Source: Mya arenaria
Lineage: Eukaryota; Mollusca; Bivalvia; Myida; Myidae
Direction of reading: 5' to 3'
Assembly (NCBI RefSeq): GCF_026914265.1
Contig: NC_069134.1
Coordinates: 15,779,205 to 15,843,204 of the forward strand
Length of the DNA: 64,000 nt
The notes below the pieces were generated by a model. It saw only the letters and a list, made by a program, of their open reading frames with translations. It made no database searches and was not told the DNA's origin. This document shows positions 1-64,000 of this stretch, piece after piece; the first letter of the stretch is position 1; every line of letters starts with the position of its first letter. A program made the translations under genes and the position numbers.

Positions 1-115
1 CAATTTATTATGATTAGCTTAAAAGTTAACATGAATGCATTTGTGTGTAGAAGTACACTTTTAAGTCCTTAGATTGTTATTTTATACTAATGAAAAGGCT
101 ATTTGTTTATCATAG

Positions 116-304
116 GAATGGGTGTGGCCGATTGGCTACTTCCTGAGAGCCAAGCTGTTGTTTGCCAAAAAGCTTGAGTCATCGCGACCTGGTATCCTGA
201 AGGAGACTGTTTTATTTATAAGAACGACCTTGACCAGACATTATGAAGAGGTCATGAACTCATCCTGGAGGTCACTGCCTGAACTGACCAATCACAATGG
301 AGAA
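116..304 (+). CDS. AGL: Glycogen debranching enzyme, penultimate coding exon
   Basis: AGL is the cytosolic bifunctional enzyme (4-alpha-glucanotransferase plus amylo-alpha-1,6-glucosidase) that removes glycogen branch points. The exon reads EWVWPIGYFLRAKLLFAKKLE at its start and ends LPELTNHNGE, which matches from memory the C-terminal glucosidase part of animal AGL (human EWLWPIGYFLRAKL and LPELTNEN). It follows an AG acceptor at 114-115 and ends in phase 0 before the donor GTAAGG at 305. The rest of the gene lies to the left of the window. The only alternative is a pseudogene, but the frame is open, both splice sites are good and the next exon fits. Confidence 0.93.
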
Positions 305-1448
305 GTAAGGTTTTGAATTTGTCAGTCTGCTGAAGAAATGTAATGAAGATATTGTTATTGCCTTGGTGCCATTGGAGTAGTTTTACAAAACCTTGAACCT
401 ATTCCATGCTTATGAAACCATTCTCATGTTGGCCACGGTTTTTAAATAAAAATTCTGGAGAAATCCTGAAATCAAAGTTGAGAGCTTTTAACTTCAGACT
501 ATTATGCAGCTTTAATTAAAGTAAGTTATTACTCAGATATCAAAAACTGTAGGAAGTACCTTGAAATGACTTTAGATGACTTTGATTTACTGGGTTATGC
601 CCCTTGTTTGATGTGAATTGACACACCATTGTAAAGGCCAAATTGTAAAGAGAGGCGTTATGTTCAGAATAAAAAAGAACAAAAATCATTAGAAATGCAT
701 ATAGAATATGGCAGTTTCATTCTTGTTACTTTGCTACCCGAATAAATACAGGAGAGCAAAAAGTTGCCACTTCGTCTGTCCCCTGTTTTATGTCCACATC
801 TTAACTCCTCAGGTGATAGAAGATTTTTTGTTGAGGCATTTTGAAATCCTTCTGTTGCTTGAGGAGTTATGGAGTGGACACGAAAATGGCCTTTGGCCCA
901 GAGGTGTGACCTTTATGGTTGACTGTAACCTTTGTGCAGATTTATTTTAAAATCCTTCCATAGGTTGGGAATTAATGGAACAGACATTGCAAAATTAATC
1001 TTTAAATTTTGCAGTTCCTGTCCAAATTAGCTATATATATTATGAGTATTTAGTTATTTAAATATTTGATTTACAACTTACCTACAGTATACCAGAATAT
1101 ATTCAGGAGTACTTATGTAGATATCAGATGAAAATTCATTAAGACAGGCGCCTGACGAGTATCGCACAGCGAGATGACGTCGTTAATCCACGTTTCATAG
1201 ATATCAGGGTTTCTATGTGTTATTGACGTGGGACTTAGGTCAGCCACGTCATGATCAGAATCCCTAGTCGAGTGACATCGCACTCAAGTTGGGTGTTTCC
1301 TGGATGTTTTCAATTTCAATTTCCAATCAGAAAACATCTATTGTTTCTTAAGAAAACTTATTTAAAAAAAAAAAGATAAGAAGTTAAGAATATATGCAAG
1401 TATGCTTTCATGTATTGCAAATTGTAACCGATTTTCTGTTGATTTCAG
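305..1448 (+). other. AGL last intron
   Basis: A 1.14-kb AT-rich phase-0 intron between the two AGL exons, with donor GTAAGG and acceptor TTTCAG. A less AT-rich patch near 1145-1300 contains several GACGT and CACGT words and looks unlike its surroundings. I recognise no element in it. Confidence 0.85.
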
Positions 1449-1589
1449 CCAAATATGTTTGGTTGTCCGGCCCAGGCTTGGAGTGTGTCCTGCGTGCTAG
1501 ATGTCCTCTACGACCTAGAAAATCTGGATAACTCCGTCACAATCACTCCTAGCAAGTCAACAGAAAATCTTGTTGTTGCACCTTTATGA
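1449..1589 (+). CDS. AGL: Glycogen debranching enzyme, terminal exon
   Basis: The 46 codons plus TGA stop (1587-1589) begin PNMFGCPAQAWSVSCVLDVL. This aligns with the extreme C-terminus of human AGL ([22 protein letters not shown]), so the first half is strongly conserved. The last 24 residues (after YDL) form a tail beyond the human end and are rich in Ser and Thr. It starts right after an AG at 1447-1448 in phase 0, matching the previous exon. It sits about 8.6 kb upstream of the C1q cluster on the same strand. Confidence 0.93.
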   Translation, partial: PNMFGCPAQAWSVSCVLDVLYDLENLDNSVTITPSKSTENLVVAPL

Positions 1590-2105
1590 GGATGAGGCAT
1601 AGGGATGTGATATTATTAGATTTCGCGGGGGGGGGGGGGGTTATGACATTGAAGTCAAAGAAACAACTTTGAGAGAAGTTATGTGACATTTGGCATGAAG
1701 TGAAGAAAATTTGATATAAACTTTCTATGGTGGAAAAAATCAATACTTGTTTGCCAAAAATAATTGTTGTAATGTTTTACTGTGCCAGCATAAAAAGTAA
1801 TTTTGCTTTATTTTTTATTAGTAATTATTTTGGTGAATAAATACAGCTGTATTGTCCAGAATATATGTTATAAGAAAAATATTTTCTAGTCTGGATCTTA
1901 TTAAGCACTTATTTTTTTACAACACTTATTTTTAAACATTATTATAAGTTAATTCCCTACTGGTGCATTTTATATTCAGAATGTCATAAAACCATATAGT
2001 AGTTTGAATACAATTATTGATCAAAATGAATATGGTACCAGTATGTTAATGGTGAACTCATGCTAAAAGAAGTATTATGTTGAGGTACATACATATAATA
2101 CATTT
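1590..2105 (+). other. AGL 3' UTR and downstream flank
   Basis: It holds a 14-base G run at 1627-1640 and an AATAAA signal at 1836-1841. From about 1650 to 2090 the sequence is paralogous to 17.93-18.40 kb, and a shorter part also matches 41.21-41.41 kb. Shared words include GCCAGC, GAATAAATA and CTAGTCTG in the same order. Confidence 0.7.
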
Positions 2106-3195
2106 TTATGCCCCCTTTTGAAAAAAGTGGGGTATATTGTTTTGCACATGTCGGTCGGTCGGTCGGTCGGTCTGTCGGTCGGTCGGTCGGAATACCAAAT
2201 GGTTTCCGATCAATAACTTGAGAACGCTTTGACCGAGGGACCTCATACTTGGTATGTGTATTGGTCATCACCAGCAGATGAACCCTATTGATTTTGAGGT
2301 CAGTGGGTCAAAGGTCAAGGTCAGTGTGACCTTTACATGAAAAACGGTTTCCGATCAATAACTTGAGAACGCTTTGACCCAGGAACCTCATACTTGGTAG
2401 GTGTATTGGTCATGACCAGCAGATGAACCCTATTGATTTTGAGGTCAGTGGGTCAAAGGTCAAGGTCAGTGTGACCTTAACATGAAAAACGGTTTCCGAT
2501 CAATAACTTGAGAACGCTTTGACCCAGGGACCTCATACTAGGTAGGCTTATTGGTCATGACCAGCAGATGAACCCTATTGATTTTGAGGTCAGTGGGTCA
2601 AAGGTCAAGGTCAGTGTGACCTTTACATGAAAAACGGTTTCCGATCAATAACTTGAGAACGCTTTGACCCAGGGACCTCATACTTGGTAGGTGTATTGGT
2701 CATGACCAGCAGATGAACCCTATTGATTTTGAGGTCAAAGGTCAAGGTCAGTGTGACCTTAACATGAAAAACGGTTTCCGATCAATAACTTGAGAACGCT
2801 TTGACCCAGGGACCTCATACTAGGTAGGCTTATTGGTCATGACCAGCAGATGAACCCTATTGATTTTGAGGTCAGTGGGTCAAAGGTCAAGGTCAGTGTG
2901 ACCTTTACATGAAAAACGGTTTCCGATCAATAACTTGAGAACGCTTTGACCCAGGGACCTCATACTTGGTAGGTGTATTGGTCATGACCAGCAGATGAAC
3001 CCTATTGATTTTGAGGTCAGTGGGTCAAAGGTCAAGGTCAGTGTGACCTTTACATGAAAAACGGTTTCCGATCAATAACTTGAGAACGCTTTGACCCAGG
3101 GACCTCATACTAGGTAGGCTTATTGGTCATGACCAGCAGATGAACCCTATTGATTTTGAGGTCAGTGGGTCAAAGGTCAAGGTCAGTGTGACTGT
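2106..3195 (+). repeat. 147-bp tandem repeat array with (CGGT)n start
   Basis: About seven monomers of roughly 146-147 bp, one of them about 10 bp shorter. Each contains CGATCAATAACTTGAGAACG, CCTCATACT, ACCAGCAGATGAACCC and the run GGGTCAAAGGTCA followed by AGGTCAGTGTGACCT. The array is preceded by a short (CGGT)n tract at about 2151-2190, and the last monomer decays at 3192. A 5' segment near 2108-2150 with a C-rich and G-rich pair looks like the start of an interspersed element whose body then expanded in tandem. No reading frame is maintained. Confidence 0.9.
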
Positions 3196-3199
3196 AAGC

Positions 3200-4130
3200 T
3201 GAAAAAAGGTTTTCTGATTGTCCATATTTTTTTAATGCATGCACAGATGATTGGGATTGATGTATAAATGTTTGTATAGAAATGATTTTCTTTTATGTTA
3301 CTATTTTAGTTGGGCATTTATTTTTAATCATTCTGTTAGTGAGAATTCCTATGGATGCATTGTAGAGCTACATATAGTTTTTATCATAGAAACAAGATGT
3401 ACTCATTATAATTGTAAGGTCTAAGGGCTCAATGCCAATGTTTACATGTGTGCTCCATTGTCATGGGGCTAGGCAGCAGCCCATATGTTATCAAGGCTAA
3501 CTCAGATAACTAAGGCTACCTGAGATGTATTGAGATGAAATAGGGATGGATAGGTCACGGTATGCCATTGAAATCAGTATTAACTGATGCTGTGATTTAC
3601 ATACTTCAGAAAAGCCATTCAAATACTATCCTTCATGTATGGATGTTTACCTTGTTTGTTTTTTTTTCAAAGAAAATAATTCATGTTATTGTCACAGCAT
3701 TGACATTGTTGTTGTCGGCTTTCTGGTGGGAATTGTTGTTGGCGTGCAAAATTCTTAACCTTGACCATTACTCATAAACCATTAAAGATATTCCAATGAA
3801 ACTTGGTACATATGTTGCTGGAGAAAATTCACTTTTACAATGATGCCTATAAACTCTGGTTTTAATAATAGTTGTGTTCTGCCCCTTATTTGACTGAAAA
3901 ACAACAGACCACTGAAAGTGTGGACTTGTGTCCTCTTGTTTCATCTTTATCATGAATACAAAAATGATAAAATTATTTTTTTATAGTTAAAAATATTTGT
4001 TTTCACAATACAAAACTTCGCATTTGGTTGTGAGTAGTTTGGTATTGAAAGTCTCATTAAAACTTTGTTTGAATTTGAATATTCCATGAAAGTAATAAAT
4101 ATCAAATAAATTGGATAGTTAGTTTGATTG
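3200..4130. other. Intergenic, no gene recognised
   Basis: AT-rich sequence present only in the AGL-side copy of the segmental duplication. The short open frames here have no recognisable product. Confidence 0.5.
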
Positions 4131-5023
4131 ATTCTATTTTGTGCAAAACAATTTTTTGAGTTGATTCTTTCTTTCAATTTAACTCCAGTCATTCATTTTT
4201 ATTGTAAATGAATCAAAAAGTAGATTATAGAACATACAAGTAGTTTTAACACTCTTGTGTATTACATTATAAACCTGTAGAGCTACATGTATAAATGTTT
4301 AATTATTAAAATAACACATGAACATTTAATGTTGTTTTGTAAGGTCTGAACAAATCTATTGTTTATGTCCACAAATTGAAGTGCTGTGATTTGCTTTTAA
4401 TATGTGTGTGCTTGTTTTGTCTGTATATTTTGCATTAAGTTTTAGCCAGTACCAATTATAAAGCTGCAAAATAGAAAAAGTACTTTTTTCTCTGAGAATG
4501 AGGAGTTTATCAGCAAGATTGAAACTGTACCAGATAACGCCATTTTTCTTCCATTAACGCTTTTACCCCTCTAAAAAGTTGAAAGAAATTCAGCAGGATG
4601 TGAACTCTTTTAAAGAAAATTGAAATAAACTATCTTATATGACTACATTGTTCTAAAGTGGTGCAGAATAATGTCATTTCAGTTCATTTATATTAGGCTA
4701 GTGAATTCGTTCTTACAATAAGCATACATTATGAAAATGATTGTACTGATTTTTAGATCAGGGGTTTAACTTTCTCCCATTTCTCTGATTATTTAAGAAA
4801 AACCTCCATTTCTTGGTGAAAAGTGATCCCTTACAAGTACATTACATGTATGTACTAACATTTGAATGTTACTATACATTTGGTTTTGTCAACCTGAGCT
4901 CCTCGATCAACCTTTCTGTTTAAAAAGTATCTCTTTCATCATTCAGTTTAAAACCTTATTTAAGCAGAGAGCCCTTTTGTAGTTCTCCATGGCTAGAATT
5001 TTTCTGTCTCACGGATAACCTTA

Positions 5024-5314
5024 TGCACCAGTCAATTGTGACCACGGCTCCCCCAGGTCCGGGGTGTACCGGGGTTAGCCGGGGAAATGGGCCGTGTTTT
5101 TACCTTTCAGTGCCGGGTGAATGCGGTGGTTTTGTCTTCGCACAAATATAGCGGGGAATGCGCCTAACCTGGGGTGCGGGTGAATTTGGCAGGGATTTTA
5201 CCATCAGTTCGTCCCCGCAGGGTGGGGATTTTACCCGGGGTTGGCTTGACCGAAAGTCAAAGTCCCCGCTATTCCCCGGACCTGGGGCGGCCGTGGTTAC
5301 AATTTACTGGTGCA
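5024..5314. mobile_element. Harbinger-like MITE, copy 1
   Basis: A 291-bp GC-rich element with terminal inverted repeats: TGCACCAGTCAATTGTGACC at the left, and its inverse, ending TTTACTGGTGCA, at the right. TTA flanks both ends, consistent with the 3-bp target duplication of PIF/Harbinger elements. The interior has repeated CCGGGG words. A shorter relative lies at 24369-24521. No transposase is present. Confidence 0.8.
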
Positions 5315-5503
5315 TTATATTGATTCAGGCTGATGCATCTAAAATGAATTGTAAAACCATATGAAATTTCTGGTCATGCGACTAAACATTTCTCACTCTT
5401 CCTGATAACATATTCTATTTTTAGCCAAAGTACTCTTTCATACTGTCAATTTGCCCAATTATAGTGATAAAACCCTAACCCTTTTTCCCTCTTTGATTGT
5501 TAA

Positions 5504-5946
5504 AGGGACTAGACACCAGATGGTCCAAATATTGGCAAATACAGGATTTTATAAAAACAAACGAGCCAAGAATAGATTGCGTAGGAGGCCGAAAATACAT
5601 AATTTTAGATGGTTAAAATAATAAACGCAACAATAATGTTGCCGTCTCATCAGTGTTTCCCCTTTTAAAAATAGCGCATAATGATTTTCCAGCTCATGTA
5701 ATATCTGTTTAGGAGTACATATAAATATTCGGACGCTATTTTTAAACTTACTGTGATTGACGTTGTAGACAACCCCAGTAAACTTCGAAAAAACTACGAA
5801 AACACTGAGAAAGATGCATGTGTCGTAAGCTATGTGATGCAGCTAGTAAGATTCAATGCGTTGTACACAATGTCAATTTTGTGTAAGTTTTTGACATTTT
5901 TTTTCTCTTTTTGTCTTGTAAATGTATCATCTGGTGTCTAGTCCCT
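5504..5946. mobile_element. TTAA-flanked non-autonomous DNA transposon
   Basis: A 443-bp element beginning AGGGACTAGACACCAGATG and ending with its exact inverse complement, CATCTGGTGTCTAGTCCCT. A TTAA sits on each side (5500-5503 and 5947-5950), the target used by piggyBac-type transposases. The terminal bases are not the usual CCC, so the superfamily is tentative. A decayed relative starts near 21091. It encodes no transposase. Confidence 0.85.
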
Positions 5947-5950
5947 TTAA

Positions 5951-6585
5951 ACTGTTTGTTAAAATTAAGTTTGTCCATCAAATTTTGATGACATTGCATG
6001 GGTAAAATGTGGCATTAATTCATGTAGTGGAATCTAGGATTCAAATTTACATGGCATTTGGAATCTCTTTAATATCTTGAAAACAAAATAGAAAACTTGT
6101 TGGGCATTTGAACCATGGGTGCTTAATATGTTTATCTTTGTTTTACTCATTTTGAATTTGTTGAACATGTTTATTTTATTATCATTTGTCTACCTAGTGC
6201 TTGCTTTACACGCACATGTATATTGGAAATAACGCAACACATGGAAATATCAGTGGTCTTTTCCGTCCTACTTGTACTTCTTTTAATTAATAAAGATCTC
6301 TTTCCAACAAATATTAACATTTTGAACTCTTAAATATAAGAAGTTGTGCAAGAAGGTGTAAAGAAGTAATTGTTTGTCAAAATATTGTATCTGCACTGAA
6401 ACTCAATGTGTATGTAATGTGTTCTATTATTTTAGCATTATCCAGATTTATTTACAGATTTGTTTTATTCTGCCCTTGTTGTTATAAGTGTTATATTTTG
6501 GTACATTAGGGTTTGCTACGCAGAATAAAACCTTAAATCATTGCCTTATCCTAATGCTTGTTGACACCAACTTTAACAGCCAAGG
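5951..6585. other. Intergenic, nothing recognised
   Basis: AT-rich sequence between the TTAA element and the 38-bp array. I see no coding frame, repeat or RNA. Confidence 0.5.
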
Positions 6586-6589
6586 CATA

Positions 6590-9545
6590 TACGTGCATTT
6601 GTATCCTTGTGTCAGCGGCAGTGTCTTACGTGTATCTGTATTCTTGTGACAGCGGCCAGTGTCTTACATGCACCAGTATTCTTGTGTCAGTGGCCAGTGT
6701 CTTACGTGCACCAGTATTCTTGTGTCAGCGGCCAGTGTCTTACGTGCACCAGTATTCTTGTGTCAGTGGCCAGTGTCTTACATGCATCAGTATTCTTGTG
6801 TCCGCGGCCAGTGTCTTACGTGCACCAGTATTCTTGTGTCAGTGGCCAGTGTCTTACGTGCACCAGTATTCTTGTGTCAGTGGCCAGTGTCTTACGTGCA
6901 CCAGTATTCTTGTGTCAGTGGCCAGTGTCTTACGTGCACCAGTATTCTTGTGTCAGCGGCCAGTGTCTTACGTGCACCAGTATTCTTGTGTCAGCGGCCA
7001 GTGTCTTACGTGCACCAGTATTCTTGTGTCAGTGGCCAGTGTCTTACGTGTACCAGTATTCTTGTGTCAGTGGCCAGTGTCTTACATGCACCAGTATTCT
7101 TGTGTCAGTGGCCAGTGTCTTACATGCACCAGTATTCTTGTGTCAGCGGCCAGTGTCTTACATGCATCTGTATTCTTGTGTCAGTGGCCAGTGTCTTACA
7201 TGCACCAGTATTCTTGTGTCAGTGGCCAGTGTCTTACATGCACCAGTATTCTTGTGTCAGTGGCCAGTGTCTTACATGCACCAGTATTCTTGTGCCAGCG
7301 GCCAGTGTCTTACATGCATCAGTATTCTTGTGTCAGTGGCCAGTGTCTTACATGCACCAGTATTCTTGTGTCAGCGGCCAGTGTCTTACATGCACCAGTA
7401 TTCTTGTGTCAGTGGCCAGTGTCTTACATGCACCAGTATTCTTGTGTCAGAGGCAGTGTCTTACATGCACCAGTATTCTTGTGTCAGCGGCCAGTGTCTT
7501 ACATGCATCAGTATTCTTGTGTCAGTGGCCAGTGTCTTACGTGCACCAGTATTCTTGTGTCAGAGGCAGTGTCTTACATGCACCAGTATTCTTGTGTCAG
7601 TGGCCAGTGTCTTACGTGCATCAGTATTCTTGTGTCAGTGGCCAGTGTCTTACATGCACCAGTATTCTTGTGTCAGTGGCCAGTGTCTTACATGCACCAG
7701 TATTCTTGTGTCAGAGCCAGTGTCTTACATGCATCAGTATTCTTGTGTCAGCGGCCAGTGTCTTACATGCACCAGTATTCTTGTGTCAGCGGCCAGTGTC
7801 TTACATGCACCAGTATTCTTGTGTCAGTGGCCAGTGTCTTACATGCACCAGTATTCTTGTGTCAGTGGCCAGTGTCTTACATGCACCAGTATTCTTGTGT
7901 CAGTGGCCAGTGTCTTACATGCACCAGTATTCTTGTGTCAGCGGCAGTGTCTAGCCTGCATCTGTATTCTTGTGACAGCGGCCAGTGTCTTACATGCACC
8001 AGTATTCTTGTGTCAGTGGCCAGTGTCTTACGTGCATCAGTATTCTTGTGTCAGCGGCAGTGTCTAGCCTGCATCTGTATTCTTGTGACAGCGGCCAGTG
8101 TCTTACATGCATCAGTATTCTTGTGCCAGCGGCCAGTGTCTTACATGCATCAGTATTATTGTGTCAGTGGCCAGTGTCTTACATGCACCAGTATTCTTGT
8201 GTCAGTGGCCAGTGTCTTACCTGCATCAGTATTCTTGTGTCAGCGGCAGTGTCTAACGTGCAACTGTATTCTTGTGTCAGCGGCAGTGTCTAACGTGCAC
8301 CAGTATTCTTGTGACAGCGGTCAGTGTCTTACATGCATCAGTATTCATGTGTCAGCGGCAGTGTCTAACGTGCATCTGTATTCTTGTGACAGCGGCGAGT
8401 GTCTTACGTGCACCAGTATTATTGTGTCCGCGGCCAGTGTCTTACATGCATCAGTATTCTTGTGTCAGCGGCGGTGTCTAGCCTGCATCTGTATTCTTGT
8501 GACAGCGGCCAGTGTCTTACATGCACCAGTATTCTTGTGTCAGCGGCAAGTGTCTTACATGCACCAGTATTATTGTGTCAGTGGCCAGTGTCTTACGTGC
8601 ACCAGTATTCTTGTGTCAGCGGCCAGTGTCTTACATGCATCTGTATTCTTGTGTCAGTGGCCAGTGTCTTACGTGCATCAGTATTCTTGTGTCAGTGGCC
8701 AGTGTCTTACATGCATCAGTATTCTTGTGTCAGCGGCAGTGTCTAGCCTGCATCAGTATTCTTGTGACAGCGGCCAGTGTCTTACATGCACCAGTATTCT
8801 TGTGTCAGTGGCCAGTGTCTTACGTGCACCAGTATTATTGTGTCAGTGGCCAGTGTCTTACGTGCACCAGTATTCTTGTGTCAGCGGCCAGTGTCTTACA
8901 TGCACCAGTATTATTGTGTCAGTGGCCAGTGTCTTACATGCATCAGTATTCTTGTGTCAGCGGTCAGTGTCTTACATGCATCAGTATCCTTGTGTCAGTG
9001 GCCAGTGTCTTACATGCATCAGTATTCTTGTGCCAGCGGCCAGTGTCTTACGTGCATCTGTATCCTTGTGACAGCGGCCAGTGTCTTACATGCATCAGTA
9101 TTCTTGTGTCACCGGCCAGTGTCTTACATGCATCTGTATCCTTGTGTCAGTGGCCAGTGTCTTACATGCATCAGTATTCTTGTGTCAGCGGCAGTGTCTT
9201 ACGTGCATCTTTATCCTTGTGTCAGCGGCCAGTGTCTTACATGCATCTGTATTCTTGTGTAAGTGGCCAGTGTCTTACATGCATCAGTATCCTTGTGTCA
9301 GCGGCAGTGTCTTACGTGCATCTTTATCCTTGTGTCAGCGGCCAGTGTCTTACATGCATCTGTATTCTTGTGTAAGTGGCCAGTGTCTTGCTTGTATCAG
9401 TATTTTTGTGTCAGCGGTCAGTGTCTTGCGGGCGTCAGTATTCTTGTGTCAGCGGCTAGTGTCTTGCGTGCATCTGTATCCTTGTGTCAGCGGCCAGTGT
9501 CTTGCGTCCATCAGTATTAGTGTGTCAGCGGCCTGTGTATTGCTT
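6590..9545 (+). repeat. 38-bp minisatellite array (about 78 units)
   Basis: The head-to-tail unit is TGTCTTACGTGCACCAGTAT followed by TCTTGTGTCAGCGGCCAG, 38 bp. Common variants are ACGTG/ACATG, CACCAG/CATCAG/CATCTG, GCGG/GTGG and a 37-bp form with one C missing (GCGGCAG). Because 38 is not a multiple of three and the unit has no stop in any sense phase, all three + frames stay open, the longest for 837 codons (6558-9071). The translation cycles through motifs such as SYVHQYSCVSG and TSILVSVASVL. Composite runs with TAGCCTGCATCTG recur near 7950, 8070, 8480 and 8740. The right end decays past 9390. Frame-independence argues against a protein. Confidence 0.93.
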
Positions 9546-9890
9546 GCAAACACATATTCTCTCTTCTCTTGTCAGAGGCCAGCTTCGTTTATCCGCATAC
9601 TCAAAGAATCTTAATGTAAAATGGAACTGTGCAATGCAGAAATTAAATGGTCTCATTTTGTTGCAATTGGGAGTTGGCTTTAACAATTTTGTTTTTATTA
9701 TACAGAAGTTGAGACGATTTTACGAATAAACATATAAATTTAGGATTGAGAGGCAAGCCAATGAGGGAAAGCATGTAGTAATGGTAACTGTACATCTGAA
9801 AATGAGACCTTGTTATATCGTTATCAAAAGCGTAACATGGATTATTCATGTTTGTTGATTAAAGCACCGTATTTGAAATAATAACTGGCA
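9546..9890. other. Intergenic, nothing recognised
   Basis: A short AT-rich stretch between the minisatellite and the region homologous between C1q copies, which starts near 9893. Confidence 0.5.
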
Positions 9891-10063
9891 ATGTTACCTG
9901 TCGTTAATGATGCCTACTTGTTTAATTATATTTCAATCTGCTGAAACATGCTTTCATCCTATTTCAAACATTATTTTACTGACAATGTATAGAACTAAAA
10001 ATAGGGTTAAATTATAGTTTGCAGTCGTTAATTGCTCAACATCTGCGTCCATCCCTTTGCTTT

Positions 10064-10166
10064 ATCTATCAATGACCCAAATTCCTTATGCTCCATCTAC
10101 TCTCGCATCATATGTGTTACATAGAGACAAACACTCGGTACAGAGCTCATAACTGTCTCGTACAAA
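10064..10166 (+). promoter_or_regulatory. Conserved 5' flank / putative core promoter of C1q gene A
   Basis: This block immediately before the ATG aligns with the same position in genes B and C: ATGACC, then AATTC, then CATCTACT, then a TA-rich stretch and AGAGAC near the presumed transcript start. The flank is conserved among the paralogs, which suggests that promoters were copied with the genes. The start site itself is inferred. Confidence 0.5.
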
Positions 10167-11000
10167 ATGAAGAAACTCATATCTTCAGTGATTCTTATAG
10201 CTTTTCTAGTTATTTTCGGTGTTATTGCAAGGGAGATCGAGGACAATGCCATTACAAACCTTATTGAGCGTCTCGATGCAAAGGATGCCGTCATTGAAGA
10301 ACTTATTGGAAGAGTGGAACTCCTTGAGAAAACAAATATGAAACAGGTCGAGATAAATGAAGACTTAGAGCGAAGACTGCAACAACTGACTATTTCGACG
10401 CAACAGAAAGACAACCAGAAAAATGCAAACACTGAATTGGAAACAAATAATGAATGGCTTCAAAAGAAAACTGAAACTGACACAGGTGGCGATGAAAATA
10501 AGGAAGATACTAGCGGAATAGCGCATAAACACAAACATGTAACTCTTGGCGACTCTATTTCAAGAAACAGGCGACACGCTTATACAAGAGCAATAGCTTT
10601 CTTCGCTACGGCAACCAATAACTCTGAACACCTGGGTAATGGTCAAACTATCATCTTCGACAATGATATCACAAACGTTGGAAGCGCTTATAACAACCAC
10701 CAAGGAGTCTTTATCGCACCAATCGACGGTATCTATGTGTTTTCCGCAACGCTTTCCTCCTTTCCCAATACTGCTGACCATTTAAAGTGGGTGAAAAATG
10801 GCCAAATTCTTTGCTATCTGTACGTGCACAGTTCAGGATACGATACCTCCGGCAGCACGATTGTGGTTGAACTGAACACCGGTGATGACATTTCCATTCA
10901 AAATATCGATCCCGACATCAAAATTCACGGAGGACAATACACATTTTTCTCCGGGTTTCTCCTTAAAGAAACAGAGACAGAGAGTATTGTTATTGGATAA
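10167..11000 (+). CDS. Secreted coiled-coil C1q-domain protein A
   Basis: A single-exon frame of 277 residues. Residues 1-21 (MKKLISSVILIAFLVIFGVI plus A) form a signal peptide. Residues 22-75 (IEDNAITNLIERL and on to LERRLQQL) form a heptad coiled coil in place of collagen, followed by a polar linker. An RNRR furin-type site lies at 133-136. The C1q/TNF-like jelly roll spans about 139-270, with AIAFFA, QGVFIAPIDGIYVFSA, WVKNGQ, STIVVELNTGDDI and YTFFSGFLL. Bivalve C1q-domain proteins of this design are secreted lectin-like molecules often tied to pathogen recognition; that role is inferred here. Paralogs lie at 16145 and 38788. The ATG is chosen because the signal peptide starts there and it aligns with B. 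Confidence 0.92.
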   Translation: MKKLISSVILIAFLVIFGVIAREIEDNAITNLIERLDAKDAVIEELIGRVELLEKTNMKQVEINEDLERRLQQLTISTQQKDNQKNANTELETNNEWLQKKTETDTGGDENKEDTSGIAHKHKHVTLGDSISRNRRHAYTRAIAFFATATNNSEHLGNGQTIIFDNDITNVGSAYNNHQGVFIAPIDGIYVFSATLSSFPNTADHLKWVKNGQILCYLYVHSSGYDTSGSTIVVELNTGDDISIQNIDPDIKIHGGQYTFFSGFLLKETETESIVIG

Positions 11001-11330
11001 AAAAACAGATGAAGTCGACATCCTTATAACATGTATTTATTATTATTATTAGTTATTTTCTTTTGTTATTTTTCTCTTTTCCAGATACAGAGTGCATTAA
11101 AATGAGGACGAAATATGAACACATTAATTTTCCAACGTTGTTTTATTTTTTAGAAAATATATTTTCATTTCTTTCTGCCTTTTTCTTCAATATGTTGCCA
11201 TGTCTTACACACGACGAAATTTTAATTTCACATATCAAATGCGCCTGCTTGCAACCTAGCTTTGTTTTCTCTGCCACTGTCCTCCTCTCGTAGACAAAAA
11301 AATAAACGGAATGAAACAACCTGTTGACAT
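11001..11330 (+). repeat. 3' flank cassette of C1q gene A
   Basis: This flank matches the 3' flanks of B and C and the solo pieces near 12.1, 24.6 and 41.4 kb. The marker word GCAACCTAGCTTTGTTT lies at 11251-11267, followed by CTGCCACTGTCCTCCTCTCG. An AATAAA near 11300 could serve as the polyadenylation signal. Confidence 0.7.
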
Positions 11331-11736
11331 ATGTGTCTTGTTTTTAGCGGAATGCTTTGACCTGAAACAGCATACGATGAAGATGTCCATTGATATTCGA
11401 ATGTCAGACCTGAAAAAAATCATCGTTAAAACAAGGGGGTGGATGCAATAAAGTCTCACACAAAAAATAGTGAGAAAAATGTTTGGTTTAAAAAAAAATG
11501 GCGGATTTTTAAGGAAAAGTACCCATTCTGGTGTCTACTTTTGCCTTGTAAGTGAACCTTTTTCATTTTGAAAAATGTATGCGTCCAGTATGTGGCGAAA
11601 AGCATATTCTTCAATCAGCATCTTATATTGGTATCATAACTTAAAGGATCAAAAGGTTATTGAACCGATTGTGCGTTACAATAGCTTTACCTCATAGTTT
11701 ATATAGTAATATTGGTATATGAACACCTTCTCCGTA

Positions 11737-11926
11737 TATGATGTCGACTTGCACCTTTAAGTATTACGTTGTCTTTTATCATGTCCTTCGTTACCTGTAA
11801 AATCTTTCGTAAAATTTAAACAAGCCTACCGTGCTCCACTTGCTATGTCATTTGTAAATGTTAAATCGTGTATTTTGTTTTTCTCACGGGCCATGTGGCT
11901 TATTGAACATGTATTCAAAATAAACC
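11737..11926 (+). repeat. Inverted repeat, left arm
   Basis: About 190 bp that recurs in inverted orientation at 14619-14809, about 2.7 kb away, at high identity (mostly single-base differences by eye). Markers are GATGTCGACTTGCACC and CACGGGCCATGTGGC. The arms enclose a C1q 3' fragment and two small elements but no transposase. Confidence 0.85.
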
Positions 11927-12074
11927 ATACCCAGTATATAGTTTAAAATGCTATATAGTTTTAAGATCAACCAAATTCATTTGCTAGTTTTCTAACATAG
12001 AGAAACAACAAAGTATTATATGGTATGAAAGGGATTTTTTTTTATAAAAACACAAATTTGTTTTTATTTTTTAA

Positions 12075-12500
12075 ATCGCGTTTCTTCTTAAAGAAACAGA
12101 ACCAGAGATTGTTATTGGATAAGAAAAACGCATGACGCGGACAATCTTATTAAATGTAATAATTATTATTATTATCTTAAAAAATCCAGATCTAAAATGC
12201 ATTAATTAGTATGGACAACGCATTCAGAACACATTTTTTACCAATAATGTTATATTCTTTAGAAAATAGAGTGTTTTCTTACAAACGTTGGTTGCATTTT
12301 ATTTTCACATCTAAAATGCTCCGGATTGCAACCCTGCTTTGTTTCCAATGCCGCTGTCCTCCTCCGTATGTATAAAGTGAGTTCTTGTTCAAGAATGACA
12401 CCACGTATTTTACTACCAGTGTATGACCGCTAAACCAAATGCATCCAACAAAATGCATTGGACATGTTAATTATGTGTATGTTAAAGGTTTCTTTTACAA
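12075..12500 (+). pseudogene. Solo 3' end of a C1q gene
   Basis: At 12078-12121 the sequence encodes the paralogs' C-terminal residues (RFLLKETEPEIVIG, then TAA), but there is no C1q domain upstream. The 3' flank cassette follows, with CCGGATTGCAACC near 12321. It is the stub of a further C1q copy, cut off just before the stop codon. Confidence 0.75.
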
Positions 12501-13405
12501 TGACAGGATCTTCTCGCGTGTTATAATGTTTGGTGTTTATGGAAGATAAAATACAATTACACATAATTTCTTTGGATCGAATCACCAACATACTATTTAT
12601 TCACTGACTGTATTGATGTATCATAATAGTGCCCTCAGCCTATGTCACTCGTGGACAAAAATGATCAGATTATATCAGTGGTTTATACATGCATAAAATG
12701 TGTGTTTTCCGTCCGTTATCGTGGTGTGTTAAAACGCAAAAACCCGGGCGTTATCGGTAGAAAACGTGCATTATTCAGTAAAATCACGTGCCGTTAATGA
12801 CCGACTTTTGTTTTACGTAAGCGCTTTCACGGCTCGCATCATAACAATGGCAGCTGAGCGAACTTATGCACAAAAACAAATTTCAGCATTTATAGCTGTA
12901 TACAAATATCAACTAATTAAATAAACCGCATCTAACTTACATATTTTCTTCTGAGTTGTCTTTTCCTGGCAAGCTGGTGTGTGAACTTACTAGATAGTAC
13001 TTTCTGCAGTTGTTTTGACTATTTGTTTGCTTTAAAAGCACTAAATTAAGTCTAAAACGTTCAACTCCTCCGAACTTTAGTTATTTCTGTCGATTTTATT
13101 TAGAACAAACAACTTATATGGACATGATACCATTACGTCGTAGGCAATGAACAAAGAGTTTTCAAATATTTTTTTCTCTAATGCTGAAGATGCTGAACAA
13201 ATTATCAAAAACATGTTTACAAAATTTTCAGGCTTAAATTAGTTGTCAAAACAAATAATGGTTAAAGTAGAACTATATCGGTAATTAATCGATTACACAA
13301 TAGGTATTGTGTGTAAATAATCCCAGTAATCCAATCAATTTTCAGAAAACAACACGTTACAAACGAATGAACACTCCAAAAAATGGCGTCGTAACAAAAA
13401 TGCAA
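12501..13405. other. Intergenic, nothing recognised
   Basis: AT-rich sequence with a less AT-rich patch at about 12715-12845. No gene or repeat family recognised. Confidence 0.45.
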
Positions 13406-13415
13406 CTGCCGAGTT

Positions 13416-13754
13416 CATTCGGAGCTCCTCGGCCATTTTTTTCAAAAACAACCTCGGATGTATTTGGACGGTTTACATACTCAAAAAGAGATACGTTTAA
13501 GTCGGCTGCAAGTAGATCGCGTAGTAATTTTATTTTGCAGTTAAACTTTATGTCTTTACTCTTGAAAATCTTAATTATGTTTGCAATAATACACCTCACT
13601 GGTAATCAATTTAAACTTAGATCAATTAATACAACTTTAAAACACTAAATTTAATTAACGATATAATTTTAAAAAAATACGAACTACTTCAACTGAGGTA
13701 CCGGCATACATCCGAGGTTGTTTTTGAAAAAAAATGGCCGAGAAGTTCCGAATG
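13416..13754. mobile_element. Mutator-like MITE, copy 1
   Basis: A 339-bp element with TIRs of about 45 bp, beginning CATTCGGAGCTCCTCGGCC and ending with the inverse, finishing CCGAATG. It is flanked by the 10-bp direct repeat CTGCCGAGTT (13406-13415 and 13755-13764). Long TIRs plus 8-10-bp duplications fit Mutator-like elements. A relative in opposite orientation lies at 37122-37441 and a short one at 22176-22252. A 113-codon frame at 13307-13648 overlaps the element and is not treated as a gene. Confidence 0.87.
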
Positions 13755-13945
13755 CTGCCGAGTTATGTTGCAGCCTGAATCGAGCTTAACGTAAAACCTT
13801 TTCAATGACATCACTTATGACGTCACACAAGCACCTGTTATGTTGTTTTTTTTCGAACTTACTGTATTTGAATTTTCGTGACATTTAACAGCCTTTTTAA
13901 ACACAAACGTTTCTCATGGTGTGTATTTTATGCAATAATAGCGAT

Positions 13946-14075
13946 AATACACCTTTTTTGGTCGTTACCATCTGCAAAGGCCCTTTAAATAGTTTACAAC
14001 CCTCGTGCTACGCACTCGGGCTGTAAGCCATTTTGTGGGCCTTTGCAGATGGTAACGTCCTCAAAAAGGTGTATT
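13946..14075. mobile_element. Foldback element
   Basis: About 130 bp made of two inverted arms (AATACACCTTTTTT and GTTACCATCTGCAAAGGCCC, then their inverse) around a small inner palindrome, CTCGTGCTACGCACTCGGG. It would fold into a long hairpin. No coding capacity. Confidence 0.8.
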
Positions 14076-14618
14076 AACCCTTTTATGCATATACAACAAG
14101 CTCAAAACTCTGAGCTGAAAAACTGAGGACTATTCACACCCTTTTCGGTTCCATAGGTCATTATATTACTATACTCATACATGTTAGCAGGTCCTTAGCC
14201 TGCTTTAAGCGCTTTGATGTTAGATGTAAAAGTAGTATGCATTTAGAGTAGTAATGGTTATAAGGTTGTTAGTACGTACTAACACAGGTATGTGGTTTGA
14301 TGCGACACAGTCCCAATATTTATGCAAAAAACTACAGAAACAAGCTCAGTAGCAAAAAGTTTAAACATAAACGCGGTTTATTGGCACTGGGTAAACGCCA
14401 AAGACATAGAACATAAAATCACAAACATGAAACATAGAAGAACGGCACAAAACTCCACAAACAGCACAGTGCATACATACTATGTATAAAAAATAGGTAT
14501 GTTTATCAAGAATTGTTAGGTACCAAAACCATTTAATTTGAAAGAGTACATACTAATGATCTGAATAAAAAAATGTCAAGTTAGAGCCGATTAAGGATAA
14601 TTTAAGCATAGAGAGAGA

Positions 14619-14809
14619 TGGTTTATTTTGAATACATGTTCAATAAGCCACATGGCCCGTGAGAAAAACAAAATACACGATTTAACATTTACAAATGACA
14701 TAGCAAGTGGAGCACGTAAGGCTTGTTTAAATTTTACTATAGATTTTACAGCTAACGAAGGACATGGTAAGAGACAACGTAATACTTAAAGGTGCAAGTC
14801 GACATCATA
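14619..14809 (-). repeat. Inverted repeat, right arm
   Basis: The inverse of 11737-11926. It starts TGGTTTATTTTGAATACATG and ends near AAGTCGACATCATAT. Neither arm is bounded by an obvious target duplication. Confidence 0.85.
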
Positions 14810-15660
14810 TAAAAGTATTATAAAGAACGAATTACAATCACACAAATAACTGATAAAACGAGAAAATGATATATTATAATTTCATTCAAAACATTTTGGT
14901 TTGATACCTTACGCCAAATAAGCATTTAATTGCATATTCAATACCATCCATTTTTCCCCGGGGTTTAACGAGTTCTCCGGGTGAATTTCCAGGGAATAAA
15001 CCTCTTCAAATCCAATAACTCAGATTCTATCTACCTATCTAGTTTCCCGGCCACAGCCGAAAAGAAAACACAGATATATTTTGATTCAGTGCGCATTCAT
15101 TTTGAAACTTTTATAAATACTCATAAGAGCGCTACATTAAGCAAGCTACTTGATATGCAGAATGAGCAGCTATTAGAACAGATTGGTATAATGTTAAGAA
15201 GGTCGTTGAACATCGCAGTTCTTACAGCGCAGGGGTTGATACGCCCGTGCGCGCATTTATTCGTCAAATGTTTAAAATGACGATGTGTCGATGGTAGATT
15301 CCAATTGACGGTAATTAAAGTCTGCTGGTCGAGCGGCATACAGATAAAAACAAGTTTGAACGTGCCCAAAATTGCCATCTGTTACCTTTACATGTTGCAC
15401 AACAATAACAGGTTATCTAGCATCACCTTTCATGTCTCTATCTTAAAATTAAATGATTAATGGAGTTTTAAATGCATGCTTGTATTTCTTTCGTATTTTT
15501 TTTCCTAAGAAGAAGCATTGTTATAAAATACAATGGAATAGGTCCTAAGGCATTGAATTATTGAAGAGTGTCTGGAATTGAGTCTGTGCAAAACAATATT
15601 TTCTGTGTAATATAGTGCAAAAAAAACCCAGAAAGTTAAGCTTTATATTTCGCATCGTCT
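14810..15660. other. Intergenic, no gene recognised
   Basis: AT-rich. A 99-codon open frame at 14981-15280 has no signal peptide, no known motif and no conserved counterpart in the paralogous blocks. Homology to the region upstream of C1q gene C begins near 15666. Confidence 0.5.
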
Positions 15661-16047
15661 ATGAGACAATAATCTAGATTGAGTTTTTTAATGGCATTGA
15701 TTAATGGATTTGTGAAGAAAAAGTTTGTTTACATTCAGAATTTTGAGTTTCTGGTTTAGTTAAATTTAGCGCAGTTAAATTGATCACTTGAGCGCATCCT
15801 TCAAAATATTAAATGTCATAATAAGGACAAATGCCAACATATATTCCAATACAAACATTTAAGAAATATGAGCAATGATATACAATAAGTTATTGATGAC
15901 TATTTGAATATGCTGAAACACATTCATCCCTGTGTGTACTTTACTGACATTTTAGAAAAATAGATGTATGTATAACTTGGTGTCACCAAGTTGTTGATTA
16001 AGACTTTACCGTGGAATCAAACGCATGCGGCCAATCCTCTGTTTTAT

Positions 16048-16144
16048 CTGTCATTCGAATGACCTGAATTCTTTAAGCGCCATCTACTTATATATATTAT
16101 ATTACACAGAGACGACCACTCAGAACAGATATTAAGGCAGGGCA
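16048..16144 (+). promoter_or_regulatory. Conserved 5' flank / putative core promoter of C1q gene B
   Basis: Very similar to the flank of gene C (CATTCGAATGACC, GAATTCT, CATCTACT, a TATATATATTA tract, then CACAGAGACGA and CACTCAGAACAGAT). The TA-rich tract about 30 bases before CACAGAGACGA could act as a TATA box. Homology with gene C extends farther upstream, to about 15666. Confidence 0.55.
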
Positions 16145-16972
16145 ATGAAAAGACTCATGATTTCAGTGATTCTAGTAGCTTTTCTATTTAACTGTGGTGT
16201 TGACGCAAGGGAGATCGAGGACGCTATCATTGCAAACCTTATTGAGCGCCTCGATGCAAAGGATGCCATCATTGAAGAACTTGTTGGAAGAGTCGAACGC
16301 CTTGAGAAAACAAATATGAAACAGGCCGAGATAAATGTAGACTTAGAACGAAGACTGCAACAACTGACTATTTCGACGCAACAGAAAGACTCCCAGAAAA
16401 ATACAATCACTGAATCTGACAAGCAAAATGACTCGCTTCAAGCGCAAAATGAAACAGACAGAGGAGGCGATGACAATATGGAATACACTAGCGGGATAGT
16501 TCATAAACACAAACGTGTATCTATTGATGATCCTTACATTTCAAGATACAGGCGACACGCTAATACAAGAGCAATAGCTTTTTTCGCGACGCTAACCAAT
16601 GACTCCGAACACCTCGGTGCTGGTGAAAATATTAACTTCGACAATGCCATAACAAACGTTGGAAGCGCTTATCACCAAGGAGTCTTTATAGCGCCCATCA
16701 ACGGTATCTATGTGTTTTCCGCAACGTTATTTTCCTATCCGAATACTGCTGATCGCTTAAAATGGATGAAAAATGGTCAGATGCTTTGCCAACTGTACGT
16801 GCACAATTCAGGCTACGATACCTCCGGCAGCACGATTGTGGTTGAACTGAACACCGGTGATGACATTTCCATTCAAAATATCGATGCCGACACCAAAATT
16901 CTTGGGCATCACTACACATTTTTCTCCGGATTTCTTCTTAAGGAAACAGAAGCCGGGAGTGTTATCGGATAA
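16145..16972 (+). CDS. Secreted coiled-coil C1q-domain protein B
   Basis: A single-exon frame of 275 residues. It has a signal peptide (MKRLMISVILVAFLFNCGVD plus A), a heptad coiled coil at about 22-75, and a polar linker. RYRR at 134-137 is a furin-type site. The C1q domain runs from about 140 to 268, with AIAFFA, GVFIAPINGIYVFSA, WMKNGQ, STIVVELNTGDDI and YTFFSGFLL. Against A it lacks two residues in the loop before QGVF (SAYHQG versus SAYNNHQG). It is closer to C than to A over both gene and flanks. The predicted role is a secreted, coiled-coil-trimerised recognition protein, which is family inference. The ATG starts a complete signal peptide. Confidence 0.92.
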   Translation: MKRLMISVILVAFLFNCGVDAREIEDAIIANLIERLDAKDAIIEELVGRVERLEKTNMKQAEINVDLERRLQQLTISTQQKDSQKNTITESDKQNDSLQAQNETDRGGDDNMEYTSGIVHKHKRVSIDDPYISRYRRHANTRAIAFFATLTNDSEHLGAGENINFDNAITNVGSAYHQGVFIAPINGIYVFSATLFSYPNTADRLKWMKNGQMLCQLYVHNSGYDTSGSTIVVELNTGDDISIQNIDADTKILGHHYTFFSGFLLKETEAGSVIG

Positions 16973-17350
16973 GAAATAACGTGAAGTGGACAATAGTGTT
17001 TCCTTTTGTTAATATTAATAGTTTTGTTTTCTCTTTTCCATATCTTGAATTTATTCATTTGTGTGGACAACCAATGAACAGATTCATTTACCAATGATGT
17101 AATATCCTTTAGAAAATAAAATTCCGCGATTCTTCCTGCCTTTTTTCAACATTTTGCCTGGAAGGATTTTCTTACAAATGATGATTACATTTGAATTTTA
17201 CATGCACCGGATTGAAACATTGGGTTCTTACCCATTGCCACTACTCTATTCGTAGACAAAAAAGATTCGCGGTTATTATTGTTTATAACAGGAATGCTTT
17301 GGCCTGAAAAAGCATACAATGATAATAGTAAATCATTGATATTGATATAC
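16973..17350 (+). repeat. 3' flank cassette of C1q gene B
   Basis: Aligns with the flank of C from the stop codon through GACTATCAGACGT, and more loosely with A. An AATAAA lies near 17115. The site where copy C carries a LINE is uninterrupted here (CAGACGTTAAAGTGAGATGG at about 17356-17375). Confidence 0.75.
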
Positions 17351-17668
17351 GACTATCAGACGTTAAAGTGAGATGGCATTTAACCATTGTTATACCACTA
17401 TACCCCAAGCAGAGCTATTAAAAGAGTGTATTCTTACGGTTAAAAGCGGACAGTGCACGAGAATTTCGAGTATTTCCACTAGCCGATACATTGTATTTAA
17501 AAGGGCCATGATTATAATCTAATGATTATCTTTCAGAAAAATGTTTCTTTTTACATGTATATATTTATAAATCCGTATTTATTTATTAATGCATTTATTT
17601 GCCCACTAACATATGCAATACACTTATCGTCGTATAAGTCAGATACAGTTACTCCTTTTTTATTCAAA

Positions 17669-17793
17669 AGTGTCCTCTTACAGACGTAAGAAACTGTTTC
17701 CCAGGACGAACACCAATTTTATCCTCGGTTTCGCCTCGGACAAAATTGGTGTTCGTCCTAGCGAAGCGGCTTCTCACTCTGTAAAAGGACACC
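17669..17793. mobile_element. Foldback element
   Basis: About 125 bp of near-perfect inverted arms. The inner stem is AGGACGAACACCAATTTTAT and its inverse around TCGGTTTCGCCTC. The outer arms, GTGTCCTCTTACAGA and its inverse, are looser. No coding capacity. Confidence 0.8.
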
Positions 17794-18589
17794 TCTAGAA
17801 GAAATATTCGTACTGTATCTATTACATATTCCATGATCCATTTATCTATCAGTGTCCGGCCTCAATTGCACAATATCCGTTAACACAGTCACTACAGGGT
17901 AACTGGTGGATAGTTTCGTTTAAATGATATCGTGTTATGCCACTGAAGAAACAGGTTTTAGAGAAGTTGATATGACCTGTGTCTTGTGGTAATGAGACAT
18001 CGATATAAAATTTCTTTGTAGGAACAAAAAATGCGTGTATGCCAGAAATAATTGTTGCAATGTTTTATTGTGCCAGCTTAAAGTGTAAATGTGCTTTATT
18101 TGAGATGTGTCATTATTTCGATGAATAAATAAAGCTGTATTTGTTAAGAACATATGTAATAAGAAATATATGTTCTAGTCTGCAGCTTATAAAGCACACA
18201 TTTCTAAATGTTACTATACGATAATTCTATATCATGACTGGTGTATTACATAGTCAAAATGTCATAAAAACCTTATATATATATAATAGTTTTAATACAA
18301 TTATTCATGAAAAATGTATTTGGTACCGGTTTGTAAATGGTGACCTTAAAAAGGTATTACGTCGAGGTAATAGAATACATAGAATACCGGTAGTAAATTT
18401 TATCAATTCCGTAATATGTTGTGCAACACATGTTTTGAGCTGATCATTTCTGTTTGTTTAACTCCAGTCATTCCATTTCACTGTAAATGAATCAAAAGGT
18501 AGAAACGGAAAATGTACAAGTAGTTTTAACACTCTCGTTAACCTGTATAGCGTCATGTATACATGTATAATAAAACATTTTATTATATG

Positions 18590-20280
18590 CCTATCAAAAT
18601 ACTTTTCCATATCCAACAGTGAAAATATAGCACGCCATATTGAAAAATCCGTAACATGATACTGTCGTTTTCTGATTCCGTATCATGCGAGTACCGTGTG
18701 TAGTCTCGGAACTACTTTCGCGTTGCTAAAAATAGCGTGACAAAAAAAAATGGTAGAACCTGTCAACTTTTAAATAAATTATCTAACTTTACTCACGCTA
18801 CAGAAGCATGTAAATATTCAGGAACATGGTTCTTTAAACAAACATGAGGATAAGCACGAAGCAGAGAACACTTCCAATCTATCTAGACAGCTACTTCAGT
18901 GAATTAGTTGTTTGCCATTTCGAAGTTCATAAATTGTTGCATTATCCATGATTATTATCATAAATATGAGCAGCTCGCCAATACAAAGAAGAAAGCGCGA
19001 TTGACTCATGAACTCTCCTCAATTCTGCATATTATGATCGTCAAAAAATCCCACAAGTATTTACTTTGTTAAAAATGGCCGCGTTACGTCAACAGGAAAT
19101 GACGATTAGGGTATACTCGTAAAATAAGTACCGTTTTTGTGTGTGTTTTTTTGTGCTGTGACATTTAATAATTGTTTTCATATAAGCAATTTTTAATTTT
19201 TCTAAAACATAAAATATTGTGTTCTTATTTTGCTCAATAAAGTGAATTCTGTAAGTTCTGACTTCGTTTCGCTGTAGTAGCCTCCCTTGACTTTAATACA
19301 CAAAACTAAGTTATGTAATGTTCTTGCAATCATATAGTCCGGAGCGCGGAAAATAAACATTCCTGTTTTAGTGTATTTAATATTTAAGTCATGGTTTTAG
19401 TATTAAATGTCTAAACTTAGCTGTTTAATCATATATTGATACAAAAGAGGTTGTATTCTTAATAGTTTACTACTTTTCGTAAAATTAATTAACTTGACAC
19501 CCCTAGTCTGTAATGTAAGTTATATATAATGGTTTCACCCATAGGGTTTGTTAAAATGGATCATTCCATTTTGGTCACGTGATGTTAGGGTATAAAAGCA
19601 GTGAAATACATAGAAATGGTTAGTTCGTGTCTCGACGCCGATAAAAGAACGATAATATTAAGGGAATCTCTGAAGTAACTTTTTGTACTGTTTAGGGCGG
19701 GTTTTGAACTATTGGAGGCTAGAAGAATTAAAGTGAAGCATTGCGCTACAGCTTCTAGTTTCCATGTTCGGACATCCGTGTGGTTTCTTTTTGGCCTCTT
19801 AGTAAGCATGAATCATTGCGATACAGACGTAACAGGGTCAGTGGTTTGATTCCCCGTACAAGCTATACAATTAGGACTGCGGGTTTCACAGATATATTGT
19901 GAGATTAGTTTATAAGCTTTTTGTATGCTGGTCCTGTAAAAGTTATAGCATAGGTGTTGTAGTGTTTCTGTTTGTGTGTTCTTGGTTTTGGGATAATTAA
20001 ACATCGATTCTTGAACCATAATAATCAATTCCAATCATTTGGTTTTGTAAGCAATCGTTGTTAAACGCGTGTAAATATTACTGGTTTCATACTTAATTTT
20101 TGGGTCAATGCAGTTCGCGAATAGGTTAGAAGTTTAATTTAAGGTAGCGTGTCCGAGCTAGCTAGGGAAGGAACGTTACAGTAACACATTCGAATTCATA
20201 CGTGCATTTGACAGAATTTAAATCAAATTGAAACCGAAAAATAAAAAGGAATAGTTAAATAGGCAGGTATATAATAAATG
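18590..20280. other. Insert unique to this copy, possible tRNA-like SINE remnant
   Basis: Absent from the AGL-side copy. Around 19800-19860 there is a B-box-like GGTTTGATTCCCC some 50 bases after AGTAAGCATGA, reminiscent of a tRNA-derived SINE head. No tRNA cloverleaf can be drawn. Nothing else recognised. Confidence 0.35.
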
Positions 20281-20284
20281 GAAT

Positions 20285-20404
20285 ATTATGATAGGACGCT
20301 TTTCTGTCTCGTTCGGTGAGTAAACATGTATCCGTCTCGACCTGCGGTGTTTACACACCGAACTAGACGTGATACAGGTCACCAGAAAAGCGTCCTATCA
20401 TAAT
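20285..20404. mobile_element. Foldback element
   Basis: 120 bp. ATTATGATAGGACGCTTTTC at one end is repeated as the exact inverse at the other end, and the middle forms a weaker stem. No coding capacity. Confidence 0.8.
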
Positions 20405-20704
20405 GTCCCTATAAATGATGCAATGTAAGGTCTGAACAAATCTAATATTCATTTCCACAAATTGGAGTGCTTTCATTTGCCTTTAATATTGGTTTGCCTG
20501 TTGTGTCTGTATATTTTGCATACATGTTTAGCCCGTATCAATTATTAAGCTGCAAGATAGGAAAAGTAATGCTTTTCTCTGAGAATGAGGAATGTATTAA
20601 CATTATTGAAAATGTACCAGGTTGCGCCATATTACTCCCATTACAAAATTTACGATAAGAAATCTAAACTTAAATTTTCATTAGGACTAAAATCTGAACT
20701 GTAT

Positions 20705-20771
20705 ACAACAACAACAACAACAACAAGTACAACAACAACAACAAGTACAACAACAACAAGTACAACAACAT
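20705..20771. repeat. (ACA)n microsatellite with AGT interruptions
   Basis: Short runs of CAA repeats interrupted by AAGTAC. It creates a Thr-rich frame on the + strand and a Val-rich frame on the - strand that are not genes. Confidence 0.95.
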
Positions 20772-21082
20772 AAGTAACACATACCAACATGACTATAGAA
20801 ATAAGATGACTGAAAATATTGTGCACGTGAAAGAACACAACCTTGGAATAAAAGGTAGGATAGCATTCTTGTTTTACTAAAAAGGAGCAGTTAAACATTT
20901 GTACCAAAGTGACCATCCCTAATTATGTCGTTGCATCATCGTGCAAATTATGCATATTGTGAAAGTTGTTATTTTTTAAACCATTAAGAGCATACTGAAT
21001 CACTGAAATCTTTAATATATAAATGTCATGTACTCCAAGTTGAATATTTGCATTTGTTGTGAAAATTTATATAAAAAAACTA

Positions 21083-21250
21083 TTAACCTAAAGGGATTAG
21101 ATGCAAGATGATCTCAAAAGCGGCAAATACATTATTTCCACAAAACGAGCCTAGCATTATCAATATGAGCTAGTCTGAGGCCGATAATATATCATTTTAC
21201 ATGATCAAATATATATATATTGTCGCTGTTTCAGCTGAGTTTATTTTTTC
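21083..21250. mobile_element. Decayed TTAA-type element copy
   Basis: TTAACCTAAAGGGATTAGATG followed by GGCAAATACA, AAAACGAGCC and GAGGCCGA parallels the first part of the element at 5504-5946 with many changes. The right end is not clear. Confidence 0.55.
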
Positions 21251-21259
21251 GTCACGGCA

Positions 21260-22170
21260 GTGAATAGATCTTATTTTCTACTAATGTACGACTTGTCTAC
21301 TTATCATCCAAACACTCAATGAGGTTAAAATCTTCAAGTCACTTTATTTTATAGTAGAATCTGGGATTAATAATCCTACTCCCAGGCAGAATCATAAATC
21401 GGTCAGGTTTGTACTAAGTATATTTTTCAGGTGAAACTAAAAAACATTCTGAAACCTTCGTTCATAGCATATACATGTGTAGATATAAACACGCATGTAT
21501 TCCATACTCGTAAATGGTGCAACAGATTCCTCCAGCAAAAGAAAGAGTAGCTAAATTTGACGCACGAATATAGACAAATTTCATTCTCGTTTCGTCCATT
21601 ATCAAAACAGATCAGTCTACGATATGTCGCCCGACACTGACTTAAATTCAACACAAGTATAGTTGTTAAAGGGATGGGCACAATGTAACCCTAACGTTTC
21701 TCAAAGGCTTGGAAAACACTATTAGAAACTTATTAAAGCCTCTCACCAGTCCTTCCTGTCTCCTGTCTCCTTGTCAATCCCTCCTTTATCCTGTTGGATT
21801 TAACAGTTAGTGCGTTCTTATTGTAGGCTTATAGGAATGGTTTTTATAATCTTTCAAGATCAAGAAGAAATAAAAATTCAAGTTTATATTTAGAAATTGA
21901 AATTACTATTCTTTTTCAAACAAATCATCTAAAAGCCTCCTTTTTCATAATTAATACATTTCATCTAGATTCTATTTTCAATATAACATTTCTTTTGTAC
22001 ATACCTGAACAAACCTAAAAGCGGGTGCCTTTTTCTGTTTCATACTTAAGCTGTTGAACAGTTGTTATTTTTTTACCATATAATATATTCTACTTCATAA
22101 ATACGTTACCTAATAGTTTATATAGCTTTGTAACAAAATTATTAGTTGTAGGTAACCATCGTCGTTAGTT
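21260..22170. other. Intergenic, nothing recognised
   Basis: AT-rich sequence with only short, unrecognised open frames. Confidence 0.5.
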
Positions 22171-22175
22171 GCTTC

Positions 22176-22252
22176 ATCATTCGGAACTCCTCGGCTATTT
22201 TTTATCGAAAACAACGGTGTTTTCGATTAAAATGGCCGAGGAGCTCCGATTG
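22176..22252. mobile_element. Mutator-like MITE, short copy
   Basis: A 77-bp element consisting almost only of the two TIRs (CATTCGGAACTCCTCGGC and the inverse GCCGAGGAGCTCCGA). It is flanked by GTTGCTTC at 22168-22175 and 22253-22260. It is probably an internal-deletion derivative of the family at 13416 and 37122. Confidence 0.8.
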
Positions 22253-22991
22253 GTTGCTTCCCTTTGCTTTTTGTAACGCCGATACAGTTAATACACATAT
22301 ATATTTCAGAATGACTTGTAGGTATTAAAGATGTTTCTGTAGTCTCTTGTGATAATAAGATAGCAGAAATTAGAATAATATTAAACGCGACATTCGATTC
22401 ATTTCGTCATTGTTGGCGCCGCACTGAAGTGCGCGCCTATTATGGAATGGGAATTTATTTTAGTTAGTGGTAGGAGCGGTTTTTAAGTCGGTTGACAGTT
22501 GGGTTTTACTGTTATTTTATAATGATTAAAAAATGCAAATGGGTGGCGATTGCATGGGTATTAAAAATGCTATTTATGGTTGAATAGATTTTATTACGAT
22601 TGTCCCCGAGTTGTAACACATACCGGATGTTGCTATTTTTAGAACCAGAAGGTATTTCGCCGCTATTCATAGGTCAATAATGGAATTTCTACATCGTAGT
22701 AGTTGGAAACTCGGGTGATGTTTTTATCATGAATATACGTTTAAAATAAGTAAACACTAAAAGTGCACACTGACAGTTGATTACGATACACCTAACAATT
22801 TGAGTCATTACAGTAAAACATGGATTATAAGTGAATTAAACGCGTAGGAGAAGATTTTCTGTCGAAAAAACGAATGTCAACAATCGGCATGGAACTGGGA
22901 TATTCGTATCAAAGGGCTATGTATGTAAGTATCTTTGAGTAGTTTTGTACGTTGATGTGTTCAAAAATGTTTGTTTTTTAATTTATCTTTG

Positions 22992-24264
22992 GAATTCCAT
23001 ACATGCCATATTTTCTGGAGACCATTCAGGGGGATTTGTTCAAAAGTCTGAAAATTCAGGGGGATTTTGGTAGTATTCAGGGGGATTTTTTAGCAGATCT
23101 AATTTGGCAAAATTTCGAAGTATTTTAAGACGCAAGTACGAAAAAACAACAAATTGCCATAATTTTGAAAGGCTCCCGAGGGGATTATGTCCACAATTTA
23201 AGGGGATTTTGGTCACATACCAGGGGTTTTTCATCATCGCCATGTAGCATTACGGGCATGACACACATGCCAATTCACCTTGTTTACCCCTTTTTCCAGC
23301 ACTTCATCTATATTTTTATAAGACACAACCATATTGCATAATAAAATCACTCACTTGCAAAATAGAATACTTCACAGAAACAATTTAATGTGCTTACCTT
23401 CCTCTAAAATTGGATACAAAATTTGCAGCCTATGATCATAAATGATGACTTTCAGACTAATAGAGAGAATGGAATGAATTATCAATATTTTTCATTTCAA
23501 TTCCCAAATAGTCAGAATTGTTTGCTTCTGATAAAAAGCAAACGCATAATTTATTAAGTTCATAAACATATCTTCTTTTGGCATTAAAAAAAAAACAAAC
23601 AAAAAAAACAACATCACCATATATATATAATAAATAAATAAAAGTCATTTCATCCGAATTGTCTACTTTCAGTTTCTCTTCTGGAAGTTCTGTTATTTTC
23701 CGATATTTGCGATGAAGGTCAATGTCATGTATATAAACATATTAGTGAGGCATAACAAAGAACAGCATTGTCTATTAGTTATTTTAATCCTTTTCTTTAC
23801 TGAATAATTTACAGTCACCTTTAAATTATTAATTCTTTTGATGACAATGACACATGTTATGAAGAACGCTTTAATTTGTTACATCCTCTCTGATTGGATA
23901 AAAATTATAGTTTTAACCAATGAAAATCGACCTTTTATCTGACCAGTCTAATTGACATTTCTTACGCAAATTCTGTCAGTTTCAATCAAAACAATGCATG
24001 AAATGTGCCCTGCTGATTTATTAAGTGTCACCCAATAGGTGTTGTTAAAACACACCATCAGTTGATAATCCAATTAAGCTTCAGGGCAGGAAGGGCATTA
24101 TAACTGTAAACAGGCATATATAATTAAACCCTGTGATAAATTTGCGTAATTTTAAGCACTTTTTAATTCCGGGGGATTTTCATCCCCCTCCGGGAGACCG
24201 GGGGATGGGTCGAAATTCCGGGGGATTTTATCCCCCTCCGGGGGATATGGCATGTATGGAATTC
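22992..24264. mobile_element. 1.27-kb TIR element with repeated GGGGGATTTT words
   Basis: The ends are inverse copies of GAATTCCATACATGCCATAT. Both terminal zones carry G-rich words: AGGGGGATTT several times at 23030-23210, and CCGGGGGATTTT with its complement at 24165-24245. The interior (23.25-24.15 kb) is AT-rich with no transposase frame. I could not define a target duplication. Confidence 0.75.
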
Positions 24265-24368
24265 TTAAATCATTTTGATTTGCTAAATGTTAAGACAGCG
24301 TGTTAACATTTTTACATACATGTACTATAATTATATATTATTATAAATATACATGTTACATCTACTTA

Positions 24369-24521
24369 TGCACCAGTCAATTGTAACCACGCCCCTCCCC
24401 ATTCCAGGTCGGGGGTATACCGGGGATAGCGGGGGAAAAGGACCGTGTTTTTTACCTTCGAGGTGTCCCTGCAGTGCCGGGTGAATGCGGTGGTGAGGCG
24501 TGGTTACTATTGACTGGTGCA
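24369..24521. mobile_element. Harbinger-like MITE, copy 2
   Basis: 153 bp with the same TGCACCAGTCAATTGTAACC terminus and inverse ending GACTGGTGCA as the 5024-5314 element, but a shorter interior. TTA precedes it and TTG follows. Confidence 0.8.
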
Positions 24522-24554
24522 TTGACGCATGATTTGGGCAATCGTATTACATGT

Positions 24555-24900
24555 AATAATGATTATAAAAATATCCAGATCTAAAATGCATTCATTAGTA
24601 TGGACAACGCATAAACACATTTGTTTACGAATGAAATAATATTCTTAAGAAAATATATGTAGAGAATTTTCTTACAGACGATGATTGCATTTAAATTTTA
24701 CATGTATAATGCACCGGATTGCAACGTAGCTTTGTTTCCCCTACCACTGTCCTCCTCTCGTATGCAAAAACGGTTTCTTGGTCAAGAATGACACCACTTA
24801 TTCAGAGATTAGTCTGTTTATTACCGGAATGCTTTGCCTTGAAATACCATACACAGGTGCATTTCTGTTTAATAAAAACAAAAAGGAAAATTTTAAGCAT
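24555..24900 (+). repeat. Solo C1q 3' flank cassette
   Basis: It matches the solo cassettes at 12.1-12.5 and 41.4-41.7 kb in order (ATCCAGATCTAAAATGCATT, TATGGACAACGCAT, CACCGGATTGCAACG, TGTCCTCCTCTCG, TACCGGAATGCTTTGCC). There is no C1q coding sequence upstream. It is debris of another C1q gene copy. Confidence 0.75.
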
Positions 24901-24985
24901 TCTGGAAGCAAGCATTCAGTGAAATTACAATAAAATAAACTGTGTCCAGTTTAACGCAGTACCAGTAGAAGACTCTGACTCTCTT

Positions 24986-25033
24986 GTGGTTTTTAGACTA
25001 TCTGCGCATGCGCGCAGGTAGTCTTAAGACCAC
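24986..25033. repeat. 48-bp palindrome
   Basis: GTGGTTTTTAGACTATCTGC is followed around GCATGC by the near-perfect inverse. It forms a hairpin of about 22 bp. It may be a minimal foldback element. Confidence 0.75.
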
Positions 25034-25039
25034 AAACTC

Positions 25040-26040
25040 CAAAGAACTACTTCTATTCATGTCGTTTTAACCCATTTTTTTTGTCTCAATGCGCTCTATG
25101 TTTAGCAGAATGACGTTGAAACCACAAAAATAGATTGGCTTTGTTGCAGTCCGAGTATGAGTTTTTGCTTGTTCGGCTATTTCCGCGCTGTAATTATGTA
25201 TCCCGGCGTTTTATTTTTAGCAGAATATAACTATTTTTAGATCGTTATATTTATCAGATTAATGAGGGTCAAGATAATGGAGGCTCTGGTAGGAAGATAA
25301 CATATTGATAATCACTCTGAGTTTAGGCCATGATGTTTCAGAAATGATTACCGACTGCAAGTGTCCCATCGCCTGCCGGATTTGTTATTATAACCTGACG
25401 TGACCCTGAAGGACGCTTATTTGTAATGGTGCAAAAAATGTCTAAGTTTAAAAAAGTTGTATCTCAGGTTTCGCATTGCTAATGCTTCAAATACCATACA
25501 TTGTAATTTACCTGCAACACAATAACAAGATACTATTCATTCTATGATTTTAGGCGTTTATGTTTCTAATGAGATGTTTTCATTTTTTGCATAAAAGCTT
25601 CGTTTCGGTGTATTCTTGGCATAGTTTTAGACATTAGGCTTTCAATTTATATAAGCACACATGCCCTGATACGACAGTGAGTCGTGCATACGCTTGGTGA
25701 AGCAAAGTAGTTTGGATTGAACCTGTTTAACATCCAAAGAGTACGAAGCATTTATAACAGCACTAGTACTATTTCTACACAGGTACTTACATTAAACATT
25801 AATAACATTAAGTTTATCAATAAACTTTAAAAAGCACAATCATATTCTCATTCATAAAACAGACAATTTAAGTTCCGATAATCTAAAAATAGATTCAACT
25901 ACATCAACTGACCGGTATTCTAAACATAGTTTCTACATACATTAACTGACCACATGTTTGTCCTCACCGCGGGAAAACGACCATCTGATAACTTCTGCAT
26001 TTTAAAAGGTATTATTGCTGAAGTTGCTCGTAAAAATAGA
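25040..26040. other. Intergenic, nothing recognised
   Basis: AT-rich with no supported gene, repeat or RNA. Confidence 0.5.
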
Positions 26041-26064
26041 ATCATTTGCCTAAAAAAATTAAAA

Positions 26065-26420
26065 CGTGTAAGTTCATAAAACTTGTCTAACGTATGCTAT
26101 CTAATCAAAACACCGAAAAACCTTTAGACGCGATTGAAAAGAGCATTTACTGTAACTTGAAATACATGGGGATACGTCGACTGAAGTTATAAGCTGTGTA
26201 TTTTGAATTATCGCTGATGTGCCTGTAAAAAAATGATTTTCCCTAAACAAAACGTGTATGTTAATAAAATGAAATGATATATATATGATGTATTGTATTT
26301 TCCTTTCGTATGGTATCTAATCAAAGCACGAAAAACCTTTAGAAACGCTTGAAATGGGGCATGCATTGTAACACTAAATACATAGGGATAGGGGATTTCG
26401 ACGGTTGAAGTGACATTTAC
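26065..26420 (+). repeat. Local tandem duplication, two diverged copies
   Basis: About 26065-26185 and 26245-26415 share, in order, AAACGTGTA, TATCTAATCAAA, CGAAAAACCTTTAGA, TGTAAC, AATACAT and GGGATA, with small gaps. Neither copy holds a reading frame. Confidence 0.6.
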
Positions 26421-26859
26421 AAAAACAAAATGACACAAGACGCCATAAAGATATAGATATGTTTGTTTCCTCGCTCAATGCGGGCACAAGCGCTCTCGGC
26501 ACATTTATCACTTTTATTTATGTGCCCTTCACCCATTCCCATAGTCATTGTTCATCATTCCATCCACTCATTAATCTTTAATTATCCAATATAAAAATGT
26601 GGACCTGATACTAGTAGCTCTCTTATTATGTTTTTAAAATGAAACATGAATACGTACAGTTAAAATGTTTTCTGACAGTATGAGTGACATTTATTTTATT
26701 TGGAAGACAGAGATCTTTATTATTTTCCTGAAATCACTGCAACATAACATCGCTAAGTGAATAAGAGTAGTATTAAATACAGATGTTGATATCATACGTT
26801 AGTAATATAAGCTATATCATTATGTTTAACCAATACAATTATTATTTTTTCTCAATTGC

Positions 26860-27385
26860 CACATAAACGCGTCCAAAAATAATCCAGGGCAAATAATCCA
26901 ATGTTGGTATATTTGCCCCCGGTGGTAAATTTGCCCCATGGACAACTGTTCGGCATATAAACGGAACAAAAGTTTGGTTATTTGGTATTTCTTTCATCAT
27001 GCGTAACGAAATGGAGTGCTAAACGTCCGAAATGCATTTTATTTTAATGCTAAAAAGGTTTAAACACATGCTTGATTTTGTTTTAATGTTCATAAATGAT
27101 CAACATAATATAGTAATATGAACACATATAGTTTCTTGTTTACTGCCAGTTTTACCATATTGTGTGAAGCACACACATCTAGGTTAGTTTCCCCAAATTT
27201 ATACAACTATAAGTAGTATTATTTACAGATAAAACATGATAAAATGTACTTTAAACGCAAACCGTTGTCGTTTTCTTCAGACATTTTTTCTCAATTGCCG
27301 TATAATCGCGTCAAAAAATACCGACAAAGAACCAAAATTGCCGACATGGGTTTATTTCCCATCGGGGGAAATTTACTTGGCTATG
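26860..27385 (+). repeat. Second local duplication next to the 21-bp array
   Basis: TTTTTTCTCAATTGCC at about 26846 and 27286 begins two diverged copies that continue through CGCGTC, AAAAATA and a G-rich GGTAAATTTG/GGAAATTTAC word. The second copy runs up to the left edge of the 21-bp array. Confidence 0.5.
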
Positions 27386-27417
27386 TTCAGTATGTATACG
27401 GAGCACATGAGTGTCCT

Positions 27418-30400
27418 TGTATAGTACTTGCTTGTTCTAGTGTGTCCTTTGGTAGTTCTAGTGTGTTCTTTGGTGATTTTAGTGTGTCCTTTGGTAGTTC
27501 TAGTGTGTCCTTTGGTGGTTCTAGTGTGTCCTTTGGTGATTCTAGTGTGTCCTTTGGTGATTCTAGAGTGTCCTTTGGTAGTTCTAGTGTGTCCTTTGGT
27601 GGTTCTAGTGTGTCCTTAGGTGGTTCTAGAGTGTCCTTTGGTGGTTCTAGAGTGCCCTTTGATAGTTGTATTGTGTCCTTTGGTAGTTCTAGAGTGTCCT
27701 TTGGTGGTTCTAGAGTGTCCTTTTGTGGTTCTAGTGTGTCCTTTGGTGGTTCTAGTGTGTCCTTTGGTGGTTCTAGAGTGTCCTTTGGTAGTTCTAGTGT
27801 GTCCTTTGGTGGTTCTAGTGTGTCCTTTGGTAGTTCTAGTGTGTCCTTTGGTGATTCTAGAGTGTCCTTTGGTAGTTCTAGTGTGTCATTTGGTGGTTCT
27901 AGTGTGTCCTTTGGTGGTTCTTGTGTGTCCTTTGGTGGTTCTAGTGTGTCCTTTGGTGGTTCTAGTGTGTCCTTTGGTAGTTCTAGTGTGTCGTGTGTCC
28001 TTTGGTGGTTCTAGTGTGTCTTTTGGTGGTTCTAGTGTGTCCTTTGGTGGTTCTAGTGTGTCCTTTGGTGGTTCTAGTGTGTCCTTTGGTAGTTCTAGTG
28101 TGTCGTGTGTCCTTTGGTGGTTCTAGTGTGTCTTTTGGTGGTTCTAGTGTGTCGTGTGTCCTTTGGTGGTTCTAGTGTGTCCTTTGGTAGTTATAGTGTG
28201 TCCTTTGGTGATTCTAGAGTGTCCTTTGGTGGTTTTTGTGTGTCCTTTGGTAGTTCTAGTGTGTCCTTTGGTGGTTTTAGTGTGTCCTTTGGTGGTTCTA
28301 GAGTGTCCTTTGGTAGTTCTAGTGTGTCCTTTGGTGGTTCTAGTGTGTCCTTTGGTGGTTCTAGAGTGTCCTTCGGTGGTTCTATTGTGTCCTTTGCTGG
28401 TTCTATTTTGTCCTTGTGTAGTTCTAGTGTGTCCTTTGGTAGTTCTAGTGTGTCCTTTGGTGGTTCTTGTGTGTCCTTTGGTGGTTCTAGTGTGTCCTTT
28501 GGTGGTTCTAGTGTGTCCTTTGGTGGTTCTGGTGTGTCCTTTGGTAGTTCTGGTGTGTCGTGTGTCCTTTGGTGGTTCTAGTGTGTCATTTGGTGGTTCT
28601 AGTGTGTCCTTTGGTGGTTCTAGTGTGTCCTTTGGTGGTTCTAGTGTGTCCTTTGGTAGTTCTAGTGTGTCGTGTGTCCTTTGGTGGTTCTAGTGTGTCT
28701 TTTGGTGGTTCTAGTGTGTCGTGTGTCCTTTGGTGGTTCTAGTGTGTCCTTTGGTGGTTATAGTGTGTCCTTGGGTGATTCTAGAGTGTCCTTTGGTGGT
28801 TCTTGTGTGTCCTTTGGTGGTTCTAGTGTGTCCTTTGGTGGTTTTTGTGTGTCCTTTGGTATTCTAGTGTGTCCTATGGTGGTTTTAGTGTGTCCTTTGG
28901 TGGTTCTAGTGTGTCCTTTGGTGGTTATAGTGTGTCTTTTGGTGGTTCTAGTGTGTCCTTTGGTGGTTCTAGTGTGTCCTTTGGTAGTTCTAGTGTGTCC
29001 TTTGGTGATTCTAATGTGTCCTTTGGTAGTTCTAGTGTGTCCTTTGGTGATTCTAATGTGTCATTTGGTAGTTCTAGTGTGTTCTTTGTTGGTTCTAGTG
29101 TGTCCTTTGGTAGTTCTATTGTGTTCTTGTGTAGTTCGAGTGTGTCCTTTGGTAGTTCTATTGTGTCCTTTGCTGGTTCTATTTTGTCCTTGTGTAGTTC
29201 TAGTGTGTCCTTTGGTAGTTCTAGTGTGTCCTTTGGTAGTTTTAGAGTGTCCTTTGGTAGTTCTTGTGTGTCCTTTGATAGTTGTATTGTGTCCTTTGGT
29301 AGTCGTATGATGCCATATGGTAGTCCTTGGATTCCCTCTGGCAGTAGTGGAGTCTCCTTGCGTAGATCTGGGATGTCCGTGTGTAGTCATCGGGTGTTCT
29401 TTGGTAGTTCTGATAAGTCTTTAGGTAGGTACGTGGTGTCATCAGGGTGTCCTTCGATGTTTTTGGATAGTCATGGGGTGTCGATGGGTAGACCTGTGGT
29501 GTCATTGGGTAGTTGTGGAGTGTTCTTGTGTAGTACTAGTGTGTCCCTGGGTATTCCTGATATGTCCTTGGTTAGTCATTGGGTGTCCATGGGTGGTCAT
29601 TGAGCGTTATTTGGTAATTTTGTGTGTTCTTGTGTAGTCATGGGATGTCATTTGGTAGTCATTGAGTGTCTTAAGGTAGTCCTAAGATGTCCGTCGGTAC
29701 TCATCGTGTCCCTAGGTAGTCATTGAGTATCCATAGGAAGTCATGGAAAGTTATTTTGTAGTTATAGTGTGTCCTTGTGCAGTCATCGTATGTCCTTGTG
29801 TAGTACTGGGATGCCTATGGCAATTTTGGATTGTCCTTGCATAGCCCTGGAGTGTCCTTGCGTAGTCATGTGATGTCATGGTGTAGCCATGAGATGTCCT
29901 TGGGTAGTTGTTATGTGTCCTTGGGTAGCTTTGGTGTCCCTTGGTAGTATTGTTTATCCTTGAGTAGTCTTGGGTGTCCTCGGGTAAAACTTGGATATCC
30001 TTGAGTATTTCTGTAGTCTGTGAGTGTCTGTCTGTAGTCATTGGGGTGTCCTTGTGTAGTCTTGGAGTGTCTGTCTGTAGTCATTGGGTTGTCTTTTTGT
30101 AGTCTTGGAGTGTCTGTCTGTAGTCATTGGGGTGTCCTTGTGTAGTCTTGGAGTGTCTGTCTGTAGTCATTTGGGTGTCCTTATGTAGTCTTGGAGTGTC
30201 TATCTGTAGTCATTGGGGGTGTCCTTTGGTAAATCTAGGGTGTCCTTGAGCAGTTTTGTAGTATCTTTGTGTAGACATCGGATGTCATTGGGTAGTTCTT
30301 TGGTGTCCTAGAGTAGTCCTGGTGTGCCCTTTGCTAGTCTGTGTGTCCTTGGGTATTTTTAAGGTAGTTCTTGGGTGGTTCTTGAGTGACGTTGTGTAGT

Positions 30401-30490
30401 TCTGGGTCTCCTAGGGTAGTCCTGGTGTGTCAAAGTGTAGCCAAGTGATAGTCTTTGATGTATTGGAGTGTCATTGCGTGTCAATTATTA
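27418..30490. repeat. 21-bp minisatellite array (about 3 kb)
   Basis: The unit is AGTGTGTCCTTTGGTRGTTCT. It is homogeneous from 27.42 to about 29.3 kb and increasingly diverged to 30.49 kb. As 21 = 7 x 3, two + frames (SVSFGGS and LVCPLVV) and one - frame (TTKGHTR) run for hundreds of bases. A variant carrying GTGTCGTGTGTCC shifts frame at six places (about 27991, 28102, 28150, 28557, 28668, 28717), the first, second, fourth and fifth of which end long frames with the identical tail. A block of 27 units (567 bp) is duplicated. There is no signal peptide, splice site or homology to support a protein. Confidence 0.93.
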
Positions 30491-30499
30491 GTTCTGGGT

Positions 30500-31586
30500 G
30501 CCCTAGGACATGAACCATTACAAAAGACCAAGACTTCTTGAAGCCAGACCAAGCTGATATATTCGTTGAAACATTAGTATCATCTCGTGCTAACAAATAT
30601 TAAAAGGAATTCTCTCCTGTAAACATATATTGGTATTTAAGTGAGAATTTAATATTGGTAAGTGTTTATCTGACTCAAATACATTTTAAAACAGTTTGAT
30701 TCAACTGAAAGAGTTCTGTTTAGTATTCCATTATTTTTGCAAAGGTTTAAAGAAAAATCAAAAAAAAAATCAGAAAATTTACTTCGTCGCTCAAAATATT
30801 TAAAGCACATGCATGCTTTATACCTTAGTTTATGAAATTATAAAATATGACGTTAAACATCTGATGTATGTGGTACATTATTCAATATATAAACTACCAT
30901 TAGCGGGTTGGGTAATTTGAGCCTGAATATCTTCTTGTACTTTTGTACAATTTTATGGTAAAAGTGTTTCACAATGAGAACAGCGTGCTTTAAGTTTAGC
31001 TAATGCTACTGCGTATTAAGATGAAGCAACCCTTATTGGAATTTAAAAACTGACCAATTAGAAAAGTTTTTAAGCGAATATATACTTCCTGACAAACAGC
31101 AGAAAAAAACTGTTCCCCGGTATCAATAGAGTAATACAATACCCATGTTGCTAAATATAACTTGGTTGATAATGTATAATCTTCCTTGTTTTTCGGCTGA
31201 TGTACGTGTATTATTGCTGTACGTGCAGATGTTGTTGTTGTTGACTGAAATGTTTAATAGGCAATCAGTGATATCATGTGTGTTTTATAGTATCTTTGTA
31301 AAATACAGGCTCAACAATAAGTTACGTATAACGTTTTCCTTCATCTCCCTGTGTTTAAGGCGTCCTATATACGAGTATGTGAATTGTGGATACCAGGCTA
31401 CTACTCCGTATTATTTTGGTATCGTTTAACGAGATTCATTTATATATAAAAAATACGCAAAACATATAACGGAAAACAAGGTTTTGGCCTAGAAAGATTT
31501 AGGTCATTTTACGTCCGGTTTCAGTTGAAATAATGATATAAAGATCAAAAACACAAGCTGCAATAATCTTCACTCTTATACTGACA
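30500..31586 (+). other. Upstream region of the TSP1/VWA gene
   Basis: AT-rich with no recognised element. It should contain the promoter and any 5' UTR exon, but no clear TATA or initiator can be picked. Confidence 0.45.
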
Positions 31587-33055
31587 ATGGTGCACATGGA
31601 AAGGATGATGTTGCATGTGTTGTGGGTTTCGGCCGTGTGGGCGGTGGGCGCCCGTGGATTCCTCTTCCGGCGAACGGACTGCCAGGTGTCGGCCTGGTCG
31701 CCGTGGTCCGAGCCGTTCGGGTTCGGACAGGTGTCCCGAGAACGAGCTATCCTCCGCCACCCGGACAACGGCGGCACCATTTGTCCGCCAGAATTAGAGC
31801 AGATAAAAATTACAGGTACCCACTGGATATATAAATTAAATACATAATAAGTACATTTCAGGTGTCGTTGGATGGCTTTGTAACATTTCAGCGTTTGTGA
31901 AACAAGAATACGCAGAGAACGAAAGGAAGGAATGACGGTTCTTGAAGTAAATCTTACAGTAAAAGCTTTGGTTCCATATGTTGGGAATAAACTTTTATAT
32001 ATTATTATATAAACAATGGAACGAGTGAAAAGTCAGTAAAAACAATCTATTTTAGATGCTTAAAAGCTACACTTGCAGAAGTGATGTTAATTTTCTACAA
32101 AGCATAAACTTATGAGTAAAATACGTATTTTAGGTAAACGAGCCAGCATCCAGTCCACTGCGATATCCATCGCAACGAATTTTATGGTCCAGAACTCGCA
32201 AACAGTTTGTCAGAGGCTCGTCTTCGGGATTTGCTCGTAATCGTAGACGGGTCGGGAAGCATAGGACCCACGAACTTCAATGACGCTAAGTACCAACTGG
32301 CCAGCCTCCTTGGCATGCTGTGTCCCACACCGGACCCCTTTAAGGTTAGTTGGCTAACTTATAGCAGCGGTTAATCGTTTATCATTTACACAGCAAGAAG
32401 AGTTCTTTTGTTCGTTCTTGAAATGTGAGCAAGCCAGTTCTTAACCAACATTTTTACTTTTGTTGCAGGTGTACCAGCGGGCGGCGCTTATTGAGTTTTC
32501 GAGCAATGTTCGGGAGATCTTCGACTTCAATGATAAGGCGAACACACTGTCTGTGCAGCAGGGCGTCAAGGGGATGCCATATTCCGGGGACTCAACGTGC
32601 ACCGCCACCGCATTCAACTACGCCCGTAACACCATGTTCACCGCCGTTAAAAGTAGGCACCGTCTAGCAGCGCCTGCATTTGGTCATTTTTATGTGCATT
32701 TATTGCTCATGTTAGGGATCTTCCTTTAAACTGAATGGAAATAAAAGAAATGTTTATATGTGTAGGTATGCGGAACTTGGACGCGAAACAGGAAGCGCTC
32801 ATCTTGACGGATGGACAGTCAAACTGTGGCGGGGATGCCGTTCGGGTCGCCAAGCTGCTCGACGTGAAGGCCAATGTGCACGGGATAGTTATCGGCAGCC
32901 ACAACACGGCGAACATTCAGGTACTGACAAACTACGTTTCCTCTCCGAAGAACGAGCACCTGATTACGCTGAAGAACGCACGTGAGCTGAGTCAGCTCGT
33001 TGATCTCGTGGAGCAGCAGCTCAAGTCTATCCGCTGTGCCCCCTTCGACATGTGA
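31587..33055 (+). CDS. Secreted TSP1-like / von Willebrand factor A protein
   Basis: A four-exon model: 31587-31815, 32154-32344, 32469-32652 and 32766-33055 (TGA), 297 residues. Residues 1 to about 24 are a signal peptide. A thrombospondin type-1-like segment spans 32-79 (WSPWS, RERAI, NGGTICPP), with fewer cysteines than a full TSP1. A VWA domain spans about 103-290 with the metal-binding DGSGS at 108-112, Thr in GDSTCT at 181-186 and LTDGQSN at 215-221. Such proteins are extracellular adhesion or recognition molecules (family inference). The exon 2 acceptor is placed at 32152-32153 because it keeps frame with both neighbours. The stronger-looking TTTTAG at 32133 would run into a stop. GC content is well above the surroundings. 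Confidence 0.82.
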
Positions 33056-33524
33056 GTGCGACCGCCGCTCATGTCCGTCCCCTGTGCCTCCTTCGGCATC
33101 TGAGTGCGACCACATTCTTTGTTGTTAACTGTATTCTTGTTTGGGTTACTGGTTACTTGTATTAAATATTTTTTAAACCAAAATCATTCTGTTTCATTTT
33201 TTTCCAAAGCATGGAGGTGATATGGCAGTCTTTTGAAACCATTTCGTAAGATACTACTATCTTGAGGGGATGTGCAGTTTTCTTGCGTGAGAGTTGAACA
33301 TAAATATTTTTCTAATGAGATAGCATATTCACACGAAATAAAACAGTATTTAAAAAAATGGGAAAATAATAATAATTATTAAGGGAAGACATCGTTGCGA
33401 GCTCTTCTTAATTCCGAATGGTCCGCTCTTTTTTGGGGGCACCTTTTTATTCGTTTATTAGTGTTCATCCGGAGCAAACGTTCGTATCGTATTAATACAT
33501 TGATGTTTCTTAACATTGTAATTT

Positions 33525-34287
33525 CTGGTCGCCGTGGTCCGATCCGATCGGGTTCGTGCAGGTGCCCAGAGAGCGGACCATCCTCCTCAAGCCGACCAAC
33601 GCCGACGCCCATAAACCACCAGAACTGGAGAATATCAAAATCACAGGTACCCGCTGGATGTATTAATTTAATTCATGATAAGTACCATTCAGTTGTGGTC
33701 GTTTGTCTTTGTAACATTTAAGCGTATGTGAAACAAGACTAAATGGATAACAAAAGGAAGGAAAGACGATTAATGAATAAATCTAACTGTAAAGGTTTTG
33801 ATACCAAATGTGAGGGATAAACTTTCCTATATACTAAGTGTAACGAGCGAAGAGTCAATGAAACAATCTATCATGGATGATGAAAGGCTACAATAGTAGA
33901 ATTGACGGTTATTTCCCTAGATGAGTACCGTAAATAGTGCAGGTCGACGAGCCAGCATCCAGTCCACTGCGAAACCAAACGCGACCGACTTTATGGTCAA
34001 GAACATGCTTAAAGGTGGTCGGGACTTGCTCATCATCTTGGACGGGTCGGGAAGCATAGGAGCTACGAACTTCCATGACACGAAGAACCAATTGGCCCGC
34101 CTCTTGGGCATGCTGTGCCCCACATCGGACCCTTTTAAGGTTATATATTGAAATGTAAATGTGCACAATACGTCCGGTTATTCAAATATATTTCAAAACC
34201 AGGAACAAGTAGCCCAGTTCCATCACCAACAGATTGACTTTTGTTGCAGGGGTACCAGCAGGCGGCGCTGATTGAGTTCTCGAACAT
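33525..34287 (+). pseudogene. Truncated copy of the TSP1/VWA gene
   Basis: Homology to the neighbour begins inside exon 1 (33525-33646; no start codon or signal peptide), continues through exon 2 (33963-34139) and stops 36 or so bases into exon 3 (34250-34285). Exon 2 is 14 nt shorter than in the intact copy between ATGGTC and TTGCTC, so the frame entering it does not reach the VWA frame. The VWA part still reads DLLIILDGSGSIGATNF. The remaining VWA exons are absent. It looks like an incomplete tandem duplication, dead as a full-length gene. Confidence 0.8.
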
Positions 34288-34589
34288 TTCTTTTTAATAA
34301 AAACAAGCGTACGACTTAGCTACAGTATCTAGCAATTAAATAAGACTATATTGAACAGTTTTCTTAATTTCTACAGGTGAAACTCTCCGAAAATATGTTC
34401 TTACGGAGACGAGGGTTTTCCAGTCGCATAGTCTGACAGTAGACCGCAGAAGGTAAAAGAGGACAATATGTATCCGACGAAGCTTCGACCATGTTTTTCT
34501 CTTTGGACTGTGTAATAAAGTAAGACAGTATCCAGAGCTAGATGGCTTTAGCCATTAAAACGCACGTCTGATAACTAAGTAGCTGCAAT

Positions 34590-35310
34590 AAAGATTGCGT
34601 CATCGCGGAAAATCGCGGCAATATATTCCGCGGTAGCCAACGCGTATTCCGCGGTAGCCAACGCGGTGTTGCGCGTCATCGCCGCGTTCATCTGCTGCTA
34701 TCGCGATCGACTTAAAAAAAACACGGCGGCGTATCTCCGCGATACGGCTTACCGCGATATGCAGGAATTAAAGCGGTAAAGGTGAAACAAAAAGAAAAAT
34801 ATTAAAATTGAACCGTGCTCGCAGAATTGATTTCACTTCTCATCCCATCAACTTGATATTTATGTCGCTAGTATATTGGGTGTTTGTTAGAGTATTTTTA
34901 AGAAGTCCATTGACTCACTATAGTATTTATTTACAATCACAAGTTTAACGAGGGCATGCGATTTTTTGGAACAAGTTGACAATGGTGACTGAATACTTTC
35001 ACAGTTGCAAAGCACATTTTTAAGGTATCAAACTACGTTTTGAGTACGAACCAAGATTTGTAGATTACGGGTCCAGATTATAATAAAACTGACTAGAATT
35101 ATTTTATATGCCGAGAACAAAGAAAAATACTTCAGAGAATTGACAGCTACCTCACTAACAGTTAATTAGCACTTCGAAACGCCGCGTATCGCGGTGAATC
35201 GACGGTGGAACGCGGGGGAAATTATGATTATGCTTCAATGGCAGCATATAGTGAACATTTTGTTAAAAATATTACGTCCGCGATAAGGAAAAATCGCGGC
35301 GATGTGCCTA
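34590..35310. other. CpG-rich patches, possible inserted element
   Basis: 34.59-34.78 kb and 35.17-35.31 kb are dense in CGCG and CCGCG words, unlike the AT-rich surroundings. TATTCCGCGGTAGCCAACGCG is repeated back-to-back at 34624-34665. ATCGCGG motifs occur in both patches, suggesting two ends of one element. The related block downstream of C1q gene C (41.80-42.04 kb) lacks it. A 64-codon frame at 35205-35399 has no recognisable product. Confidence 0.5.
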
Positions 35311-35809
35311 ATATACCAAAAAAACAAAACAAGTGGTTGGTAGTGTACCTTCGACAGAACGATGGTCCTTTGTTTAAAGATGATGACACTTCAATTTAAA
35401 ACATTGAAGCCAATTAGAAACTGAACGGAAAATTCTTCCATTTTGTCTTTATGACACATATTCCTGATGCAGAAATTGTTAACAGATTGGCGGAGAGGAG
35501 GTGGATTGATATATTTTGGGGGAAAAAAACTTTAAAAAGGGACTCGCTCATATTGTTTTACCATTAAATAGTTGTCCATGTTTTGCCGAAGAGTACCAGC
35601 TGTCAGTATCTTAGTTTTAAAACACCTAATGAGTTTATATACTTTATTTCTTTTCTTTTTTTTTGTAAAAAGTGCATTTTACAAATCATGATCGAGTTCC
35701 TTTTTAACACGACCGATAATATCACTTTTTCTGTGATTCGTATTTCTTTGTTGGATCGAGTGAAGAAACTTTGTTTTGCGTCTAATTAAGTGCGTATTAT
35801 GTCATCATA

Positions 35810-36660
35810 GAAGAACATTTTGGAAGAGTTGAACGCTTGACCCGTATTTCTCGAAACATCTTAAGCCCCTTATAACAGAATTAAGCTAAACTTAATGTGT
35901 TTTTTCTTACTAGGCATAATTGTGTAATTTAAAATATTTTCTGGACTTAAATTGGCATTTATTTTAGATATACTTAGTATATTCAAAAGACTTTTGGCTT
36001 AATGTTATACGCTACTTAAGCTTGTTGTGGTTAAAAAACTTTCGAGAAACTTGGGCATGTAGAAAATAGAAGTCAAACAAATCGAGCAGAATGAATTAAC
36101 TACGAGAACTGACGGATGCAATACTGCAGAAAGACTAACACAACTTGGCAGACACACACACTGAATCGGACAAAGACAGTGATGGATATTAAACGCAAAT
36201 AGAAACTGACAACAGTGGCGAAAAAACATATGAGAACAGTTAGAACTGTTACATAATATCTGTATATGTCTATTTAAACATCCAAATCTCATTACGACTC
36301 AAAAGGGACTCGCTCAGGCGACATGCTATTTGATACAATAACAAACACCATTTTCGCTACGTTATCAAATAAAATTGGTCACCTTGGTATTTGTCAAATC
36401 ACTAACAATGACAGAACAAACGTTACATGTGCTTACAACTAGCACCAGGGCGACGTCAACGGTATATACTTGTTTTCCGAAATACGATGCTACCCATATG
36501 TGCAAATGCAGACTACTTCAGCTAGTAAACGCGTTGTTGAATTACACAAATGGTGTTTCAATTTGAAATTTTGACGATATCAGAAAGATGCTTCATGTTG
36601 TTGTTTTTTATACGGATTCCTTCTGAACGAAACAGGACCAGTGAATGTGACTTGATAAAA
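35810..36660 (+). pseudogene. Decayed C1q gene D
   Basis: Matches the paralogs in order: the coiled-coil segment (GAAGAACATTTTGGAAGAGT, near 35812), a continuation after an inserted element (GAGCAGAATGAATTAACTAC near 36083), the linker (ACTGAATCGGACAAAGACAG near 36160), then the C1q domain (GGCGACATGC at 36317, CACCAGGGCGACGTCAACGG at 36441, TGTTTTCCGAAATAC at 36470, the GGATTCC C-terminal end at 36615). Many substitutions and length changes leave no frame. About 200 bp upstream (34.37-34.57 kb) is shared with the block before remnant E. Confidence 0.75.
35841..36056. mobile_element. Small TIR element inside C1q remnant D
   Basis: 216 bp starting CCCGTATTTCTCGAAAC and ending with an imperfect inverse, CTTTCGAGAAACTTGGGC. 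It splits the coiled-coil part of the remnant, so it inserted into a C1q copy. No transposase. Confidence 0.65.
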
Positions 36661-36669
36661 ACAATTGTT

Positions 36670-37112
36670 GGGGGGAGTTTTCTTTTCTATTTATGTGGAC
36701 TGCATCTAATTATGACCTCCTTTGAAAACTGTGTTAATGTGCCATCAGTAAGAACAATTAATAAGTCAGGTATGGAATAGAACCCCAAAGGAAATAAGGT
36801 GCTCTCAAAACTAAGTAAAATTTAGAAGGCTGATCCGCACCTGGACAGGTCCCTCTTGTAATGCTCAACGTATCTAGCAAACTAAAGTAAAAAACAAAAA
36901 TGTAATTCATAACATTTTTTACAAACTACACTACTATACCATGTTCTATTTCCCATGAGCATGATTCTTAAAATCTCTGCTGTTTAAAATGTATACTATA
37001 ATTATCCTTAATTTATACTCTTGAAAAAAATACCATTTTAAATTTGTTATGTCATCAAGCGGCACCGTGCGTGTGTGCGCATATAGCCGAGAAATGTTTA
37101 TGTTTATGTTAT
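36670..37112. other. Intergenic, nothing recognised
   Basis: AT-rich sequence between the C1q remnant and a MITE. Confidence 0.5.
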
Positions 37113-37121
37113 CATTGTATG

Positions 37122-37441
37122 CATTCGGAGTTGCTCGTCCATTTTTTATTGAAAACAACCTCGGATATATGCCGGGACATTATTAGAAGTTGTTCGTAAA
37201 ATTTTGAATTAAATATAGTGTTTAAGCTTGTATTTGTTGAAGTTTAAAGTGATTGCCAGTGAAGTGTTTTATTTCAAACATAATTAAGATCCCAAGAGTT
37301 AATTTAATAAGTTTAACTGCTAAATTAAATTACTACGCGATCTACTTGCAGCGGACTTAAACATACCGATGTCTGAGTATGTAAACCGTCCATATACATC
37401 AAAGGTTGTTTTCAATAAAAATGGCCGAGGAGCTCTGAATG
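37122..37441. mobile_element. Mutator-like MITE, copy 2 (inverted)
   Basis: 320 bp, starting CATTCGGAGTTGCTCG and ending GAGCTCTGAATG. It is flanked by CATTGTATG (37113-37121) and CTTTGTATG (37442-37450), a 9-bp duplication with one change. The interior matches the 13416-13754 element in reverse orientation, for example CGCGATCTACTTGCAGC. Confidence 0.85.
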
Positions 37442-37450
37442 CTTTGTATG

Positions 37451-38190
37451 CAGAGCTCTTATTCATCTGTTTGCATGAATAATTAGAAACGGTTTTGGTA
37501 AATACTTTCTCAATACGTTACCTATTTAAAAATGCTTTTATTTCCAGGTGACCAGTTCATTGTTAAGTTTTGCTATGTTATGTATGTTTTATTATTCATG
37601 TCGGAAATTAGCAAATTGAGAAATTATAAACTTCTTGTTATCAAATACCTGACTCTAAATAAAGATTCTTGTACCTTGTATCGTGTAATACAATCAAAGT
37701 ATGGTTCTAGTGTTAACTAGAGTTAATAAAAACAATACGACCTTAATTTTCAAGAATCGTTAATATCTGAGTACCAATGATGGTAATACATGTCTAATTG
37801 TCTTTGTTTTATAACAATAAATGGAATATTATCAAATCTGTGTATCCATATAATTATTTTCTTATTCATGTTCTTGTAACGTTGTTCTAAGTTTATGTAC
37901 CCAGTTTGTGTCACTGTGTATGATATTTTAAAATGTCTTTTCGCTACAGTTCATCAATATCTTGATCTAATTTTTAATTATTCTATTTTTTCTTAGATTT
38001 ATCAGTGGCATTCTTCCAAACTTTCCAAACAGTGTGGAAAGATAAGTGTTAACTGGATAAGTTATGTGGTTCCAGTTATCTATAAACAGATACATGTATA
38101 TACATTTGGTTACATACTAATGATTTGCGATGTTCACTTTGTAACTAGAAACACGAATTTTATCTAGTTAACCAATAATTCACTTCTTGA
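37451..38190. other. Intergenic, nothing recognised
   Basis: AT-rich. Homology to the upstream region of C1q gene B starts near 38200. Confidence 0.5.
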
Positions 38191-38420
38191 TATTCAGTGC
38201 TGTAACCTAGGTTGAGTTTTTTTAAAGAATTTTTAAACATGGCGTTGATTGATGTAATTTAAATTTGATGTTTCTGGTTGAGGTAAATTTAGCAAAGTCA
38301 AATTGATCACTTGAGTGTAATATTTAGAATATTTAATTTCATTCCAACATATATTTCAATACAAACATTTAGGAATTTTGAGCGTAATGAAGCTCGAATG
38401 GTTGAGGAGTATCAATGTCT

Positions 38421-38443
38421 AATAATAATAATAATAATAATAA
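38421..38443. repeat. (AAT)n microsatellite
   Basis: A run of AAT repeats in the upstream flank of C1q gene C, absent from the flank of gene B. Confidence 0.95.
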
Positions 38444-38665
38444 AAGCAATAGCAATAATAAAGCAGGAAATTTGGATGATATAAAATAAGTTATTGATGC
38501 CTACTTGATCGTCACATGATTTCAACATGGGTTAATACATGTACTTGACTGGCATTGTAGAGCGCCACCACTTTGTGTAGATATATGTTGTACTTCAATG
38601 GTGTCAGCAAGTTGTTGATTAAGACTTCACCGTGGAATCAAATGTATGCGGCCAATCCTTTGTCG

Positions 38666-38775
38666 TATCTGACATTCGAATGACCCGAATTCTCAAACCG
38701 GCATCTACTCTCAAATCATTATATATGTTATAGTTCACAGAGACGAACACTCAGAACAGATTTTAAGGCAGGACA
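38666..38775 (+). promoter_or_regulatory. Conserved 5' flank / putative core promoter of C1q gene C
   Basis: Near-identical in order to the flank of gene B: CATTCGAATGACCCGAATTC, CATCTACTCTC, TATATATGTTA, CACAGAGACGAACACTCAG. It ends at the ancestral ATG (38776). Confidence 0.55.
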
Positions 38776-38787
38776 ATGAAGTAACTC

Positions 38788-39588
38788 ATGATTTCAGTGA
38801 TTCTTATAACTTTTCTACGTAACTGTGGTGTTGACGCAAGGGAGATCGATGACGATGTCATTGCAAACCTTATTGGGCGTCTCGATGCAAAGGATGCCAT
38901 CATTGAAGAACTTATTGGAAGAGTCGAACGCCTGGAGCAAACAAATATGAAACAGGCCGAGATAAATGCAGACTTAGAACGAAGACTGCAACAAAAGACT
39001 GTTGTGACGCAACAAACAGACTCCCAGAAAGATTCAAACACTGCATCGGACAGACAGAATGAATGGTTTCAAACGAAAACTGAAACTGACAAAGAGGGCG
39101 TTGAAAATATGGAAAACACTAGCGGGATATCTCTTGATGACTCTAATATTTCAAGAAACAGGCGACACGCTAATACAAGAGCAATAGCTTTTTTCGCTAC
39201 GGTAACCAGTAACTCCGAACACCTAGGTGCTGGTCAAAATATCATCTTCGACAATGCCTTAACAAACGTTGGCCACGCTTATAACAGTCACCAAGGAGTC
39301 TTTATCGCACCAATCGACGGTATCTATGTGTTTTCTGCAACACTTTTCTCCTATGCCAATACTGCTGACCATTTAAAATGGGTGAAAAATGGTCAAAATC
39401 TTTGCTATCTGTACGTGCAAAGTTCAGGATACGATACCTCCGGCAGCACGATTGTGGTTGAACTAAACACCGGTGATGACATTTCCATTCAAAATATTGA
39501 TGCCGACTCTAAAATTCTCGGGCAACACTACACATTTTTCTCCGGATTTCTTCTTAAGGAAACAGAAGCAGGGAGTGTCATCGGATAA
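38788..39588 (+). CDS. C1q-domain protein C, start codon shifted
   Basis: The open frame encodes 266 residues: a short hydrophobic N-terminus, a coiled coil at about 18-70, RNRR at 123-126 and a C1q domain at about 128-259 (AIAFFA, QGVFIAPIDGIYVFSA, WVKNGQ, STIVVELNTGDDI, YTFFSGFLL). The ATG homologous to that of B is at 38776 and is followed two codons later by TAA (38782). Translation would have to use the next in-frame ATG (38788), which lacks the basic start of the signal peptide and reads MISVILITFLRNCGVDA. The rest is intact. It may be a functional gene with a weak signal peptide, or a recent pseudogene. Closest relative in the window: B. Confidence 0.8.
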   Translation: MISVILITFLRNCGVDAREIDDDVIANLIGRLDAKDAIIEELIGRVERLEQTNMKQAEINADLERRLQQKTVVTQQTDSQKDSNTASDRQNEWFQTKTETDKEGVENMENTSGISLDDSNISRNRRHANTRAIAFFATVTSNSEHLGAGQNIIFDNALTNVGHAYNSHQGVFIAPIDGIYVFSATLFSYANTADHLKWVKNGQNLCYLYVQSSGYDTSGSTIVVELNTGDDISIQNIDADSKILGQHYTFFSGFLLKETEAGSVIG

Positions 39589-39970
39589 GAAATAACACGA
39601 AGTGGACAATAGTGTTACATTTTTTAATATTAATGGTTTTGTTTTCTCTTTTCCATATATAGAATAAATTCATTTATGTGGACAACACATCAACACATTC
39701 ATTTACCAATGATGTAATATTCTTTAGAAAATAAAATTACGCGATTCTTCTTGCCTTTTTTTCTGGGAGGGGTTTATTACAAATGATGAAGCATTGATTG
39801 AAATTTCACATATAAAATGCACCGGATTGCAACCTAGGGTTATTTCCCCTGCCATTGTCCTCATCTCGTGTACCAAAAAGATTCGTGGTGAAGAATGCAA
39901 TAACTGAAATAGCATACAATGAAGATAATATTAAATCATTGATATTTATATACAACTATCAGACGTCAAA
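39589..39970 (+). repeat. 3' flank cassette of C1q gene C
   Basis: Aligns with the flank of B through CAACTATCAGACGTC. The marker CACCGGATTGCAACCTAG lies near 39819. The flank is interrupted at 39971 by a LINE and resumes at 40817. Confidence 0.8.
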
Positions 39971-40811
39971 ATCAAGTCAAGTCAATTCTTTTATTCTCTC
40001 AAATTCATGTACAACATGAAAACATTAAAGTGCATATTAAAGTCAATAAAATATAGATGCTTAAATCAGATATAACATGAATATATATTGGTGATAACGT
40101 TAACCTTCATAATCTTTAACATAACTATTTAGATTTGATACTTATAAGAAGTTAAAGAGCATATTGTAATGTTATATTCTTGTCATAATACTATTTTAAC
40201 ACAATGGGAGAGTCACTTTTTTCAGTAAGGAACAAAAAAAAAAAAAAAAAAACACAAGAAGAATACAACAACTTTGAAGTATATGTGTTACAGAAAATCA
40301 ATGCATTTACTTACAGATATATCAATACTATACATAACTGGAAATCGATGATAACATATATTACAGCATACCACGCTTTACTATTTTGTCTGAGAATAAC
40401 ATTTGCCATTTTGAAGAGATTTAAGAAATCTTTTTAGTAGCATTATTAAACAATTGTTCGAGTTTATAAATGTTTGGATGTCTGTAAAAATATGGTCTAA
40501 TAATTTGTTTACGTTAATTATCAAAATTAAGGCATTCAAATAAGAAATGAATTCGTCACCAAGTTTGTTACGTGTTTGACAAAGTCTTTCGACGACTTGT
40601 GATATATTCCAATTACCTGTTTCTTTTGGTAGCCTATGGTTTCTTGTTCTAATTGTTATGAGTGGGAATAGTAAAAACTTTGGTGTGGAGTGAAGGTAGT
40701 TCTCATAACCGTAAGACGTTTTGAAACATTTATAAAATTGGCTCTTGCTTGTATGATCGATTTGTGAATACCATGTTGTTAGAAACAGGTCCTTTAATAA
40801 TTTTCACTATT
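39971..40811 (-). mobile_element. 5'-truncated LINE, CR1/L2-like
   Basis: On the - strand an uninterrupted frame from about 40800 to the TAG at 40383-40381 (about 140 codons) reads the C-terminal part of a non-LTR retrotransposon ORF2: LKDLFLTTWYSQID, SKSQFYKCFK, IRTRNHRLPKETGNW, ERLCQTRNKLGDEF. A 3' tail with a short GACTT-type repeat follows. Flanking direct repeats TCAAA (39966-39970 and 40812-40816) are the target duplication. Gene B has the empty site. Head truncation is usual for LINEs. The clade is judged from memory of the RTRNHRLP and GDEF motifs. Confidence 0.8.
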
Positions 40812-40816
40812 TCAAA

Positions 40817-41412
40817 GTGAGATAGCATTTAACCAATGGTATTCATCTACCATTGTCAGGCCTTCGTTGCACATTATCCGTACACAGTCACTACAGGTTA
40901 ACTGGTGGATAGTTTCGTTTAGATGACATCGTTTTAGTTATGAGGCAATATATAAGTTTTAATAAATGTATAAACATCATGAACATCCTTTGGAATGTTC
41001 ATCAAACATTCAAATTATCAAAGGTTCCTTGTTTACATTAACACTCTAACACATAAACAACTCTAAATAATAGGTAAATTAGGTGTGAACAACAAAATAC
41101 CAATCGGCACGCTTCCTTTTAAAGGAAGGCCGAAAAGGACTAGGCCGATTTGGACAAGGCCGAAAAGGTAATTGGGCCGAGTTGACCCGACACCCGTTTG
41201 ATGACACTGTAGCCAAAGAAACAGATTTTAGAGAAGTTCATATGACATGTGTCATGTGGTGATAAGACATCGATATCAAATTTACAAAAAAGGAACAAAA
41301 ATCCGTACTGTATACGTCAGAACTAATGCCAGCTTAAAGTGTAAATGTGCTTTATTTGGAATGTGTCATTATTTTGATGAATAAATAAAGCTTTTTTTGT
41401 TAAGAACATATG
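40817..41412 (+). repeat. Resumed B/C homology and third copy of the AGL 3' UTR segment
   Basis: From 40817 the sequence follows the flank of B again (ACACAGTCACTACAGG, TAACTGGTGGATAGTTTCGT). At 41210-41412 it holds a third copy of the AGL-3'-UTR-like segment (AAACAGATTTTAGAGAAGTT, GTAAATGTGCTTTATTTG, GATGAATAAATAAAGC). About 250 bp between these parts is unique here. Confidence 0.75.
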
Positions 41413-41740
41413 CAATCTTATTAAATGTAGTATAATTATTATTAATTAAAAAAATCAGATCTTAAATGCATTTATAAGAATGGACAACGCATGAACACAT
41501 TTGTTTGCCAATAATGTAATATTCTTTAGGAAAAAAATAGAGGGTTTTCTTACAAACGTCGACTGCATTTTAATTTACAAGAATTAATGCACCGGATTGC
41601 AACCTAGCTTTGTTTCCCCTGCCACTGTCATCTTCGCGTATGCAAAAACGGGATCTTTGTCAAGAATGACACAACTTATTCAGAGATTAGCCTATTTATT
41701 ACCGGAATGCTTTGCCCTGAAATACCATACACATGTGCAA
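41407..41740 (+). repeat. Solo C1q 3' flank cassette
   Basis: Joined without a gap to the AGL-like segment. It matches 12.13-12.50 and 24.56-24.90 kb (CAATCTTATTAAATGTA, GGACAACGCATGAACACATT, CACCGGATTGCAACCTAGC). No coding sequence upstream. The join at about 41405-41412 is a recombination point. Confidence 0.75.
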
Positions 41741-41789
41741 CTATGAGAACTGAAATAGTTATTGCTAAAATGGAGAACTTAACCAATCC

Positions 41790-42460
41790 TGAATTTCTAA
41801 ATCTCCAAAATTATTTCCTTACAGAGACGAGAGTTTTCCAGTCAACTTTCCGACGGCACATGGTTGACCGCAGAATGTAAAAGAGGACATGTACGTGGTA
41901 TCCAACGAAGTTTCGACCATGTTTTCCTCACAAAAAGATTATCATACAAGTAGTCTGGACTTTGTTAAAAAGTAAGACAGTATCCAGACCTAGAGAGCTT
42001 TGGCTATTAAAAAGCACGTTCCATAACTAAGCATATACAATACTAGCTAGACAACATTATAACAATGTACTGTTTCGCGACAAACATCGTATCTTCTAAC
42101 AAATACGTACCTGCTTCATACCCTTTCAATGCTAAAAGCGATGCGAAATATATGGAAGATACTCAAAGAAGTGCATCTTTAGAAGACAAATAGGATAACG
42201 TTTGTTCATAGACTTACAAACAGCTCCAGGGACATGTCAACGGCATACACTTGTTTTCGGCAACACGGTGATATCTGTATGTGAACAATGCAGGCTACAA
42301 TACGTCAGCTTGTACAATCGTTGTTGAATTAAACAAATGATGTTTCAGTTCGAAATTTTGCCGACAACAGGAAGATGCTTTACGTTTTCCTACGGATTCC
42401 GTCTTCGTCTAAAATGAAATAGAACTAGTGAATGTGACTGGATAAACAATTATTTAAAAG
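41790..42460 (+). pseudogene. C1q remnant E
   Basis: 41.80-42.04 kb matches the block upstream of remnant D (GAGACGAGAGTTTTCCAGTC, GTAAGACAGTATCCAGACCT). At about 42215-42450 a decayed C1q domain follows (CAGCTCCAGGGACATGTCAA, ACTTGTTTTCGGCAACACGG, GCTACAATACGTCAGC, GTTGTTGAATTAAACAAATG, CCTACGGATTCCG). The 5' part of the gene is essentially gone. Confidence 0.7.
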
Positions 42461-42489
42461 TGTGTTTTCTATTTGTGTGGACATTTATG

Positions 42490-43830
42490 TCCCCTTCAAG
42501 GTCGCAGTCAATGTCATCTAATAACAACATTGATATTTGTGTTCAAAACTGTACACATGATCCAAACTTTGTTGCTATAGCTTCAACAATAAGAAAGTAG
42601 GTAAAAATAGGTAATTTGAGGACAACATTGATATTTGTTTTCAAAAATATACACATTGTCCAAATTTCATTGCCAGAGCTTCAAAAATAGCAAAGTATGT
42701 AAAATATCACAGTCAATGTCATCCAAGCACAACATTGATACTTGTTTTCAAAAGTAGGTCAAAAGGGGTCGGGCCAAATTTAATCCTAGGGCACAATTTA
42801 AAACAAAACTTGGTAGAGGGCCATCATATGATGCGACATAAGAAATATTAAATGCTGGGCCATGTGGTTTGAGAAGAAAGATGTTCAAAGCATTCCATAT
42901 TTACTAGGTATATAGAAAACCTGCAAACCCCAGAGCGTGGCCAGTTCTGTCCCGAGTGGCATAATTTGGACACCATGGTGGATGACCACTGTACGATGCT
43001 ACATTCAAACGATCAAGGTTTTGACCTAGCGGTTTCAGACAAAAATATTATTTTAATACAAGTCTGTTAAGTTACTTCTGACCCCCGGACATGGCCAATT
43101 TTGACCCAACAAATTTGATACAGGCCCACTATATGATGCTACATACAAAATATCAAGGTCTATTGGTTTCAGGCAAGAAGAGTTTCAAAGATTTCTCTTT
43201 ATACGTCTAGATGAAACTTTTGAACTCCAGGTCGTTTGCTGTTTTGTCCCCAGGGGAATAATTTTAACAAATCTGATTGAGGACCACTGTATGGTGCTAC
43301 ATACAAAATATCAAGGGTCTGTGCCAAGCAGTTTCAGACAACAAGATTTTCAAACTTTGTGTAATTTAAGTCTATAGGAAACTTGCTACCACCAGGGCGA
43401 AGCCATTTTTCCCAGGGGCATTATTTGAACCAACTTGGTGGAGGACAACTGTTTAATGCAACATATACTATCAAGGTCTGTTCCTAGTGGTTTCAGAGAA
43501 CAAGATTTTCTTTTTGAAAGACAAGAATATTTTCAAGGATTTCTCTATATAAGTTTGTAAGAAATTTATGACCCCCAAGTCGTGGCCAGTTTTGACCCCA
43601 AGAGGAATAATTTGAACAAACTTGGTAGACAACTAAACAATGTAATCCACCAAAAATCTATTCTTTAATATCTGGGCCTCTTGTTTTTTGTCAAGAAGAT
43701 TTTTTAATGTTTTCCTTTCAGTTGCCATGCCAAACCAGATGGTTTAGGAAGAGCTATCATTTGAAGCAATTGTTGAATAAATGAGGGACGGACGAACGAT
43801 GGGAAAAGCTCATCCTGTACATGTAGTGCT
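42490..43830. repeat. Interspersed repeat with about 155-bp internal monomers
   Basis: Repeated motifs GTGGCCAGTTTTGACCC, CATAATTTGAAC-like, ACTTGGTAGAGG, ATGATGCTACATAC, ATCAAGG and GGTTTCAGACAA occur about every 150-160 bp. The unit ends with GGACGGACGAACGATGGG and AAAGCTCA. It is the same family as the partial copy at 63.59 kb. No coding frame. Confidence 0.75.
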
Positions 43831-43849
43831 CAACTTAAAACACAAGACA

Positions 43850-46800
43850 TACTTTTATTTTCCCATATTTTATTCATACTGGCAAATAAAAGTTACCAAC
43901 TATAAACCAACATGTTGAAGAGCATAACCACAAATGGTGATGCTATTTAATAATATATAGGTTTACAAGAATTAGAGATGGAAAAGGCAGTGCTGAAAAA
44001 AAAAACAAGCATGCATTTTTATTATTTCATTTTCTGTCCATTCAAATGATACTTGGCTATTACATACAAGGTTATATGCATGACCAACAAAACAAAAAAG
44101 TAACCAATAGTGGATAAACTAAATTGAATTTCTTATTCTGAGTTGCAGTTGTGCAGTATAAAATACGAAAGTGGAGGAATGCTAGTAATTTGTAGAGTGA
44201 TGGAAATTTGAAATTTGCCTGTTTTGAATGTCCGCTGCAAAATATAATAAGCTTGATGTTGGACATCATTTTACTGCATGCAACATCATTATCAGCACAA
44301 ATCTGTGTATATCTTTTTGTCTGGTGTGAGTAAAAATGGATTTCTATATAATGACAATGATCTACTCACAGATCTATTTACAGTAACTGTTATTTACAGC
44401 CATTATTTTTTCATTGTAAATATATTTATCATTTATTATAATTATATATATATATACATAGTAAATTTCTTTCAGGATCTCAAAATAAAGTGACAAACTT
44501 TGACCACACACTTACTTTCCAATAATAAGCAATCCAATTCATTCAAAAGCAGTGTGGCATAACATAGCTTAAGAATATAATAAGTAGAAAGATACTATCT
44601 ATACATCACAATGATTAACTGGCTCATCACATTGCAAACTTATGATGTCATAACTATAACAACCACAACACCCATATTGTCTTATATAATATGTAAATCA
44701 TCTATAACAATTATTGCAATAAATAAAAGATAACAACAACAAATGTACAAACAATATAGATCACAATGTCATATCCGATAATATTCCATTTTTGTGTCAG
44801 ATCAAAACATAATACAACATGGAGTTCATGACATAATAAGAATAAATTGAGGTAATCTAACAGTATAACACACACAACATGCATTCAGGGTCATATCTTT
44901 ACATGTGCCATTATTCATTTGCACATAAATGCATTTGAAATGATCATTGGCTAAAAAATTATATCACATCTTATGACATACCCAATATCACGGACCTATA
45001 AACCATGGATTGGCAACTGCCCCATATCAGTTAAACGATAAGAAATAATAATTTACCCATAATCCTTAGCGCGCGCTCGGAAAATATCGGAAAATTCCGC
45101 CGAATCTCCAATTGGTGATTAACGGTGATCTTCGGTTATTTCCGCCAACTCTGCTAATAATGCCTTGTTCGTTATAGATTTAGTCATAATTAATAACTGT
45201 GATTTTAATCAGATTCCATTGGACTATTATCAACTCAAATGAAAGTACCGCGCATTTGAGTCAATTTTAATTAATGTTTTCCTACATGTATATATTCGGC
45301 CGATGTCGGACGTCTCGAAAATGACCACACGGTAAGATCTCGGAATGAAATCCCGCTGCACGCGTGAGTTTGAGATTATCGCATTAACACAGATGAGAGT
45401 TGCCAATCCATGGTTTATAGGTCCATGCCAATATATAGTCCCCATGTATGTATAGTTTTACTGTTCAGATTGTATATCATTTGATACTGGATGCATCAAT
45501 CACTAATATTTGTGAAGATAAGAAATAACAACAACTTGTCATAATATTTGTACAGTATTTTGATTGCCACGTATATGCCAATTCTATTTTTGTTTGTAGC
45601 CAAATCTTTTAAATGAAGCAGAAAAAGTGTTAATTTGATTAAATATTTGTTTTTTTTTTGTTTGTAAAAATACACCATATTTTCTATTATGATTTCTGAA
45701 AACTAATAGCCATTGACTTCAGTTGTTACTGGCTGCATCAAAATATACTTTTTCAGTATAGACCAAGATTTTAAGGATTAATTGTTCGAGTATTGTGGTT
45801 CATCTGTGTACAAAAACATCAGTACAAGGTTAGTGAATTCTAAAGGACTTCATAATTATCCGTGCACTTACCAAATGTTTTCATACACGGATGAACGCAC
45901 TTCAAAAGTTCCTTATTTGCTGAACATTTGCAATAATTCAACTACAACGCTGAAAAATAACACTTCGAAGACAATTGAGCCTAGTATAAATTAGGCTGCT
46001 TGAGCAGTGGCAGTGTCAATGAGGCCACAAGTTTCATCGATGTCACATGGAGTTTACATTGCAAAAATGTGCATTCATCTTAGACAGTACAATAATAGTG
46101 TATATATATATATAATCTTGGAAGTAAAATGGGGTTAACTCAATTTGTGACACTGATGTAATATTGAAATGAAATTCTTCATCTCATGATATTTGGTAGA
46201 ACGTTTGTGGAAAAGATGGCCACCATGTCTTCAATGTCCATGTCCCCAGACCAGACTCGCAACACAAATGTGACCATACAGGAAAGCTTATATGAAAAAG
46301 GGTATGCATATCAAGCATGTAAATCGTAGCCTTAGTGCAAGAACTCAATATCTGCTTCTATTTCAATATGCACATATTTAGTTCTTGCATGAAGGTGATG
46401 AAATGAACATGTACAATAATCATTTGTACAGTCTAGACTGTTCACAATCAAAACTTTCAAAAGTCAATCATTTATCACATCTCACTCTCACACCACATCA
46501 AGAAATTTAACATTAACTATTACAGGTAAACATATATGGTTTGATCATTATGCAACTACATGATAATAAACTAATAACATTGAAAGTCTGAAATATATGA
46601 ATATTTATCAAATGCAATTGACATGACACTGAGACTACCCCATATAAATAATTGAAGCTGTCATTGTACTACTGTTTGCAAATGAACTTTGCATTTGAAG
46701 TTGTTGGTGCATTGAATGGTCACCCTATTACATCAAGTGAATTCTGAATCAAGAGCAGCATCTATAGCCTGTCCATTTACTTTACACATCAAGGAAAATC

Positions 46801-47949
46801 GACGGCCCATGTCAGAGTTTCACATATCAAGGTGGGACTAACTACTAAGGGGTGGGCTCATACACCCGCAAAGGATCCATACATGTTTAGTTTGGATTGG
46901 TTTCACAACACTAAGCCAATGAAATCAACGCCCTAAATTATGCTGAAAATTGACTGTACTAAATCGTGCGGAACAAATTGACTGCCTCTTGTTTGCAAAA
47001 ATGCTTTACCATCATGCTGTTTCTAGCTAATTAATGAGTACACATTGCTTCATTAATTTGCAAACAGTAGTAGCAATGTTGAGACTGTAAGACTGTGAAG
47101 TACCTTGACAAACAAAATTACACATTGACTTAAATGCTTATAGATTCCTTCCTTAAACACAATTGACAAGTCGCCAGTTGACAATCAAACAATCAGTTGC
47201 CCAATAATAGGAGTATGTATTGTAAATAAATATAAGCACATGGTTGCAATATCCAATGGATTAACTGGTAAACCTCCAACAAATGACCACCACATGTCAC
47301 AATAATTGCTATAGCAACTGGTTCATTACAGACAGTAGACCTAATCTTATTCAAGCATCAAGTCAATTACTTGAGTATCTGTAATACTTGCAAGGAAATT
47401 AATGATCAATGTATCAGACAGCTTATGTATTGGACAATTCTGTTTTACTAGCCAGAATTTAAAACATCTAATAAGAAATTTTGTGAATATTGCCCATTTA
47501 TGCTAATATTCTAAGCAAATCTACTAATTGTCTACTTTAACATAACTGTGTACAATTAATTGTCTGGTCTTAACATAAACATGTAGGTACATGTAAAAAA
47601 AGAGTCAAGAAAAATCGCTGCAAGGAAGTTTGATCAGTTTTCAGTTTGATAAATAGTAAGTGTTACACATACAATGCCCCAATCAGCAAGTGTTAAACAT
47701 CTTGCTGTAAATGAATATGGAATCTTGTTTGTATGTAGATACATGCATGTCAAACAGTTTTGTCAGTACACAGGTGTATAGCAGAAAGATAGAAGAAAAC
47801 TTATATATCAAATGTTCACTTTGTACAACATGTGACACTTATATTGGTAACAATGTTATAATTTTATGATGAATAATTTGAACACAACCAAATGAGAATT
47901 TAATATAATGAGTACTAATTGTTTCTAACATTGGCAACACATATGACAA
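43850..47949 (-). other. LMBRD2 3' UTR and downstream region
   Basis: Downstream of the LMBRD2 stop on the - strand there is no other gene for about 4 kb. Possible polyadenylation signals (TTTATT on the + strand) occur at several points, including about 43855-43875. The true end cannot be read from sequence. It contains one MITE (44989-45427). Confidence 0.45.
44989..45427. mobile_element. hAT-like MITE
   Basis: 439 bp. The TIRs include the perfect 27-bp stretch GGACCTATAAACCATGGATT plus GGCAACT at 44992-45018 and its inverse at 45398-45424. The ends read CACGG and CCATG. CCAATAT flanks both sides (44982-44988 and 45428-45434), a 7-bp (possibly 8-bp) duplication as in hAT elements. No transposase. 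Confidence 0.85.
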
Positions 47950-48161
47950 TCATACATCATCAAAGATTCCCTTGGGGGGAGCCCTGCCTGTAGGTCTGTG
48001 CGCTTTGGCCCGTGTGAACTGGGAGCTGGTCTGGTACCCTCCCACTGGATTTGGCGTGGTGTAAGAGCCCACAGACTCATCTCTAAAGTCTACGGGCTCT
48101 TCCTCGTTTATGAGCCCACTCTTATCATGAGTGCTCACACTTCTGGGCACAGTGTAGCTAC
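47950..48161 (-). CDS. LMBRD2: LMBR1 domain-containing protein 2, last exon
   Basis: On the - strand the exon completes a Gly codon with the previous exon, then reads SYTVPRSVSTHDKSGLINEE and ends GRAPPKGIFDDV, stop at 47952-47950. Human LMBRD2 ends similarly (DIFNDV). This is the cytosolic C-terminal tail after the last membrane segment. Acceptor CCAG at 48165-48162. LMBRD2 is a multi-pass membrane protein of the LMBR1 family, linked in vertebrates to beta-adrenergic receptor signalling. Confidence 0.9.
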
Positions 48162-48244
48162 CTGGAATGGGAGATATTCGTGGAAAATCTGTGTGTACAT
48201 GTATAACAATGAAAACATGAATTTTACTACATTGTTTTCTAATA

Positions 48245-48420
48245 TTTTACAACAAGAGGCCCAACAATAGATGCCAGTGCTCATCTGGTATGTTATGTTT
48301 TTAAGTTGAAAAGAGGCTTAGAACATGTCTCTGGCAACATGTGTACCAAGTTTCAAGGGAAAATCTTGATCAGCCTAAGATTTTTCAAGACAAAGATAGC
48401 ATGATAAAAAAACATGTCTT
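48245..48420 (+). repeat. Interspersed repeat fragment
   Basis: It begins CAACAAGAGGCCCAACAATA, then GTGCTCATCTGGT and ACCAAGTTTCAAGGGAAAAT. It resembles the head of the family seen at 63591, with a different body. It lies in an LMBRD2 intron. Confidence 0.5.
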
Positions 48421-48799
48421 TGTTCTAATTTTAACTCTGTGTATAACAGTAACATTACTACAATTACAGTATGTTGTTTAAAAAAGATTGTATTAGTATC
48501 CAACCTAGACAAAAAAAATGTGAATGATTATTTGTAAAAGTAGTAATATGTTAGCTACATAGGATATCATTTGGTATCAAGTTAGGCAAACTGCATACAT
48601 GTGCTTTGAAGATATAATTTGTTATGAAGCAGAGGAAATGGTTAAGAATAGGTTAGGGAAACAGGATTTTACATCAGCTACAAGTAAGTCAAGGGTGGCG
48701 TGATCATCTTCTGCATGTATATGAACATTAGATTAAAGAATTTTGCTAGCATCTATTTGCTTTGTAGAAACCAGTACTGTTGTCCATACAAAGTCATGA

Positions 48800-48875
48800 G
48801 GAAGTTACCCTGGTGGGGATCAAACCCACAACCCCTTGGGCCGAGGCAGACATGTTTACCAACAAAACACTCTCA
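48800..48875 (-). repeat. tRNA-like SINE fragment
   Basis: The - strand reads GTTTTGTTGGTAAACATGTC, then GGTTGTGGGTTTGATCCCCA, resembling tRNA A-box and B-box promoter words at normal spacing. No full cloverleaf. In an LMBRD2 intron. Confidence 0.4.
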
Positions 48876-49393
48876 CTCTGGATTAATTCAATGCTTGATT
48901 AAAATTGCAAAATATTTCTACTGCAAACTTACAACTATCCATGCTTTCAGCATCTATCTTTGCTAAAGAATGAGGAATTCAATATTATTCAAATGTGAAT
49001 AAGAAGTATTAAATCAAGAATCTAAGGTTAAGCTTTGCTATAGCTTCATGTTAAATGAAATTTGTGTTAAAAGAAACATAAACTAGAACTAAAGTTGTAC
49101 AGGTATCATATTAAGGGTTGAAAAGAATAGAAACTATATTTGAATACATGATAAATTTAAATGCCATGATATGAAATCACTGTTCACTGTAAAGAAATTT
49201 AGTGTGAAAGTATAAGGACTCATTATCCACATGTACAAAGGGAAATTTACCAAACATCACATGCATATTGTCCCCAGACCAGGGATCGTATTTACTATAA
49301 AAAAAATCCTTATCCTTACAAAGGCCTATTAAAGTGATTCCTTTTAGAACATTTGTTAATTGATTACATATTCCAACTGAGAGGCATACATAC

Positions 49394-49540
49394 CTTGCCC
49401 TGTAGTGCCAGGCCTTATCTTGATGTCCTCTGACGACTCAAGCCTGTTACTCCGAGTGCTGGAGGAGGAATCACCAAACCGTGATGTCCACTCCCGACGT
49501 CTTTGCTCACTGTCAAGCTTACGGTCAAGACGACGACGCT
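49394..49540 (-). CDS. LMBRD2: LMBRD2, penultimate exon
   Basis: 147 bp, phase 1 at both ends. With the last base of the upstream exon it reads ERRRLDRKLDSEQRRREWTS, then RFGDSSSSTRSNRLESSEDI, and ends GTTGQ. This follows the human pattern KREKRKRQRQEEGENRRREW. Charged, Ser-rich cytosolic region. Acceptor AATAG at 49545-49541 and donor GTATGT at 49393-49388. Confidence 0.9.
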
Positions 49541-50535
49541 CTATTGTGAGAAAATATGTAAGTTGTTATGACAGCTTGCATTACTGCTTTACTACAAGAT
49601 CAATAAACCATAAAGACCCTTTACAAAAATGGCTATTTTTCTTAATTTATCAAGAGGCCATGTATGCCATATTTTGTAAGCCTTCTGAGTTGCTTTAGCA
49701 CAAAAAACTACAGGATTTTGTCTCAACTGAAAAGCAATGTATTGAGCAGGTTTCTCAAAAAGAACGGGCTACCGGCCTAAACGGATGGTTCAAATGACAT
49801 TAAGGTTGGTTAAAATCGAGCATATTATTTATTTTTTCAAAAACACACCTTTCTATTCTTGAAGCCCTACCTAGTCAGTTACATTTGTATTTGGAACAAA
49901 GCTTATTGAGAATTCCTAATGAGTATTGGTACGAACACTTTCCAGCAGGTAAGTACCGGTATATATAAGTTGAACACTGTGTACAAGACCGAACTTTACT
50001 TGTCCTGCGAGTTTTCATTGTTACTCGCATATGCACAAAAATATCATTATATGGACAAAATGTTTAATTAAGGGTGGAACAACTTACAATACACTTTTTT
50101 AACACATGCAGATGTTACACCCACAGCTGATGTTATTTCTCACACAAATGTATTCAGATCCATGTATCTTCAAAAATCAGAAAAATATCTCTATGAAAAA
50201 ACTCTAGAGAGTGTCGGAAAACTACTCATCTAGTGGTATATTAATATTTTACTATTAATATTATTCACCTCCCACTAACGGGCTAAAACAAGAATCCAGG
50301 GGATTTCCCCCAACTCATGGGGATAAACCATGTACCATGTATAACAAATTTCTAATCAACATCTTTGATGCTATTTAGTAATGTTATTAAAGATTTCATA
50401 CAATCAAGATGACAAAAAAACAGCAAACAACACTAAGGCTATAAAAAAATAACTTCTTCATTTGAAAAACAGAAAAGCTTAATGAAAAAAGCACCAAATA
50501 TTTGTCACTTTATTGGTAAGAGTAAGTGTGTGTAC

Positions 50536-50737
50536 CTCTTTTGACAATCTCCTTGCCCTCATCAACGAGTTCCTGTGTGAGGTCATCATCCCCAATGAAC
50601 TGGTTGATGCCCAGGAAGTGGAGAATGCGGGAACCCAGACTGAAGTATGTGCAGATACACAGCAGCACAATCATGATCGGGAAGTAGATGTTGAACCCAT
50701 CTGATATAATCGGGATCACGTCCATATGGCCCATTAT
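50536..50737 (-). CDS. LMBRD2: LMBRD2, exon with the last membrane segment
   Basis: 202 bp beginning in phase 0 with IMGHMDVIPIISDGFNIYFP, then the hydrophobic segment IMIVLLCICTYF, then GSRILHFLGINQFIGDDDLT and QELVDEGKEIVKR. Human LMBRD2 has IMGNMQVIPLIGDSFNIFYP, LLGIPQFIGDN and LIDEGRELIKR, so the assignment is firm. Acceptor TTTCAG at 50743-50738 and donor GTACAC at 50535-50530. Upstream exons are not visible in the window, so the next intron is at least 13 kb long. Confidence 0.93.
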
Positions 50738-51854
50738 CTGAAAGGAGAAATTATTTCAATATAAACACCAGGAAATTGATTGCCAGGTGATAATGTGTAT
50801 GATATTTTTGTAAGTACAGCAAATGAACAACATTGAATGAAGTGACAACCAAGAGACAAAGGTCTCATTTCAAATAAAATCAAAATGCAACATTTTATTT
50901 AGATGAAAATCAAACATATTTAAAGTTTAATACTAGTATTTGAAAACTAAAAACTTCTTTTATTTAAAAAAAAAATATCACAGACTATTGTCACGCAGTT
51001 AAGTACCTGATCATATGACCTTAACTCCAATAAAATACCCCAACTTTAAACCTTATTCCAAAACAAAATGTTAGTAAATGTTTTCAGTACCATCAGTTGC
51101 TTAATTCCTTACAAAGTAGGAAATTAACCCAGACATTGACCAAGATATCCTGCACATGAAATTTGAAATATAAGATTAGAAACAACCGTTAGCCTTATCA
51201 ATAGTGTTAGTATAAATTGAAACAATCTGTTCATAGCATGCAGAATTCCAAGTGACAAACCGGAAGATTTAGATGTTTATAGCCTTTGAATAGATTCTGA
51301 AAACATACACTAAAACCATGAGATAGTGGTTAGGTTATACATGTATGAGATAAAGTATATTTGACAAGGATGTCCACAAAGATGTACGAGATGCACCAAC
51401 ATAGGTTTTATCTTATAATTTATTAGATGTACAAAGGAACTGATATTTCAATTACATAAATTTAACTTAAAAAAAATACGGAAGTCAACAATATGTTTGT
51501 TTGCATACGCTGGAACAGATTATATTCAGCAGTGAGTCAGTCGGGAGTAGTTTTTTGTTTACTTTTTATAGAAATTGAGTAATGATTTATATTGAGCACA
51601 GCAATTGTTACATTTCCTATCACTATCGTGTCTGTCAAAGTTCATGTGGTTGTAATTCATGTAACTATCGAGTTTGTCAGTGCTGGGTTGTCATATAACG
51701 TAAACAGTCGTGTCCATCGGTGTCTCTGTTTTGTACCGGGTATTTCATTTCACTTCGGAGTCTGTTGGGGCTCCCATGGTCTGGTCATATCCAATTTCAA
51801 TGCTCCTTTCGTCAATGTTTACTTCGTTGAATTTCATGAGACTGCCATCACCTG
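50738..51854 (-). other. LMBRD2 intron, part before the array
   Basis: AT-rich, no exon recognised. From about 51595 it becomes less AT-rich and carries loosely spaced GTGTCTGTC-like words, a possible diverged forerunner of the 93-bp unit. Confidence 0.5.
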
Positions 51855-54800
51855 TTGGCCTTTTTCCATCGCACTACCATGTCTGTAAATTTTCCTGTCA
51901 GCATGCATCATAGTTTTGCAGAGTTTGTCTAGTCTCCTGAAGCCCATGTTGGCCTTTTTCATCGCACTACCATGTCTGCTAATTTTCCTATCAGGATGCA
52001 TCATAGTTTTGCCATGTCTGTCTAGTCTCCTGAAGCCCATGTTGGCCTTTTTCATCACACTACCATGTCTGCTAATTTTCCTATCAGCATGCATCATAGT
52101 TTTGCCATGTCTGTCTAGTCTCCTGAAGCCCATGTTGGCCTTTTTCATCGCACTACCATGTCTGCTAATTTTCCTATCAGCATGCATCATAGTTTTGCAG
52201 AGTCTGTCTAGTCTCCTGAAGCCCATGTTGGCCTTTTTCATCGCACTACCATGTCTGTAAATTTTCCTATCAGCATGCATCATAGTTTTGCCATGTCTGT
52301 CTAGTCTCCTGAAGCCCATGTTGGCCTTTTTCATCGCACTATCATGTCTGCTAATTTTCCTATCAGCATGCATCATAGTTTTGCAGAGTCTGTCTAGTCT
52401 CCTGAAGCCCATGTTGGCCTTTTTCATCGCACTAGCATGTCTGCTAATTTTCCTATCAGCATGCATCATAGTTTTGCAGAGTCTGTCTAGTCTCCTGAAG
52501 CCCATGTTGGCCTTTTTCATCGCACTAGCATGTCTGCTAATTTTTCTATCAGCATGCATCATAGTTTTCCCATGTCTGTCTAGTCTCCTGAAGCCCATGT
52601 TGACCTTTTTCATCGTACTAGCATGTCTGCTAATTTTCCTATCAGCATGCATCATAGTTTTGCAGAGTCTGTCTAGTCTCCTGAAGCCCATGTTGGCCTT
52701 TTTCATCACACTACCATGTCTGCTAATTTTCCTATCAGGATGCATCATAGTTTTGCCATGTCTGTCTAGTCTCCTGAAGCCCATGTTGGCCTTTTTCATC
52801 GCACTAGCATGTCTGCTAATTTTCCTATCAGCATGCATCATAGTTTTGCCATGTCTGTCTAGTCTCCTGAAGCCCATGTTGGCCTTTTTCATCGCACTAG
52901 CATGTCTGCTAATTTTCCTATCAGCATGCATCATAGTTTTGCAGAGTCTGTCTAGTCTCCTGAAGTCCATGTTGGCCTTTTTCATCGCACTACCATGTTT
53001 GCTAATTTTCCTATCAGGATGCATCATAGTTTTGCCATGTCTGTCTAGTCTCCTGAAGCCCATGTTGGCCTTTTTCATCGCACTACCATGTCTGCTAATT
53101 TTCCTATCAGCATGCATCATAGTTTTCCCATGTCTGTCTAGTCTCCTGAAGCCCATGTTGGCCTTTTTCATCACACTACCATGTCTGCTAATTTTCCTAT
53201 CAGGATGCATCATAGTTTTGCCATGTCTGTCTAGTCTCCTGAAGCCCATGTTGGCCTTTTTCATCACACTAGCATGTCTGCTAATTTTCCTGTCAGCATG
53301 CATCATAGTTTTGCAGAGTCTGTCTAGTCTCCTGAAGTCAATGTTGGCCTTTTTCATCGCACTACCATGTCTGCTAATTTTCCTATCAGCATGCATCATA
53401 GTTTTGCCATGTCTGTCTAGTCTCCTGAAGCCCATGTTGGCCTTTTTCATCGCACTACCATGTCTGCTAATTTTCCTATCAGCATGCATCATAGTTTTGC
53501 CATGTCTGTCTAGTCTCCTGAAGCCCATGTTGGCCTTTTTCATCGCACTAGCATGTCTGCTAATTTTCCTATCAGCATGCATCATAGTTTTGCAGAGTCT
53601 GTCTAGTCTCCTGAAACCCATGTTGGCCTTTTTCATCGCACTACCATGTCTGCTAATTTTCCTATCAGCATGCATCATAGTTTTCCCATGTCTGTCTAGT
53701 CTCCTGAAGCCCATGTTGGCCTTTTTCATCGCACTAGCATGTCTGCTAATTTTCCTATCAGCATGCATCATAGTTTTGCAGAGTCTGTCTAGTCTCCTGA
53801 AGCCCATGTTGGCCTTTTTCATCACACTACCATGTCTGCTAATTTTCCTATCAGGATGCATCATAGTTTTGTCATGTCTGTCTAGTCTCCTGAAGCCCAT
53901 GTTGGCCTTTTTCATCGCACTAGCATGTCTGCTAATTTTCCTATCAGCATGCATCATAGTTTTGCAGAGTCTGTCTAGTCTCCTGAAACCCATGTTGGCC
54001 TTTTTCATCGCACTAGCATGTCTGCTAATTTTCCTATCAGCATGCATCATAGTTTTGCAGAGTCTGTCTAGTCTCCTGAAGTCCATGTTGGCCTTTTTCA
54101 TCGCACTACCATGTCTGCTAATTTTCCTATCAGGATGCATCATAGTTTTGCAGAGTCTGTCTAGTCTCCTGAAGCCCATGTTGGCCTTTTTCATCGCACT
54201 ACCATGTCTGCTAATTTTCCTATCAGCATGCATCATAGTTTTGCCATGTCTGTCTAGTCTCCTGAAGCCCATGTTGGCCTTTTTCATCGCACTACCATGT
54301 CTGCTAATTTTTCTATCAGCATGCATCATAGTTTTCCCATGTCTGTCTAGTCTCCTGAAGCCCATGTTGGCCTTTTTCATCGCACTACCATGTCTGCTAA
54401 TTTTCCTATCAGCATGCATCATAGTTTTGCAGAGTCTGTCTAGTCTCCTGAAGTCCATGTTGGCCTTTTTCATCGCACTACCATGTCTGCTAATTTTCCT
54501 ATCAGCATGCATCATAGTTTTGCAGAGTCTGTCTAGTCTCCTGAAGCCCATGTTGGCCTTTTTCATCGCACTACCATGTCTGCTAATTTTCCTATCAGCA
54601 TGCATCATAGTTTTGCAGAGTCTGTCTAGTCTCCTGAAGCCCATGTTGGCCTTTTTCATCGCACTACCATGTCTGCTAATTTTCCTGTCAGCATGCATCA
54701 TAGTTTTGCAGAGTCTGTCTAGTCTCCTGAAGCCCATGTTGGCCTTTTTCATCGCACTAGCATGTCTGCTAATTTTCCTGTCAGCATGCATCATAGTTTT

Positions 54801-57800
54801 GCAGAGTCTGTCTAGTCTCCTGAAGCCCATGTTGGCCTTTTTCATCGCACTAGCATGTCTGCTAATTTTCCTATCAGCATGCATCATAGTTTTGCAGAGT
54901 CTGTCTAGTCTCCTGAAGTCATGTTGGCCTTTTTCATCGCACTACCATGTCTGCTAATTTTCCTATCAGGATGCATCATAGTTTTGCCATGTCTGTCTAG
55001 TCTCCTGAAGCCCATGTTGGCCTTTTTCATCGCACTACCATGTCTGCTAATTTTCCTATCAGGATGCATCATAGTTTTGCCATGTCTGTCTAGTCTCCTG
55101 AAGCCCATGTTGGCCTTTTTCATCGCACTAGCATGTCTGCTAATTTTCCTATCAGCATGCATCATAGTTTTGCCATGTCTGTCTAGTCTCCTGAAGCCCA
55201 TGTTGGCCTTTTTCATCGCACTAGCATGTCTGCTAATTTTCCTATCAGGATGCATCATAGTTTTCCCATGTCTGTCTAGTCTCCTGAAGCCCATGTTGGC
55301 CTTTTTCATCACACTAGCATGTCTGCTAATTTTCCTATCAGCATGCATCATAGTTTTGCAGAGTCTGTCTAGTCTCCTGAAGCCCATGTTGGCCTTTTTC
55401 ATCACACTTCCATGTCTGCTAATTTTCCTATCAGCATGCATCATAGTTTTGCCATGTCTGTCTAGTCTCCTGAAGCCCATGTTGGCCTTTTTCATCGCAC
55501 TACCATGTCTGCTAATTTTCCTATCAGCATGCATCATAGTTTTGCAGAGTCTGTCTAGTCTCCTGAAGCCCATGTTGGCCTTTTTCATCGCACTAGCATG
55601 TCTGCTAATTTTCCTATCAGGATGCATCATAGTTTTGCCATGTCTGTCTAGTCTCCTGAAGCCCATGTTGGCCTTTTTCATCGCACTAGCATGTCTGCTA
55701 ATTTTCCTATCAGCATGCATCATAGTTTTGCCATGTCTGTCTAGTCTCCTGAAGCCCATGTTGGCCTTTTTCATCGCACTAGCATGTCTGCTAATTTTCC
55801 TATCAGGATGCATCATAGTTTTGCCATGTCTGTCTAGTCTCCTGAAGCCCATGTTGGCCTTTTTCATCACACTAGCATGTCTGCTAATTTTCCTATCAGG
55901 ATGCATCATAGTTTTCCCATGTCTGTCTAGTCTCCTGAAGCCCATGTTGGCCTTTTTCATCGCACTACCATGTCTGCTAATTTTCCTATCAGCATGCATC
56001 ATAGTTTTGCAGAGTCTGTCTAGTCTCCTGAAGCCCATGTTGGCCTTTTTCATCGCACTACCATGTCTGCTAATTTTCCTATCAGCATGCATCATAGTTT
56101 TGCCATGTCTGTCTAGTCTCCTGAAGCCCATGTTGGCCTTTTTCATCGCACTACCATGTCTGCTAATTTTCCTATCAGCATGCATCATAGTTTTGCAGAG
56201 TCTGTCTAGTCTCCTGAAGCCCATGTTGGCCTTTTTCATCGCACTAGCATGTCTGCTAATTTTCCTATCAGGATGCATCATAGTTTTGCCATGTCTGTCT
56301 AGTCTCCTGAAGCCCATGTTGGCCTTTTTCATCGCACTAGCATGTCTGCTAATTTTCCTATCAGCATGCATCATAGTTTTGCCATGTCTGTCTAGTCTCC
56401 TGAAGCCCATGTTGGCCTTTTTCATCGCACTAGCATGTCTGCTAATTTTCCTATCAGGATGCATCATAGTTTTGCCATGTCTGTCTAGTCTCCTGAAGCC
56501 CATGTTGGCCTTTTTCATCGCACTAGCATGTCTGCTAATTTTCCTATCAGGATGCATCATAGTTTTGCCATGTCTGTCTAGTCTCCTGAAGCCCATGTTG
56601 GCCTTTTTCATCGCACTACCATGTCTGCTAATTTTCCTATCAGCATGCATCATAGTTTTGCAGAGTCTGTCTAGTCTCCTGAAGCCCATGTTGGCCTTTT
56701 TCATCGCACTACCATGTCTGCTAATTTTCCTATCAGCATGCATCATAGTTTTCCCATGTCTGTCTAGTCTCCTGAAGCCCATGTTGGCCTTTTTCATCGC
56801 ACTACCATGTCTGCTAATTTTCCTATCAGCATGCATCATAGTTTTGCCATGTCTGTCTAGTCTCCTGAAGCCCATGTTGGCCTTTTTCATCGCACTACCA
56901 TGTCTGCTAATTTTCCTATCAGCATGCATCATAGTTTTGCAGAGTCTGTCTAGTCTCCTGAAGCCCATGTTGGCCTTTTTCATCGCACTAGCATGTCTGC
57001 TAATTTTCCTATCAGGATGCATCATAGTTTTGCCATGTCTGTCTAGTCTCCTGAAGCCCATGTTGGCCTTTTTCATCGCACTAGCATGTCTGCTAATTTT
57101 CCTATCAGCATGCATCATAGTTTTGCCATGTCTGTCTAGTCTCCTGAAGCCCATGTTGGCCTTTTTCATCGCACTAGCATGTCTGCTAATTTTCCTATCA
57201 GGATGCATCATAGTTTTGCCATGTCTGTCTAGTCTCCTGAAGCCCATGTTGGCCTTTTTCATCGCACTAGCATGTCTGCTAATTTTCCTATCAGGATGCA
57301 TCATAGTTTTCCCATGTCTGTCTAGTCTCCTGAAGCCCATGTTGGCCTTTTTCATCGCACTACCATGTCTGCTAATTTTCCTATCAGCATGCATCATAGT
57401 TTTGCAGAGTCTGTCTAGTCTCCTGAAGCCCATGTTGGCCTTTTTCATCGCACTACCATGTCTGCTAATTTTCCTATCAGCATGCATCATAGTTTTGCCA
57501 TGTCTGTCTAGTCTCCTGAAGCCCATGTTGGCCTTTTTCATCGCACTACCATGTCTGCTAATTTTCCTATCAGCATGCATCATAGTTTTGCAGAGTCTGT
57601 CTAGTCTCCTGAAGCCCATGTTGGCCTTTTTCATCGCACTAGCATGTCTGCTAATTTTCCTATCAGGATGCATCATAGTTTTGCCATGTCTGTCTAGTCT
57701 CCTGAAGCCCATGTTGGCCTTTTTCATCGCACTAGCATGTCTGCTAATTTTCCTATCAGCATGCATCATAGTTTTGCCATGTCTGTCTAGTCTCCTGAAG

Positions 57801-60800
57801 CCCATGTTGGCCTTTTTCATCGCACTAGCATGTCTGCTAATTTTCCTATCAGGATGCATCATAGTTTTGCCATGTCTGTCTAGTCTCCTGAAGCCCATGT
57901 TGGCCTTTTTCATCGCACTAGCATGTCTGCTAATTTTCCTATCAGGATGCATCATAGTTTTGCCATGTCTGTCTAGTCTCCTGAAGCCCATGTTGGCCTT
58001 TTTCATCGCACTACCATGTCTGCTAATTTTCCTATCAGCATGCATCATAGTTTTGCAGAGTCTGTCTAGTCTCCTGAAGCCCATGTTGGCCTTTTTCATC
58101 GCACTACCATGTCTGCTAATTTTCCTATCAGCATGCATCATAGTTTTCCCATGTCTGTCTAGTCTCCTGAAGCCCATGTTGGCCTTTTTCATCGCACTAC
58201 CATGTCTGCTAATTTTCCTATCAGCATGCATCATAGTTTTGCAGAGTCTGTCTAGTCTCCTGAAGCCCATGTTGGCCTTTTTCATCGCACTAGCATGTCT
58301 GCTAATTTTCCTATCAGCATGCATCATAGTTTTCCCATGTCTGTCTAGTCTCCTGAAGCCCATGTTGGCCTTTTTCATCGCACTACCATGTCTGCTAATT
58401 TTCCTATCAGCATGCATCATAGTTTTGCAGAGTCTGTCTAGTCTCCTGAAGCCCATGTTGGCCTTTTTCATCGCACTAGCATGTCTGCTAATTTTCCTAT
58501 CAGCATGCATCATAGTTTTGCAGAGTCTGTCTAGTCTCCTGAAGCCCATGTTGGCCTTTTTCATCGCACTACCATGTCTGCTAATTTTCCTATCAGCATG
58601 CATCATAGTTTTCCCATGTCTGTCTAGTCTCCTGAAGCCCATGTTGGTCTTTTTCATCGCACTAGCATGTCTGCTAATTTTCCTATCAGCATGCATCATA
58701 GTTTTGCAGAGTCTGTCTAGTCTCCTGAAGCCCATGTTGGCCTTTTTCATCACACTACCATGTCTGCTAATTTTCCTATCAGGATGCATCATAGTTTTGT
58801 CATGTCTGTCTAGTCTCCTGAAGCCCATGTTGGCCTTTTTCATCGCACTAGCATGTCTGCTAATTTTCCTATCAGCATGCATCATAGTTTTGCAGAGTCT
58901 GTCTAGTCTCCTGAAACCCATGTTGGCCTTTTTCATCGCACTAGCATGTCTGCTAATTTTCCTATCAGCATGCATCATAGTTTTGCAGAGTCTGTCTAGT
59001 CTCCTGAAGTCCATGTTGGCCTTTTTCATCGCACTACCATGTCTGCTAATTTTCCTATCAGGATGCATCATAGTTTTGCAGAGTCTGTCTAGTCTCCTGA
59101 AGCCCATGTTGGCCTTTTTCATCGCACTACCATGTCTGCTAATTTTCCTATCAGCATGCATCATAGTTTTGCAGAGTCTGTCTAGTCTCCTGAAGCCCAT
59201 GTTGGCCTTTTTCATCGCACTACCATGTCTGCTAATTTTTCTATCAGCATGCATCATAGTTTTCCCATGTCTGTCTAGTCTCCTGAAGCCCATGTTGGCC
59301 TTTTTCATCGCACTACCATGTCTGCTAATTTTCCTATCAGCATGCATCATAGTTTTGCAGAGTCTGTCTAGTCTCCTGAAGTCCATGTTGGCCTTTTTCA
59401 TCGCACTACCATGTCTGCTAATTTTCCTATCAGCATGCATCATAGTTTTGCAGAGTCTGTCTAGTCTCCTGAAGCCCATGTTGGCCTTTTTCATCGCACT
59501 ACCATGTCTGCTAATTTTCCTATCAGCATGCATCATAGTTTTGCAGAGTCTGTCTAGTCTCCTGAAGCCCATGTTGGCCTTTTTCATCGCACTACCATGT
59601 CTGCTAATTTTCCTGTCAGCATGCATCATAGTTTTGCAGAGTCTGTCTAGTCTCCTGAAGCCCATGTTGGCCTTTTTCATCGCACTAGCATGTCTGCTAA
59701 TTTTCCTGTCAGCATGCATCATAGTTTTGCAGAGTCTGTCTAGTCTCCTGAAGCCCATGTTGGCCTTTTTCATCGCACTAGCATGTCTGCTAATTTTCCT
59801 ATCAGCATGCATCATAGTTTTGCAGAGTCTGTCTAGTCTCCTGAAGTCATGTTGGCCTTTTTCATCGCACTACCATGTCTGCTAATTTTCCTATCAGGAT
59901 GCATCATAGTTTTGCCATGTCTGTCTAGTCTCCTGAAGCCCATGTTGGCCTTTTTCATCGCACTACCATGTCTGCTAATTTTCCTATCAGGATGCATCAT
60001 AGTTTTGCCATGTCTGTCTAGTCTCCTGAAGCCCATGTTGGCCTTTTTCATCGCACTAGCATGTCTGCTAATTTTCCTATCAGCATGCATCATAGTTTTG
60101 CAGAGTCTGTCTAGTCTCCTGAAGCCCATGTTGGCCTTTTTCATCGCACTAGCATGTCTGCTAATTTTCCTATCAGGATGCATCATAGTTTTCCCATGTC
60201 TGTCTAGTCTCCTGAAGCCCATGTTGGCCTTTTTCATCGCACTACCATGTCTGCTAATTTTCCTATCAGCATGCATCATAGTTTTGCAGAGTCTGTCTAG
60301 TCTCCTGAAGCCCATGTTGGCCTTTTTCATCCCACTTCCATGTCTGCTAATTTTCCTATCAGCATGCATCATAGTTTTGCCATGTCTGTCTAGTCTCCTG
60401 AAGCCCATGTTGGCCTTTTTCATCGCACTACCATGTCTGCTAATTTTCCTATCAGCATGCATCATAGTTTTGCAGAGTCTGTCTAGTCTCCTGAAGCCCA
60501 TGTTGGCCTTTTTCATCGCACTAGCATGTCTGCTAATTTTCCTATCAGGATGCATCATAGTTTTGCCATGTCTGTCTAGTCTCCTGAAGCCCATGTTGGC
60601 CTTTTTCATCGCACTAGCATGTCTGCTAATTTTCCTATCAGCATGCATCATAGTTTTGCCATGTCTGTCTAGTCTCCTGAAGCCCATGTTGGCCTTTTTC
60701 ATCGCACTAGCATGTCTGCTAATTTTCCTATCAGGATGCATCATAGTTTTGCCATGTCTGTCTAGTCTCCTGAAGCCCATGTTGGCCTTTTTCATCGCAC

Positions 60801-62815
60801 TAGCATGTCTGCTAATTTTCCTATCAGGATGCATCATAGTTTTCCCATGTCTGTCTAGTCTCCTGAAGCCCATGTTGGCCTTTTTCATCGCACTACCATG
60901 TCTGCTAATTTTCCTATCAGCATGCATCATAGTTTTGCAGAGTCTGTCTAGTCTCCTGAAGCCCATGTTGGCCTTTTTCATCGCACTACCATGTCTGCTA
61001 ATTTTCCTATCAGCATGCATCATAGTTTTGCCATGTCTGTCTAGTCTCCTGAAGCCCATGTTGGCCTTTTTCATCGCACTACCATGTCTGCTAATTTTCC
61101 TATCAGCATGCATCATAGTTTTGCAGAGTCTGTCTAGTCTCCTGAAGCCCATGTTGGCCTTTTTCATCGCACTAGCATGTCTGCTAATTTTCCTATCAGG
61201 ATGCATCATAGTTTTGCCATGTCTGTCTAGTCTCCTGAAGCCCATGTTGGCCTTTTTCATCGCACTAGCATGTCTGCTAATTTTCCTATCAGCATGCATC
61301 ATAGTTTTGCCATGTCTGTCTAGTCTCCTGAAGCCCATGTTGGCCTTTTTCATCGCACTAGCATGTCTGCTAATTTTCCTATCAGGATGCATCATAGTTT
61401 TGCCATGTCTGTCTAGTCTCCTGAAGCCCATGTTGGCCTTTTTCATCGCACTAGCATGTCTGCTAATTTTCCTATCAGGATGCATCATAGTTTTGCCATG
61501 TCTGTCTAGTCTCCTGAAGCCCATGTTGGCCTTTTTCATCGCACTACCATGTCTGCTAATTTTCCTATCAGCATGCATCATAGTTTTGCAGAGTCTGTCT
61601 AGTCTCCTGAAGCCCATGTTGGCCTTTTTCATCGCACTACCATGTCTGCTAATTTTCCTATCAGCATGCATCATAGTTTTCCCATGTCTGTCTAGTCTCC
61701 TGAAGCCCATGTTGGCCTTTTTCATCACACTACCATGTCTGCTAATTTTCCTATCAGCATGCATCATAGTTTTGCAGAGTCTGTCTAGTCTCCTGAAGCC
61801 CATGTTGGCCTTTTTCATCGCACTAGCATGTCTGCTAATTTTCCTATCAGCATGCATCATAGTTTTCCCATGTCTGTCTAGTCTCCTGAAGCCCATGTTG
61901 GCCTTTTTCATCGCACTACCATGTCTGCTAATTTTCCTATCAGCATGCATCATAGTTTTGCAGAGTCTGTCTAGTCTCCTGAAGCCCATGTTGGCCTTTT
62001 TCATCGCACTAGCATGTCTGCTAATTTTCCTATCAGGATGCATCATAGTTTTGCCATGTCTGTCTAGTCTCCTGAAGCCCATGTTGGCCTTTTTCATCGC
62101 ACTACCATGTCTGCTAATTTTCCTATCAGCATGCATCATAGTTTTGCAGAGTCTGTCTAGTCTCCTGAAGCCCATGTTGGCCTTTTTCATCGCACTACCA
62201 TGTCTGCTAATTTTCCTATCAGCATGCATCATAGTTTTCCCATGTCTGTCTAGTCTCCTGAAGCCCATGTTGGCCTTTTTCATCGCACTACCATGTCTGC
62301 TAATTTTCCTATCAGCATGCATCATAGTTTTGCAGAGTCTGTCTAGTCTCCTGAAGCCCATGTTGGCCTTTTTCATCGCACTAGCATGTCTGCTAATTTT
62401 CCTATCAGGATGCATCATAGTTTTGCCATGTCTGTCTAGTCTCCTGAAGCCCATGTTGGCCTTTTTCATCGCACTACCATGTCTGCTAATTTTCCTATCA
62501 GCATGCATCATAGTTTTGCCATGTCTGTCTAGTCTCCTGAAGCCCATGTTGGCCTTTTTCATCGCACTACCATGTCTGCTAATTTTCCTATCAGCATGCA
62601 TCATAGTTTTGCAGAGTCTGTCTAGTCTCCTGAAGCCCATGTTGGCCTTTTTCATCGCACTAGCATGTCTGCTAATTTTCTTATCAGCATGCATCATAGT
62701 TTTCCCATGTCTGTCTAGTCTCCTGAAGCCCATGTTGGCCTTTTTCATCGCACTAGCATGTCTGCTAATTTTCCTATCAGCATGCATCATAGTTTTGCAG
62801 AGTCTGTCTAGTCTC
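51855..62815. repeat. 93-bp tandem array, about 118 units, higher-order structure
   Basis: Each 93-bp unit contains GTCTGTCTAGTCTCCTGAAG, CCATGTTGGCCTTTTTCATC and TGTCTGCTAATTTTCCTATC. The main variable sites are ACCATG/AGCATG, CAGCATGC/CAGGATGC and GCAGAGT/GCCATGT/CCCATGT. Because 93 = 31 x 3, one - frame (MMHADRKISRHGSAMKKANM plus GFRRLDRHGKT) and one + frame (MLAFFIALPCLLIFLSACII) are open throughout, up to 1636 and 1654 codons. Each is broken by the same 1-nt deletion (GAAGTCATG for GAAGCCCATG) at 54915 and 59843. Most likely an intronic satellite. Neither translation resembles a known protein. Confidence 0.95.
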
Positions 62816-63590
62816 AAGCCACCGTCAGCATTTTTCATATCACTGCTGTGTTAGTTGATGCTTGGATCATCGTCCTCAGTGTACTTTGTCATTTTTGTAT
62901 TCTTGTATTCGTCCATTACACTTCTTTCATTTGACACTGACTCTATGTTTTTAATCATCTGTTAAGTTCCATGATAAAATATTATTGTCTGCAGATGATA
63001 ATAGTTTTCAATTTAAGCTTTCAGAAGTAAATGTATATATTTGCTTCAACTTTAATTTTAAGGCTAACCGTAGAATACAAGTTTAAATGGAACTTGTCAT
63101 GCATATCATATAAATTGTGTACAATATCACTCATTTCTTTTATATTGATGAGCACAATTTCGCACAAATAAATAATCTTACTTGAGGGGTCAAAACTATT
63201 TTTTAATCATTTGGTCAAGCCACTGCCAACAAACAAGGATGGACTCAAGGTACAATATGAGATTATGTCAGATTCTTAAAGATGCACTCTTACTTCCATA
63301 AGTATATGATTTACAACAATTAATACCATTATTTTTAATATACCAAAAAAGGATGAATAAATGTATAAAACAATAGTTTTTTGAAAGAAAGGTGCGAAAA
63401 CATGGTATTTCTACCTTATGAAATGATATTATATCACAGTAAATCATTTAGCACTCACCAATCATTTAATATTTTTGCATTTTTAGCTAGGTTTATCACT
63501 GATAATAAATGTTTGGTACACATGTGTATGTATTTATTTTGAATAGGAGTGTCACTTTAAGAAAATGTGAATTCACAGTATTAATAGACA
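62816..63590. other. Flank of the array, nothing recognised
   Basis: AT-rich. The first 50 bases (AAGCCACCGTCAGCATTTTT) are unrelated to the unit. No LMBRD2 exon could be found on the - strand. Confidence 0.5.
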
Positions 63591-64000
63591 AGAGGGCCAA
63601 ATGGCCCTGAATCGCTCACCTGTCATATATTGCACATTCTTCCATTATATACAAATATTGAAAACCTAAGCCTATGAACACGGGGCGTGGCCAATTTTGA
63701 CCCCAGGGCTAAAGTTTGAACAATCTTAATAGTGGTCCGATAAACGATGCTTCATACCAAATATCTAAGGCCTTCGCCTTTTGGTTTCGGAGAAGAAGAT
63801 TACTTACGTTTTCATCATATACATATATAAGGAAACCCATGACCGCCCGGGTGGGGCCATTTTTTGACCCCAGAGCCAAAGATTGAACAATATTGGTACA
63901 AGTCAACTAGATGGTATATCATGCCAAATATCTAAGCTCTAGTCCAAGTAAGTTCAGAGGAGAAGATTTTTGAAGTTTTAACTATAAACATATAGAGAAA
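63591..64000 (+). repeat. Interspersed repeat, cut by the window edge
   Basis: It begins ACAAGAGGGCCAAATGGCCC, then CGCTCACCTG, then monomers with GGGCGTGGCCAATTTTGACC, AAGTTTGAACAATCTT, ACCAAATATCTAAGG and GAGAAGAAGATT. The same family as 42.49-43.83 kb. Continues beyond the window. Confidence 0.8.

What the first reader, a model, noticed from the sequence alone, without database searches (positions are those of the whole stretch)
51855..62815. 11-kb satellite whose unit is open on both strands
About 118 units of 93 bp keep one frame open on each strand for 3-5 kb at a stretch. The variable sites change residues in both translations (His-Gly to Leu-Cys, Ala to Pro, Gly to Ala), so codon-level constraint is not obvious. 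This could be chance in a multiple-of-three unit. A transcribed repeat protein is possible but unproven.
Basis: partly seen in the sequence, partly recalled or inferred. Interest (0 to 1): 0.7.

Follow-up and report, generated by a model that had tools for sequence, protein, structure and literature searches.

The report
Ordinary clam minisatellite, chance open frames
An 11-kb stretch of near-identical 93-base repeats, probably in a clam genome, looks like a protein gene on both strands, but the evidence fits a non-coding repeat array whose open frames come from its unit length and base composition.

Summary
Window 51853-62815 is 118 units of 93 bp, about 96% alike. One frame per strand is open in stretches of 889-1654 aa (+) and 1001-1636 aa (-), broken by two copies of one 1-bp deletion, a 1-bp insertion in unit 0 and a TAA on + in units 0 and 4.

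The array is a single-locus minisatellite. Its unit is a 42+51 dimer of a dispersed family with ~42-bp units; decayed family units flank it on the left. It expanded by block duplications.

The open frames need no coding function. Shuffled units are open on both strands in 24-26% of cases. Substitutions show no codon-position or synonymous bias. Across nine family arrays 6 of 39 unit-length changes keep frame. No family register is open in all nine arrays, though the window's + register is open in seven and its - register in six. A weak wobble-like bias between family consensuses faded as members were added and stays inconclusive.

The genome is probably Mya arenaria (inferred). Ordinary: a new member of a known kind.

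The parts
51853..62815 (.). 93-bp tandem array, 118 units, single locus in the genome
51612..51844 (.). about 5.5 decayed units of the ~42-bp family flanking the array on the left (older remnant)
   Evidence: score 144 against a maximum of 38 in 60 shuffles
62833..62969 (.). possible decayed family units on the right; not significant
   Evidence: score 44 against a maximum of 46 in 60 shuffles
53527..56780 (.). units 18-52, first copy of a 53-unit-offset block duplication
   Evidence: score 30.0, null maximum 6.4; 12 differences over 35 units
58455..61708 (.). units 71-105, second copy of that block
   Evidence: unit starts
54829..54920 (.). unit 32 with the 1-bp deletion that ends ORFs on both strands
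59757..59848 (.). unit 85 with the duplicated copy of the same 1-bp deletion
54921..59885 (+). longest + ORF, 1654 aa, hydrophobic 31-residue period; judged spurious
   Evidence: tests
54905..59815 (-). longest - ORF, 1636 aa, basic 31-residue period; judged spurious
   Evidence: tests

Best explanation
A non-coding minisatellite. An old array of a dispersed ~42-bp repeat family decayed at this locus (shown: left-flank remnants). A 42-bp unit (A) and a neighbouring unit with a 9-bp insertion (B, 51 bp) became a 93-bp dimer (alignment shown, order of events inferred). The dimer was amplified and homogenised by repeated block duplication, most likely through unequal exchange or replication-repair slippage (blocks shown, mechanism inferred). 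Because 93 is a multiple of three and the + strand is poor in A (18%) and rich in T (38%), stops are scarce. One frame per strand happened to be open in the founder unit, and homogenisation copied that over 11 kb until a frameshift intervened. No product is needed.
For: Array anatomy. Single locus. Dimer 42+51 of a family read at 25 other places. Decayed family units in the left flank. Block duplications at offsets of 53, 38 and 15 units, scores 30.0, 19.4 and 15.8 against a null maximum of 6.4 in 200 unit-order shuffles. P(open on both strands) 0.24-0.26 in shuffled units. 25 distinct substitutions fall 12/6/7 by + codon position (P 0.29); synonymous 10 of 25 on + (expected 0.30, P 0.18) and 6 of 25 on - (expected 0.21, P 0.43). 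Eight other arrays: 112/99/107 distinct substitutions by position mod 3, P 0.67 (includes L046, 9/12/12, whose 41-bp period has no fixed register). Unit-length changes keep frame in 6 of 39 cases over nine arrays, 0 of 2 in this array (not independent, some are copies of one event). The window's + register is closed in L044 (stops in 149 of 150 units) and its - register in L045 (170 of 177) and L049 (13 of 17). No Rfam match at gathering scores.
Against: Between family consensuses, the shared wobble position of the two open registers is more variable. Seven DNA-found members: P 0.025, pN/pS 0.54 (+) and 0.47 (-), column-permutation P 0.015 each. Larger sets: 18 members P 0.046; 12 non-redundant representatives P 0.099, pN/pS 0.62 (P 0.14) and 0.47 (P 0.023); 12 members without loci that came through the protein search P 0.21, pN/pS 0.63 (P 0.16) and 0.52 (P 0.07). 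Frequency-weighted divergence within arrays is highest at that position in 5 of 9 arrays (L009, L044, L047, L048a, L049). Of the eight arrays with a multiple-of-three period, the + register is open in seven and the - register in six; + is open in the consensus of 18 of 18 42-column members. L045 keeps the + register open over 2428 aa and 177 of 177 units at 42 bp; L044 keeps the - register open over 1052 aa and 150 of 154 units at 39 bp. Periods are multiples of three at 23 of the 25 other places (41 bp in L046 and L066), though most simply share the inherited 42. Four Pfam models exceed their whole-protein cut-offs on translated array pieces (PF04911 on +; PF20185, PF14947, PF03642 on -), but no single stretch of any of them passes; I read these as repeat artefacts.
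Confidence: 0.92

Rival explanations
1. The array encodes a repetitive protein on the - strand (basic 31-residue period, two Arg-His-Gly motifs per unit), a member of a family of 14-residue-repeat proteins.
For: - ORFs of 1001-1636 aa. Related L009, L044 and L047 arrays are open in the same register, and L009 and L047 share a similar 14-residue pattern with the window. pN/pS 0.47 between 12 representatives, P 0.023.
Against: The same register has stops in most units of L045 (170 of 177) and L049 (13 of 17). No synonymous excess within this array, 6 of 25 against 0.21 expected. Unit-length changes mostly break frame. The array is split by two frameshifts. Eight nearby ORFs (4 in the window, 4 of 15 in the next 9.9 kb) had no Pfam match, so no coding exon was identified beside it.
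Confidence: 0.035
2. The array encodes a hydrophobic, membrane-like repeat protein on the + strand.
For: + ORFs of 889-1654 aa. The register is open in 18 of 18 42-column family consensuses and over 2428 aa in L045.
Against: In-frame TAA in units 0 and 4 plus frameshifts. Closed in L044 (149 of 150 units). pN/pS 0.62 with P 0.14. Register +0 is also open in 16 of those 18 consensuses, as expected of a T-rich, A-poor strand. More than 1000 unbroken hydrophobic residues are implausible as a protein (inference).
Confidence: 0.025
3. A transcribed non-coding satellite RNA or a structural chromosome element acts here.
For: None direct. The - strand unit folds slightly better than shuffles (z -1.98, 10 of 200 shuffles at least as stable).
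Against: + strand z 0.68; no Rfam match at gathering scores; the 93-bp unit occurs at one locus only.
Confidence: 0.02

Closest known systems
Dispersed satDNA-like tandem arrays of bivalves, as in Crassostrea gigas (PMC7492417: abstract, outline and section 5 read; PMC8268682: passages read)
   Same: Many related tandem arrays scattered over chromosomes of a bivalve genome rather than in one heterochromatic block.
   Different: The oyster monomers in PMC7492417 are mostly 140-180 bp in short arrays carried by Helentron elements. Here the unit is ~42 bp (93 in the window) and other arrays read reach 7.4 kb (L045), with hits on C2 spanning about 13.6 kb. No common flank was found over the eight arrays compared; one pair (L009, L044) shares a common dispersed repeat about 236 bases away.
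Minisatellites with higher-order and block-duplication structure (general class, recalled)
   Same: Unit of tens of bases, near-identical core, decayed left edge, block-wise duplications.
   Different: Nothing of principle; the multiple-of-three period gives long fortuitous ORFs.
Coding minisatellites, such as mucin-type repeats (recalled)
   Same: In-frame tandem units with long open frames.
   Different: No synonymous bias within the array, mostly frame-breaking length changes, no register open in all relatives.

Membership tests
non-coding minisatellite | tandem head-to-tail units of about 10-100 bp | tested here: met
   93 bp, 118 units
non-coding minisatellite | homogenisation and block duplication within the array | tested here: met
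non-coding minisatellite | no codon-level constraint within the array | tested here: met
   power is limited, 25 distinct changes
dispersed ~42-bp repeat family of this genome | unit aligns with the family consensus in register | tested here: met
   (42+51 dimer); flank remnants
Helentron-carried bivalve satDNA | array enclosed by conserved element flanks | tested here: inconclusive
   no flank common to the eight arrays compared. Exception: L009 and L044 share, on the same side and in the same orientation, a 68-70% match starting 236-239 bases from the array; it is a very common dispersed repeat (134 matches from 40 scored of 3023 candidates)
coding repeat protein | excess synonymous change in the open frame | tested here: inconclusive
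   not seen within the array; weak and fading between family members
coding repeat protein | length changes keep frame | tested here: not met
   6 of 39 net unit-length changes are multiples of three; but L044 and L045 keep length in 150 of 154 and 177 of 177 units
coding repeat protein | transcript and peptide | not testable with these tools
   no RNA or peptide data held
ribozyme-bearing satellite (hammerhead type) | ribozyme motif in the unit | tested here: not met
   no Rfam match at gathering scores on either strand

The most novel reading that the evidence does not exclude
The ~42-bp family began as, or partly still is, a 14-residue-repeat coding sequence. Its arrays would be relics of a dispersed repeat-protein family, which would explain the residual wobble-like bias between consensuses, the periods that are multiples of three at 23 of 25 other places, and arrays such as L044 and L045 that keep one frame for kilobases.
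Probability: 0.06. Interest if true: 0.6.

Novelty: new member of a known kind. Interest (0 to 1): 0.22.

Why it matters
It is a worked example of how a homogenised multiple-of-three minisatellite yields kilobase ORFs on both strands, which can mislead gene callers in repeat-rich molluscan genomes. It also exposes a dispersed minisatellite family with ~42-bp units and shows how one locus can renew an old array by amplifying a dimer. The coding alternative, if shown, would matter more.

Tried and rejected
Rejected: coding on either strand (see rivals); known RNA or ribozyme. A mobile-element carrier was looked for and not found, with the one shared repeat near L009 and L044 traced to a common dispersed repeat.

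Own errors corrected: the first indel tally (13 of 160 frame-keeping; its P value) was inflated because a non-repeat insert inside L044 was aligned as units. The filtered tally is 6 of 39. The 144/139/137 tally of distinct substitutions is likewise replaced by 112/99/107. In one search the two linked changes at unit positions 33-34 were scored singly; together they make TAA, so the + frame is not stop-free.

Ascertainment: the wobble test on 13 members (P 0.005) included loci found with a protein query and is not used as evidence. In one search, L055, L059 and L061 were first met through that protein search and then also hit by a DNA query made from L059; L072-L074 came from the same DNA query. 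The cleanest set is the 12 members without that group except L049 (P 0.21). Rows dropped: L060 (no tandem row); L063 and L064 (20 and 18 of 42 identical, within the shuffle range); L066, L067 and L069 (gapped consensuses); L056, L057, L058 and L062 (not put into the 42-column set). L044 and L046 were in the nine-member test (P 0.023) but not in the 42-column sets. Loci L050-L054, fetched for short hits, showed no family array by TRF.

A control set of 80 random regions was drawn but not fetched. The survey of 23 arrays in held DNA (period mod 3 = 0, 1, 2 in 11, 7, 5) is weighted by family loci and is not an unbiased control. Papers: the listings (titles and abstract starts) mention no such array; (Mya arenaria + tandem repeat + satellite DNA) listed two papers, seen as listing only. 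PMC10663159 was seen as two passages. I make no claim that the family is unpublished.

Full report
Setting. The window lies at C13:15779205-15843204 of a genome of 1,216,080,610 bases in 18 contigs. Contig C18 has 17,947 bases. This fits the published Mya arenaria assembly, 1.22 Gb in 17 scaffolds matching 17 chromosomes (PMC10663159, passages), plus a mitochondrial genome. The species is therefore probably the soft-shell clam, but that is inferred, not shown. The window carries three C1q-domain ORFs and a split VWA domain; the nearest of these ends at 39588, about 12 kb from the array.

The array. TRF places it at 51853-62815 with period 93, 117.9 copies and 96% matches. Aligned unit by unit, it has 118 units with 35 distinct sequences. 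A few variants account for most of the difference: C to G at position 24 (53 units), C to G at position 49 (34 units), G to C at position 65 (18 units), G to A at position 18 (10 units) and a linked three-base change at positions 67-69 (53 units). A 33-base probe with up to 3 mismatches finds 118 places in the whole genome, all on one strand. That equals the number of units, and the places listed all lie in this array (the list was cut). So this is a single-locus minisatellite.

Growth. At unit level the array holds block duplications at offsets of 53 units (units 18-52, 12 differences in 35 units), 38 units (17 units, 1 difference) and 15 units (14 units, 1 difference). Scores are 30.0, 19.4 and 15.8, against a maximum of 6.4 in 200 shuffles of unit order. 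The 53-unit duplication copied a 1-bp deletion (units 32 and 85), and those two sites are where the long ORFs on both strands break. Assembly error was not excluded.

Origin. A DNA search found a 65-69% identical array 29.5 Mb away on the same contig whose TRF unit is 42 bp. Searches from it and from its relatives led to family arrays that I read at 25 other places on 12 contigs; by the tool's own statement counts are lower bounds. Their periods are 42 at 21 places, 41 in L046 and L066, 39 in L044 and 36 in L069. The window's 93-bp unit splits into a 42-bp part and a 51-bp part, and each aligns to the family unit, the second with a 9-bp insertion. The 230 bases left of the array (51612-51844) are decayed family units: score 144 against a maximum of 38 in 60 shuffles. 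The right side is not significant (44 against 46). I conclude that a dimer amplified inside an older array of the same family. The eight arrays whose flanks I compared have no common flank. One pair, L009 and L044, shares on the same side and in the same orientation a 68-70% match starting 236-239 bases from the array; it is a very common dispersed repeat (134 matches from 40 scored of 3023 candidates). So I find no carrier transposon, but do not exclude an old one.

Are the open frames meaningful? Shuffling the unit gives at least one open frame on both strands in 24% (mononucleotide) and 26% (dinucleotide) of 5000 trials each. The + strand is open in 72-86%, because it is poor in A. With 25 substitutions the chance of no stop on either strand is 0.28-0.53. 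The + frame in fact has a TAA in units 0 and 4, made by two linked changes. Distinct substitutions fall 12/6/7 on + codon positions 1/2/3 (P 0.29). Synonymous changes are 10 of 25 on + (expected 0.30, P 0.18) and 6 of 25 on - (expected 0.21, P 0.43) (expectation at transition weight 2). These counts treat distinct changes as independent events, which homogenisation makes only approximate.

Family tests. In eight other family arrays distinct substitutions are 112/99/107 by position mod 3 (P 0.67; L046, 9/12/12, has no fixed register because its period is 41). Across nine arrays 6 of 39 net unit-length changes keep frame; some are copies of one event, such as the two in the window. By register, leaving out L046: the window's + register is open in seven of eight arrays and closed in L044 (stops in 149 of 150 units); its - register is open in six of eight and closed in L045 (170 of 177) and L049 (13 of 17); a third register, +0, is open in seven of eight and closed in the window (115 of 115). 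Open here means open in the consensus and in most units. So no register is open in all, and one not open in the window is as widely open as the one that is. Long ORFs occur elsewhere: L045 is open for 2428 aa on its T-rich strand, by its stop count the same register as the window's + frame, and for 895 aa on the other strand in a register that is closed in the window; L044 is open for 1077 and 1052 aa.

Evidence pulling the other way. Among seven 42-column consensuses found by DNA search, the wobble position shared by the window's two frames is more variable (0.476 against 0.344 and 0.306, P 0.025), with pN/pS 0.54 (+) and 0.47 (-), column-permutation P 0.015 each. With more members it weakens: 18 members P 0.046; 12 non-redundant representatives P 0.099, with pN/pS 0.62 (P 0.14) and 0.47 (P 0.023); 12 members without the group reached through the protein search P 0.21, with 0.63 (P 0.16) and 0.52 (P 0.07). 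Frequency-weighted divergence within arrays is highest at that position in 5 of 9 arrays. Several tests were run, so I read this as inconclusive. A coding ancestor of the family remains possible; present coding here is not supported.

Other mechanisms. There is no Rfam match at gathering scores. The unit RNA folds no better than shuffles on + (z 0.68) and marginally better on - (z -1.98). On 248-residue translated pieces of the array, four Pfam models exceed their whole-protein cut-offs (PF04911 on +; PF20185, PF14947 and PF03642 on -), but no single stretch passes for any of them; I take them as repeat artefacts.

Verdict. It is a locally amplified minisatellite of a dispersed family, and the ORFs on both strands are best explained as chance preserved by homogenisation.

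Noticed in passing
window 10125-11000, 16136-16972, 38785-39588 (+): Three intact-looking ORFs with a C-terminal C1q domain (Pfam E 1e-18, 8e-16, 5.9e-19), a local cluster of C1q-domain genes.
   Followed up: partly
window 32445-33052 (+): Two ORF pieces matching successive parts of a VWA domain, probably exons of one gene.
   Followed up: no
window 6601-9538 (+): A 38-bp array of 77.7 copies with an 822-aa open stretch although 38 is not a multiple of three, a further example of a fortuitous array ORF.
   Followed up: partly
L045 (C2:18918500-18928400), 1310-8762: A 42-bp family array of 177 scored units with no unit-length change and a 2428-aa open frame on one strand, the strongest candidate if any family member is coding.
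   Followed up: partly
L044 (C10:46319000-46328900), about units 82-101 of the array: A non-repeat block of roughly 0.8 kb inside a 39-bp family array, with array units in the same order before and after it (units 6-18 and 103-115), suggesting a large duplication around an insert.
   Followed up: no
C15:43824500 and C15:43905700: Two closely similar family arrays 81 kb apart, probably a segmental duplication.
   Followed up: no
L009 5979-6524 (C13): A 182-bp tandem repeat (3 copies) that belongs to a very common dispersed repeat of this genome.
   Followed up: partly
window 27434-30309 and L011 1-3273: Further long tandem arrays (21-bp, 43-bp and 28-bp units) near this locus; the region is rich in minisatellites.
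   Followed up: no
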